Assembly: GCA_964023275.1 (NCBI GenBank)
Contig: OZ029918.1
Coordinates: forward strand, 37,859,477 to 37,923,476
Reading direction: 5' to 3'
Length of the DNA stretch: 64,000 nt
Source: Norana najaformis
Taxonomy: Eukaryota > Annelida > Clitellata > Crassiclitellata > Hormogastridae
Under the pieces are notes generated by a model, which saw nothing but the letters and a program-made list of their open reading frames with translations, searched no databases and was not told where the DNA came from. This document shows, piece by piece, positions 1 through 64,000 of this stretch; the first letter of the stretch is position 1; the number at the start of each line of letters is the position of its first letter. Position numbers and translations under genes: made by a program.

Positions 1-102
1 AAATCTGCATAAATTAAACATGCCAGAATAATTAGACTGTATCTTATTTCAGTGTATTGTATTGTATTTTATGCATTGTATTGTATTGTTTTTTCTCTGT
101 AG

Positions 103-191
103 AGTGGCGAAGTACCATCGCAGTAAATCCGACTTTGTTTCGTCGACGGAGGCCAAGCCCCTCATAAAACACGATTTGCCAAAGATAACAG
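103..191 (+). CDS. tentative upstream Slo exon (RCK1-RCK2 linker)
   Basis: An open stretch between a plausible acceptor (tctctgtag) and a strong donor (acag/gtacgt) reads VAKYHRSKSDFV... and then KPLIKHDLPKITG in one frame. It would sit in the poorly conserved linker between the two RCK domains. It ends one base into a codon, whereas the next exon at 2541 needs two bases carried over. It therefore cannot join directly, and either another small exon lies between or this call is wrong. Confidence 0.35.
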
Positions 192-1384
192 GTACGTGAC
201 AAGTTCTTGTCCACAGGATGTAGTAGTAGTTCCACTGTTTAACGACAGCTTATGGCATCAAAGGCCGTTACGGTCGCCCTCCTGCTTTATCCAGCAATAA
301 GACACCTTTTTAAACCGCCAAACTGCAGCTCTTAAGTAGCCTTGAGAGCGATAGCATTTATCTTTTTTTATTACCACCGTGCGACTCAAAGTTATATTAT
401 GTTAATAATAATAATAGTAAGACGATTTATATAGCGCCATAACATGGCTGAGGACGTATATTACAAGGGGATCTTAAATGGTATGGCGCCCATTCGAACA
501 GTCAGCGGTGGTGGATGATCTCACCCGATGATTTCATTGAAAAGTGGGCAGCGTCGAGGCCATACGGTCGCTATAGAGAATGTTTACATTTACATTTACA
601 GGGGGCGATCTAGCCACGGCCCTACTCTTTATTTGTTTTAGGGGGCCTAACCATTGGGTCAGTTACTTGCATACTACAGCCTGACTTCTGGTTTCCCTGG
701 CCACAAATTTCTACCACAAATTACAATTTTTGGCAACAGTTTCGATAAAAGCGACCAACGACTGATGCCTTGTGTATTATAGTGCGGAACGGTGGTCTAT
801 CGGTAGAGCGTTTGGTCAGTGATCATGCGGTTGCAGGTTCGACTCCGTGTAACGACCCTGGTCAGGTTGTTTGCGCACACCGTGCCTCTGTCACGAAGCA
901 GTGGAATTTGGTACTGGAGTAAGCTGGGAAGTAAACGGCAAGTCCTGTGATGCACTGGCCCCGTTTCCAGGACCTTGGGATTCATCCATTGCAAGCTTAA
1001 GGGCCCGGATAAGGCAATGAGCGCCTCCCCTATGGGATACTTTGCTTACTTACTTTCGCATTATTGTAACGGCGCTATAGAAGTCATTAGATTAGATTTG
1101 TTATATGCATTTTTCTTGACACCTGTAGTTAACTCTGCCTCACTTGAAGATGACGATGAGTTCGTATACGTGAACGAAACTTTGACAACTCGAAGAAACA
1201 GGTTAGAAGCGATGATTTAATTTTTAGTCTAATTTCTCAGAATATCTCGAACATGGGATTAAACTGTCTGACAACAGACGTGAATTAATGCGTTGGAGCA
1301 ACAGAAAGTTTGCCTGAAACATTTTGTAGCCACATTAGTCTCTGCTGGAGGCAGCCATTAAAATATGTCTAAATCTGTTGCCTA

Positions 1385-1420
<36 letters not shown>

Positions 1421-1427
1421 AAGTAGT

Positions 1428-1482
<55 letters not shown>

Positions 1483-1490
1483 AAGTAGTG

Positions 1491-1539
<49 letters not shown>

Positions 1540-4500
1540 AAGTAGTGGTAGTAGTAGTAGTAGTAGTAGTGGTAGTGGTAGTAGTAGTTGTAGTAGCGGT
1601 AGTAGTAGTAGCAGCAGCAGAAGTAGTAGCATCAGCAGCAGTAGTCATAGAAGCAGTAGCATCGCCAGCAGCATCAGTGGTATTTTGGATTAAACCACAT
1701 CTTGTAGGCTGTCAAACCCATTAACGTCGACCTTCTTACATATCAACCGTGGCATCACAGCGACTAGTAACAGTTTCCAGTGTTTATTGACAACTCATGG
1801 CTGCCAGGGCGATTGACGTCGATCTGTTTCACTCATAATTACTTAAACTCCCCTTGGACGCGACAGTTAATAGCCAGGAATGAACGCGTTTTAAAGGTGT
1901 CTAATTGGAGATTTCTTTTCGTCTAATAATATCCAGTGTTTAACATTTTGTGCCTACCAGGGTTTTTATTGCAAAAGTGTTCTGTGCATCTGTAGTATGT
2001 GAGAGGCATTATCAAATTTCTGCTGTGTTGTATTGCATTATCAACGTTTTATTTACCAAACCTCGCAAGTATTGTGTAACTTCTCGTCTCCCAACAATTT
2101 CTATTGTTTAACGACATCTTACGACATCGAAAGGCATTAAAGTCGGTTTTATACAGTTGTTAACAAAATCAGAGCAGTAACGCCGCGTTAAATCAATTCT
2201 TATAGGAAATCGATTGTCTTTAAAAAAGGTGTCTAAAATTGGAAGCGCGACTCTTATACCAGTAGCCACGCGGCCTCTGTCGCTTGGGACCAAGCCTATT
2301 TTAAGATGTATTTCGTCATTCTATTATCACTGTTATTATAATAGCCTAATAATCTATTATTGTTATATATAAAAGTATATTATAATGTATGAATTATCTA
2401 TTATTATTTTTTATTATCATCATCTATTATCTTAATATATCTTAATATATTACTACTGCTGGTGCTACTGCTGCTACTACTACTACTACTACTACTACCA
2501 CTACTACTACTACTGCCACCACCACCTGTGTTGTTTGCAGTTGCCTGAGAAGCGATGCTGGAGACGAGTCGAACGAGCAAGCCCACAAGAACGAGGTCCA
2601 GAGAGCGATGAGGGAGAGGCTGGACCAGACCAAAACAGTCCACTGGTGCCCCGCAAAGTCAATCAAGGACGTCCTTCTGGTAGGTATAGGGGCGTCCAAA
2701 GCTGAATTCATCACTCTGGTACCTCAATTTCGAAATCGCACATTTATGTAGCGCCACCGTGATTAACGCCTTAGAATCCGACCGCTGAAAAGCGATCGAA
2801 CAACAGTAAATTAAGGTCGGCGTAAGGCTCTGGCAGTCGCAAGATGTCGTTAAAGACGGACACCACTTTAAGTTACTTAAATATTAGGCCCTGTTTAGAC
2901 ACCTTTAAATCGGTTTTGCTCGACAGTACATAACTCTTTTCGTTTTATCAGTTTTATCTTGTACTTCAATGTTTCTTGTCGACGTCAACGGCCTTTGATG
3001 CCACCCGTGATGTTGTCAAACTCTCGGAATCCAATGAACCAAGACAAACTTAGGGCAAGGCTTGATCGACGTCAACGATTCCGCGCAGCAGCTATAGGAT
3101 ATCATTAAACCCTGGATATTATTAAATATATGGAAAAAATTGAGCCAGAATTAAGGTAAGATCGACGCCAACGGCCCTAGCAGCAATAAGATGTCATTAA
3201 ATAATGAAAACTACTACTAAATACCGCCCCCACTGCCTTTAATATAGTCGGGTGGTGCCAGTCCTAAGCCATGATAAAGGAGGGCGACGCTAATCATCTT
3301 CGTTGTGGCACAAAGTCATTGAGCAGAAAATACCTACATACAATCGTAAGTCATATGACAAAACTTTGAGTGAATGAAACATAAGGATCGGCTGACTTGA
3401 ACGGCCCTGATAGCCGCAAGATGTCGTTAAGCTTTGGATCCTACGACTTATATTATCATAAGACGTATTGTGCATATGTAAGTGCGTACGAACGCAGGTA
3501 GGCAGGTATGTATGTAGGTATGTAAGTATTTGTGTATTTATTTTCATTCGTTCATTTGCATAGGATGAGGTCTCTGTGAAAGGTCACAATTTCCAGAACC
3601 ACGTCATATTTGTACTGCGTTCTGGCAACGACGGAGAGGCCGACAGTGTCGCCAGCAGTCTTCTCGGCCTCGGCAGTTTCGTTTCTCCGCTGAGAGCCAG
3701 TTCACTGCGCCACGATGAGCTCAAGGATGTCGTTTTCTACGCCGATGCTAAAACCCTCGAAGGCGACTGGAATGACCTGGCCAACTTCCCGAGGCTCTTC
3801 ATCTACCCGGTAAACCCCGAAACAGCCATACTTTTTGACAAAAGACGCTATATAAATCAACAGATATACAGACACACATTACATTACGTTGATATAAATA
3901 TACTTGCATTTACAAATCTAAATCTTTGGAAAAATATAAAAATGTTCACTCAAACTTACAATAAGTTTAATTTTGTTTCAACACGCAGCAAACCAAAGCT
4001 ATACACAGGGACCTCGGGCTGTTGAATATTCATAAGTGCGCGATGTGCATTGTGACGTCAGTGACGGGGGCGTCTCTTATTGATGGCACATTGGTCGACA
4101 AGCGTACGATCCTAACAACGATGAATATCCTAAGTCTACAGAAACTGGAAGCTAAAGTCGGTGCAATGGGAGGTACAAAGACTAGCTTTATATCATAAAG
4201 GTTGCATAAGGGTCATTAGTAAGCAGGCAAGTAAGTGAGTAAGTAAGTGAATAACCAATGCTTAAGTGGCCTAAGTGAGTAGGCAAGTCAGTAGGTAAGT
4301 AACTAAGCAGCCTTTAATAATAGTAGTCTTTAGCTCGAGATTTCTACGTCATCCAGCATGTAAGTCGCGGGAACCAGCTTATTCACAGGCGCTCAGTCAA
4401 AAACAAAGTCGATAGGCAAGCAGGGCCCGGTTCCAGATCAAGATCCAAGAGTATATGCTACAGAAAATTCTAATAGAATTAGAGCGTGGACTTCCTCTTC

Positions 4501-7500
4501 TTTCTTCTCCCTTCGGGGATTCAACACTAAGTCTTGGTTTTGGTGCTTCTATCCTTTTCAATATGAATCATATGATGGTTTGCTTAGGGGTTTTAGGAAG
4601 CTTATAGTACACAGTGACCTATACTTAAAATGCCGCACATTTTGTTTCAGTGTTGGTCAATCCAGACGATTTCCGAAAACAAATTGCGATCGGGTGTGAC
4701 TTTCCCATGTTGGCGCAGCTGGGTATCTATCCATACAATACAATACAATACAGCTTGTATTTATAACGCACCTTAATAAAACAATGTCTTACTCAAAGGA
4801 CGCGTTACAACATAATAATTAGTTATAGTGCTGAGAGAATAAATGAGTCTTAAGTTTTAATTTAAAATTATCTATTTCCCATGTTGGCGCAGCTGGGTAT
4901 GTATCCATGCATACAAAAGTTTGTATACGCAATGTTTCATTCGTAATCGTAATCGTAATTCCGAGATTTCTACAGCGCCCAACGAAAGCCACGTCACTGG
5001 GACCAGCCTATTCACAGGCGCTCAGTCAAAACAAAATCGATAGGCGAAAGGGTTCGATTGTGAAAGCTACATGTGTGGTCGCTTACGTATTAGTCATACA
5101 TGAAAAATCTTACATTCAGGCCAAAGCCTACAACATAGGGTGCCTATGTCGGTAAACAATGCAGAAACTATCATCTGCTTTTCATGTTTATCGGTATTGA
5201 TAACCGACTAAAACTCACAAGCCAGTTAGCCACACTCATTGGGGCCACACAATTCCGAAAACTCGTTCTGCCCTAACGAGGATTTGAACCCCGACTTCAG
5301 AGTTAACAGTTCAGCACGCTACCACTAGACTATGGCGCACACCTTCCTTTCTACAGGTGTCTTAATAGGCCTACTGGCCTAGTTAGCTACATCGGTACAC
5401 GCGTATGCCAAGAAGCCTCTGTGCGTGAGGATCCCCGGTTCGCATACCGATCGTGGCTTATTTCGTAGATTTAAATCTCCGGCTAGCACGGTCAGTGCAC
5501 GGGGGCCTTAAATGGCGTGGTACACACTGAAACGGGCAGCGGTGGTGAAAGATTTCACCCGATTAATTCATTGCAAAACGAGAAGGGTCGAGGCTGCACG
5601 GTAGCTATATAAAACCTATACATTTACTTTGTTACATTTACTGAGATGTTACTTTACCGTGCCTTGCCTTGTCAGAGTTGGACGCAAGTATTCACTACAT
5701 CGACGACGATGACGATGATGACCCTTCGCTGGCGATGTACCTGACAATGCCTTACGTCTGCGGTCGAGTTCTTCTGGCCAGCGTCCTCGACTCAGTCGTC
5801 GCTGCCGTGAGTGTCTTTAAATGTAAATCTACACGTTTTTCTATAGCGACCGTATGGCCTCGACCCTGCTCATTTGTCACTGAAGTAAACGGGTGAGATC
5901 CTTCACCACAGCTGCCCGTTTGAATGGGCCCCACGCCATTTAAGGTCCCCGTGTACGGACCATGCTAGCCCGAGATTTAAACCTCTGAAATGTAGCAACT
6001 ATCGGTATGTGAACCGGGATCCTCACGCACATATGCGCCTTGATGTGCGCTTTAACCAATGTAGCTAGCTAAAAGGCCAACTGAAATACCATGACGACGA
6101 TTGTGACGTCAATGTGTGTCACGCGAAGTGAGACGCCTTGACGTACGCTTTAACCAATGTAGCGAACTAGGCCAGCATGAGTTCTGCTCAAAACAAATAG
6201 CTAGGTCTTCGCGACATCAGTACGTCGCCATTTTAATGTTGTTTCTTGATGCATCTCTTAACGACACACCAGTAAATAAACTATTGCCTGGAAGAAATGT
6301 TTCTGATCAATAGGCTTTTCTGAACGGAAAAGTTCTGAAGCTGTTTCGAGCTCTGGTGACGGGTGGGGAAAGCAGTGACCTAGAAAAGATCATGGCTGAT
6401 GGCATCGGCATCGTTCGCAAAACCAACTCCAAGAACACCAGGAAAAGATCGTCACTTTCTCTTCTCAGCCTCGCGTACGGACCTCTGGAAAAATTCCAGG
6501 TCGAATATTTGACTTTTATCTCCGTTGAAATTATAGTACTATCTCTCGACAAACATATTTGAACAAACATCCATCAACCGTCATCTGCGTACTAAATGGT
6601 TTTATATTTACATTTATATTTTGTTTGAAACAAGAAACCTGGTTTATGCCAGTGATAGGAATATCAACAAAGCCTCTGTCACAACCTCTTCCTAGGCTGA
6701 CAAAGGGTAACGTGTTCAAGTGGTTGGCGAACTATTGAGCTCCTGTACATGCTGACTAAATATTGCTCATAAATTGTCCTACAATGCTTACCCTGGATTT
6801 AGTTAGCACTGTAACCTTACAATGCGACTCATAGTTTACGATTTGCTCAAGTTCGCCCTAATTCACAAATGAATTGACAAAGTTCCTATCTCTTCTCTTT
6901 AATGTCGAAATCAAAACTTTATTTATCAATAATACGATGCGTTTTCACATCAACAGACAGTCACAGCTAAAACGATATTTTCTGACAATCAGCTCTTTTC
7001 AAAATCAAGCACACAGACTTAATTCAAATCCAGACAACTTGTCTAGACATGTCTGCTCATGTAACCCTAGACTGATACGACAATATATACAGCTCATCAA
7101 AATGCAAGAAATCAGCGACGCGAAACAGTCGCCCTCGAATGCATTCCACACAGGGGTATAGAGACCTTGAGCAAGTCCTTAATTCACAGTTGCTCGGCGC
7201 CATCAATTCATGCCAAGTCATTAGATTATGGCGCCTAATAAATGCAGAAATAAAATAATAACAATATGACCTTTCCGGTAAATTGGATTCATAGAAGTGA
7301 TGTAACGTGCGTGTTTTTGATTTTCGTAGAATTGCGAAGATTACGGCGAGCTATTGGTTAAATCGCTCCAAACCTATGGAGTGCTCTGTCTCGGCGTATA
7401 TCGTCTGCTGGATCTCCACTCCAAGGACCCCAAACTACAGAAGCGCTGCGTCATTACCAGCCCACCCAAATCGTTTAAAATTCTTCCGTCCGACAAGGTG

Positions 7501-7524
7501 ATTCTACCACTTGAAATCTTATAG
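103..7524 (+). CDS. Slo/BK-type calcium-activated K+ channel, C-terminal part (partial gene)
   Basis: Coding exons, in phase: 2541-2679, 3564-3809, 3989-4172, 4651-4722, 5676-5806, 6314-6499 and 7330-7524 (TAG at 7522-7524); 103-191 is a tentative earlier exon. The seven joined exons give about 383 residues that align along the gating-ring RCK2 domain of Slo1 (BK) channels: HWCPAKSIKD, then LGLGSFVSPLRAS, the DKRTILTTMNI stretch, an acidic calcium bowl, the RALVTGG segment and DYGELLVKSLQTYGVLCLGVYRL in pieces. The family makes tetrameric plasma-membrane channels in which the cytoplasmic RCK1-RCK2 ring opens the pore on Ca2+ binding. The pore and RCK1 must lie upstream of the window. The protein stops soon after RCK2, so the long serine-rich tail of vertebrate BK is absent. 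By eye the match to Slo1 is moderate, so a divergent paralogue is possible. The calcium bowl argues against Slo2 or a typical Slo3. Confidence 0.9.
784..1060 (+). mobile_element. tRNA-derived SINE (family E)
   Basis: Begins with a tRNA-like head: A box TGGTCTATCGGTAGAGCG and B box GGTTCGACTCC with about 35 nt between them, as in RNA polymerase III promoters. The body follows (ACCCTGGTCAGGTTGTTTGC, AAGTCCTGTGATGCACTGGC). Other copies: 34731-35030 (nearly full), 17990-18215, 43920-44140, 14830-14960, 15537-15625, 27612-27715, 51025-51150 and 59695-59830. The fold was not a complete tRNA, so these are SINEs and not tRNA genes. Confidence 0.85.
1385..1660. repeat. (AGT)n microsatellite in Slo introns
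   Basis: A 275-nt run of AGT with scattered substitutions. A related (TAC)n/(CCA)n tract lies at 2450-2525, directly before the polypyrimidine-poor acceptor of exon 2541-2679. The open frames through these arrays are poly-Ser, poly-Val or poly-Leu artefacts. Confidence 0.95.
5280..5345 (-). other. tRNA-like pseudogene or SINE head
   Basis: Minus strand: TAGTCTAGTGGTAGCGTGCT as A box, a GTTAAC loop, and GGGGTTCAAATCCTCG as T arm. The anticodon stem does not pair, so it is not a functional tRNA. Confidence 0.5.
5390..5635 (+). mobile_element. SINE family G, copy upstream of the calcium-bowl exon
   Basis: Family G order: TAGCTACATTGGTT, GTGCGTGAGGATGCCGGTTC, CATACCGATCGTGGCTTATT, CGGGCTAGCACGGTC, TTAAATGGCGTGG, GCAGCGGTGGTGAAGGAT, CACCCGAT, AGGGTCGAGGCCATACGGTC, GCTATAGAAAA. 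Other + copies: 455-595 (partial), 37795-38055, 38985-39215 and 52535-52770. Confidence 0.85.
5676..5806 (+). CDS. calcium-bowl exon of the Slo channel
   Basis: This 131-nt exon has acceptor cttgtcag and donor gcc/gtgagt. It encodes ELDASIHYI followed by seven consecutive Asp and a Pro, then YLTMPYVCGRVLL and SVLDSVVAA. The Asp run is the calcium bowl, the high-affinity Ca2+ site of RCK2 in BK channels. It is at least as acidic as the vertebrate version, so Ca2+ binding is probably retained. The exon length is not a multiple of three, so skipping it would shift the frame. It is enclosed by two copies of one SINE in opposite orientation. Confidence 0.92.
5817..6075 (-). mobile_element. SINE family G, inverted copy downstream of the calcium-bowl exon
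   Basis: Reverse complement of the same element (TTTCTATAGCGACCGTATGG, CTCGACCCTGCTCATTTG, GATCCTTCACCACAGCTGCC), starting about 10 nt after the exon donor. Identity to the copy at 5390-5635 is roughly 80 percent by eye. Other minus copies: 16960-17115 and 63695-64000. Confidence 0.85.
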
Positions 7525-7540
7525 GCTTACAGCATGTGTA

Positions 7541-8372
7541 TCAGCATGTTGTCATAAACTGCTTCCTCGTTATGAACTTAATGGAAATCGTCGTCTCTGA
7601 ATACCAGTTAGCATGCTTTGGCATTTCTATTTTGCAATTTACTGTAGATTGGAAGCTACACATATCGGAATACAGGAGTTGTATAAACGTTGTTATGTAA
7701 AGGTGTCTATGAAAGGCTTCAACTTGTAGACACCTCCACTTGTCCTCTGTGTAATGAAAAGCCTGTGTAATAAAAGGCTTATAACACGTAGGTGGCCCGT
7801 AGTAGCAGTAGCGGTAGTAGTAGTTTCCAATGTTTAACGACATCTTATGGCATCAAAAGGCCGGAGGTCGATTTGACAAATTTTTCTATAGTTTTCACTA
7901 ATTTTGGGCTGTGATCCATTTAGTACAGGCAATTTTAAACGCCGGCGCCATCTCGCGAATAATGAGAAAACAAAATTTGTATTTGGCTACAGAGGGAGAG
8001 CAGAGTGGATGGAGAGGGAACGGAGGAAGCAGATGGAAGGGAAGGGGAAATATTACCGATATTTTTACCGGCAATATTGTTTCAAGTCGTGCAAAACTGT
8101 GGTTCTTTGTGACGTTTGCAGATTTACGTTCTTCAACCCTATGACCTCGGAAGTGGATCAAGTTGACATTAATGAATGTAAGCATCACCGAGAGACAGTT
8201 CCAGCGTGGCACCCCATGTGTATCGGCTTCCTAAGTAAACTGCTTCCTCGTTATGAACTTAATGGAAATCGGCGTCTCTGAATACCAGTTAGCATGCTTT
8301 GACATTTCTATTTAGCAATACCATAGAGTGGAAGCTATGCATATCGGAATATAGGAGTTGTGTAAACGTTTT
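7541..8372. repeat. direct repeat pair after the Slo gene
   Basis: About 135 nt at 7557-7690 (CTGCTTCCTCGTTATGAACT, CCAGTTAGCATGCTTTG, GAAGCTACACATATCGGAAT) recur at 8237-8372 with a few differences. Between them are (AGT)n remnants, the short GTTTAACGACATCTTATGGC motif and non-coding DNA. This looks like a segmental duplication of about 680 nt with a diverged interior, or two ends of one element. Confidence 0.75.
7769..7774 (+). terminator. candidate poly(A) signal of the Slo gene
   Basis: An AATAAA hexamer about 245 nt after the Slo stop codon. It lies next to a T-rich region and before the duplicated 7541-7690/8239-8372 sequence. Support is position only. Confidence 0.3.
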
Positions 8373-8794
8373 ACGTTTAACTTGCATTTGTAATCAGACT
8401 ACACATTTGTTCACCATAATTTTCATCATTTGTCTACCAGTATGCTTTGTTGAGGCCAATTTTTGCTATGTAATGTGACATAAGGCTTAGCTAGGCACAA
8501 GAATGAACTATTTAACAATTAATAAGTGGACATTCGCAAATGTATCGAATCTCTGATTTGCAGTATTAAATCAAACGAATATCCTTTGTAACTGAAATGA
8601 ATGTTTTAATCAAATTTCTAGTCTAATGACTTCTATATCACCATTGTCATAATGCAAAAGTCACGAGTTGATGGTCCACTGGAGAAGCTGGGTCGATTTC
8701 TTAACGGTGACAATATACTGTTTATTTGCAAAATCTGGGAAGATAGCAACAGGATTAGACCCTCAGCTGAATTAGTAAGTTTTTCCATAGTTGT

Positions 8795-9140
8795 ACTCTG
8801 AGCACTTTTTATCCTTTATGCTTTTATCTGACCCATCATACAAACTCACCTATGATCCACTGCTTGCAATTTCTGCATTGGCCTTTCACTCAAAACTGAA
8901 AACATTCCTCTTTCACACATCCTATCCTGGCTCCCCTTCTTCCTCTTATCCCTCTTTCCACTCCAATCCCAAACATCACCCACTGTAGCTGCCATGCTGT
9001 CTCTCTGCAGGACTCTTTAACCTTGACCTTGGGCCAAACACTTTTGCCTATCGATTCTGTTTAGACTGAGCGCCTGTGAATAAGCTGGTCTCCGTGACGT
9101 GGCTTTTTTTGGGCGCTGTAGAAATCTCAGGATTATGATT
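8795..9140 (+). mobile_element. LINE family A 3' end (sense), in the OXSM 3' region
   Basis: Family A is a 5'-truncated L2/CR1-like LINE end. Sense copies read an RT tail (LSDPSYKLT...[15 protein letters not shown]), then CTTGACCT, CGATTTTGTTTTGACTGAGC, GAATAAGCTGGT, GGGCGCTGTAGAAAT and an ATTACG tail. This copy ends only about 20 nt beyond the OXSM stop codon and is antisense to OXSM. Confidence 0.88.
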
Positions 9141-9161
9141 TTAAAATCACCAACAGACGAG

Positions 9162-12100
9162 TTACCGTGGCTCAATATTTCCCACACAAAGCGATGCATT
9201 AGTGCCCCCAAAACCAAATGAGTTCGTCAACGCCACGTGTCGCCGTGTCTCCGCTCCTGTCGGCCAGTTTACATTGCTACCCTTTCTCAGGAGGTTCAAC
9301 TCAGAACCCACATCTGGATTTTCGAGGTTAACTGTCCAAGGTACGATACCAGTGTGGCACGCAAGGACAGTGAATATAGTTTCCACGGCACCAGCGGCGC
9401 CGAGAAGGTGACCGACGGCACCTTTTGTTGACGACACTCCGAGAGTTTCCCGGGAGTTAGGGAAAAGTCGCTCGATCGCACAAACCTCCGCGGCATCCCC
9501 CAGTGGAGTCGATGTAGCATGGGCATTTATGTGACCAATAGCGTCCCTACTGAGTCCTGCATCCCTCAGAGCCGCCACCATGCACCGGTACGCCCCATCC
9601 CCATCTGCAGACGGTGCCGTGATATGGGACGCATCTCCGGAAAGACCATACCCAAGAACCTCCGCAAAGATTTTCGCATTGCGCTTCCGTGCGTGCTCCA
9701 GCTCCTCAAGGACGAGAATACCTGCTCCCTCTGATATCACGAATCCGTTTCGGTCACGATCGAACGGCCTGGAAGCTTCGGCGGGTCGACTGTTGAAGTC
9801 CGTGCTCAGTGCTCGCATCCTGGCAAAACCAGCGACCGCGACGGGCACAACACAAGCCTCTGTACCACCACAGATCATGACGTCAACATCTCCGTGACGG
9901 ATGAAGCGAGAAGCATCCCCGACTGCATGAAGGCCAGTCGTGCAGGCAGTTGATACACAGTGGTTGACGCCCTTGAGTTAAGAAAACAAATAATTTAGTT
10001 TATTTGGCCTTAGTATATTGTACTTGTATCATATAGTTAAGCATGTTATTTTGGAGTCTAGCACATCTGTCATCAATTTTATTAACAACGTTTTATGGTT
10101 TTATTTTGACTCCGATCCAAACGTTCCATTAAACTTTAAATCTTATTTCATTTACAATATTTACGAAGATTTTCGCAGTATACGGACATTGTTTTCGTAG
10201 CATTGCTTGTGTCTCATATACTGTTGTTGCATTTAAATTTTATTTCTCTGCTTTCGGGCGTAACATCTTCATATTTCGTTTCAATTGTGTTCCTCTTTCA
10301 AAGCTATAACCAGCACAGTACACTTGACACTCATTATGACTCTGCCTTTGGAAGCCATAACAACAACCGCCTTAATACAGTCCGCGTAATAATGAGGTTA
10401 TTTTCTTTGGCTAAACTAAATACGGGTTCCATCTTTCTGACCATGTCATAACAGAATTCATGTTGTAATGAAGCGTGTTATATGGAGTCTCAAGCGTATT
10501 AATAAACTCATTACCACTCCGAGCTACAAGCTTAAGAGTGTTATTAAACTCCTTGTTTTTGTAACACAGCTGTAAACTTAATAGTATTACTAAAGAACAC
10601 CAGGTTCTAATGTAAGCAAATAATGCTCAGGTAACTGGAAAGGTCGCCACTGGTGGGTTCTTGCACACACATAGAACCCAGCCAAAGGGCAAGCAAGCAA
10701 TTTAAACACTGTCAAATTCTGAAGAAATAACTCACTTTGAAGCCGAACTTTACGCTGATCAAACCAGACGCCATGTTGGCCAGAATCTTAGGCACAAAGT
10801 GGGGACTGACCCTTTTGTAACCTTTCTCTTTCAAAGTCTGTCCTGTGTTAACTATGTCATCCAAACTAACCATTCCCATGCCCACAGCAACACCTACAAT
10901 ACGCAGATCAACAACAAACCCACATCATCAGTAACTAGCTTATACCTCACAACGTACCTACATGCTAGTTCAGCTAAATTATTCTTTTGCTCTCCTCCCT
11001 AGCCTCTTTCTCTTCCCTTCCTCTTTCTCTCCCTTACCCCTTTTTCTCCCCCTGCCTTTTTCTCTCCCTCATATTCATCCGAAAGCCTATGGATAGTAAC
11101 AGTGGCAGCTACAAAAGTTCCAAGACTATATTAAACAAGGTAAGAACTTGAGGCGGCAAAAAACCAAGTATCTGCAAAAGCAAGAAACCAGAAAACCAAC
11201 CTTCACAATAAAGTGCTCATAATGTTTCATTTCAGTTGCGTTTCTCCATCAGAGCCTTGAGCATCACAGTACATCAGACACTCAAAAAAAGACTATCTTT
11301 GCTAGCCAGATCAAGAACTGCCTTAAAACAAGACCATGTCATAACAGAATTCATGTTGTAATGAAGTGTGTTATATTGAGTCTCCAGTGTATTAATGAAC
11401 TCATTACCACTCTATAGGAGCTATAAAACTTAATAGTACTTATTGTTTAACTCACTCTTCCTCTACAAAGACCTAAACTCATTGTTTAAACAATGTCTAA
11501 AATCATCTTACACCCATTCTGATCTCGTAATCGTAATCCCAAGATTTCTACAGCGCCCAACGAAAGCCGCGCCGCGGGGACCAGCTTATTCACAGGCGCT
11601 CAGTCAAAACAAAATCGATAGGCAAAAGGGTTCGGTTCCGGGTCAAGATCCATGCATCCAACTTCCTACCCATCATTCTCCACCCATTATAAGAAGGTGC
11701 CAGTGCCCATATTTTAAAAATATTTCCCGCTCATCTTTCAATTAACCTGTGCGGCATCTCGCTTCCTCCGTCTCTGGTTTCCAGTTGGCCTGTTCAACTG
11801 CTTCCTGTGCAGATACGAGGGCGTAGACCGACGCGTGGGACATTGTCTTCTGATCAGCGGGTGTGATGTACTGGTCAACGTTTAGATGACCGGGTTGCAC
11901 TCCACGCGGAACTCTTCCTGCGACTTTTGATGGGATGTCATTATATTCTGACAGTGAAAACGAAAAGGGATTTAACGGTAATGTCTCAAAAAAGCAGACA
12001 CTAATGTAATGTCTCGAAAAAGCAGACACTAATGTAATGTCTCAAAAAAGTAGACACTATTGTAATGTCTCAAAAAAGCAGATGCTCATTTAAGGTCTGG

Positions 12101-12982
12101 AAAAATGGACACACTAACGTAGCCAGGGCACAAACACATCTGCATGTCTTTTAAAAGGGGACATCACATCCACCTTTTACCAACACTTGAAAAAATTCTC
12201 TTTCACTGGGGCTCAGATGGGGTGGGAAGACCGGTGGGTGGATGGACGAGTTTAGCACTTTTGATAAAATACTTGGAGAAAAGTTAGGCAATGCTGAACC
12301 TGGTTAGTATTTTGATGGTGACTGTCCATGGTGTACAAAGCTGAACCAATTTACAAAAAGGCTATTGTTTGTGTGTATGAGGCTATTTACATTGAACCTT
12401 TTCAGAACCTCACAGAAGTGTAAAAACAAGGCCTTCTAACACATCTCAAAAGGGTGTGACTTACAAATATTTCTCAAGCTACTATGATGTTGGATTATGC
12501 CCTCTTGTACTAGCAAAATTAAGTAACAGCTTTCTTAAATTATTTAATATATTACTGAATATTATTCGAAAGAATGGTGACCTGTGATAAAGTACCTCGT
12601 AGGTTGCCTCTGAGTCTTCTGAATTCCCTCTTGGTTTTATGACCGGACTCCCCTTGGAATTTGGCTTGCAAAGCAATTTTGCTAAGCAGCGACCATCAGC
12701 TGATGCTTTCAGCATTATAACAGTGGCGCTACAGAAGGTCTTAGAATATTATTATTATTTACCTGGTTCTGTAAGAGCTGTGATGCCACACTCGCCCTTG
12801 ATAAGCCGTTGCCAGACGTGTTCCACTCCAACTCCAAGGCACGTCACCAACCCCATACCCGTCACAACCACTCTCCTACCACACGCGTGCGAACTCATGC
12901 CCGCGAACCTTGGTGCCATAAGTTTCGTTAAGTCAGCTTTTAAATGACTGCAAATACTACGAAATCGCATAACCGATATCAT
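9162..12982 (-). CDS. OXSM: mitochondrial 3-oxoacyl-[acyl-carrier-protein] synthase (complete gene)
   Basis: Exons on the minus strand: 12763-12982, 11747-11947, 10736-10893 and 9162-9971; all junctions are in phase and give 462 residues (vertebrate OXSM is about the same length). The enzyme is the KAS II-type condensing enzyme of mitochondrial type II fatty acid synthesis, which elongates acyl-ACP with malonyl-ACP and feeds lipoate synthesis. The start at 12982 gives an Arg/Lys-rich, acid-poor leader ([18 protein letters not shown]) fitting a matrix-targeting peptide, before [12 protein letters not shown]. The catalytic Cys is in VSTACTTG, the two His in [12 protein letters not shown] and VGHLLGAAG, and the conserved Lys in SSTKG. 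The glycine-rich end [11 protein letters not shown] is intact. It converges with the Slo gene and is head-to-head with Derlin-1, about 1.6 kb between start codons. Confidence 0.96.
10295..10540. repeat. dispersed repeat in OXSM introns
   Basis: A segment with CATAACAGAATTCATGTTGT, AATGAAGCGTGTTATATGGA, GTCTC and ATTAATAAACTCATTACCAC recurs at 11250-11430 in the neighbouring OXSM intron (same orientation), and a fragment is at 17130-17175. Family unknown. Confidence 0.75.
11965..12115. repeat. 29-nt minisatellite in OXSM intron 1
   Basis: Four to five copies of AATGTCTCAAAAAAGCAG plus ACACTAATGT, decaying to the right. It begins about 20 nt from the acceptor of exon 11747-11947. Confidence 0.88.
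12640..12750 (+). mobile_element. LINE 3' ends of a B-related subfamily
   Basis: GACTCCCCTTGGAATTTGGC, AAGCAATTTTGCTAAGCAGC, GTGGCGCTACAGAAG and an ATTATTATT tail, ending about 15 nt from the donor of OXSM exon 12763-12982. A second copy is at 62500-62625. Confidence 0.8.
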
Positions 12983-14626
12983 GGCTGCTTAATATTCCTG
13001 CAATTCAACGTTTGACAATTCTGATGCAAACAACAGTAAAAGTCGAATATCATCAACGATCTGCAATTGAACGATAATATAGGACAACTTGATTTAGAAC
13101 TGTACTAGAAGGATGCCACGTGTCAAACAGTCTGAATCCATCCTTATAGAATTTCATAAGTAGAGAAAAGAAGTGCTTCCTTGGGGTTTAATGTTTACTC
13201 TTAGACGAGGAACATTTCAGTGTGCATTGTTTCAAAAACTGTATATTTAAATAATTAAACGTTTAACCTGTAACTTCCCTCGAGTGTAAACAAAACAACC
13301 AAAGCCAGCACCATCAGACCGCAATTTTCTTGGACGCTTAGATACACATTGGTAAGGACGTAAATTTCAATTTAATTGCTTATGATGTAAAGTCTCAAAA
13401 TTGTTTTGTTAGAAAATCAGCCGTATGTGCTATATGCCGTTCATTTGTTCTGTGGCGTATGACTTGGATTTCTCAAACCCTTCCTGCGTATCAGTTTTGT
13501 TTTGAGACTTAGCTGACTCTGGGCGTTGTAGAAATTTCGAGTTTACATTACGAATGTTGATTTCCTTAAAACAGTCGCTCAGTTAGACTTTGACCCAATC
13601 GATTTTTTTGTCTTCACAGAGTTTAAACTATGCAACAACATTATTCAGCTAAATCAAAGCACCCTAAGAAAATAAGCTGAGAACTGCAGAATGATAAGAG
13701 TACAATCAGGCGTTACCGTTAATAAACTTTAAGATGCCATAACTTGGAATGAATTTTATTTTCTAACGCGGGTTAGAGAGACATTAAAAAGTGCTGTATT
13801 AAGTGTCTTGATGCAGACATACATAGCGAAAATAATTTAATGTATACAGCCTGATTAAATTGCATTGTGACATTTCAAATCCTCTTGTACAAATTTTGAA
13901 TTACGTATTTATTTACTTTTGTAATTACGTACTTACTATTTCTCTTACAGGAAATGCGTCACAGTGCTTCGTCAGTACAAACGTGTTGATAGCAACATCG
14001 TAAATGATAAAAATATTGTTTTTCGTTAATAAATAATTTATAGTACTATTGTGATTGCGTGGATAGTGCCAGTTGCAACATTAGTTTCGATTACCTACCT
14101 TGCAAGTATGTTATTAGTAGTTTATTATTAAAAAGCTTCCGCCGCCGGATAGGCGTTGGCCTACGTTGCCTGTTTGTGTTCCAGGAATGGAACTTTGAAG
14201 TCTGAACATTTATCAGCACCACGTAATTCTAACCGATCTATCAGATCATTGTAAACAGTAGATTGTTAAAGTCCGGGTTAGTTATTTGACGAAACTGCAT
14301 TTATTGTGACGGATCTGCTACTGTATAGGTCTAAGTGAAGTCTCTCACAGATCCTACTAGTATATAGGGCAGGCGCTCCTTGTTGTTTCCTAAAGGTATT
14401 TCGCCGACATGTTTGTATCTGGATATTTATGTAGCGCCATTTGGTGCAGCAACATAGCAGATATTTCTAAACAGACATGCATGATGTAAGATTAGCAGAA
14501 CATGGTTCTTGAACAGCTCTATAGAGATGTTCTTGTAATCGCTTTATAAATGCTTTGATACTGATACACAAAGCCATGGAAAAATTTGTTTTTTATTTGG
14601 GTTGCAGTCGTCCAGTCCTTTCAAAC
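12983..14626. other. shared upstream region of OXSM and Derlin-1
   Basis: Head-to-head genes with 1.6 kb between start codons. Unlike the rest of the window it is nearly free of recognisable repeats. It should hold both promoters; I see a GCCGCCGG patch near 14140 and no TATA box at a credible distance. Confidence 0.5.
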
Positions 14627-17600
14627 ATGGCGTCCAACGACATTGGAGACTGGTTCCGCAACATACCTGTGGTGACGAAATACTGGTTCACAGGCTCAGT
14701 CATCTTTCCGCTTTTGGGACGATTTGGATTTGTGTCTTTGATGTCGTTGTTGCTTGACTACGAATCTGTGGTCTACCGTTTCCAGGTAACGTAACTAATA
14801 CTGATGTTTGTTTTGCACAACAGTCTGTTTGGTAACGCACTAGTCTGTAATCCAACGACTGTGGTTTAGAGCCTGCTGAGTGGACAAGTCATTTGCATGC
14901 ACTTGTCTCTCGTCTCAGAATCAGATTTAGTGCCATTGCATGTGCAATAAGTGCAATAAACAAGCAGGTATATATATATAAATGAATAAACAAATAAATA
15001 TAGAAGTTAATTAATTAACAAACAAATAAACAAGTAAATAAATCAACAAATAAGTAAATAAGTTTAGTAAAAAATAAACAAGTTATTAAATGAACACAGA
15101 AATTAGAATATAAGTAAACAAATAAACAAGAAAATGAGTAAACAGACATGTAACTAAATAAACAAAGAATAAATAAACAAATAAATAAATAAGTTTAGTT
15201 TAAATTAGAGGGCAATTTTCTTTAAAGCATGCATTTAGTCATCTTGGTTTTGGCAGGAAACAAGTTTATAAACAATTTTATTCATTTGTTGATTTATCAA
15301 CTTGTTTATTTATTTGTTTATTTGTTTATTTATCTTGTTTTCTATTTTCCAGATCTGGCGACCAGTGACTGCCTTGCTCTCCTATCCTCTTACCCCACAG
15401 TCTGGGTTTCACTATCTTCTCAATTTGTACTTCCTCTATTCCTATTCGGTCCGACTCGAGACAGGTAAGATCAGGTTTCTTACCTTAGCTAATTAGAATT
15501 AAAGTGGAAATTCATTTCAATGCCACCTCTGCTTTTCACAGCACGGTGGTCTATCAGAAAAGCGTTTGGTCAATGATCATGCAGTTGTGGGTTTGACTCT
15601 ATGTAATAACCCTGGACAAGTTGTTGTTGTCATCATCATTATTGGTCCTTCACTCACAATTGCTCAGCGCCATTGACTGAGGATTATTCATTTGATAGTA
15701 GCGCTTAATAAATGCAGAAATAGTAGTAATGCTGCAAGGGATTTTATATTTATTAATAATAAGTACTGTACTGTTAATTTATCTTATTAGAATCTTATTA
15801 AAATATGAATTAATTGAGTTTGATTTTATTCACTTTAGGCGTTTTTGATGGAAAACCTGCCGACTATCTGTTCCTCTTAATCTTCAACTGGATTTGTCTG
15901 GTTGTATCCTTTCTGCATAAATCGTTTACAACAATTTTAATGTAAATCGTAATCATAATCACAAATTTTCTCCAGACCTGACAATTCCAGACCACAGTCA
16001 AACAAGACAGTTTTCAAGTAATTACAGAAAGAGGCAGCACCTGAAAAATGTACTGACAACAGCTTCTGTGCTGGTGTATGGGATTCATAAATCATTTTAC
16101 AGTTGTAAATTGTAAATCGTTTGACAGGCAAAATGTAACGTAATCGATGTTGAAAACATGGGAAAGAATCAAATTGGGAAACATCCTGAAAAAGCTTGTG
16201 CACTGGTGTAGTGGTATGGTCGGTTCCTCGTAACCGGAGGGTCACGGGTTCGAATCTGCCTCAAGCCACTGCGTAGCGACCTTGGACAAGTTGCTCATCT
16301 CATCTCATCCCTGGGTGGCATAAAGCCAAAAGAACTCTTCATGATCATCATATATTACACTGGAAATTCATCGTAATGCTGACTTTATCAGCTACCACTT
16401 TATAATGAGGTTCTCTAATAGCAAAGTCATGATGATGGTGATGAGTTCTCTACCTGAGGGCAGGTCCATTGGCTTTTGTGCCACCCGGGGTTGAGATGAG
16501 TGAGATGGTTTCCCGTTGCCTTCCTCACAGACAGTTGTGGGTGAGCAACTTGTCCAACGTTGCTACACAATGGCTCGGGGCAGATTCGAAATCACAACCC
16601 ACCTGTTACGAGGCACGACCATACCACTATACCACCGTGTCCCACAACCACAATCTCATAAAGGCAAATTAAATATAGGGTCTGCATTCTTGACTGTGTT
16701 ATGTCGGAATTCGCGTCGTTATGACAACTCGCGATGACCTCCACGTTACAGGGACAAAAACAGATAATAGGGTTTATGGAGTTTCACAGTTGATTGACCA
16801 TCCATTTGGAATATCCTGCCACCCGAATTTAACAACCACCAGCTGTCAATCAATTTAGGAAAGGATTTAAAGCTGCAAGTGTATCAACATTACTGGGTCC
16901 GCAACTGGCCAGGCTGTCATGGCTATGAAAATAAAGTGCCTACATAATAAAAAATGATATTAATATAAATGTAAATGTAGATGTTTTTCTATAGCGACCG
17001 TATGGCCTTGACCCTGCTCATTTTTCAATGAATTCATAAGGTGAGATCCTTCATCACCGCTGCCCATTTTAATGGGTTCCATGCCGTTTAAGATCCCCAT
17101 ATATGGACCATAATAATAATAATGGTTCATGTCGTAATGAAGCGTGCTGTGAGGAGGTTTAGTGTATTTGGATTACGAAATTACATTGATGTAACTTAAC
17201 TTGATGCCAGATTATTGGTCTTCTTGCGAACATCTTTGTAAGTCAAACATACATACGTGCTCTGATTTGTTTAACTTTTCTGTTGAACATTTCTAACAAT
17301 TTTACCCTTAATAATAATAATAATAACAATAATAATAAGACGATTTATATAGCGCCTTAGCATGGCCGAGATCAAAGAAAAGAGCGCTGTACATGAGTTC
17401 ATAAAGATATGTGTTGAGATGTGACTTGAATGTGTCCAGGTGTGGGGCATTCGTCACATGGTCAGGAAGACTGTTCCACGCAGTGGGTCAGGCGACAGAG
17501 AGGGAACATTCACCAAACCTCGTGGAAGACCATGGGATGTGCAGGGACAAGCCTCGCACCAGGACGGTGTTAGACTCTCGGGCATTCTTGGTGGCTGGTC

Positions 17601-20431
17601 CAAAGCTTTCAAATTTGCTGCCTTTTTATATGGGTTCTGTCAGTTCTTTGATGACGCTCAGGTCTAGACTTAAGACTCATCTGTTTCAACTTGCTTACCC
17701 ACTGCAGACTGATTTCTGGTTACCTCACCATTTGGATTTTGACTGGGCTTTCTTCAACAGATTTTGGAGTACAATTTCATTTGAAGTGGATATCTAATCT
17801 AATCTAATGACTTCTGTAGTGCCATCATCATAATCCCTAAGGCATCAATCAATGGTCGCTTCAAGAGAAATCAAAATCGTAATCTATTGGAGAAGCCCGG
17901 TCGAATTCCTGTATGTCAGAGAAACTGGAAGAAACGATTGATGCTGTTTGCATGGTGATAACAGTGCTATAGAAGTCATTAGATTAGATTAGTTGTTCGG
18001 CTAGTGCACTGGGTCTGTAATCCAACAATTGCGAGTTTGTGCCTGCTGAGTGGATTCCATGTAACAATCCTGAGCAAGTTTGCACACACCGCGCCTTTGA
18101 CGCCTAGCAGTAGAATGTGGTACCAGTGTACGATGGGAGATAAACAGCAAGTCCTGCTATGCACTGGCTCCATGACCAGGACCTTGGAATTCACCCACTG
18201 GTGGCTCAAGAGCTGAAGAGTGGGAAATAAGTTTCCCTATTCGACGTGAGACTTTTACTTAATGCTTCACACGAGTCATACTAGATTTCCAGGTGACTGG
18301 ATTTTCTCAGTTTTCGTTGGATTTTTGTAACTGGCTGTATATAAATGACACTTGGATGTGTCTGTTTTCTTCAGTTCCTGATGGATCCAATGATCCTGAG
18401 TGTCTTGTACATCTGGTGTCAGATCAATCGAGATCAGGTTGTCCAGTTCTGGTTTGGAACGCAGTTCAAGGTACAAGTCACCATTTCTCTGCTCACGAAG
18501 CTTTTGTTTTATGTATTGTAGGGACCTTGAGCAAGTCCTTCACTCGCAATTGATCACGACCATCAACTGATGCTTAGTCATCAGATAGTGGCGCTTAATA
18601 AATGCAGACATAAAGATAATAATGTAATGTAAGAAAAGATAATTGTAGTCGTAAACTCTATTTCTTCATCACCCAACGAAAGCTACATCGTGGGAACCCG
18701 CTTATTCACAGGTGCTCAGTCACAACAAAATCGATAGGCAGGATGGGTTCAGTTCCTGGTCAAGATCTTAGAGTCGGGCAGGCAGGCAGTTAGGTGGCTA
18801 TGGTGGGTGGTGTTTGGAATTGGATCTGCAGGATAAATAAAAGGAAGAAAAGAACTCCGGATAGATCTGCAGAAGGAATGTTTCAGTTTTCTCCTACTGA
18901 GGTTGGTTGTAAGAGGAGTTTCTGTAGAGGAATGTTAACACGGATGTTACCTTCAGCTTTTATCTTTCACTTTTTATTGGATAATGTTACGTTTTATGTT
19001 ATGTTAAATGGTTTTTATGTGTTTTAGGCCATGTATCTGCCTTGGGTTCTCTTTGCCTTTAATATGATCGTTGGGAGCGGGTAAGCATCTTTGATTATTT
19101 TTGTTATTATTTGTATGTTATCATTCATGTTATTGTGATTTGTACATTGTCTTAGTCTGGCTGAGTTGTCTTTGAGGTTTTTGGCAGAATTTTAACTATA
19201 CAAGTTTCAGTTGATACGAGAAAATACAGACATTTTGATCTACACTATAAAAAGTAATACTTGGCTGAAAATTGCAGAAATTGATTTGGTCAGAATGCTC
19301 TTAGACATCTGTTGTCTAGTAGTTCAGCACGACGAAACAGCACAGTCGTGTGTAAGTGTGACCTTCTGAAGTAATTGGACAAAACTCTCTAATGGCAGTC
19401 ACATTCATAATCACTATAAATATGCTTTGACATGAGACAACATGTGTTTGCGAGCAACGCTAGTATCTGCACTTGGAAGACATTCTTTAAGCATGTGCTT
19501 TGCTACAGTGGCTCGGCATAATCTTTTGTGGTTAGATTCTGGCTTGCTGGACTTGGATTTCTTCCCCAATAGGAGGAGGAGTTTTCGTAAAATGATGGTC
19601 TGTAATAAACGTTGTGTGTGTTGCACAGAGGTTGGTATGAGCTGCTCGGGATATTCGTTGGACATCTCTACTTCTTCCTGATGTTCAAGTATCCACAAGA
19701 TTTCGGCGGCAGACAGTTCCTGCACACTCCAAGTTTCTTGTAAGTCGTGCGGTTCTTAAGTTGAGTGATTTGGATGAAGGAAATTAGGCAATGCTCAATG
19801 GCTATTATTCACAGCGATATCATCATCAGCATCATTCATTCATTCATTCATTATTATTTGACCCAAGGTAGAAATGATCCAACTAAAGAATTAGGAGTAT
19901 AAAATCATTTAAATGTGACGCCCCAACTCCAAAACAAATTCTGCGCCCTCTTTATTTATACAATCAAGGATCTCAAACACATTAATATTATTATTATTAT
20001 TATTATTATTTTAGCACAAAGGATAAAATTCAGAGGGAGTGAGAAAAACTATGCAATACAATGGAGACTGCAGCAGCTCTAGAATGGCTAATCTTCGCAG
20101 ATGTCTGGTATTGAACCACTGGACTGGATTATTATTATTGGATTTTAGATCTTGCTTCCAAGTATTTCGGTGAAATGGCTAATATATCGCCAGTTATAAA
20201 AGCACAAGTCAATAACAACAATAATAAGATTTAAAATAACATAAAATAAATAATAAATGATAATATAGTACTTAGTGTGTTGGTGGTTGCGTTTACAGAT
20301 ACAGGTTCTTGCCAAACCGCAGAGGGGGTGTGGCCGGATTTGGAATGGCACCGTCATCACGCAGGACACAGGATCCTGGAACACAGCAGCGTCATAACTG
20401 GGGCCAAGGTCAACAACTTGGCGGCAACTAG
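14627..20431 (+). CDS. DERL1: Derlin-1, ER-associated degradation membrane protein (complete gene)
   Basis: Eight exons: 14627-14785, 15353-15464, 15839-15903, 17211-17237, 18375-18470, 19028-19080, 19629-19739 and 20299-20431 (TAG). All phases agree and the product is 251 residues, the length I recall for human Derlin-1. Derlins are rhomboid pseudoproteases of the ER membrane that help move misfolded proteins to the cytosol with p97/VCP and Hrd1. Visible marks are the N-terminus SNDIGDWFRNIPVVTKYW, the WR motif in IWRPVTA, the YSVRLETG loop, the GxxxG-like stretch GSGGWYELLG, GHLYFFLMFKYP, and the cytosolic tail with HNWGQG, the SHP-type p97-binding box. The start ATG is the first in frame with the conserved N-terminus. 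The fourth exon is a 27-nt micro-exon. Confidence 0.96.
14955..15215. repeat. A-rich (AAATAAAC)n tract in Derlin-1 intron 1
   Basis: Degenerate AAATAAACAA repeats. At 15290-15345 the same intron holds TTTATTTGTTTATTTG, its complement, which runs into the acceptor of exon 15353-15464 and serves as its T-rich tract. The two can pair as an imperfect hairpin. Confidence 0.85.
16195..16655. mobile_element. inverted pair of tRNA-derived SINEs in a Derlin-1 intron
   Basis: At 16195-16330 a head CTGGTGTAGTGGTATGGTCG with B box GGGTTCGAATCTG; at 16465-16655 the reverse complement of the same element (CAGATTCGAAATCACAACCC, ACCATACCACTATACCACCG). The two arms can pair across a spacer of about 135 nt. 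Confidence 0.82.
17211..17237 (+). CDS. DERL1: 27-nt micro-exon of Derlin-1
   Basis: Exons 15839-15903 and 18375-18470 are both in phase 0 but leave a gap of exactly nine residues relative to human Derlin-1, inside a membrane helix (between FNWICLV and FLMDPMIL). Between them, an acceptor (gatgccag) and a strong donor (gtaagt) flank 27 nt reading IIGLLANIF. This is hydrophobic, in frame and the right length, and restores a 251-residue product. Alternatives would be a true nine-residue deletion or another hidden exon. Confidence 0.85.
17310..17680. mobile_element. LINE family I 3' end (antisense) with adjoining family B RT tail
   Basis: AATAATAATAATAAGACGAT, TTTATATAGCGCC, then sequence reading on the minus strand WNSLPDHVTNAPHLD-like. 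The same element is at 25515-25770 in DNTTIP1 intron 1 and truncated at 402-480 in the Slo gene. From about 17590 the + strand reads a different RT tail (GPKLSNLLPFYM, SRLKTHLFQLAYP) of family B. Confidence 0.8.
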
Positions 20432-20784
20432 AGAAAGGACTGACCCCCGAATATTTTCTATTCTGCCCTGTAAATAGACAATTTTCAGCATAAATAGCGT
20501 TTAACTGATATGTCCCATGTCTTGCAAAGTCAACTATAAGACGTAATATGATGCAGTAGGCGCTTTGCAATTACGGATGACGTGCTACGATGTGTTGTGT
20601 GTGTAAGCAGGGTGTGGGGAAAATGGGGAAGTTTACCCACTTTTCCACACATATTTCCATTGAAGATGCACAGTGCCCAATAACTTCACTCCTGTCCATA
20701 AATCTTCGTCTACTGATTCACACTATCTTCTACTGCAGATGCTTCTTTACCCCTTCTCTCTCTGGTCTTCCCTTCCTCAGTCTG

Positions 20785-20965
20785 TTCTCCCCTTTCTCTC
20801 TCTGGTCTCCACCTTCTCTCTGGTCCTCTGGCAGCCGGACTTGGTTCTTGACATGGCATCTTTGGACAATCGCACTGACTTGACGCAGCGCTCTTGAACA
20901 AGCTGGTGCCCTGCGCTTAGCCTTCATGTAGTGCTTTAGAAATTTGGAGATTACAATTATGATGT
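20785..20965 (+). mobile_element. LINE family H 3' end
   Basis: GGACTTGGTTCTTGACATGG, CATCTTTGGACAA, TTGACGCAGCGCTC, AAGCTGGTGCCCTGCGCTTA, then GTGCTTTAGAAATTT and a GATTACAATTA tail. It forms the Derlin-1 3' flank. Other copies: 30810-30970 and 61935-62095, and a shorter one at 42520-42620. Confidence 0.82.
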
Positions 20966-21802
20966 ATTGTGCTCCTTTCCTTCCTTCCCCCACCCCAAAT
21001 GCTACCCATCACAGATTAATATCTGCATGCGATTGTTGTCTTCAAAGGTCTCAGATCTCCGCTACTGGTCTACCTCTTGTGCTATTTTGCGTGAAGGCAA
21101 CTGGAAAAATTGTCAGTGTACATTTGCAATTTCTGAGGTAATAAACTTGATATGGAAGCCACGTGCCAGTAACATTCAGGTTCACACAAAGGTTAATACT
21201 TTAGCTGCGCACTTCCATCGGGTAGCTCAGGCCTTGAAATCGTCATCTGTGGTTCAACTTGAAGATGAATCACCCTTTAAAGTTGAATGCTTCAAAAAAC
21301 CAGTTTAACATGACACAGTTTTAAACACCACAAACAACAATTGCCAACAACAGTAGCAATAATAATAATCCATCGATAATAACAATCTGTCTTTTCAGCG
21401 CCTTTCGATTTGCGCACTGCATTATTTTCAGGGGTACATTTGCAGACCTCATTGGAGTCGAGCACTGATGACGAATTGTTCACTTATTTTATCATTAATA
21501 ATTGTTCCAGAAATAGAATATGTAACAATAAATATTCATAAATACGATGATAATATCTACCACAATGTATTCATATTTCAAGACTCTTGATGAAGCACCT
21601 TATTAAAGCCTGCTGGAATTCCCTGTGTTCAGTGTCGATATGGATAATGTTGATGCAGAAAACTCCCTGGTCGTACAAATGTGGAAGAGAAACAGTTTTC
21701 TTATCAAACAGGAGATAGTGTATTTGAAAATGAGTGAGGAAGAAACAGATTTGAGAGTAATTCTGCTCAAGAATACAAAACATCCAAGGAAATGTGCTGA
21801 TG

Positions 21803-22165
21803 TGACACTGTTACCAATGTCTGACAATGTTACCGATGTCTGACAATGTTACCGATGTTTGACAATGTTACCGATGTTTGACTATGTTACCGATGTCGGA
21901 CAATGTTACCGATGTTTGACAATGTTACCGATGTCTGACAACGTTACCGATGTTTGACAATGTTACCAATGTCTGACAATGTTACCGATGTCTGACAATG
22001 TGACCGATGTTTGACAATGTTACCGATGTCTGACAATGTTACCGATGTCTGACAATGTTACCGATGTTTGACAATGTTACCGATGTCTGACAACGTTACC
22101 GATGTTTGACAATGTTACCGATGTCTGACAATGTTACCGATGTCTGACAATGTGACCGATGACAA
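21803..22165. repeat. 19-nt minisatellite downstream of Derlin-1
   Basis: About 18 copies of a 19-nt unit (TGACAATGTTACCGATGTC, with T/C at one position), in intergenic DNA between DERL1 and DNTTIP1. The edges decay into single degenerate copies. Confidence 0.95.
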
Positions 22166-22439
22166 TGTTACAGTGTCTACACTGTTACCATCCACTTTGG
22201 TAAGAGGCATCAGATGAATTGACAATGTGACACCTTGATGCCAACACTGATGTGATTCCCTGATTAATATGCAACCAGCCAAGTTTTTTGAAAGATGTTT
22301 ATCTGGAATTATGTTATTTTTCTGTATCCAAATGTAACAAACTTGAGCACGATGCCATGTTTTACCAAACTTGTTTTAAACATGCCATTCTGCTTTAGCT
22401 GCTTTTAGGTAATGAATATCTTGTAAATGCTTGGATTTA

Positions 22440-22680
22440 GTGTTACCGTGATTTATGTTGAGCGATAGTCAAGTGGGGAGCATGAAGGACCGACTGCACA
22501 AAGTTTAGGTGTTCAAATCCTCACCAAAACAGAAAGTGCCCCTAACAGACTCGGCAAAAATGAGTATACAGACTATATGCTGGTGGTGGGTTAGCAAGGG
22601 ATAGACTGGCCACACCCTCGTATGCCGAGGCCGAGTAAATGAAGTTGATAACGTTTAATACCCCTGGCTGTTTACTGACT
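22440..22680 (+). mobile_element. probable tRNA-derived SINE
   Basis: GATAGTCAAGTGGGGAGCAT followed by GTGTTCAAATCCTCACC, an A-box/B-box spacing fitting a tRNA head, in a region between DERL1 and DNTTIP1 without coding potential. Seen once in this window. Confidence 0.5.
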
Positions 22681-23739
22681 TGGATTAAGCCTTGACTTTC
22701 AGATTTGAGTTGAAAAAGGGGCCATTTTGGGTCAACATTTTACGAATACCTATAATATAGGTGCTTACCACCTAGGTACAAAGACGTAATATGGGCATGA
22801 TTGGTATGTGAACCGCCTTCTTCGTGCACTGAGACGTCTGGACGTTCTTCTACGAACAAGGCGGTGGCTCCATAAAGAATGTCCTCTAAATATGACATAC
22901 TTTTCACCCCTCCCCTTGTTCACTTTTGGCTTTACCCGCTTCCGTCTCTCTAGTGTACTGCATTCCAGCAATGTACTAAGGTCTTAAACTGAATTGAACA
23001 TTATTTATTGTTTAAGAAAACAAGCTTTGTATAATAATAATAATTTATAATTTTTCTTCCGGATAATTTTTTACTTCCTGGGGTATCATAAATACCTCGG
23101 GGCTAAAAAAATTAATAATAATAATAATAATGAATAGTAACTTCTAATGTGCCGGTGTATAACGCACAAGGCATCAACAATGGCGGCGCACCAAAGCCAA
23201 GCCGCAATCAGGTCAATATCCAGAACGTCAGTCTAAAAGACAGGTAGCCTACGGTGAATAAGCAAGTTGAAAAAGGTACCTTAAGTCTGCTGTCTCACTG
23301 AAGATGTCGCCCGCTGAAGGTTCGTTTTCCTTGTACATTTCGTCCTGCTTAAAGGTTTATCTCAACCGCCGCCCGCGACAGTTTGCAACTAATAACCATC
23401 CCCAATTTACTTGTTACTAAGTATTCACTAAGTACCACCCTAGACTTCAGCGTTTGCAACTTGGGGTAAAACAATAGACTACGAAGGGGGTTTTGGAAAC
23501 AATGCGTATCAGAATACACGTCACAAACCGGTTTCAAACGTCGGTGAAACCTACTTTTATGCAAGAAAGCCAATACAATACAATTGTAAATATCTAGAAA
23601 ATTTACACCTTTTAAAATTAAAATCAATTATTGGTAACTTTTAAAAATGCAATGTAAGGCGAAATGGACAATGATGAGCTTCTTTGACCCAGAGTTAGTA
23701 TATTGTATTTAATAAAATCTGCCACCTTCTACGTGTCTC

Positions 23740-23920
23740 CATAGCTATTTGTTAATAGGCGGAGCTTCCACGCAACTTTAACCAATCTATTACAGCTATA
23801 CCGGACCAATGATGCCCTCGACTCGTTGACGACGTTCGACGGACGAAAGTTTCGCACCCTAGTTATGATGTCTGTTTATGCAATCGTCGCTGTCAGTACG
23901 TGTAGGTGATAATTGTCAGT
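23740..23920 (+). promoter_or_regulatory. candidate DNTTIP1 promoter and 5' untranslated exon
   Basis: A repeat-poor stretch about 0.7 kb upstream of the first coding exon holds two CCAAT motifs (near 23782 and 23806) and a GGCGGAGC box near 23759, followed by CpG-bearing sequence and candidate donors (gtacgt near 23898, gtgata after 23905). I infer a TATA-less promoter with an untranslated first exon spliced to 24593. Nothing here proves transcription. Confidence 0.35.
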
Positions 23921-24592
23921 TTTTTCAGCATCAAAACGATGCTTTTGTCAGAATATTGTAGTTGGAGCTATTAAAGAGAAGATATAAGAAAAGTAAGTTG
24001 TTAAAGAACCATTAAGCAAATTGAGAATTTTGCTGGCTTTGCGTTCGATGTAAATTTGACACGGTGCGCCGAGTAATTTCCTGTATAGGATTACGGCATG
24101 CTATGGGTTTTTCTTCCATGATAATTTCGCACTGGTTAATCCTCAGTTGCGTTTCTTCATCGCCCAAAACATGTTGATCGTCGACTGTTAGACGCCACCT
24201 GTTATAAACACTATGTAAAACCTACTGGTTAACCTATTTTTCGTTAACAAGTGACCCTAGCCATGTTGCTTTTCCTCGACGTTACGCAAAAAGCCAATTT
24301 GGCTCGTGATTGCACGAGTCACGAGTAGCAGGGCGAATTAAACTTGCATGCAAAGTGTGAAATCTAGACACTCATGCCCTATTACATTACATCCATTTAC
24401 ATATGTAAGACCTAATTACATTACGAGTCTAATATAACTGACGTTTCAGCAAACAGGTTTGCTGAAATGTTAGTCGTTGTACGAATGTATGTCTTAGAAC
24501 ATTTATATAGCGCCTTTTAGAACCTTTCATTTCAAGGTTCTCACTGTTAACACCGGCCTCAAAATGAAGAAATTTACTGAATCTTTTTACAG

Positions 24593-25475
24593 GTTTACTC
24601 AGCTGCTGAATGCTATCATGTCACAGAGGCCTCCGATGACCGTTTCCAGCATTGGTTCCACTGGCATGCCTATCTTCCAGTCATCTGGACTGGTTCCCTT
24701 GCACAACGCCACATACTCAGTGCCACCAATGTCTTCACATTCAAAAGCTTCGCAGCCCAGTCTCTCTGCCATTGCCACCAGCTCTGCGGGTTCGTCTCAG
24801 GGCAAGGCGACGGATATTCCTTTTTCGAGGCTCATCAAGCCGGTTGAAGCTTCTGGTGCATCGTCAGCTGGTTCCACGCCATTGTCTGGTTCCCCAGCTC
24901 TTGCAAAGCTGTTGCAGATGGGAAATCCCCGACCATCGGGGGGAAAATCCGGACACAGAAAAGATTGGGTTCAGCCGGCTGAGGAAAGGTTCGATGGCTC
25001 GCAGGGTGTTGCTCGAGACTTCAAACTCAACTCTGGCCGGATATCAGGAACACATGAAAACCCTTTCATCACAAAACTGCCGTCCCTTGCAATGGATTAT
25101 CCCAGCACAGAAGTTCAACCTGCTGCTAATCTTGCGGCTAATCCTCCCGCAGGATGGCTTAGCCACGCTCAGTCTCGAGCTTTTAAACCTGTCACAAATG
25201 CTCAGATCTTGACCAGCGCTGACCGCAAAGCTTCTCCCAGACCAGATGAGCTGGCTGTCCAGGCCAAGGAGTGCTTGCTTCGAGCAGGCGAGCAACCTGT
25301 TGGAGCAGACGACTTGATTGGAGGCTTGAAAAGTGATGCGAGAGCCAGTCGAGGTGTGACGTCAATCAAAAGAGATGGTGACACAGATCCGGTCAAGCTG
25401 GACTGTGATACTAAGGAGTGGCACACGAAAAAGATGGAGAAGGATGAGGATGAGGAGGAGGGCCGTGAAGAATGG
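24593..25475 (+). CDS. DNTTIP1: large N-terminal exon of DNTTIP1, disordered extension
   Basis: An 883-nt exon with acceptor tttttacag and donor gaatgg/gtaaca. In frame it holds Met 24618 (MSQRPPMTVSS), then Ser/Pro/Ala-rich sequence without obvious domains, ending in an acid-rich stretch (KDEDEEEGREEW) that joins in phase to DNNPFNMRIVN. Human DNTTIP1 has only a short Gly-rich lead before the matching NPWNIM segment, so this exon is an extension. I recognise no domain in it. The frame also stays open upstream to 24564, but the acceptor at 24591-24592 argues those codons are intronic. Confidence 0.75.
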
Positions 25476-28400
25476 GTAACATTGGTATGCTGCTGACATT
25501 TTCGTTTTTTAGCACACAAAATAATAATAATAATAAGACAATTTATATAGCGCCATAACATGACCGAGGTTGAAAAAAGGGCCCTGTACATTCACCAGTG
25601 CATTCAGCCGTCGAAGGATAAGCTGAAAGGGAATGTGTTTAGCCATAATTTAAATGTCTCCAGTGAAGGGAACGACTTGACATACTCAGGAAGACTGTTC
25701 CACGCCACTGGTCCGGCAACCGCGAAGGAGTATTCTCCGAATTTTGTTACAGTTCTGTGGATGTGTGGTTGATTACTCGCATTCGATCAAACATGCTGTT
25801 GCAGTTTTTCAGGCCAGAAAAAGTTTCATAACTGTAACAGAACATTTGATAAATGCTCTGCTTTTTTCCAGGATAACAATCCTTTCAACATGCGTATCGT
25901 CAATCTGAACAATTTTCCAGTCACTCAGTCTGTCTATCGGACCAACTATCGCTCACATTCTGTTGCCTGCGTCCGAGCCAAGTGAGTTCTTCAGTTGTAG
26001 TTGAAACCCGAATCCCTGTAATCAGGAGCATCTGTAGCACTGGTATCATAACGCACAAGGCACCAATTGATGGTTGCTTCTAAGCAAAACTGTATCGTAA
26101 AAATATACTCTATGGACAAAAGCAGTCAAGATCTGTCAGACTCCAGAAACCGGAAGACAGGTCCCTGAAGCTCTGCCCTATAGAATTAAATTTAACCTTG
26201 TCAGAATATGAAGTTTTGGGCCAGTTGATGAAAGCATGCACACCGACTGGTAGCTTTTTCTAGTACTAGGAAAAGACAATGATTATGAGTGAACCAATAT
26301 CTTCCATCATTCAAAGTCTAGGAAAAGATGGTGATTATGAGTGAACCAATATCTTCCATCATTCAGAGAGTCTAGGAAAAGATGATGATTATGAATGAAC
26401 CAATATCTTCCATCATCCAAAGTCAAGGAAAAGATGGTGATTATGAATGAACCAATATCTTCTATCATCCAAAGTCTAGGAAAAGATGGTGATTATGAGT
26501 GAACCAATATCTTCCATCATTCAAAGTCTAGGAAAAGATGGTGATTATGAATGAACCAATATCTTCAATCATCCAAAGTCTAGGAAAAGATGGTGATTAT
26601 GAATGAACCAATATCTTCCATCATCCAAAGTTTAGGAAAAGATGGTGATTATGAATGAACCAATATCTTCCATCATCCAAAGTCTAGGAAAAGATGGTGA
26701 TTATGAATGAACCAATATCTTCCATCATTCAAAGTCTAGAAAAAGATGGTGATTATGAATGAACCAATATCTTCCATCATCCAAAGTCAAGGAAAAGATG
26801 GTGATTATGAATGAACCAATATCTTCCATCATCCAAAGTCTGTTGTGTAATAAAATTATCTGTCAACCAGAATAGTCCTTTGACCTAAATTCTCTGTTAT
26901 CCTAAATGTTCAATCAGACTGTTCTGTCTAACAAAATAATCTGCCAACTTAAATACAATGTGAACCCAAATACTATGTCTACCAAGATAATCTGATAAAA
27001 ATACTCTTTCAACTCAATACAGTGTTGGCAAACATACTACGTCAACCAAGATTCGACTCAAATACAGCATCAACAATGGTTATTTACCAAACAAAATACT
27101 TGTTCAACTCAAATACAATGTCACTTGAAATACTCTGTCAAAATGGTGTTAACTAAAATACAGTGTGTGTTTTTAAGCTTGTACTCTAACGTGGTTTTTT
27201 GCGAATTCTTAGGCTTGGGTCGATTCAGAACACGGCCAAATCGTTGGATCTTTTGAGGCAAATTCTTCAGAAGTCCATAAATGCTGAAATCGACGTCATC
27301 ATCAAGAAGTACCTCACGGTATTCGATACTTCTCTTCTTCGACAAATCCTATCCTGATTCTTACTCTTCCTCGTATCTCACGTTCCGGTTCTATTCCAAA
27401 CACCATCCACCGTAGCCTGTCTGCCTGCCTGGCTCTTGGATCTTGACCTGGAACTGAACCCTTCTTGCCTGTCGATTTTATTTTGACTGAGCACCTGTAA
27501 ATAAGCTGGTTCCCATGACTTTACGTCTGTTGGACACTTTAGACATCTTGGCCTTATGATTACGATTGTGATTGCTTAAAATTTTTGTTCGTGCTGAATG
27601 TTATCACTTTGATCATTTTTGGTGGTCAGTTTGAGTCTGTAATCCAACAGTTGCAGGTTTGAGCCTACTGAGCAGACTCCATGTAACAATCGTGGACAAG
27701 TTGTATGATTGTCTTGTTTAAGTCACCGAGTGATTGTCTGATTGATTGGTTGGCTGATGGTTGTTTGAATGATTGATTTTAGGAATATTTCCAGCCAGCC
27801 TTAGAAAACATTCGTTTGAACAACGGAGACAACGCCGTTAGCAGCGAACATGTTAACAACGTTTGCCGTCAGATTCTTGAAGAAGTAAGCTGACTTGCCT
27901 TTCAACATTTTTTATTATTTTGCATTTATTATGTGCACAAGGTCAGTAAATCTGAATCTGAGGCGCAAAGCAATTGTGAGTGAAGGACTTGCTGAAGGTC
28001 CCTACACAGTAACCGTCTAAGGGAAGGCTCAAACCTGTACTTTCCGCGTTACAAGATGAGCGCTCTATCCATAACCACTTTATCATCATCATCACCACCA
28101 CTGCTGCCACCGGCATCATCATCATTATTATCACCATCATTGTTCAATTCCAAAATAGAATTAGTTTGAAAAAGTATGTGAAAAATTAATATTCTTTTCA
28201 ATTAGTTTGAAAAAGTACGTGAAAAATTAATATTCTTTTCAATTAGTTTGAAAAAGTACATGAAAAATTAATATTCTTTTTCATGTGCTTTTGAACTCTG
28301 CCTTGTGAAAATGCTTCTTCCACTGTTGAAGTTTTTGTTTCTTTGAAAAGGCAAAGAAGATGTTTAACGCAGATCCTCGAAGTACCACTCCTGACCTTTT

Positions 28401-31400
28401 GGACAATGCCTCCGATTCTGGAAGCACGGAAGACGTGCGCGTTCCACGACTTGGCCGGGTGAGGAACAGCTTTTCAACTGGCCCTCAGTTGTGTTAACTG
28501 AAGATAAGGCGTAGGTAAAAGGAAAGGTAATTTAATACATGCACTATGAAGGTGTTGAAGAATTGTTCCGCTAAAGAGTTGTTCTGCCGAAGAATTTTTC
28601 TGCTAAGAATTGTTCTGCTAAAGAGTTGTTCTGCTAAAGAATTGTTCCGCTAAAGAGTTGTTCTGCTAAAGAGTTGTTCCGCTAAAGATTTATTCCTCTA
28701 AAGAGTAGTTCCACTAAAGAATTGTTCCACTAGAGAATTGTTCTGCTAAAGAATTGTTTTACAAAAGAATTATTCTGGTAAAGGAATTGTTCTACAAAAG
28801 AAGTGTTCTGCTAAAGAATTGTTCTGCTAAAGAGTTGTTCTGCTACTAAAGAATTGTTCTGCTACAGAATCGTTCCATTGCATTACATTGTGTTGATGTG
28901 AGGCACTAGTGAAAGTTTTCCTTTGAAATGTTTCAGGGTTCAATTCCACCACGCAAAAGGAAGCTGTCCTCGGGATCCGAATCAAGTTCCAATGCTCCGA
29001 AGATGAAGGTATTTCAATAATCATCATTTTTGACACTCTTTACTGTCAACCCAGAAGTCAGAGGTTCGGACAAGATTTCTAACTCTTCATAGCCATCATT
29101 GCCTCTTGAGGTTCTTGTCTTTTGTCTTCTAAACTTTTTCTGGTTATAAACAAAGCGATTGAAGGTTTTCATTTAAAGGTCCAACTGTCGCTGCGAGTCG
29201 TATCTAAATGCATCTTCAGTGTTTTTCAGACATCATCTGGCATTGATTCGCTCATAATTGTTTATCATTTGGAGCAAGAAAGATTTATAAACTAAAATTT
29301 AGGAATTTATTGTTTTTGAGCCGTGATTCAGTGACTTGATTTAGTGTGGTGTGTGTTTTGTATTATTCTAGAAAAAAGGAAGATTTGGTGCCCATCTTCA
29401 GACGAGTTCCGGGTATGAATATCCTTCATTTTATAACAATTCTAATAGCAATTTTATTAATAATGATTAATATTAATGATCATTAGTAATAATATTAATG
29501 ATGATGATAATATTGTCAACCAAATTAGTAATGGATAACAATAATATTTATTATAAGTTTTATTAATTATTTATTGATTTCTTATTTCCTCCAGATGCTT
29601 TTTTAAATCCTGAAGGATCATACTGTATATACCACCTTGGGAAAAAATTATATATGATGATAGTCTAGATGCGAGATATGTTGAAACATTGCTTTTAAAC
29701 CAACCCTACTAACCTAAATGCTATGGTTATAAAACCATAAGATGCACATGATAATGATGACGACGACGACGATGATGATGATGCTATTGGCAGCATTACC
29801 GTAATTTATGTCCAATTGGTGGTGGTAAAGTCACCATGATTATGTGCTTACTGTAAATTTATTAATTTACTTATCTTTTAATTGTCATGATTAACTGATT
29901 GGTCAGTTGTAAATTTTCAACATTTTTTGTGGTTTTTAGAAGGTCAACTCCTTCCAAAAAACTGGAACCTGTGCGACGTGAAGGGCCGCTGGTAATTGTT
30001 TTTCTAATCTAATCCTGTGACTTCTGTAGTGCGATTATTCTAATGCACTAAGTATGAGTCAGTGGCTCTCCAGTACCATTCAGTGAATTCCGGGGGGCAA
30101 GACAAGGGAGGATTGAAGAAGCTCGGTTTGGATCCTGAAGATGTCAGTAGCTACTGCCCACTCTCCGACCTCTCATTTCTCTCAAAGATTTCTGTGCTTT
30201 GTTTTGAAGCCAGTGGTAAACTTAGCGGAGATGGAAGCCTTTTTAGAGTTGTAATTAAGTTTTGAGTTTGCTTTGGTTTGTAGTGGGATTCAGAAAGAAT
30301 CAAGTCCGACACGTTGTTTGTCATGGGAGCGAGAGCGAACAAGTAAGAGTTCCTAGATTTTGCACATAATGTTGGTCTGTTCTCTGGTCTTCTGCCAACT
30401 CTACTGGTCTTCTGGCAACTCTTTCTGATCATCTGGCAACTTTCTCAGGTTATCTGGCAACTCTGCAGGTCTTCTGGCGACTCTACTGGTTTTCTGGCAA
30501 CGCTCTGGTCTTCTGGCAACTCTTTCTGATCTTCTGGCAACTCCCTCATGTTATCTGGCAACTCTACTGGTTTTCTGGCAACTCTCTCTGGTTATCTGGC
30601 AACTCTGCAGGTCTTCTGGCGACTCTACTGGTTTTCTGGCAACGCTCTGTGCCAACTCTATTGGTCTTCTGGCAACTCTTTCTGACCTTCTGGCAACTCT
30701 TTCTGATCTTCTGGCAACTCTCTCAGCAACTCCCTCATGTTATCTGGCAACTCTGCTGGTGTTCTGGCAACTCTATGGGTTTTCTGGCAACTCATTCTAA
30801 TCTTCTGGCAACTGGACTTTGTTCTTCCTATGGCATCTTTGGACTTTGTTTTCCTGTGGCATCTTTGGACAACCCGTCTAACTTGACACAGCGCTCATGA
30901 ATAAGCTGGTGCCCTGTGCTTAGCTTTAGAGTAGTGCTTTAGAAATTTTTGAGATTACAATTACTATTAGTATGTTGGGTCTGAGTTGAATGATTGCAGG
31001 TTTGTGCCTGATGAGTCCATGGAATGACCCTTGTGTGTCATTTGAGGATGAATGGATGTAGGATTTCATCTGATGATGACATGAGCATGTAGTGTCCATG
31101 CTGCAAATAAGACACATTGCGTTCATCCAACGATTCACTTGCATGCTTGTTTATCTATTTTATTTACGGTAATGTACCATTATGTGATTTGCCTACTTAT
31201 ATTTTGTTTATGTGAATTTTTGAAATATTTGAAAATTTGACTCTGTTGTTATGTTTTAAAAAATGTTCTTGTATGAAATAAAATCGAGTTTTGTTGGGTT
31301 TGACTATTTTTGTGACACAGGGCACTCGGTCTGGGAGCTACGAGGGGTCGAATTTACATAAAACATCCGGAAGTCTTTAAGGTGAGACATGTTTTATTTG

Positions 31401-33215
31401 ATTCAGAGCAGGCTTTGATACCGTTAACCCAGTTGTTTTGTTTGATTCAGAGCAGGCTTGGATACTGTTAAACCAGTTGTTTTGTTTGTCAATAAAAATT
31501 TTAAATGAGTGAAACATGCCCATTTCTAGAGGTAGGTCCAACCAGGATGGATTAATAGATGGGTGGTTGTTGCTTCTGGTTGTCCCTGTCACATACTTCC
31601 ACAATGCAACCTTGTAGCTTCACCGTAGTTTGGTCCTTCACTCTGGAACAGTCTGCCATGCGACGCGTGACATGAGCTTCTTGCCTTTTCTCTGTCTCTG
31701 TTTTGCGAGCGATTGAAGATGATTCTGTTTGATTCGTGGTCTTCTGTTGTCAATTCTGAGTAGTTTTCTTGAAGAGGTGCTACATAAATGAGAGATTACG
31801 ATTACAATTACGACAGGTGGAGGGGTGGGTCGGATGGATGGATGGATGGATTTCATTTGAGGATGGATGGATGTAGGATTTCATTTGAGGATGGATGGAT
31901 GTAGGGTTTCATTTGAGGATGGATGGATGTAAGATTTCATTTGATGATGGGTGGATGTAGTATTTCAGTTGAACAACATACCTGAACTTTCCTTTGTAGT
32001 ATTGTGGCGATCAGGATGATAAGCAGTGGCTGTATGAAAAGCACCTGATGCCAGCGACAGGTGGCAAGACTTACCTGTTGCTCGTCGAGGACATCCGAGA
32101 ATTGGCACAAAGCGACGAATACAGGCAAGTCCTTAGGGTGTCACAAAGTATATCTTCACATGAAATTTTATGCCAGTCTTCTTGAAGTGCATCAAAATGT
32201 GGCCCAGAGTCTGATGAGCATCTGGTTGAACTGATTTCAGAAACAGCCCTGGACTACTTCTTGACGAACTCGTGGGCTTCAATGCTCCAGAGTGGATGCT
32301 GGAGAAGATGCGGAATCAGATGAACGCCATGCGTACGGATACGTACAAAGGTTCCCACATGTCACGCGAATCAACAGCAACTGAATCTCTACCCCGGGTA
32401 AATATTACCTTCAAATTCTCTATTGTCGGCTCTGAACTGTACGAGGTGTTTGACGTGATGTTTGACGTGATGATTCAAAAACTGCAAACTGAGGACTAAA
32501 ATTATTTAATTTTAAAAAGAAGGTAGAGTGATGGAGATGGATTTATTTTGAAAACCAAACATCGGTGACAACTGAAATTGTTTTATTTTTAAAACTGTTG
32601 GTACACAATACAGTAGTGGATGCGACATTTCAAAAACGAAAACCAAATGAGGACTAAAATTATTTAAGTGTTTAAAAGAAAAGCAGTCGATTTATTTTGA
32701 AACACGAAAACTCAGTTGCAACCTAATTTGTTTTATTTCTTTAAATGGGAAAATCAAGCGAGATATTTAGCTTGCAGATAAAACCACAAAAGCTGCATAA
32801 AAGATTAGATATTAAAGATGAAATTACGAAATTAACTCTGAAACTTATTATGATAAATGAACTTCATATTTATGATCCGCCAATTGTATCTTGCATCCAC
32901 ATCCACCATTGCAGCTCTTAAGATTCGATTTTTCATAACTGCTGCTCTGATTGCAAGCGCTCGCAAATGCAGCCTTAAATAATCACATATTTTGTTACGA
33001 TTCTAATTTAGCCGTCACCAGCAAACAGCGACATCCACGAAATGTCGACGGAACACGACTTCGAAGATGACTCGCGCGCCGTGTCTCCGCTCAACGAAAC
33101 CGGCGGATTCAACCAGCAGCCAAGTCCCGCTCCATCGCAGGCTCCGTCCGAACTGACCAACGCAGACGAATCAGACGACGACGCTCCCGTGCCTGGATCG
33201 TTATATGTTGCATAG
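24593..33215 (+). CDS. DNTTIP1: DNTTIP1/TdIF1 homologue, MiDAC histone deacetylase complex subunit
   Basis: Coding exons: 24593-25475, 25872-25981, 27213-27318, 27783-27884, 28351-28458, 28937-29008, 29372-29412, 29940-29991, 30284-30342, 31321-31381, 32000-32124, 32241-32397 and 33012-33215 (TAG). All phases agree. From ATG 24618 the product is 684 residues, about twice human DNTTIP1. The core matches the human protein: SLDLLRQILQKSINAEIDVIIKKYL (in pieces) is the dimerisation domain, PPRKRK and KKGRF resemble the NLS/AT-hook region, RREGPLWD leads into FVMGARANKALGLGATRG, then RGRIYIKHPEVFKY and MPATGGKTYLL, the SKI/SNO/DAC-like DNA-binding domain. In vertebrates it bridges HDAC1/2 and MIDEAS in the mitotic deacetylase complex. 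About 286 low-complexity residues at the N-terminus and an acidic C-terminal tail of about 68 are extra. The true start could lie upstream of 24618. Confidence 0.93.
26265..26840. repeat. 52-nt minisatellite in DNTTIP1 intron 2
   Basis: Eleven copies of a 52-nt unit (GAACCAATATCTTCCATCAT, CAAAGTCTAGG, AAAAGATGGTGATTATGA). Copies differ at only a few positions. After the array comes a degenerate stretch (26850-27140) of short AATAC- and CAACCAA-containing repeats. Confidence 0.95.
27345..27575 (+). mobile_element. LINE family A 3' ends, other sense copies
   Basis: Copy 27345-27575 starts about 25 nt after the donor of DNTTIP1 exon 27213-27318. Further sense copies: 55420-55530, 60255-60630 and 62765-62895. 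The 55420 copy and the antisense copy at 55529 join head to head with no spacer. Confidence 0.85.
28150..28885. repeat. two minisatellites flanking DNTTIP1 exon 28351-28458
   Basis: At 28150-28285 a 41-nt unit (AATTAGTTTGAAAAAGTA with TGAAAAATTAATATTC) occurs three times. At 28555-28870 a 15-16-nt unit (GTTCTGCTAAAGAATT) occurs about 20 times. The two lie on either side of the 108-nt exon. Confidence 0.9.
30365..30810. repeat. 20-nt minisatellite in DNTTIP1 intron 9
   Basis: About 20 copies of a CT-rich unit (TCTGGCAACTCT with GGTTTTC or GGTCTTC), starting about 25 nt after the exon donor at 30343. It leads into a LINE 3' end that ends near 30965. The unit is related to the LINE sequence itself (compare TGGTCTTCT at 61955), so the array may have grown from it. 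Confidence 0.88.
31635..31815 (+). mobile_element. other LINE RT-tail fragments
   Basis: Reads GPSLWNSLPCDA and ends GAGGTGCTACATAAATGAGA with a GATTACGATTAC tail. A related fragment at 52045-52220 (sense [10 protein letters not shown], end GACGTTATATAAATC) lies in a dynein intron. Each is in a different family from A and B. Confidence 0.7.
31815..31975. repeat. 24-nt tandem repeat in DNTTIP1 intron 10
   Basis: Five to six copies of GGATGGATGTAGGATTTCAT with TTGA, ending about 25 nt before the acceptor of exon 32000-32124. Confidence 0.88.
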
Positions 33216-34538
33216 TCGCATCGTACACCGTTGTTCTTTGCGTCGCTTATACGAACACTGGATGTCTCTAGTTGTTATCGTTGCAGGATTGTTATTACAA
33301 CCGATCTGTGTGTATAGGACCCGCCTGCGAGGGAACTGATTTTCACTTAACATGTTGAACAGTGTCACACAATTTAGGAGTCTTGACTTAAAGCGGTTTG
33401 ATGAGCTGTCAACATGCGATTTTTGTATGTATGTATCTTGTGTATTTATCTCATGTCTTTAGGAACCTCAGAGGCGTAAAGGAGATGTGTTGTTGATCAC
33501 GTAATGTATACTGGTGGAAACTGTGTAATATATTCTGTTGTGTTGTAAACAATCTTATCTAATGACTTCTGTAGCACTGTTTTCAGATAATGCTCAAGGT
33601 GTCGATCGATGGTTGCTTCAAGTCAAAATAACAGTAAAAAATCATAAACCATTGGAGAAGCCGGGTTGAATTTCAGTGGGTCAGAGAAACCAGAAGCCAG
33701 GCTGTGGTGGGTAAGCAAGAAATAACAATGGAGTAACTTCAAAAAGTTTAAAATTTCTTGCTTTATCAGGCTTTGTGTCGGATGTAATATAGTATTAATG
33801 ACATTTATATAGCGCCATGGTGGATTTTATTGGAGTAGAAAAGGCACCGTCCGTCAACAGATTATTATTATTAATTAGTAACTTCTATAGTGATGGTGTC
33901 TGTTGCACACGGCATCAACCGATGGTGCCCGAAAGCCAAGTTGCGGTCGGAGCAACATCCAGAAGTCCACTAAGATGGAATATATCCCGCTGTGGGATGT
34001 AGGTGGACTGGTTTGCGTTCACAGACTCTGAGCTGGTAGTGGATGAATCATAGGTGTTACAGGTCTTGCCATTTAGCAAACTTCCCAGCTCGTTGTGCTA
34101 ACAGATTATGGAGGTGCTATATAAAGGCCCAGATATGTAGAAATATTTCCATGAGGTTGTAGGTAATGCAGTGAGTTTTAGAATTGTTCCTGTGCAGCTA
34201 TTTTAACGAACGACTTTGATGAAGTGCTTCTCGCTTAGCCGAGTAGCTCAAGTATTTTGATAAAGCTCTTCATAATCGAAGTAATTTATGTAATGTTGAT
34301 TTAATTAAGGATTTATTAAACATCAAGGATTTAATTAAGGATTTATTAGCACAATTCTGTAATTATAGAATAGCCCTTCGTATTCCAGTTGCTACATAGC
34401 AACTGACGTGAGGTCTTAGTTGGGTTTAGTTTTGAAATGTATTTATAAACTTGGTGTCTCCGTGACCTAGGAAGTGGTTTCAGTTATAATGGAGACGTTA
34501 TTTACTGTTGTATTGTTGGATATTGTTGTTATTTTTTG

Positions 34539-34544
34539 AATAAA
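34539..34544 (+). terminator. candidate poly(A) signal of DNTTIP1
   Basis: A canonical AATAAA about 1.3 kb after the DNTTIP1 stop is followed within 50 nt by T- and GT-rich sequence, as expected for a cleavage site. If used, the 3' UTR would include two LINE 3'-end fragments (33547-33730 and 33867-34005). Confidence 0.45.
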
Positions 34545-35609
34545 TCGTCTTTGTTTAAAATTTTGTTCTGGTCTGAATTTGTGTTTCGTCGTATTGGAGT
34601 TATCACCCTTAATTTGTTGAGAATACGGTTCATTTGTTTTGATCTGTTAGGAGTCCCCTATTAGTCTATTCTGCGGTCATACAGCAAGTTTAAAAATGTA
34701 TTACTTACATATTTAAGGCCGCAATGCACAATTGGGCGGCACGGTGGTCTGTTGGTAATGCGTTTGGTCAATGATCATGCAGTTGCGGGTTCAACTTCGT
34801 GGAACAAACTTGGGCAAGTTGTTTGCACACGCTGTGCCTCTGTCACAAAGCAGTAGAATTTGGTACCGGCATAACAGGGAAGTAAACGCCAAGTCCTGTG
34901 ATGCACTGGCCCCGTGTCCAGGACCTTGGGATTTGTCCACTGCCGGCTTAAAGGCTTAAAGAAACGGAAATGAGCGCCTCTCCTGCGTCTCACTTGTGGG
35001 ATATGGGATACTTTACTTTTCTTAATGCACAATTCCTTGGCACCATCAGCAGAGTCCCTGGCACCATACTTGTGCTATATAAATCTAAAAATCTATGCTT
35101 CTGTACAATCAGGGCAGAGACGTCAAAACGGTTTCAGAAAATATTTCTCAGTATAACACTAACAATGAAAATATCACTGAAGATAACAATAATGTTCTGG
35201 CATATACAATCTCAAAATAAATAAGTTAAAAAATAAGCTGCCAAAAATATACAATTGGAATAAATAGTTTCAACTGTAATGAAACTTTTAATTTTCTTAA
35301 AATTTTATCACAGAAAACTCTGCCAAGTTTTAAACACATGTAAAAATTGCAATAAGCTTGTTGACTCAATTGAAGTCACTTTAAGAAATTTATGACAAAA
35401 TACATTTAAATACATTTTCCAGCTATTTTACGCTCACCACTTCAAAACTGGTGCCGAATTTTCTTTCGGAAAAGCCGCAGAATCACTCAAGTTACCCTCA
35501 GAAAATTTTACCACGAAATACTTTAAAATATTTTTCCTATTATTTAATGCTCACAATTTAAAAAACAATGCCAGAACTTTCTTTCAGAAAAGCATTCGAT
35601 CTACACAGT

Positions 35610-35615
35610 TTTATT
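35610..35615 (-). terminator. candidate poly(A) signal of the dynein gene
   Basis: On the minus strand AATAAA lies about 155 nt after the dynein stop codon at 35771-35773, the only well-placed hexamer close to the stop. The usual 3' UTR length makes it plausible; no downstream element was checked. Confidence 0.4.
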
Positions 35616-35770
35616 TCTGTTTAATAATAATAACAAAACGTTACTTTCAGAAGTTTACAACAAAATTCTTTAAAATACAATTTATCTCGGAAAGGCAATA
35701 AATTCAGATAACACCATGAAAATAAGTGAACAGCTCACGAAAATTTCAAAATATCGAGGGGCTGGCGCCA

Positions 35771-38700
35771 CTACTTGATGTCGCAAAGGGCAGCAACACC
35801 CCTCAAGATCCAGTGATCCGGGCTGAGGTTCGTTCTCAGCATGATCATCGTCACGTAAGTCAGATCGGTGCGGTTGGGCTTCTTGTAGACGGGGCATTGG
35901 TAGAAGCGCGAATCTCGAGGAATCGTCTGGATGGCGTACATGTGGATGACGGGCATCGATGAAAAGAGAACCTTGGGATGGGGCTCCATGAGCTTCGAGG
36001 CACGCCGGTCCCACGAAGCTCCGTCCAGGTAGAGACCGCTGACGTAAACACCCTCCTGCAAAATTCATATTATCAAAGACTTACGAGAATCAGAGAGGAA
36101 TCGTAATCGCAATTCCGAGATTTCTACAGCGCCCAAAGAAAGCCACGTCACGGGGACCAGCTTACTCACAGGCGCTCAGTCAAAACCAAATCGACAGGCA
36201 AAAGGGTTCGGTTCCAGGTCAAGATCCAAAAGTCAGACGGAGAGACAGCGTGGCAGCTATTGGGGTGGTTTTTGGAGTTGGAGAGGTGAGAGAGAGATAA
36301 CAGGAAGAAGGAGTGTCAGGATAGGATAGTAATAAACACCCGCATTAGTTTAAAATGGCAAATATAAGACTCACGTGTACACAGAAAACGACCACTGCAA
36401 TTCAAAAGAACATCAGAATCTCCACAACACAAAGCGTCAACTTCACAAGAAAAGGTCATCCACGGCGGAAAACAGAATCAACATCAAAAAGCTGAACTTC
36501 AAAACGAAACGTCGTGAGTCCGTCAAACCAAAAGCACAAACCAACGATGACGAAACCTCAGAAGACCAAGAGGGTCAAACACCAAAAGCCGGACTGAATT
36601 TAACTCACACTCACGTCTATTTATAGACTGGCGTTCCCGCCCGAAAAAGGGCACTCCTTCACTACAACACCTGTTGCAGATGGCACCCACTGGTAGCCTT
36701 CTAGCTTTCCCTCCACAAGTGCCACTGCAACAATGTGTGTGTGTGGGTGTGTGTGGGTGTGTATGCATGTATGTATGTGTGTGTTTGTAGATGTGTAGGT
36801 AAAGTTAAGTGTTTTGCCTAAAATCGTTGGCCATTTGACTGGGATAGCCTACGGTGTTGACTTACCTGAGGCGAGGTTGTGATGTCTTCCTTGGACCACT
36901 TTGTGACATCGTTCGTCAGCATAACTGCGTCGAGCGACCATCCCTTGTGAGCCCTCGTCACTTCCTGCCTCATGGCTGTCAGAAAACCTAAAATAACAAA
37001 CAAATTTATCTGCATAAGCTGGTTCTTAGCATTCGTTGGTTGCTGTAGATATCTCGAGTTTACGATTACGATTTACGATAGCAATTAATCGTAATTCCGA
37101 AATTTCTACAGCGCCCAACGAAAGCCACGTCACGGGGACCAGCTTATTCACAAGCGCTCAGTTAAAACAAAATCGTTAGGAAAAGAGGTTCGGTTTCAGG
37201 TCAAGATCCAAAAAAGCAGGCAGAGAGAAAGCGTGGCAGCTACGGTGGGTGATGTTAAGGTGGGTGAGATAAGAGGAAGAATGTGAGCAAAGTGAGAGCC
37301 AGGCTACACCCCTTCTTCCTCTTATCTCTGTATCCTCCTCAATCCAAACACCATCCCCCATAGTTGCCACGCTGTCTCTCCGTCTGACTTTTGGATCTTG
37401 ACCTGGAACCGAACCCTTTTGCCTATCGATTTTGTTTTGACTGAGCGCCTGTGAATAAACTGGTCCCCGTGACGTGGCTTTCGTTGGGCGCTGTAGAAAT
37501 TTCGGAATTACGATTGCGGTTACAATAAAGACCTTGTGGATTGAAGAATCCGGTCATCCAGAAGACATTCGGGCGTGTTTCGTAAAGCCACTTGGAGAAC
37601 TGATCGTTGCGCTCGAGTAGCTCCGTGAACCAGAATCCAATCGTTGACGAAGGCCAAGACACTTTCCGCCAGATGTTAGGTACCTTGGCGTCGTAAATGT
37701 TGTCCAAGGCATCGCGCAGATTCTACGCAGACACCAAAACCATCAAACACTCGCGACAATTGTCTCGGTGCTAAATGGAAACTACCCAATCACTGCCCTC
37801 GTTAGCTACATTGGTTGAAGCGTACGTCAAGGCACCTCTGTGCGCGAGGATGCCGGTTCGTGTCCCAGCTGTGGCTTATTTTAGAGATTTGAATCGCGGG
37901 CTAGCACGGTCCGTACACGGGGACCTTAAATGGCGTGGCACCCATTCAAACGGGTGGCGGTGGTAAAGGATCTCACCCGATGAATTCATTGAAAAATGAG
38001 CAGGGTCGAGGCCATGCGGTCGCTATAGAAAAACATGTAGGCCTACATTTATAATTATGAGGAAGTTCGTAATAGGGGTTAATTTCACAGAGGCTGTATA
38101 AAAGTTACGCTATTAGGCCTAATTCCTTACTAAAGGTAGAAGCTATATCTCAAGCTTTACTCAAAAAATCGAGAATATCTAAACAGTCTGGAATGTCGGT
38201 CCCTTCCGACCCCATACAGACACTCCCCTTCTTCCGTTTATCCCTCTTTCCGCTCCAATCCCAAACATCACCCACCGTAGCTGCCAAACTGTCTCTCTGC
38301 CTGACTCTTGGATCTTGACCTGGAACCGAACACTTTTGCCTCTAGTACTGAAAGATGATTTTGGTTGTGAGTCCTGCGAATCAAGGGTCGCTGGCGAACA
38401 CAAGTCTCCTTTCAGGATATGGTGGCGAGCGGTGCTATTGATCAGAGGCTTCTCTCGATTTTGTTTTGACTAAGCGCCTGTGAATAAGCTGGTCCCCGCG
38501 ACGTGGCTTTCGTTGGGCGCTGCAGAAATCTCCGGATTACGATTACCCTTACGATGCTGGCAAGGACAGTTAATTCGTTCTTAAAGGGCGCCATCGAAAG
38601 GTCCAGACATTAAGTAATGCGATGTAAATGATTGAGATATCTCTGAGTTTATTCGCTTGTTTATATGCGTCAAGTGCATGTAGAGACCTCGTTCATGATG

Positions 38701-41700
38701 ATTGTTCCTTCGATGGCCAGTCGCAGATCCGAGAGGGTCTTCTTGACGATCGTCAGGACCTTGCGCATTCGATCGATTTCCTGCTTGAGGAAGATGTTGA
38801 GCGGTTGCAGATTGCCCATCTTCTTCAGGCGCTCTCTCACCTTTGTTCACAAACACCAATCACGCACAGGTACAGGTAAGTGGTTGGATCCATTTGCTTA
38901 CATACAGTGAATGACTAATCTAATCTAATATAATTCTTAATCTAATCTAATTTAATGACCAATAGCGCCGCTATCATAATGCTCAAAGCAGCGTACGTTA
39001 ATGCGCTTCTATGCGTGAGGATGCCGGTTCGCATACCGACTGTGGCTTATTTCAGACGATATAAATCTCGGGCTAGTACGGTTCGTACATGGGGTCCTTA
39101 AATGGCGTGGCACCTATTCAAACGTACAACGGTGGTGAAGGATCTAACCCGATTAATCCTTTGATAAATGAGCAGGATCGAAGCCATACGGTCGCTATAG
39201 AAAACCGTGTAATTTACTGGCCTATACAGTGTCATAGAAACTTCAAATGCTCTATCTATTCATGGCATACGTGCATAACTTATGACCAAAAACAAAAGCA
39301 ACAGTAAGAACAACAAAACAACATCTGTCCAACGCTAACAATCGTAAGAACAACAAAAGCAAGATTTAACAAAAGCTAACAATCGTAAGAACAACAAAAG
39401 CAAGATCTAACAAAAGCTAACAATCATAAGAACAACAAAAGCAAGATCTAACCAAAGCTAACAATCATAAGAACAACAAAAGCAAGATTTAACAAAAGCT
39501 AACAATCATAAGAACAACAAAAGCAAGATCTAACAAAAGCTAACAATCATAAGAACAACAAAAACAAGATCTAACAAAAGCTAACAATCATGAGAACAAC
39601 AAAAGCAAGATCTAACCAATGCTAACAATCATAAGAACAACAAAAGCAACACCTAACCAACTCTAACAATCGTAAGAACAACAAAAGCAACATCTAACCA
39701 ACTCTAACAATCGTAAGAACAACAAAAGCAAGATCTAACAAAAGCTAACAATCATAAGAACAACAAAAGCAACACCTAACCAACTCTAACAATCGTAAGA
39801 ACAACAAAAGCAAGATCTAACCAAAGCTAACAATCATAAGAACAACAAAAGCAACACCTAACCTACTCTAACAATCGTAAGAACAACAAAAGCAACATCT
39901 AACCAACGCTAACAATCGTAAGAACAACAAAAGCAACATCTAACCAACTCTAACAATCGAAAGAACAACAAAAGCAAGATCTAACCAATGCTAACAATCA
40001 TAAGAACAACAAAAGCAACACCTAACCAACTCTAACAATCGTAAGAACAACAAAAGCAACATCTAACCAACTCTAACAATCGTAAGAACAACAAAAGCAA
40101 GATCTAACCAAAGCTAACAATCATAAGAACAACAAAAGCAACACCTAACCAACTCTAACAATCGTAAGAACAACAAAAGCAAGATCTAACCAAAGCTAAC
40201 AATCATAAGAACAACAAAAGCAACACCTAACCTACTCTAACAATCGTAAGAACAACAAAAGCAACATCTAACCAACGCTAACAATCGTAAGAACAACAAA
40301 AGCAACATCTAACCAACTCTAACAATCGTAAGAACAACAAAAGCAACATATAATAAAAGGTTAATCAATAATTCTGACCTCGAAGATGACGTAGTTAGGC
40401 GGTAGCTTGGACAACATATCCTCGGACATCCGGTAGACGACGGATTCTCGCGTCTCTCCTCCGCTGCTGCTGTCCTTTGGCTGAATGCTGAGGATCGTAT
40501 CGAGGATGTCGCGCGCCAAATTGCTCTGGTAGCTAAACAGACGACCGAACAACCGAAACCAGTTTCGGTTATTATGAACTGTGTGGGTTTTGTGTGCAAT
40601 ATTATGATGGCACTGTAGAAGATATATTGTTAGACAATCGTGATGATGGTGGTAGTGAGACTGATTGTGTTCATCTATTGAATGATGGCGTTCGTCTATG
40701 CATGCATGCATCTATGTATGTATGTGTATATGTATGCATGGGCATATGTGTGCATGTGTATATGTATGTATGTGTATATGTATGTATGTGTATATGTATG
40801 TTTATATGTATGTGTATATGTATGCATGTGTATATGTATGCATGTGTATATGTATGCATGTGTATATGTATGTATGTACTGTATATATGTATGTATGTGT
40901 ATATGTATGTGTATATGTATGCATGTGTATATGTATGCATGTGTATATGTATGCATGTGTATAGGTATGCATGTGTATATGTATGCATGTGTATATGTAT
41001 GTATGTGTATATGTATATATGTGTATATGTATGTGTCAATGTATATGTATGTGTATATGTATGTGTATATGTATGCGTGTATACGGAATACATGCTGCTT
41101 ATTCCTGTTGCGAGCCAACGGGATCGACAAACGCTGGACTCGGCGGCCCTTGGAGATCTTATAGTTCCCCGTTCCCGTCCGACGTCACGGGCACACCGCG
41201 CTCTCTCATATGTTGGACGGTCCTTCTGGAACAATCTTCCTCTGGAAACTCGAACTCTTCCTCTTCAAACGGCTCAAAAAACATTCTAGGCCCATCTTAA
41301 GACTCACCTCTTTGAAGCTGCTAGACAGTCATTGTGCAGTGCTTTTGTGAGGTACTTAAAAGGCGCTATATTAAGTGTATTAATACATACATACATGGCG
41401 ATGATGATGGAGATGAAGTAATGATGTCAATAATGATGACGATTTTAAACTAGAAGTTGACTATGACACGGACGTGATATCCGCATTCGGGTGTAGACCA
41501 AAAGCCTCGGGGCTATCGATGTTCGGAATGGCGTTGATGAAGTTGCGAACTTCCTCGATCTTCTTCAACTTCCCAGGGATCTGGTATCCAACGTAGAACT
41601 GGAAACTGTCCTGGAACATCGCCTCCGAAAACCAAACCTACGACATAATTTCGTTTTCATAAATTTTTTCCCCAGGTTTTTAGCAGATTTATTTTATTAG

Positions 41701-43640
41701 TCTCCCGGTTTTTGATAACCAGTTGTTATTACACAGTTTTTGTAATTTCAGTTTTTACAATTTCACCACTTGTAATTTCACAGTTTTTACAATTTCACCA
41801 GTTGCAATTTCACAGTTTTTACAATTTCACCAGTTGTAAGTTCAGTTTTTGTAATTTCATTGTTTTTACAATTTCACCAGTTGTAATTTTACAGTTTTTA
41901 CAATTTCACCAGTTGTAATTTCACAATTTTTACAATTTCACCAGTTGTAGTTTCAGTTTTACAATTTCACAGTTTTTACAATTTCACCAGTTGTAGTTTC
42001 AGTTTTACAATTTCACAAGTTGTAATTTCACAGTTTTTACAATTTCACCAGTTGTAATTTCACAATTTTTACAATTTCACCAGTTGTAATTTAACAATTT
42101 TACAATTTCACCAGTTGTAATTTCACAGATGTTCATTTATGATAATCTAATCCAATCGAATCCCTAGCGCAGTTTCCATTATGCGCAACGCATCAATCGA
42201 TTGTCGCTTCAAGTGAAACCGATGTAAATATGATAATCCCCTGGAGAAGTCCGTTCGAGTTTCGATGGGACATGGAAACCAGAAGGCAGGCGGCGGTGGG
42301 TAATCAAGTTGAAACATATGAGTCTTAAGTGTAGACCTGAATGACATTTTAAAACTGACAGAACGCGAAGAATTGGGCAATGAATTCCAAAGCTTAGGAC
42401 CACCCACTTAGAACACCAATCCGTAACCAGAAGGCGGGATTACAAAATAAAAACCACCGATTTCCACCAGGCTGACTCCCCGGTTTTACCCTCCCCAGAT
42501 CATGAACTGGCCCAGAAACTGACCAATCAACCGGGCTCCCTCGGACTTGACGCAGCGCCGGTGAATAAGCTGCTCTTTTGTATGGCGCTGAGAAATTTCG
42601 GACATTTACATTTACAATACAATCATAGTGAATAAAACAGATTACTTACCTTTGCAAAAGTGTTGAGAAGCCTCTTGTCAAAATCATCTGTGACGCGGCC
42701 TCCGTACTGTACCTCACCAAGCATATAGCGAACGGTGGTCCACGACACACCCTACGCAAGAAAATAAAAGGTCGTTTAGTAAGTAAGTAAATGAGTAAGT
42801 AAGTACTCTAAGTAACGACTGTAAGTAAGTAAGAAAGACAGTGAGTAATTAAGTATTGTAAGTAAGTACGGTAAGCAAGTAAATGCTGTAAGTAAGTACT
42901 GTAAGTAAGTGAGTAAGTACTGTAAGTAAATAAGCCAGTCAGTCAGTCAGTCAGTCAATCAGTCAGTCAGTCATTCAGTCGGTGTCAGCCAGTCGGTGAA
43001 GCGAGCACCTTTAGCGATAGTCTAATACACATAGACTACATGTGTACATAGTAATAATAAAACATATTAAAAAATAAACATATCATTAATCATTTCGCGT
43101 ATCACCGGTAGCGCTGGGGCGGTAATTTAACGACTGCGAGTAAGCTGCTGCTGAACGGACTCTGTGTAACGACACTAGACAAGTTAGTTATGCTATGTAA
43201 GTAAGCGAGTAAGTAATCTTCATTAGCGCGAGATAAACACCCACACTTCACGACAACAATGCATACAATGCAGTGAAATAGTAGCACAATGCAAGTAAAA
43301 AACGATGCAATGTTATGAACAGTTTTATAGTCTAACTTTATATACAGTTAAAGAGGAAACTAACAGCATAATATTTCATGTTATGTCATGTTATGTCATG
43401 CTATGTCATGTTATGTCCTGTTATGTTACGTTATGTTATGTTAAGTCATGTCATATTATGTTACGTTATGTCATGTTAAGTTATGTTACTGAATGAAAAC
43501 ATTGAATCTGAGTTGTCGGTCACCTTCTTTGGGTCGATGTCGTCTAGATGATTCTGGATAAACTGGACGCTGGCTGACCAGTCGGCTAAGTTGAATTCGT
43601 AGGGAATGTTCCAGCCAAGGGGCCCAAACTTGCGTCTTTC
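35771..43640 (-). CDS. dynein heavy chain: C-terminal domain and stop
   Basis: Exons 43524-43640, 42650-42751, 41474-41637, 40379-40532, 38688-38840, 37533-37722, 36866-36987 and 35771-36055. They encode [117 protein letters not shown] and [18 protein letters not shown], ending [17 protein letters not shown] before TAG. The C-terminal domain sits against the AAA ring and tunes processivity. Relative to vertebrate DNAH5/8 no segment is missing. Confidence 0.94.
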
Positions 43641-45830
43641 CTATCAGAGGCAAAACATGTAAGTCCTCATATTTTAATCAGACAAAAGGTGAAATAGCAG
43701 GACGATAGTAACCGGATATCGGGGACTAGAATTCAAAGAGTTCTGTAAAAGAAGACATGGTTAGCCATCTCATCAAATAAATGTTTTATCAGCCAAAACC
43801 AAAGGTTTGGTCGGTAATTGCGTATGTATGCATGAGCATGTGTATGTATGTATATTTTTATGAATGCATGAATGTGTGTATGTTTTTTATGCACGTATGT
43901 ATGTATGTATGTATGTATGTAGGCTGTGTAAATATTATGGGCAAGTTGTTTACATAACGCGCCTCCGTTATATCATTTGGTATGGAGTAAATTTTGAAGT
44001 GAACACACGTCCTGCGATGCACTGGCCCCGTGTCCAGGGCCTTAGGTTTAGTTCATTGCCCGCTCAAGGGCCAAGAAAAGGAAATGAGCACCTCTCCTAA
44101 ATCCGTCTAGGACAGGGAACGTTTGCTTTGCATTACCCTACAGATGATGGGGTCATGGGAGAGTAGTTTACCTGGACGACGGTGTGTAGGAAGGAGACGG
44201 CGTAGAGCATAGGTCGCCACTGAGGCAGTGTGCTGATTTCTAGGAAATCCTGGGTTATGTTGTTGTAGGTTCTCTTCAGCCCGGCCTTGATGCCCTGAGG
44301 AGGCTCATTGGTAAACTTAATCGATATCTACTCAGATGAAACCATACACAAAACAATACGATGCTATTTAAATTTTAAAAATGCACCCTAAATCGCAATA
44401 CAATATCATACAACATCGTTCTTCCTCTTGTCCTTAATCGTAATCGTTAGGTCGAGATTTCTACAGCGCCCAACGAAAAGCTAAGTCGCGGGAACCAGCT
44501 TATTCACAAGCGCTCAGACAAAACAAAATCGATAGGCTGAAAAGGTTCGGTTCCAGGTCCAGATCCAAGAGTCAGAAAGGCAGACAGTCGGACGGCTACG
44601 GTGGATGATGTCTGAAATTGGAGAGGGAAGAGATAAGGGGAAGAGGAAGTATCAGAATAGCATTTGTGGAAAAGGAGTGTTTTAAGTTTTGAGTGACGAC
44701 ACGCGCAAAGATTGCAAGAGGTGAAGTGTTGGTGAGTTTGTATGATGGGTCAGATAATTGTAATTCTGGTGGGAGTTTATTCCACAAAGGTGGAGCAGGA
44801 TGAGGCGATGGCTAATTCATTTGACCTGGAGGAGGCCGATGGAGAACTTCGGATGGACTTCGGTTGTCAACCAGAGTCGAAACGAGTCGTGGATGTTTTC
44901 CGTCGTTATGACGATATCAAGCAACTCCTCCATAAATACCAGACCGAGATGACAGTTCTGCAGCAACGCCCAGCCTCCCTAGAACAGTTTCAGCAACGTA
45001 ACATAACAAAGCATAATAAAACGTAATAATAAAGCATAACATTGCATAGCTCTGTTCAGCGTAACATAGTATAGCATAACAAAACATATAAAATCATTAC
45101 ATATCTTAGCGTAGCATAGCATAACATAGCATAGCATAGCAAAACATAACAACAAAACATTACATAACATAGCATTAGCATAACATACCATAGCATAGCA
45201 AAACATAACATAGCATAGCATATCATAACATAGCATAATAGAACATAACAATAACACAATATGGAAAAGGCATAACATACATGCATACATACAAACGTAC
45301 TTACATACATACATATATACATACATACATATATATATACACATACGTAGATCTACACACATATATTTATCTAACTCATGACAATCACCATAAGACGTTT
45401 TAGCCTTAGTTCTCCAGTCAACCCCCAAATACTGTCACCAGATCCCCAATTTTTTACTACAAATTTATCTGAAACCCAAGAATGTGGTGTGCATTAGACA
45501 TAAAACCATGCTATTCAAAAGCTCAGATTTTTTGTTAATTTAGGCGCCATATAATTATCTAAGGCCAGCGACAAATAAACAAGTACAGATGCACGCTTAC
45601 CGATTGCATGAAGAGCGACAGTAGATTTCGTGCATGAACTTCCTGTCCCTGACCCATTGATATACATCGACATTCTAACACAGAATGGATTCCACTGATT
45701 ATTTAAAAAGCCAGCACCGATTGGCTAAAGTGTTCAGCAGTATTAGCAGCAGTAGTGGTAGTATTATTAATAGTAGTAGAATTGGTAGTACTTAGTAGTA
45801 GCAGCAGCAGCAGTTGTTGTGGTAACAGTG

Positions 45831-45865
<35 letters not shown>

Positions 45866-48800
45866 AGTAGTAATGGTAGAATTAGTATTAGCAGCAGTAT
45901 TAGTAGTAATGTTAGTATTAGTAGTAGTAGTAGCAGCATTAGTAGCAGTAAGTTCAGTAATTTGCGGTGTTGAATGATCTTATGGCTACCAAGGCTATTA
46001 AAGTCGCCCTTACCTCCAATGGTATGTTCAGTCCAGTCTATGCGATTGAAGAATATATAGTTTAGAATGGAAGCATGTCTAATTTAGTAGAAGAAGTAGC
46101 AGAAGCAGCACCCCAGTAGTAGTGGTATCACTATTATCATTGATATTAAGTGAACCTAATCCACTTTTCTTGGCCAGATCTTCGATGGCACTCGTGGGGT
46201 CGGAGCCCATCGACAGGAGACAGACAAGGGGAGTCCTCTTGTCGCTCTCTTCCCACATCGACCTCAGGTCCAGGATGACCGGCTCGACGTAGCGAGGTCC
46301 CATCGAGTCCGAAATGTACTTCCTGGCCTGAGAGAGAATCCGATCTGGACACCAGCATCTGAAGAAGCACCCAGGTCAGGAGAGATATGAGCAAACCAGT
46401 GTCTCAACATCTGAATATCTGATAATGCAGTAGAATACGGAAGCAGTAAAAAGTAGTACGTCTCAATAGCAAATTAAATGCAATAAAATAAAGTGCTGCA
46501 TTCAAGCCCCCACTTACATCATAATGGAGAACTGTGCAAGGCTAACTGAGTCCTTGCAGTGGGTAATGTCAGCAGTGGAATCACAAGCCAGAAGCGTGCA
46601 CAGTGTATACCCTGAACCTGTGGAATGATTGGGGGCCCGTACAAGCAACTGCATGCAAGAGACTCGTCAGAGTGCAATATGAGTTTCGTTTTCTCATAAG
46701 AATGTTTGAAAATTTTCTTTGTCGAGGCTGGCCTTGGAACGAGCTTCTCAGTAGATACCCTTTGGAATAATCTCCCGCCAGAATTGCGACATTTGTCTGG
46801 TCAATCATACGAACTCACCAACACTTCACCTCTTTCAGTTTCTGCGCAGGTCTTTCACTCAAGACTGAAAACACTTCTTTTCCAGAAATCTTATCCTGAT
46901 TCTTCCTCTTCCCCTTATCTCTCTTCTCGCTTCAATTTCAAACAGCATCCACCGTAGCCGTCCGACTGTCTGAGTGCCTGACTCCTGGATCTTGACCCTT
47001 TTGCCTATCGATTTTGTTATGACTGAGCGCCTGTGAATAAGCTGGTTCCCGCGACTTAGCTTTCGTTGGGCGCTTTAGAAATCTCGTGATTACGATTACG
47101 ATTACCCTGAAGCGATACTTTATAAATTTCCGGGATGAGTGGATGGACATAAAAATTTCATGGTGCCACATATGGTAGGTCTATCGCAGTTGTATCACAA
47201 ATGGAAATCTATCTATAGCAATGTAAATGTAAACGTCCGAAATAATAATGATAATAATTAGCAACTTCTAATGCGCCGGTGTCTAATGCACAAGGCACCA
47301 ACCGATGGCGCACCAAAACCAAGCCGCAATCAGGTCAATATCGAGAAGGTCAGTCCACAGGACAGAGAGCCAGCCTACGGTGGATAAGCAATTTGAAACA
47401 GGTAAGTTTTAAATTGAGAACGAAATGACAGCATAACAGACACAGGGAGAGAGTTCCAGAAATTTCTCAGCAAACATAAAAGCGGCAGTGATGATGATGA
47501 ACGCTGGCGCTACTTGGCGAATAATACAAGAACAAAAAAGCTTGTTTAGAAAAAGCGGCAAGCTGGGGTAAAGTTCTCAAAATTGGGAAGTTTGGGCAGT
47601 TGCCTTCATGGGGATTTTTTAAAGAAAGGAACATTTTACTGAACCACCGCGCATGTGCTTCACGCCGAATAGGATAGTATTCTAGAGGGGCTTACCGAAT
47701 GAGTAGAAGTTTGCGGAAAGTGTCGAGCATGGACCCGTAGTTGTCAGGGATCGGTTCTTCCTCCGGGGCTTCTTTGTCGAACCACTGCTTCCACATCTTC
47801 TCATTACGCTGGATCTACAACCAAGGCAGACAGATATCGCACGTAATGTAACGCCGCGAACCATTTCTATCGCGCCCTTCTACAGCGTCACAAATGCATG
47901 TTTATATGTATGCATTCATGCATGTATGTATGTTTGCCTACATATGTGTATGTATGTATGCACGCATGCATGTATGTATGTATGTGTATATGCATGTATG
48001 TATGTGTGCATGTATGTATATATGTGTGTATATGTGTATGCATGTATGTAAGTATGTATGTATATATGCATGTACTGTATGTATGAATGTATAAATGTAC
48101 ATTTTTTATGTATGTATTGTGTATGTATGTACTGTATGTATGTATGCATAGATGTATGTATGTATGCAGATACTTCATATAGCGCCTCACAAAAGCGCTC
48201 ATCAGAGTTTGACGTCTAACGTAATCTAATCTAATCAAATCTGACCAGAAGAGGAGTTTTCCTTAACAAGCGCTATATAAATATGCGATGATGACGGGAG
48301 ACTGAGCGGTAAATACTTGGTTGGTTATATCGCCAAAGCCTTGAACTTTTGAGAGCTCGACAAGGTTCAGCCACGTCATATCCGTTATCCACTTGCACGG
48401 TTTTGGTGCAACGGTATTCAGGTCGAGAGCAGCGCCACCTAGGCACAAAGAAAGTGCAGACGTTTGAAAAAATCATAGAATATCAGCAAACGATCTTTAG
48501 GTGAGCCGAACAGTTTTATAGTCTAACTTTATATACAGTTAAAGAGGAAACTAACAGCATAATATTTCATGTTATGTCATGTTATGTCCTGTTATGTTAC
48601 GTTATGTTATGTTAAGTCGAACAGCTTTAGGTCTGCAAGACAGCCACACTTAAGTACCTTAGGGAGTATCTTAAAAAGACGCTACATAAATAATCAACAA
48701 CACGGATACATAGATGCATACACATACATACCTACATACGGGCATACGTTACGCCATTACACTACAAGTAGATATCCTAAACACGACTGTTGCATTGTCT

Positions 48801-51800
48801 CGTCGTGCATGGGACATTTATATAGCGACGTTTGAATGGAACTAAAATATGTTATTGTAATATTATTTATTTATGTCTGCATTTATTAAGCGCCACTATC
48901 TAATGACTTAGCATCAATCTATGGCGCCGAGCAATTGTGAGTGAAGGACTTGCTCAAGGTCCCTACACAGTAACCGTCTCAGAGGAGTTTCGAACCCGTA
49001 CTCTCCGCGTTACAAGCCGAACACTCTCTCCAATAGGCTACCGTGCCCCTCTAGTACCAAGTGTGGTATCATTCTATAGGATCTGAGACAGCGGTTCAAG
49101 GAACACAGAGTAAACGTTTCTGGCTTGTAATTCCACAGCTGAAATTACCAGCGGCAGGGACTCGATGAGACACACACTGTTGTTCATCATGGGTGTAAGT
49201 AAAGTAAAGTACCACATATCCCACAAGTCACGTAGTGTAATTTCTGGTTTATATAGCGGCCTTCAATAGCGGTACCTTTGATGAGCACTTGAAATTCGTG
49301 GTGGCGTACGTGTCCCATCTGGAGATCCTTCTTCAGGGTGAGGAAGAGCGTCAGGAGGAACTTGTGCGTTTCGTAAAGTCCACGACACGCGTATCGGAAG
49401 ACTTCGAATGTCAAATAGTCGATGATGTTCAACAGTCGCTTGCTGGTGAAAAGAGATTTCTCGGATCTGGAAAACGAGGACAAGAATTCCGTATAAGCAC
49501 GCGGAGTGATTGATTGATTGATTGTCTGGTTGACTGATTAATTATTCATTTGACTGACCGATGCATTGGTCTGGTGACCTACTATGTAACAAGTTTTAAA
49601 AAGAATTTTCCCTTTAGGTTTAATCATGTGAAGTGGTTGAATGAAGACGTCAGATTGACTGACTAACTGACTGACTGACAGACAGACTGATTCACCTGAA
49701 TGACTGTTTAACTGACTGATTGTCTGACTGACTGTCTATCTGAATGACAGTCTGACTGATTGACTGACTGGCTGATTCTTGTCTGATTGACTGACTGACT
49801 GACAGACTGACTGTCTAACTGACTGACTGATTGACTGACTGACTGACTGATTGATTGACTGACTGACTGACTGACTGATTGACCTAGGCTAATCACTAGA
49901 CATGTCAACGTGAGGGATATATTCAATTGACCTTTGGAGCGACCTGTCGAAGAGCTGAAGGAACTGACGCAGGGAGATCTGATACATGCAGTTGACGAGA
50001 CTCATCTCACAGATGAGAAAGTAGAGAACGCTGCCACGCATTGCAACTAAAACACGATACAACAAGATCAGGGCAGGTCAGGTCAGGTCAGGTAAGGAAA
50101 GGAAATGAAAGGAAAGATGAGTTAAGATAAGAAAAGGCAAGGAAAGGAAACGTAGGGTAAAAAGTAAGGGAAGATAACGTAAACTAAGGAAAGGTAATGT
50201 AGGGTAAGGTAATACAGGATAAGATAAGGTAAGGTAAGAAAAAGCAAGAAAAGGAAAAGTATGGTAATTAAAGGTAAAGGAAGATAATGTAAGGTAATAT
50301 GAAGTAAGGAAAGGCAAAATGCAATATAATGAGAGGAAAGGTAATTTAAGGTAAGGCATTGTAAAGCAAGAAATGGTAATGTAGAGTAAGTTAAGGCATC
50401 AGTCTCCGATGTTAAAGCTTCGTCACAATCCGACAAATCAGATAGAAACCTCAAGTCAAGCAACGGAGTTGAAAAAGTTGAAAAAGACGAGTCTTTAGGT
50501 TAGACCTAAATAACATTAAAGAACTGACAAAAAGAACAGAACTAGGATGTGAATTAAGGCCACTCTAACCTGACCTGAATTCTAACCTAACCTGGCCGGA
50601 ATTCTAGCCAAACTTGGCCTGAATTCTGACCTAACTTGGCCTGAATTCAAAATCTAACTTGCCTGAATTCTGACCTAACCTGGCCTGAATTCTGACTTGA
50701 CCTGGCCTGAATTCTGACCTAATCTGGCCTGAATTCTGACCTAACCTGGCCGGAATTCTGACCTAACCTGGCCGGAATTCTGGCCTAACCTGGCCGGAAT
50801 TCTAACCTAACCTGGCCGGAATTCTTCTCTGGCAATGTTGATCTTGATTTCTGTGTCGGCAGCAATTGCCAACTTTTCGCTCACCTCAGCAGCCGTTTGT
50901 TTTGTTACAGCAAGCACATTTATCAGCGACTCATCATCTACGAGTGACCCCTGTGAAGCGCAGATAAACAGACAAACATCACTGTCATCACTCTGCAAGG
51001 AAATATCGCTATCTATTCGGTAGCACGTCGGGCATGTAATCCAACGATTAACGCCTGCTGAGCGGACTCCGTGTAATGACCCTGGACTAGTTGTTTGCGT
51101 AGCTATGTCTCGCCCCTCAGATTCAGATAATTATTGACCTTGCATGTAATCGTAATCCCGAGATTTCTACAGCGCCCAACGAAAGCCACGTCACGGGGAC
51201 CAGCTTATTCACAGGCGCTCAGTCAAAACAAAATCGATAGGCAAAAGGGTTCGGTTCCAGGTCAAGATCCAAGAGTCAGGCAGAGAGACAGTTTGACAGC
51301 TATGGTGGGTGGTGTTTGGGATTGGAGCGGAAAGAGGGAAAAGAGGAAGAAGGGGAGTGTATTAAGTGCATTAAATAGATACATCAAAAGACTATATCTC
51401 ACCGTTGAAATGACGATATATTAAGGCTAACAAAGTCTATATCCTGCCTGTATGGTCGTCAGCTTGTAGAGTAGATTTTCCTCGAGTTCTTTCATCTTTC
51501 GTTTGTTCGACATTACGTCTTCTACTAGTGTTGTTCTCTCTGATTCCAACTCCTAGAAAAGACACAAATAGACCTGGAGCCACAAGAAAGTATTTAAGAT
51601 GGACCCAGTGCATTCCAACAGAAAGTAAACTTTTGTGAACCTACATTGTCTAGTCTTGTCTTCAACCGTCCTCGAGCCGAGGACTGTCTGCACCACGGAC
51701 AGTTTTGTGCCATCTGCTTCTGTCTCTCGTCTCCTGTAATAACTGGTCGAACGATAATTCAGTCCACGCCTTGATGTTATCGATCCATGTCATCTTGGGT

Positions 51801-54800
51801 CTTCGCCTTGTAACGGGATCCAGGAATTGTAATCGTAAACTCGAGATTTCTACAGCCCCCAACTAAAGCTAAGTCGCAAGAACCAGCATATTCACAGTCG
51901 CCCAGTCAAAACAAAATCGACAGGCAATAAGGGTTCGGTTCCAGGTCAAGATTCAAGAGTCTAGCAGGCGGTTGGCTACGGTGGGTGGTGTTTGGAATTT
52001 GATTTGCAGGATTGATAAGAGGAAGACGCGGAATCAGGATAGGATTTCAAACCACACTAAGCAGTGGTCTGTTCAGCTTTCTGGAATAGGCTGCCTAGCA
52101 ACCTACGACTATAACTCCTTTGCCTTTCTTTGCCTCTTTTTCGTAAGCGATTGAAAACCAGTTGTTCGATGAGTCTGCCTTAAAGAGACGTTATATAAAT
52201 CTGTTGTCACAGTTACAAGAAATAAATAAATAAATATATTAATTAATCATTATTAGATTACTAACGGCTTTTTCCGACAAGATCACTCTTCCAAGCAGCT
52301 GATCCTCGAGACCTTTCATAGTAACCGTGAAATCGATGATAATAGTCTGAGCGCTGACCTGTGAACACAAGCAAGACAGTAGTGAAACCCAATCCAATCT
52401 CACCTCCAATCCAATCCAATATAATCTAATCCAATCTAGCCCAAGTCTAATCTTATCCTAAACTATATTGCACCTACCAATCTATTCAAATAAAAGCTAA
52501 CGTTACTTAAACCAGTCCAATCCCTATTTGCCTGGCTAGCTACATTGGTTAACGCGTACATCGAGGCGCGTCTATGCGTGAGGATGCCGGTTCGCATACC
52601 CATCGTGGCTTATTTCAGAGATTTAATCTCGGGCTAGCACGAGCTGTACACGGGGACCTTAAAGCGCGGGGCAGCGGTGGTGAAGGATCTCACCCGATAA
52701 ATTCGTTGAAAAATGAGCAGGGTCGAGGCCATACGGTCGCTATAGGAAAACGTGCACATCTACATTCATTTTCGGATCGATTTCTTTGCAACGACCCACC
52801 TCAGGAGTGTAGGCTGGGTTTGGAAGTTTCGTCGTGATGTAGAGATAGAATCCCTTCATATAGTCACATTCCTTGTCGCCAACTTTAACCTACAGTCAAC
52901 ATCCAATCCACACTGGTAACTCTATGTAGCCAGACATTAATATAATATCTAACCTTTGCAACTTCGATAGATACTAATCTAATCTAATCTTAACAACTAC
53001 TATTTATTAATCTAATTTAATCTTAGCACCTTCAATCGCCCCGCTATAATGATCTATACATTAATAAATGAACATGGTAAATTGCAACTTACGTATCTAT
53101 TTTATTTTTGCGATTATACTTGTGTCAGGTCAGTAAATTTGAATCTACGGCGCCAGACAACTTGTCCAAGGTCGTTATAACACAGTTCGATGAACAGTGC
53201 ATTTCGCACTGGACTAAGGCAGCGCATACGGCGTCAACAACCTAATGGACGACCTGAAGCTACTGTATCGCGTCGCCGGGGCCGATGGTAAGGGCATAAC
53301 GTTCATCTTCACCGACAACGACATCAAGGACGAGGGCTTCCTCGAGTACATCAACAACGTCCTGAGTTCCGGCGAAGTGGCCAACCTCTTTGCCAGGGAC
53401 GAGATGGACGAGATCCAACAGGGACTGATCAGTGTCATGAAGAAGGAGTTTCCGCGACGCCCACCTACCCAGGAAAACCTCTACGGCTACTCAGTGGCGG
53501 ATTTAGCTACAGGTGCGGGAGGGTGCGGTTCGCTCCCCGGGCACCTCTTAGTTATATGCCGGCGCCCCTCAGACCAGACCCGTGCATGGTGGGCTGCCAG
53601 AATGTGGCGCTCCTCTGGAAATGCCCTTGCCCCCAAGCAAGCAATCCTGGGTCCTCCATTGGCGCACCCTCATAGAATTGGCTCATTACAAGAGTAACTA
53701 CTGCAATGACTAGTAGTAAAGTAACGACTACTTGTGGTAGGAGTGCCTCTGGCCATCGGGTGTGATGCTCACTTTGAGAGATGTGCCCGATTTGATGAAG
53801 TTCTTCTCAAGGACGTTGTCGAGGCAAGGGTCGAGTTCCTGGTCGACATTTTCGATGAGCATTGGTCGACCGAGCGACAGACAGTCTTCGAGATGAGTAC
53901 GAAAGTATTTGTGATTCAGCGAAGTCACCTGGGAACAACAAGAATAATATCATTAATATTATAACGTAAATAAAATAACAATTCAGCATTAAAATGCCAT
54001 TTATTTCTGCACTACCTTTTCTCTGGCATAACCGAATGAGACGTAAAGTTACCAATGTCCTTAATAGCCTACGGATCATTTTCCTTCTCATCTTTTTACT
54101 ATTCCTCCTCTTAATCCTCGTCCTCTACTTCCTCTTCCTCTTCCTTCTCCTCTTCTTATACCACTTCCTCTTCTTCCTCTTTCTTCTTCTTCCTCTTCCT
54201 CTATCTCTAGCTCTTCTTCGTCTTCTTCTTCTTCGTTTTCGTCTTCCCCTTGCCTCCCCTACCCTAAAGCTCTTCCTCTTCCTCATCCTCGTCCTGTATT
54301 CTTTCTCTTCTTTTTCTTCTTCCTCTTCTTCCTCCTCTTCTTCTTCCTCTTTCTCTTCTTCTTCTTCCTCTTCCTCCTTGTCCTCCTCTTCTTCTTCTTC
54401 CTCTTCTTCTTCCTCTTTCTCTTCTTCTTCTTCCTCTTTCTCCTCGTCCTCCTCTTCTTCCTCATCCTCTTCCTCTTCTTCTTCCTCTTCCTCTTCTTCT
54501 TCCTCTCCCTCTTCCTCTTTTTACATAACACATCCTCTTCTACCAGTAGCACAGCGTGTAACACATAACGTAAATGAGCGTAAATCGGACTGCTTGCTAC
54601 CTGCAGTTCGTTGTCTTTCTCGCGGTTCTTGACCCAGGCCTTTCCCTGGCCCTGTGGATCGATGAGCAGCGGAAATCGAGCAGCCTTCGTCACGATGATC
54701 CCGTTCTGGATAGACAGCTCGTCGTTCGGAAGGCCCTGTAGGTTCCACTCGCTGATCGTGGTGTTGTCGACAAGAGCGCTGATCAGATTGAGGTCCGCCG

Positions 54801-57800
54801 AGCACGGAATGCGACGCGTCTTCAGCTGCTTCTGCCAGCTGTCTATCAACCTTGTCCGGTACTCCTGGTTGAAGGGACCCGTGTAGGACAGGAAGCCAGT
54901 CAACAAAACGACGTCTCCGATCAGCCTGCAGAGGGAACAACACAGTCCAATCCGATCCACCATTTGACGATTTATTTGTTATTTAGTTTGCTACTTTATA
55001 CATACATACTTACATACGTACATACACAAACATGCATACATGCATGCATACATACAAATATACATACATACATATATACATATATACATACATACACACA
55101 TACATACATAGATACTCAAATATACATACATATGTACAAAAATACTTATAGATACTCAAATATACATATATATATACATACATGCATACATACATACAAA
55201 AACTCAAATATACGTACATACATATACACATACATACATAGGTACTCAAACATACATACATATATACATACATTCATACATACATACAAAAACTCAAATA
55301 TACGTACATACATATACACAAACACACATAGATACTCAAATATACATACATACATATATACATACATGCATGCATATATACACATACATACATACATACA
55401 TACCTTTCTGACTACCTTTCTGCCTGATTGACTCTTGAATCTTGACCTGGAACCGAACCCTTCCTTCCTAACGATTTTGTTTTGTCTGAGCGCCTGTGTA
55501 TAAGCTGGTCCCCGTGACGTGGCTTTCGTAATCGTAATCTCGAGATTTCTATAGCGCCCAACGAAAGCTAAGTGGCGGGAACCAGCTTATTCACAGGCGC
55601 TCAGTCAAAACAAAATCGCTAGGCAAAAGGGTTCGGTTCCAGGTCGAGATCCAGGAGTCAGGCACTCAGACAGTCGGACGGCTACGGTGGATGGTGCTTG
55701 AAATTGAAGCGAGAAGAGAGATAAGGGGAAGAGGAAGACTCAGGATAAGATTTCTGGAAAAGAAATGTTTTCAGTTTTGAGCGAAAGACCAGCGCAGAAA
55801 CTGAAAGAGATGAAGTGGGCGCTGTAGAAATCTCTCGTTTACGATTACGATATTGTTTTTTGCATAGATAGAAAACTGTAGAAATGTTGGACTCACATTT
55901 CGATCTGCGACTTGAACTCCTTGCTCTGATTGGTCCACCTGATCTTTTCGCCAGCCAATCCGTTGATGAGGGTCGTTGCGGCGTTCATCTTCCTCTTGCA
56001 GGCATCGGCGTCATCCATGAGGACCTGCTTCTCGGCCATCGCCGCATCGTAGACCTTCTGCACCACGGCCAGTTCCGCCTCCTTCTCGTCCAGCAGGGCC
56101 TGCGCCTTGTTCAGTTCTTTCGTGGCCGTGCCAAGTCGAGCCTCTTGAACTGCCAGGTTGGCCTATGATATGAAACGCTAGTTAATGTATGTCAGCTGTT
56201 ATGACTCTAGTTTAAAATGCTCACGTAATCTCAGCTGTTAAGACTCTAGTTTAAAATGTTAATGTATGTCCAGCTGTTATGACTCTAGATTAAAATGTTA
56301 ATGTATGTCCAGCTGTTAAGACTCTAGTTTAAAATGATAACGTATTCTCAGCTGTTAAGACTAGTTTAAAATGTTAATGTATGTCCAGCTGTTAAGGCTC
56401 TAGATTAAAATGTTAATGTATGTCCAGCTGTTATGACTCTAGATTAAAATGTTAATGTATGTCCAGCTGTTAAGACTAGTTTAAAATGTTAATGTATGTC
56501 TAGCTGTTAAGGCTTTAGATTAAAATGTTAATGTATTTCCAGCTGTTAAGACTCTAGTTTAAAATGTTAATGTACACTGTGTCCGAAAAAATTCCAAGGC
56601 TTTACGGTAAATATGAAAATAATTAGTAAACATTAATCGATTTTTAAAATTCCAAAAACAGTTTAATCCTGAAATATTATTTGCACTATAATTGTTGTTT
56701 TGGCGTAAAAATTTTATAACAATTTTGTCTTCCTCGCTGAACGCCATTTTTCTAGCAACTTTCTTTACAAAATATAAAATTCAAATACGTCACTGTGACG
56801 TAATTTTAAACGGGGGCGTTAATAAATTACAAAGAATTTTGTTGGTAATTATATATTTCAGGATTAAACTGTTTTTGGAATTTTAAAAATCGATTAATGT
56901 TTACTAATTATTTTCATATTTACCGTAAAGCCTTGGAATTTTTCCGGACACAGTGTATGTCCAGCTGTTAAGACTCTATTTTAAAATGTTAATGTATGTC
57001 CAGCTGTTAAGACTCTAGTTTAAAATGTTAACGTATTCTCAGCTGTTAAGACTAGTTTAAAATGTTAATGTATGTCCAGCTGTTATGACTCTAGATTAAA
57101 ATGTTAATGTATGTCCAGCTGTTAAGACTCTAGTTTAAAATGTTAACGTATTCTCAGCTGTTAAGGCTCTAGATTAAAATGTTAATGTATGTCCAGCTGT
57201 TATGACTCTAGATTAAAATGTTAATGTATGTCCAGCTGTTAAGACTCTAGTTTAAAATGTTAACGTATTCTCAGCTGTTAAGACTAGTTTAAAATGTTAA
57301 TGTATGTCCAGCTGTTATGACTCTAGTTTAAAATGTTAATGTATGTCCAGCTGTTAAGACTCTATTTTAAAATGTTAATGTATGTCCAGCTGTTAAGACT
57401 CTAGTTTAAAATGTTAACGTATTCTCAGCTGTTAAGACTAGTTTAAAATGTTAATGTATGTCCAGCTGTTATGACTCTAGATTAAAATGTTAATGTATGT
57501 CCAGCTGTTAAGACTCTAGTTTAAAATGTTAACGTATTCTCAGCTGTTAAGGCTCTAGATTAAAATGTTAATGTATGTCCAGCTGTTATGACTCTAGATT
57601 AAAATGTTAATGTATGTCCAGCTGTTAAGACTCTAGTTTAAAATGTTAACGTATTCTCAGCTGTTAAGACTAGTTTAAAATGTTAATGTATGTCCAGCTG
57701 TTATGACTCTAGTTTAAAATGTTAATGTATGTCCAGCTGTTAAGACTCTATTTTAAAATGTTAATGTATGTCCAGCTGTTAAGACTCTAGTTACAAATGT

Positions 57801-58032
57801 GAATCGTTGAATCACCAGGTTAGCCTACTCTATGAATCGCTAGTTAGTGTATGCTCAGGCGTTAACATATTAGTTAAGAAGATGTATTGTCGTTGGATTT
57901 GTGTGAATCTGCTTGTGCCTGAATACTACAGTGATGGATATAGGTAACACACTTTCCTGCTGTTCCAGCCAAATTTGTCTGAATGCTTTATCTTAATCTA
58001 GCTCTATCTCTATCTCTAACTATATATATATA

Positions 58033-58122
<90 letters not shown>

Positions 58123-61049
58123 TGTCAATCTATCTGTCTATCTCTGTCTCTCACTCTCTTCTCACTCCCTTCTCAATATCTTTCTCCTGTCTCTCACTTT
58201 CTTGTCTTTCTTTCTGTCTCTCTCTCTCTTTCTGTATCTCACTCTCTTCTCTCTGTGTCTTTCTGTCATCATCTTCCAAGATCTTTAGCCTGAACGAACC
58301 TTGAGCGGAAGGACCTCCTTGTTGATTTCGTAGAAGGAGGTCATGGCCTTGGCCCACGAGGCGAGACCAGCGACATCGCCGCAGACCTTCTTGGCCGATT
58401 CCATCGTGAAGTCTTCCATCGTGATATAAGGCTGCATCAGTTCAACCGTCTCCTCGTTGATCGTGTCCTTTGGAAACTGCAGCAGCAACTGGAGGAATCC
58501 AGTGGCGCCAAGAAGCTGCAGTCGAAACACAAGATGCTATGCAATGAGATGTAAGGTAACTGGACATCCAATCTAATCCAATCTTATCGTAATCGTAATC
58601 CCGAGATTTCTACAGCGCCCAACGCAAGCCGTGCCGCGGGGACCAGCTTATTCACAGGCGCTCAGTCAAAACAAAAATCGATAGGCAAAAAGGTTCGGTT
58701 CCAGGTCAAGATCCTAAAGTCAGGCAGAGAGACAGCGTGGCAGCTACGGGTGGTGGTGTTTGGGATTGGAGTGGAGAGGGAGATAAGAGGAAGAAGGGGT
58801 GTCAGGGTACGAACTGTGAAAGAGGAATGTTCTGAGTTTTGAGTGAAGCAGAAATTGCAAGCGGTGGAGCATCGATAAGTTTATATGATGGGTCAGAAAA
58901 CTGCGCAATTCTGGGGGTAGTTTATTCCAGAGGGGTGGGGCAGCTATGGCTATGGAGCGATTACCAAATTTTAAGGATGAGGTGACGGGAGGGCGGAGAA
59001 GTGTTAGGGCAAAAGAGGAGCGGGTTAATGTTAATGCACTGGCATCGGGCGACTGTTAACCTAATCTAACCTAAAGACTTCTATAGCGCCGTTATTATAG
59101 TCTCCAATGCATCAGTCAATGGTCGCTTCAAGTCAAAATCTCAGTCAAAATCATAATCCGTTGGAGAAGCTGGGTCGAATTCTGGTAGGTCAGAGAAACC
59201 AGAAGCCAGGCTACGGTGGGTAAGCAAGTTGGAAGAGATACGTCTTTAGTTAGACCACCTGAACGACATCAAAGAATTATTATTATTCGTTTATTGATCC
59301 CAAAAAGAAATTGACAACAACCAGCATAAAAGTTTGACATGAAACATTCTCAGGTTATCGGGAACAAGTGGTAGACCCAGATGGAACCATAGTCCCGCTT
59401 AATTAGGGCCACCAATTAATATGCAATACCAGTTGGCGACGTTGTCATATATAGATTTTAATTCTTAACTATAAAAATTATAAGCTCACAAACATGACCT
59501 GAATTGACAGAACTACTTGAACTGGGCAGTGAATTCTAAAGCTTTGGACAAGTTACCGTGAAGGCCTGAGAGCCCAAACTGTTTTAGTTCCTTGGGAGTT
59601 TTGCTTTTGACTCGTACGCTGTCTAATTCGCCATGACACTGGTGCAAGTTCTTCAGTGCAAGCTCAGTTCAGTAACCTGTACTTGAACAGCGTGACACGG
59701 TGTTATTCGGTAGAGCACTGGCTCTGTAATATATCGATTGAGGGTTTGAGCCAGCTGCGTGTAACGATTGTAGATAAGTTTTTCACACACTTGTCTCGTT
59801 TCAGATTTAGAGTTACTGACCTTTCGGGCGTAAATAAAGTAAATTAGATAAATAAAATTGAACAAAACAGATAAAATAAATCAAATAAAACAGATCAGCG
59901 GCCTGAGCTTTCGGTAACTGACCTTGAGCGATTCTCCCCAGGAAGGCTTGGGGCAAGCTCTTTCCGGATCCTGGACGACCGGATCCAGTTTCTTCTGGAA
60001 GAGTATCAGCACACAGTCCATGATGCGCATGATGAGGTGCGGCGGTTTGGCCAGCTTCCTCACGGTCGCGATATGCGCTGCTTTGATAGTCTGTAAAATA
60101 GATAGAATCGTCAAAGCAAAAGTTGTGAAAGTTCGTAATGGATACTAAACTAAGGTAGATTAGATTACATTGATTAGATCAATTGATTCAACCGTCTGAA
60201 ATACACTGACGTCAGAATGTTGTTGACTATCCGACCCATCCTACTAACTCACACACTTTGCAACTCTCGCAAAATTTCCTTCATTTAAAGCTGAAATCAA
60301 TCTTCTTCCACAAATCCTAAGGATTCCTTCTAATCCCTCTCGACTCTTCAATTCTACACACCCAGCGTAATCGTCTGACCGTCAACTTGCCCGACCCTTA
60401 GACATCGACCTGGAAACTGCACCTGATACTACCTGCCTACCGACTGATACAATTCCAAACTCCACCGTCTGACTGTCTGCCTGCCTGACTCTTGGATCTT
60501 GACCTCAAACCAAACCTTTCCTGCCTATCGATTTTGTTTTGACTGAGCGCCTTTGAATAACCTGGTTCCCGCGATTTAGCTTTCGTTGTGCGCTTTAGAA
60601 ATCTCAAATATACAGACTACAATTACGATTGAGTTGATACTAAGAACATGTGAATGAGGTGCTTCCGGCGACTAAGATTACTATTATGATTAGATTGTGT
60701 CGTTCACCTGTAGTGCTGCCTCTGCTTCTTCGAGTGCTGGTCGAGCTGCTTCGAGTTTTTCTTCGGCGACGCCTTTGTCAACTGCAATGTCGTTAACAAT
60801 CGTCTGTGCCTTGTCCTTGACCTTTTGGACCTCAGCCTTCACCTTCTCGGCTGCCACTGTGCTGGCGGCAACTTCTGCAAGCACCTAACACAAACATATG
60901 GCAGGGACAGTGGTGTTAATAAAGTAATAATGATGATACTACTGTACTACCAGTATACCGCTACTGCTACTACTACTACAACAACTACTACTACTAATGA
61001 TATTGATGATGATGATGATAACAACAATAATAATAGTAGTAGTAGTAGT

Positions 61050-61087
<38 letters not shown>

Positions 61088-63352
61088 GTAGTAGTAGTAA
61101 AAATAATGATGATGATGATGATGATGATTCTACTGTATTACCACTACCGCTACTGCTATAGTTACTGCTACTGCTAACACTACTACTACTACTACTGCTA
61201 CCACTACCACCACCAACAACAACAACAACAACTTCAACAACAGCAACAATAATAATAATATACAATTTTCAAGTGTTGTTATAGGTACTTGTTGCATTCT
61301 TGGTCAGAAGATGTTTTAAATAGATAAATATCGAAACGTAAACACACATATTTATAAATGAACAAAATTGCATATAGAGCAAATAAATCCTTCAATATAG
61401 TTTAACAAACATTCGACCTTGTCAGCCTTCTCGTTGGCGGCTGCCAATTCCTTCTCTTTGATGACGAGCTCCTTAGCGAGGATATCGACAGAGACACTGG
61501 CCTCATCCAACTTCAGCAGCCCTGTATCCATCCGCTTGGCCATGTCGTTGATGAAGCTGTACTTCGTTGCGTAGATCTTCTTATAACCGTCCAAGAACGA
61601 AAGAAACGACTTCGGGGTCACGTGTGCCTGACGCCGGAACCTAGGAACAAAACAGACCCCAAACCCTGAGAACAAAAGCTTGGGGGACTGATGGGAACGG
61701 GAAAAGTAAGCTTAAGTCATTCACCGCAGTGTGAAAAGTTTTCGGTGGAAGGTGTGTGGAAGAGATGACTTAATAAACTACCAACCATATAATATTAGCC
61801 TTAGACGCGTGAGTACGTGGTCCATGTTCCATTTAGTACATTCGCAAAGGACAGCATACATATAACGCCAGCGCCATATTGCTAATAATAATTCTCATTT
61901 TTCTCAGCTTAAACCCAACCCAACCTGAGAATTCCTCTCCCCATTCTGTATCTCTGGTCTTCTTGCAACTTAGACTTGGTTCTTGACATGGCATCTTTGG
62001 ACAACCCCACTGACTTGACGCAAAATCTGTGCCCTGCGCTTAGCTTCAAAGAAACGCTTTAGAAATGTCTAGTTTACGATTACGATTACAAATAACATAA
62101 GAACAAAAAGGTTGTATCAAACGGTAACCAACAGGAGATTTTCTTAGAAGGGACACTTTCCCGAACTAGCGTGCAGACGGTTGACGCCGGATAGTCTAGT
62201 AGTCACAATTTCTGGCTGACCTTTGGAAGTAGCTGGTGCAATTTTCGGCGACGTTGTCATGGATCGTGCCCATCGTTTCGACGAGCTGGACCTTGGATTC
62301 GTCTGTGCAGACGATGTTGTACTTGCCGAGGAAGTGTGACGACACTGCGATGAGGGCGTCCTTCGGCCACCGACTGAACCAGTCCATCGTGCAGCCGGAT
62401 ATGAGTCCGGCAAATTTAAGCGAACGATTGCGGAACTTCTCGCCAACCTATACCAATGAGTAAAACAATGCCGTCTACTATCTACCTGTATGATCAGTTC
62501 CCCTTGGCTTTTCCACAGGGCTCGCCGTGGAATTTGGCTTGCACAGTGATTTTGCTTAGCAGCGACCACCGACTGAGGCCTTGAGCGATATTACAGTGGC
62601 GCTCTAGAAGTTTTTAGATTATTATTATTATTATTTATTATTATTATTATTATAATAGTTATTATTATTATAGTTATTGTTATTATTATTATTATTATTA
62701 ATATTATTATTAATATTATTATTATTATTATTATTATTATTATCATCATCATCATCATTATCAGTGGCTCTCGACCTGGAACTTAATAACCTGGAACCTA
62801 AGCTGTCCATCGATCTTGGATTAACTGAGTGTGTGTGAATAAGCTGGTTCCTGCGACTTAGCCTGGGCGCTGTAGAAATGTGGAGTTACCGATTACGATT
62901 GTTACTATTACAACTACTACTACAACTACAATAACCACCACCACCACACCACCACCACCACCACCCCCACCATCACCACCACTACTAAAACTGTTGCAGG
63001 CCTATGTGTTGTTGTTAGCGTTGTGTTACTTACGGGTGAAAAACAGAGGACGATGTGAAGATTGTTCCTGGCACGTGACAGGAAGTAGCCGTAGAGGTTT
63101 TCCTGGGTAGGTGGGCGTCGCGGAAACTCCTTCTTCATGACACTGATCAGTCCCTGTTGGATCTCGTCCATCTCGTCCCTGGCAAAGAGGTTGGCCACTT
63201 CGCCGGAACTCAGGACGTTGTTGATGTACTCGAGGAAGCCCTCGTCCTTGATGTCGTTGTCCGTGAAGATGAACGTTATGCCCTTACCGTCGGCCCCGGC
63301 GACGCGATACAGTAGCTTCAGGTCGTCCATTAGGTTGTTGACGCCGTATGCA
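35771..63352 (-). CDS. axonemal outer-arm dynein heavy chain, DNAH5/DNAH8 type, C-terminal 1,640 residues (partial gene)
   Basis: Twenty-nine minus-strand exons, all in phase, run from AAA4 to the stop at 35771. Their coordinates are in the five domain entries. The joined product aligns end to end with the C-terminal third of vertebrate DNAH5/DNAH8: [20 protein letters not shown], the stalk with [106 protein letters not shown], and the end [17 protein letters not shown]. These are force-generating heavy chains of outer dynein arms in motile cilia. The ending WILRG..LLCDIK and the [19 protein letters not shown] motif favour the DNAH5/8 class over DNAH9/11/17, by recall rather than by tree. AAA1-AAA3 and the tail lie beyond the right edge. 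Introns are unusually rich in satellites. Confidence 0.95.
36100..36335 (-). mobile_element. LINE family A 3' ends, other antisense copies
   Basis: Copy 36100-36335 starts about 45 nt upstream of the last dynein exon. Further antisense copies of the same family: 4333-4455 (degenerate), 4938-5065, 11521-11660, 18653-18860, 51146-51370, 51828-52040 and 55529-55850. All show GATTTCTACAGCGCCCAACG or a decayed version and CAGGCGCTCAGTCAAAAC. Confidence 0.85.
37083..37515. mobile_element. inverted pair of LINE family A 3' ends
   Basis: Antisense copy at 37083-37290 and sense copy at 37300-37515 meet tail-outward with almost no spacer, so about 200 nt of the dynein transcript can fold back on itself. 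The right arm ends about 18 nt from the donor of exon 37533-37722. Confidence 0.88.
38195..38555 (+). mobile_element. LINE family A 3' end with a 112-nt insertion
   Basis: The family A order is broken inside the CTATCGATTTTG segment: TTTTGCC at about 38341 is followed by about 112 nt of unrelated sequence before TCTCGATTTTG at about 38455. The insert starts TCTAGTACTG and ends GAGGCTTCT; I recognise no element in it. Confidence 0.8.
39290..40370. repeat. 41-nt minisatellite with nine-unit higher-order repeat
   Basis: About 26 units of 41 nt (core AAGAACAACAAAAGCAA, then TCTAACCAA and GCTAACAATC). A block of variant units starting at 39771 recurs, apparently identically, at 40140, a shift of 369 nt, which is nine units. 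The array ends within 10 nt of the dynein exon donor at 40378, so the intron essentially begins with it. Confidence 0.93.
40690..41090. repeat. (GTATATGTATGCAT)n microsatellite attached to a LINE 3' end
   Basis: A 400-nt GTAT/GCAT run in the dynein intron between 41474 and 40532. It abuts a fragment at 41090-41400 with an RT tail ([13 protein letters not shown] on the + strand) that ends AGGCGCTATATTAAG and then a short ATAC run. Confidence 0.92.
41720..42135. repeat. about 32-nt minisatellite in a dynein intron
   Basis: Around 12 copies of CAGTTTTTACAATTTCACC with AGTTGTAATTTCA, with some half-units missing. It lies between exons 42650-42751 and 41474-41637. Confidence 0.9.
42140..42430 (-). 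mobile_element. LINE family B 3' end with RT tail
   Basis: On the minus strand it encodes [19 protein letters not shown] and [15 protein letters not shown]. Its 3' end reads GATTGATGCGTTGNNCAT-like sequence, then GCGCTAGGGATTC and an ATTAG/AATCT tail. Other members: 17690-17960, 33547-33730, 59070-59275 with 59505-59580, 63480-63660, and weaker ones at 8620-8700, 26020-26200 and 30005-30120. At 59276-59500 another element (TTTATTGATCCCAAAAAG) is nested inside a family B copy. Confidence 0.85.
42775..43000. repeat. (GTAA)n and (AGTC)n microsatellites
   Basis: AAGTAAGT repeats followed by GTCAGTCA repeats, starting about 20 nt into the acceptor side of exon 42650-42751, which uses the + strand CCTACG as its branch-side flank. 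Confidence 0.9.
43318..43490. repeat. dispersed duplicate with TTATGTCATG array, copy 1
   Basis: A unique-looking segment (GTTTTATAGTCTAACTTTA, ACAGTTAAAGAGGAAACTAA) followed by a 10-nt array (ATGTTATGTC). The same segment with a shorter array is at 48507-48617, in another dynein intron. Confidence 0.92.
44172..50046 (-). CDS. dynein heavy chain: AAA5/6 linker and AAA6
   Basis: Exons 49932-50046, 49276-49466, 48317-48438, 47696-47814, 46156-46358, 45601-45674, 44826-44978 and 44172-44327. They encode [155 protein letters not shown] and [16 protein letters not shown]. These correspond in order to the AAA6 module of DNAH5/8. The 74-nt exon 45601-45674 is short but both phases fit. A LINE 3' end starts within about 30 nt of the donor of exon 44826-44978. 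Confidence 0.93.
44437..44800 (-). mobile_element. LINE family A 3' end (antisense on +)
   Basis: On the minus strand it reads [10 protein letters not shown] and [13 protein letters not shown] before the 3' UTR; the ATTACG-type tail is at 44437. Its 5' truncation point is about 25-30 nt from the donor of dynein exon 44826-44978, so the intron is LINE almost from its first base, in sense with the gene. Confidence 0.88.
44990..45375. repeat. CATAGCATAA array and (CATA)n
   Basis: About 28 decamer units of the CATAGCATAA type followed by a CATA run to 45370, starting 10-15 nt upstream of the acceptor of dynein exon 44826-44978. Confidence 0.92.
45725..45965. repeat. (AGT)n microsatellite
   Basis: A degenerate AGT/AGC triplet run in the dynein intron between 46156 and 45674, followed by a GATCTTATGGC...GGCTATTAAAGTC motif that belongs to the short dispersed repeat of the Slo introns. 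Confidence 0.9.
46730..47110 (+). mobile_element. LINE family A 3' end with RT tail, longest sense copy
   Basis: Encodes [20 protein letters not shown] and [17 protein letters not shown], the typical C-terminus of L2/CR1-clade reverse transcriptase ORFs, followed by the family A 3' UTR and an ATTACGATTACG tail. It lies between dynein exons 47696-47814 and 46156-46358. Confidence 0.88.
47225..47480 (-). mobile_element. LINE family D 3' end
   Basis: Antisense order: AATAATAATGATAATAATTA tail, GCAACTTCTAATGCGCCGG, CAAGGCACCAACCGATGGCG, and a region that on the minus strand reads [19 protein letters not shown]. Shorter copies: 23125-23310 and 33867-34005. Confidence 0.82.
47895..48178. repeat. 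(GTAT/GCAT)n microsatellite
   Basis: A 280-nt run of GTATGTAT and GCATGTAT, ending in a LINE-like TATAGCGCC motif at about 48178-48186 and a following AATCTAATCTAATC tail. Confidence 0.92.
48507..48617. repeat. dispersed duplicate with TTATGTCATG array, copy 2
   Basis: About 110 nt nearly identical to 43318-43450, in the same orientation, with fewer array units. It begins about 70 nt upstream (in transcript direction) of exon 48317-48438. Confidence 0.92.
48890..49055 (-). mobile_element. tRNA-derived SINE (family F)
   Basis: On the minus strand: GGGGCACGGTAGCCTATTGG, a CTTGTAA anticodon-loop-like stretch, GGGTTCGAAACTCC as B box, then AGGGACCTTGAGCAAGTCC and a GGCGCCAT end. Another copy is at 27950-28080. 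Tail-only copies at 7140-7255, 15640-15735 and 18518-18625 end GGCGCTTAATAAATGCAGA. Confidence 0.8.
49505..49890. repeat. (TGAC)n tetranucleotide array
   Basis: GACTGACTGATTGACTGACT-type repeats, broken by non-repeat DNA at 49555-49640, in the dynein intron between exons 49932-50046 and 49276-49466. Confidence 0.92.
50075..50400. repeat. GGTAA/GGAAA purine-rich array
   Basis: Irregular AAGGTAAGG and GGAAAGG repeats, on the transcript strand CCTTACC-like, so it does not supply donors in the sense direction. It starts about 40 nt upstream of the acceptor of exon 49932-50046 and ends in a LINE fragment with GTTAAAGCTTCG. Confidence 0.88.
50560..50822. repeat. 22-nt minisatellite derived from an exon end and splice donor
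   Basis: About 12 units of ACCTAACCTGGCCGGAATTC-type sequence. The unit is the reverse complement of the last bases of dynein exon 50812-50950 plus its donor (GAATTCCGGCCAG/gttagg). The exon end is thus the last unit, and the intron starts with a ladder of near-copies of its own 5' splice site. Confidence 0.93.
50812..54925 (-). CDS. dynein heavy chain: AAA5
   Basis: Exons 54601-54925, 53773-53928, 52800-52889, 52266-52358, 51448-51552 and 50812-50950. They encode [128 protein letters not shown] and [20 protein letters not shown]. Exon 51448-51552 ends at a GC donor (cag/gcagga). Exon 50812-50950 ends where a 22-nt minisatellite of its own 3' end begins. The intron between 53773 and 52889 carries the inverted AAA4-exon copy. 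Confidence 0.93.
53221..53491 (+). pseudogene. inverted copy of the dynein AAA4 exon inside a dynein intron
   Basis: Reading the + strand, this segment repeats the first about 268 nt of exon 63034-63352, from its acceptor boundary (cag, then GCATACGG) to GGCTAC. Protein sequence is identical over the copied codons and I see only one or two base differences, one a silent GAC to GAT. It lies antisense to the host gene, in the intron between exons 53773-53928 and 52800-52889. It has no in-frame upstream exon (a TAA precedes it) and after 53491 it runs directly into sequence resembling a hAT transposon end. It is therefore a non-functional exon copy, a Pack-type capture, or an assembly artefact. 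Confidence 0.85.
53491..53690 (+). mobile_element. possible hAT-type transposon end next to the exon copy
   Basis: Starting at 53492 the sequence CAGTGGCGGATTTAG resembles the terminal inverted repeat of many animal hAT elements, and the next 170 nt are GC-rich and unlike the surroundings. I could not find the opposite terminus or an 8-bp target duplication, so the element is partial or misidentified. Confidence 0.4.
54065..54530. repeat. 460-nt polypyrimidine/polypurine tract in a dynein intron
   Basis: Almost uninterrupted C and T on the + strand (CTTCTTCCTC-type repeats), so the pre-mRNA carries a long GA-rich run between exons 54601-54925 and 53773-53928. Such mirror-repeat tracts can form triplex (H-) DNA, and purine-rich RNA often binds SR proteins; both are inferences here. 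Confidence 0.92.
54995..55410. repeat. (CATA)n microsatellite with ACTCAAATATACATAC units
   Basis: A 415-nt CATA array in which GATACTCAAATATAC-type insertions recur every 60-70 nt, suggesting a longer hidden period. It ends at an antiparallel pair of LINE 3' ends (55420-55850). Confidence 0.92.
55897..60884 (-). CDS. dynein heavy chain: stalk coiled coil and microtubule-binding domain
   Basis: Exons 60708-60884, 59923-60090, 58300-58515 and 55897-56162. The first continues CC1 ([17 protein letters not shown] and [18 protein letters not shown]). The next two make the microtubule-binding tip and its base: [58 protein letters not shown]. The last is CC2 ([19 protein letters not shown] and [18 protein letters not shown]), returning to the ring at [13 protein letters not shown]. 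The tip contacts tubulin and the two helices relay nucleotide state from the AAA ring. The intron between 56162 and 58300 holds the largest minisatellite in the window. Confidence 0.93.
56180..57795. repeat. 38-39-nt minisatellite with higher-order repeat
   Basis: About 30-odd units of the type GTATGTCCAGCTGTTAAGAC plus CTAGTTTAAAATGTTAAT, interrupted by the MITE at 56575-56955. Variant units (TATTCTCAGCTG, GACTAGTTT without CTCTA, ATTAAAATG) recur in the same order about 386 nt apart: marker units near 57031, 57146 and 57263 return near 57417, 57532 and 57649. This is a ten-unit higher-order repeat present twice. It fills the dynein intron between exons 58300-58515 and 55897-56162. Confidence 0.93.
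56575..56955. mobile_element. Tc1/mariner-type MITE with about 100-nt terminal inverted repeats
   Basis: The element begins CACTGTGTCCG and ends CGGACACAGTG. The first roughly 105 nt and last roughly 105 nt are near-perfect reverse complements (through TTCCAAGGCTTTACGGTAAA and AAACAGTTTAATCCTGAAAT). It is bounded by TA on both sides, the target choice of Tc1/mariner transposases. No transposase ORF is present in its 381 nt, so it is a non-autonomous MITE. It sits inside the 39-nt minisatellite of the stalk intron and is present once, so it probably inserted after most of the array had expanded. Confidence 0.88.
58020..58270. repeat. (TA)n/(TC)n microsatellites
   Basis: A perfect CT run and then a roughly 60-nt TA run, followed by degenerate TCTCTGTC sequence that reaches within 30 nt of the donor of exon 58300-58515. 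Confidence 0.93.
58584..59055 (-). mobile_element. LINE family A 3' end, longest copy
   Basis: Starts with the tail TCGTAATCGTAATC and runs through GATTTCTACAGCGCCC, GGCGCTCAGTCAAAACAAAA, the GGGAGATAAGAGGAAGAAGG region and the RT tail, to about 59055, where family B begins. This copy reaches furthest 5' of any family A copy here. Confidence 0.88.
60950..61265. repeat. mixed trinucleotide array
   Basis: CTA, ATG, AAT, AGT and CAA triplet runs in succession in the dynein intron between 61418 and 60884. The switch of triplets without interruption suggests slippage-driven turnover. Confidence 0.92.
61418..63352 (-). CDS. dynein heavy chain: AAA4 C-terminal part and start of stalk
   Basis: Exons 63034-63352, 62221-62447 and 61418-61640. 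The first encodes [17 protein letters not shown], the Walker-B-like [19 protein letters not shown] and the end [10 protein letters not shown], all of AAA4. The second has [20 protein letters not shown], the AAA4 lid region. The third starts with [18 protein letters not shown] and runs into heptad-like [18 protein letters not shown], the beginning of stalk helix CC1. The first exon begins with one base of a split codon; the preceding exon is outside the window. Confidence 0.93.
62615..62990. repeat. (TTA)n and (CCA)n arrays around a LINE 3' end
   Basis: TTA run at 62625-62760 following a LINE fragment (62480-62620, end GTGGCGCTCTAGAAG), then a LINE family A end (62765-62895), then ACT/CCA triplets to 62990, close to the donor of exon 63034-63352. 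Confidence 0.9.
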
Positions 63353-64000
63353 CTGCGACGAAATATCAGTTTACAGTTCTAATCTAATCTAATCTAATAA
63401 ATATAATAAAATCTAATAAATATAATATAACAAAATATAATATAATATAACATAACATAATAAATATAATATAATATATAATCTAATCTATTCTAAAGAC
63501 TTCAATAGAGCCGCTATCATAATGCCTAAAGCATCAGTCGATGGTCGCTTCAAGTCAAAACATTTCGCAAACAAAATCATAATCCGTTGGAGAAGCCGGG
63601 TCGAATTCCAATAGGTCGGAGAAACCAGAAGCCAGTCTCAAGTCCAAATTGAATAGTCATTTGTTTCAACGTGCTCCTCCACCAGGACAGTGTTAACTCC
63701 AAGTGTAAATGTTTTTCTATCGTATGGTCTCAACACTCGCCAAGGATTCTTCGTTCAGTCGACGGACATATGGCGTATTAACAGATGCATTACTTATTAC
63801 TTACTTACTTACCCTGATAATGATTTAATGAATTGATCGGGTGAAGATCAATCACCAACGCTGCCCGTTTGAATGGTCGTCACGCCAGTCAAGGTCCTTG
63901 TGTACGGACCATGCTAGCCCGAGATTCAAATTTCTTAAACGAACCACTATCGGTATGCGAACCGGCATCCTCACGTCCAGGAGTGTCTAAACGAGCACTT

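Follow-up and report, generated by a model that had tools for sequence, protein, structure and literature searches.

Recent inverted copy of a dynein heavy chain exon in a later intron of its own gene, a probable scar of break repair at a MITE end

Organization of the dynein gene

The window, meaning the whole stretch of 64,000 nucleotides analyzed here, codes on its minus strand for an axonemal dynein heavy chain of the DNAH5 type. The joined translation of exon E1, the donor of the copy described below, and the next exon matched DNAH5 (8j07) with E = 5e-86, and its best match was a 4,730-residue chain of 9fqr that carries another name (E = 2e-92). Ten exons, from 63352 to 52800, were located by visual inspection, guided by open frames, splice sites and the known sequence of dyneins, and the gene extends upstream beyond the window. 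The features at the locus are listed in Table 1. The exons on both sides of the host intron, 53773-53928 and 52800-52889, join in frame (SLK to VKVGDKE), so the dynein gene is unbroken at the copy. Loss of a coding exon at this place was also considered and was ruled out by the presence of exon 52800-52889 (VKVGDKE...). Since the copy is located in the same DNAH5-type gene as E1, between exons that join in frame, both arms belong to one transcription unit, within which the copy is transcribed approximately 9.6 kb and eight introns later than the exon. These positions agree well with the original prediction, which had placed exon and copy in a single dynein transcription unit, with the copy in a later intron. 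On the same strand downstream of the dynein gene, open frames within 9165-12988 (for example, 9977-9165) resemble exons of a beta-ketoacyl-ACP synthase by eye.

Table 1. Features of the donor exon, the inverted copy and the adjoining MITE, in window coordinates
Feature	Position	Strand	Remarks
Donor exon E1, dynein heavy chain AAA4 region	63034..63352	-	Open frame; acceptor TCGCAG, donor GTAAGT
Copied stretch of exon E1	63084..63348	-	265 nt; 2 differences from 53227-53491
Inverted copy of exon E1	53227..53491	+	265 nt; antisense in the dynein transcript
Left edge	53219..53226	+	GCAGCGCA; 7/8 microhomology with the exon edge GCAGTGCA (63349-63356)
hAT-type MITE, 170 bp	53492..53661	+	Left end CAGTGGCGGATTTAG, right end CCTCCATTG; dispersed family
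Expected 8-bp target-site duplication, right member	53662..53669	+	GCGCACCC
Host intron, holding the copy and the MITE	52890..53772	-	Donor GTGAGC, acceptor CTGTAG; flanking exons in frame

The inverted copy and its uniqueness

In comparison of the window with itself, positions 53219-53491 on the plus strand were found to be the reverse complement of 63084-63356, without gaps over 273 nt, at 98.9% identity and far above chance (E = 3e-138). The opposite orientation that had been predicted for exon and copy is thus confirmed, and the predicted length of 268 nt with one or two differences was close to the actual 273 nt with three. The differences are C for T at 53223, T for C at 53286 and C for G at 53313, of which the latter two are silent in the dynein frame and the first falls on exon nucleotide 1. 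After assignment of the leftmost eight bases, as explained below, the strict copy contains 2 differences in 265 nt, or 0.75% (95% interval 0.09-2.7%), and these values support the recent origin that had been proposed for it. The donor stretch is still in place alongside the copy.

The assembly (608,420,607 bases in 17 contigs) was searched with the 273-nt sequence, with scoring of the best candidates only. Five matches were obtained, consisting of the two arms and three places on contigs C9 and C5 that are 73-76% identical, and no third near-identical place was present among the best candidates scored. Other exons of the gene also match there at 66-87%, in keeping with dynein paralogues. Nine other dynein exons, when searched against the assembly, gave nine matches to themselves and 13 of 66-87% identity, and in no case a near-identical second place, so the inverted copy represents one isolated event rather than a general tendency of the dynein gene. 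It is a real, recent and inverted templated insertion of an exon fragment in a later intron of its own gene.

Right junction and the age of the MITE

At its right border, the match to the exon stops at 53491, at a point within the exon, and the MITE begins with the very next base. An initial search for the MITE family gave 3,384 candidates, of which the best 40 were scored; all of them matched, and one was the MITE itself. The 19 best-scoring siblings among the other 39 (L007-L025) were examined. Their ends are CAGTGGCGG and CCGCCACTG or nearly so, which we take to be typical of hAT elements, and they have short terminal inverted repeats. The 8-mers flanking the siblings agree at 6 or more of 8 positions in 14 of the 19, as expected of the 8-bp target-site duplications of hAT elements. 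The flanks of the MITE in the host intron agree at only 3 of 8, and an intact duplication of its own is absent. It should be noted that the remaining five siblings (L008, L010, L019, L023 and L024) also fall below 6 of 8, so a missing duplication is by itself not rare. Over 18 nt, the left end of the MITE has the commonest form, which 9 of the 19 siblings share without a difference, and its right end displays 3 differences in 18 from the commonest form.

Relative age can be determined from divergence. Measured against the consensus of the 19 siblings, the MITE has diverged by 8.4% (6.9% outside CpG), and the siblings themselves by 5-11%. At a divergence of 8.4%, the probability of finding two or fewer differences in 265 nt is 3e-8. 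The MITE, at 8.4% as against 0.75%, is therefore older than the copy and was in place long before it. For the same reason, insertion of the MITE into a longer copy that it later split was rejected in its simple case, as was also indicated by the sequence to the right of the MITE, which is not the rest of the exon.

Left junction

The left junction contains both microhomology and a possible trace of the missing duplication. The bases GCGCA at 53222-53226 are five of the bases of the left duplication expected from the right one, and it is proposed that they survive as a remnant of the left target-site duplication of the MITE. Since this remnant would cover 53223, the C at that position is better read as a residue of the target site than as a mutation of the exon T, and with 53219-53226 thereby assigned to microhomology and remnant, the copied stretch proper begins at 53227. 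If the remnant is accepted, CCC of the duplication is missing at the left edge; poly(A) is absent. An exact five-base prefix near the left edge was found for 236 of 20,000 random 8-mers from the window and for 501 of 20,000 shuffles of the duplication, and one covering base 53223 for 82 of 20,000 random window 8-mers, giving a chance level of approximately 0.4-2.5% depending on the null, each null having been selected after the remnant had been seen. A looser search, for 6 of 8 bases anywhere in 602 nt, was uninformative, being matched by 1,795 of 2,000 shuffles. A 10-mer, GCAGCGCATA, common to this junction and exon 59925-60093 was spotted by eye and is taken as chance.

Several other sources of the copy or its flank were considered. 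A processed retrocopy of the LINE type was rejected because the copy is neither preceded by the end of the previous exon, ATAACTCTGACTCG, nor followed by poly(A), and a duplication of its own is absent. Carriage of the copy within a transposon was rejected because the left flank could not be matched up to the junction with any dispersed element: with very common words skipped, the flank matched only itself, and a further search gave weak matches, the best of them ending near 53179. A structured or tRNA-like origin of the flank found no support, with zero Rfam matches in 50-64 kb and zero ARAGORN genes (bacterial code) in the window. Just to the left of the copy, 53195-53211 forms a palindrome, CAGTGC-ATTTC-GCACTG, whose ends resemble hAT termini and whose adjacent 8-mers are unmatched by eye.

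An artefact of assembly or library preparation, in the form of a chimeric molecule, is very improbable. Whole-genome amplification typically yields inverted chimeras within about 10 kb, but two separate junctions are present here, one of them exactly at a transposon end, together with two internal base differences. Moreover, the contigs are of chromosome size, and a chimera would not be expected to coincide with a missing target-site duplication.

Proposed origin by repair of a break at the MITE end

The arrangement is most readily understood as the scar of break repair, in which a hAT-transposase break at the left end of the MITE was filled from the exon and rejoined to the element; a probability of about 0.62 is assigned to this reading. 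In the germline of an ancestor, the old hAT-type MITE in the host intron would have suffered a double-strand break at its left end, the cutter most likely being a hAT transposase that used the only terminal repeat to have stayed intact. Before this event, the site would have had GCAGCGCACCC directly before the MITE. The flanking end would then have been shortened by the three bases CCC, part of the target-site duplication, and the remaining ...GCAGCGCA would have annealed to GCAGTGCA at the edge of exon E1. Synthesis primed there would have copied 265 nt of exon sequence from a DNA or RNA template, after which the new end would have been joined without homology to the intact MITE end, leaving a templated insertion that is antisense in its own gene by happenstance. 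An empty allele is predicted to have ...GGCAGCGCACCC directly before CAGTGGCGGATTTAG.

Opening of a hairpin at a flanking end typically costs a few flanking bases. The untouched MITE end and the flank short of three bases thus fit hAT chemistry, in which the transposon end is set free and the flanking DNA is capped by a hairpin, as described in the available part of PMC4763223. hAT transposase domains are plentiful in the assembly: at least 150 were scored among 817 candidates, and eight of those scored lie in open frames 531-684 codons long. Among four hAT loci examined, two (L038 and L039, both 1321-2514) carry the same 1,194-nt element at 99.7% identity, each with an intact 8-bp duplication, and nine further places share their domain score; together these features suggest that this family was recently mobile. 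The ends of these hAT-like elements, TAGGGCTG and CAGCCCTA, differ from those of the MITE, and a transposase element with the termini of the MITE was absent from the four loci examined. The elements that moved recently have other ends, so the agent of the break is inferred; the repair route and the order of joining are inferred likewise. It also counts against transposase cutting that the element is still present, so that a one-ended cut or a partly repaired excision is needed.

Repair of a break, or template switching in replication, could also have proceeded in the absence of a transposase, for instance through cleavage or stalling at a hairpin of the inverted MITE ends followed by microhomology-primed synthesis, the MITE end being then a weak point and not a target. 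The MITE family looks old, with siblings 5-11% from their consensus, which counts against a recent transposase for its ends and favors this route. Microhomology of 7/8 was seen at one end only, which likewise fits the end-primed synthesis and end joining described in the portion of PMC11724301 at hand. However, hAT cutting (PMC4763223, in the part available) would be expected to give just such a join at the very terminus, beside an undamaged MITE end and a shortened flank, and a hairpin from imperfect arms of approximately 18 nt would be weak. On balance, an origin of this type is regarded as rather unlikely.

The nature of the template is a separate matter. Reverse-transcribed dynein RNA, giving a cDNA patch resembling the class 2 insertions of humans, would leave the event otherwise the same and overlaps with break repair at the MITE end; it is tentatively given somewhat less than even odds. 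The strict copy lies wholly inside one exon, and a 265-nt stretch within one exon is possible at 117 of 1,889 spliced positions as against 117 of 10,289 genomic positions, counts that rest on the approximate borders of the ten exons. The human insertions are themselves argued to be derived from RNA in the accessible text of PMC5110952. Against an RNA template, neither the previous exon nor poly(A) is attached to the copy, and a donor 9.6 kb away in the same gene suits DNA too. Confinement to one exon thus leans to RNA by approximately 5:1, and the closeness of the donor leans to DNA.

Pairing of exon and copy in RNA

The original prediction held that exon and copy could form a long duplex in the pre-mRNA and act upon the dynein transcript itself. 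The former is physically possible: formation of the exon-copy duplex is energetically favorable, with a calculated value of -597 kcal/mol, for arms that are 9.6 kb and eight introns apart. That the copy is a functional antisense arm, pairing with the exon in the pre-mRNA and then being diced, edited, masked or back-spliced, is nevertheless highly improbable. The complementarity is long and nearly perfect, and both internal differences are silent, in line with the predicted presence of only silent change. The latter point is too weak to argue from, however, as it rests on two changes: a random change in the copied exon is silent 21.7% of the time, and two of two would be silent with a probability of 0.047 without selection. 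The distance of 9.6 kb and the eight introns between the arms also count against such a function; since the copy is transcribed after these introns have been made, exon E1 is likely to be spliced first.

Other inverted pairs nearby point in the same direction. Within 41,464-64,000, BLAST gave 24 inverted pairs of at least 80 nt, a number that includes the exon-copy pair and overlapping ones and corresponds to 18 distinct arm regions. The exon-copy pair is by far the longest near-perfect one, which speaks for the opposite view; identity of at least 90% was observed in 3 of the 24, and 99% is reached by only one other pair, of 105 bp. In 16 of the 24, the loop is shorter than that of the exon-copy pair, and the 105-bp pair (99%, with a loop of 175 nt) is a far better local hairpin.

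The arms of the latter, 56573-56677 and 56853-56957 (99% identical), are the inverted ends of an element that interrupts a minisatellite of approximately 39-bp units at 56181-57807, and this interruption resembles a transposon inserted in satellite. Most of the other inverted pairs are made by a dispersed repeat of approximately 100-290 nt, present in numerous copies of both orientations in dynein introns over 44435-60624 (for example, at 51146, 55528, 58589 and 60465-60605).

The expected effect of the copy at present, judging from the sequence, is none, or weak and incidental double-stranded RNA in unspliced transcripts, and a self-targeting gene-silencing system is unlikely. Very little credence is likewise given to a combination in which an antisense arm made by a transposase break would act through unspliced or re-paired transcripts, yielding diced or edited double-stranded RNA and thereby a young, self-limiting feedback loop.

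Comparison with known systems

Templated filler insertion is already known in plants, yeast and humans, and the exon copy is a new instance of this known kind. In rice, fillers of 1-123 bp were present at DNA-transposon break sites in 58 of 94 excisions according to the part of PMC4423477 available, and maize examples of 1-131 bp, copied from nearby sequence, are given in the part of PMC2686159 available. Here, similarly, a break next to a transposon end would have been filled with a foreign segment, at the cost of a little flanking sequence. In contrast to the rice fillers, which follow excision of the element in the account given there (PMC4423477), the MITE is still present, and the present filler, at 265 bp, is longer than the rice and maize examples cited, is an inverted piece of an exon of the same gene, and occurs in an animal-type genome. 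Human class 2 templated sequence insertion polymorphisms, as characterized in the accessible portion of PMC5110952, are similar in lacking a duplication of their own and poly(A), in their small deletion and microhomology, and in their intact donor. Unlike those, the donor here is 9.6 kb away in the same gene, and the site of the break can be recognized as a transposon end. Yeast break insertions, in the extract of PMC11724301 used, share priming of one end at a microhomology with end joining of the other, and inverted copies occur among them; the event here differs in being natural, with the source of the break deduced and an exon as donor. Hairpin-RNA loci and inverted duplications of target genes also hold sense and antisense coding copies in one transcript, on the evidence of the available parts of PMC10317233 and PMC3237417. 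Compared with these, the arms here are separated by 9.6 kb and eight introns, one of them serves as an exon of the mRNA itself, and the arrangement is known from sequence alone. In the literature searched for intronic inverted copies of exons and for fillers linked to transposases, the same arrangement in a gene's own intron was not found, although this does not prove its absence.

Implications

The locus provides a clean example of templated insertion in which the break can be localized to the end of a transposon and both events can be dated relative to each other. A search rule is offered on this basis, namely MITEs without one target-site duplication that adjoin a near-identical copy of unique sequence. 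The anatomy of the sequence accounts for the copy without any RNA function, and thus caution is advisable for a claim of self-targeting. Furthermore, exonic antisense sequence is seen to arise within its own gene in one step, and such sequence is the proposed raw material of hairpin-RNA genes.
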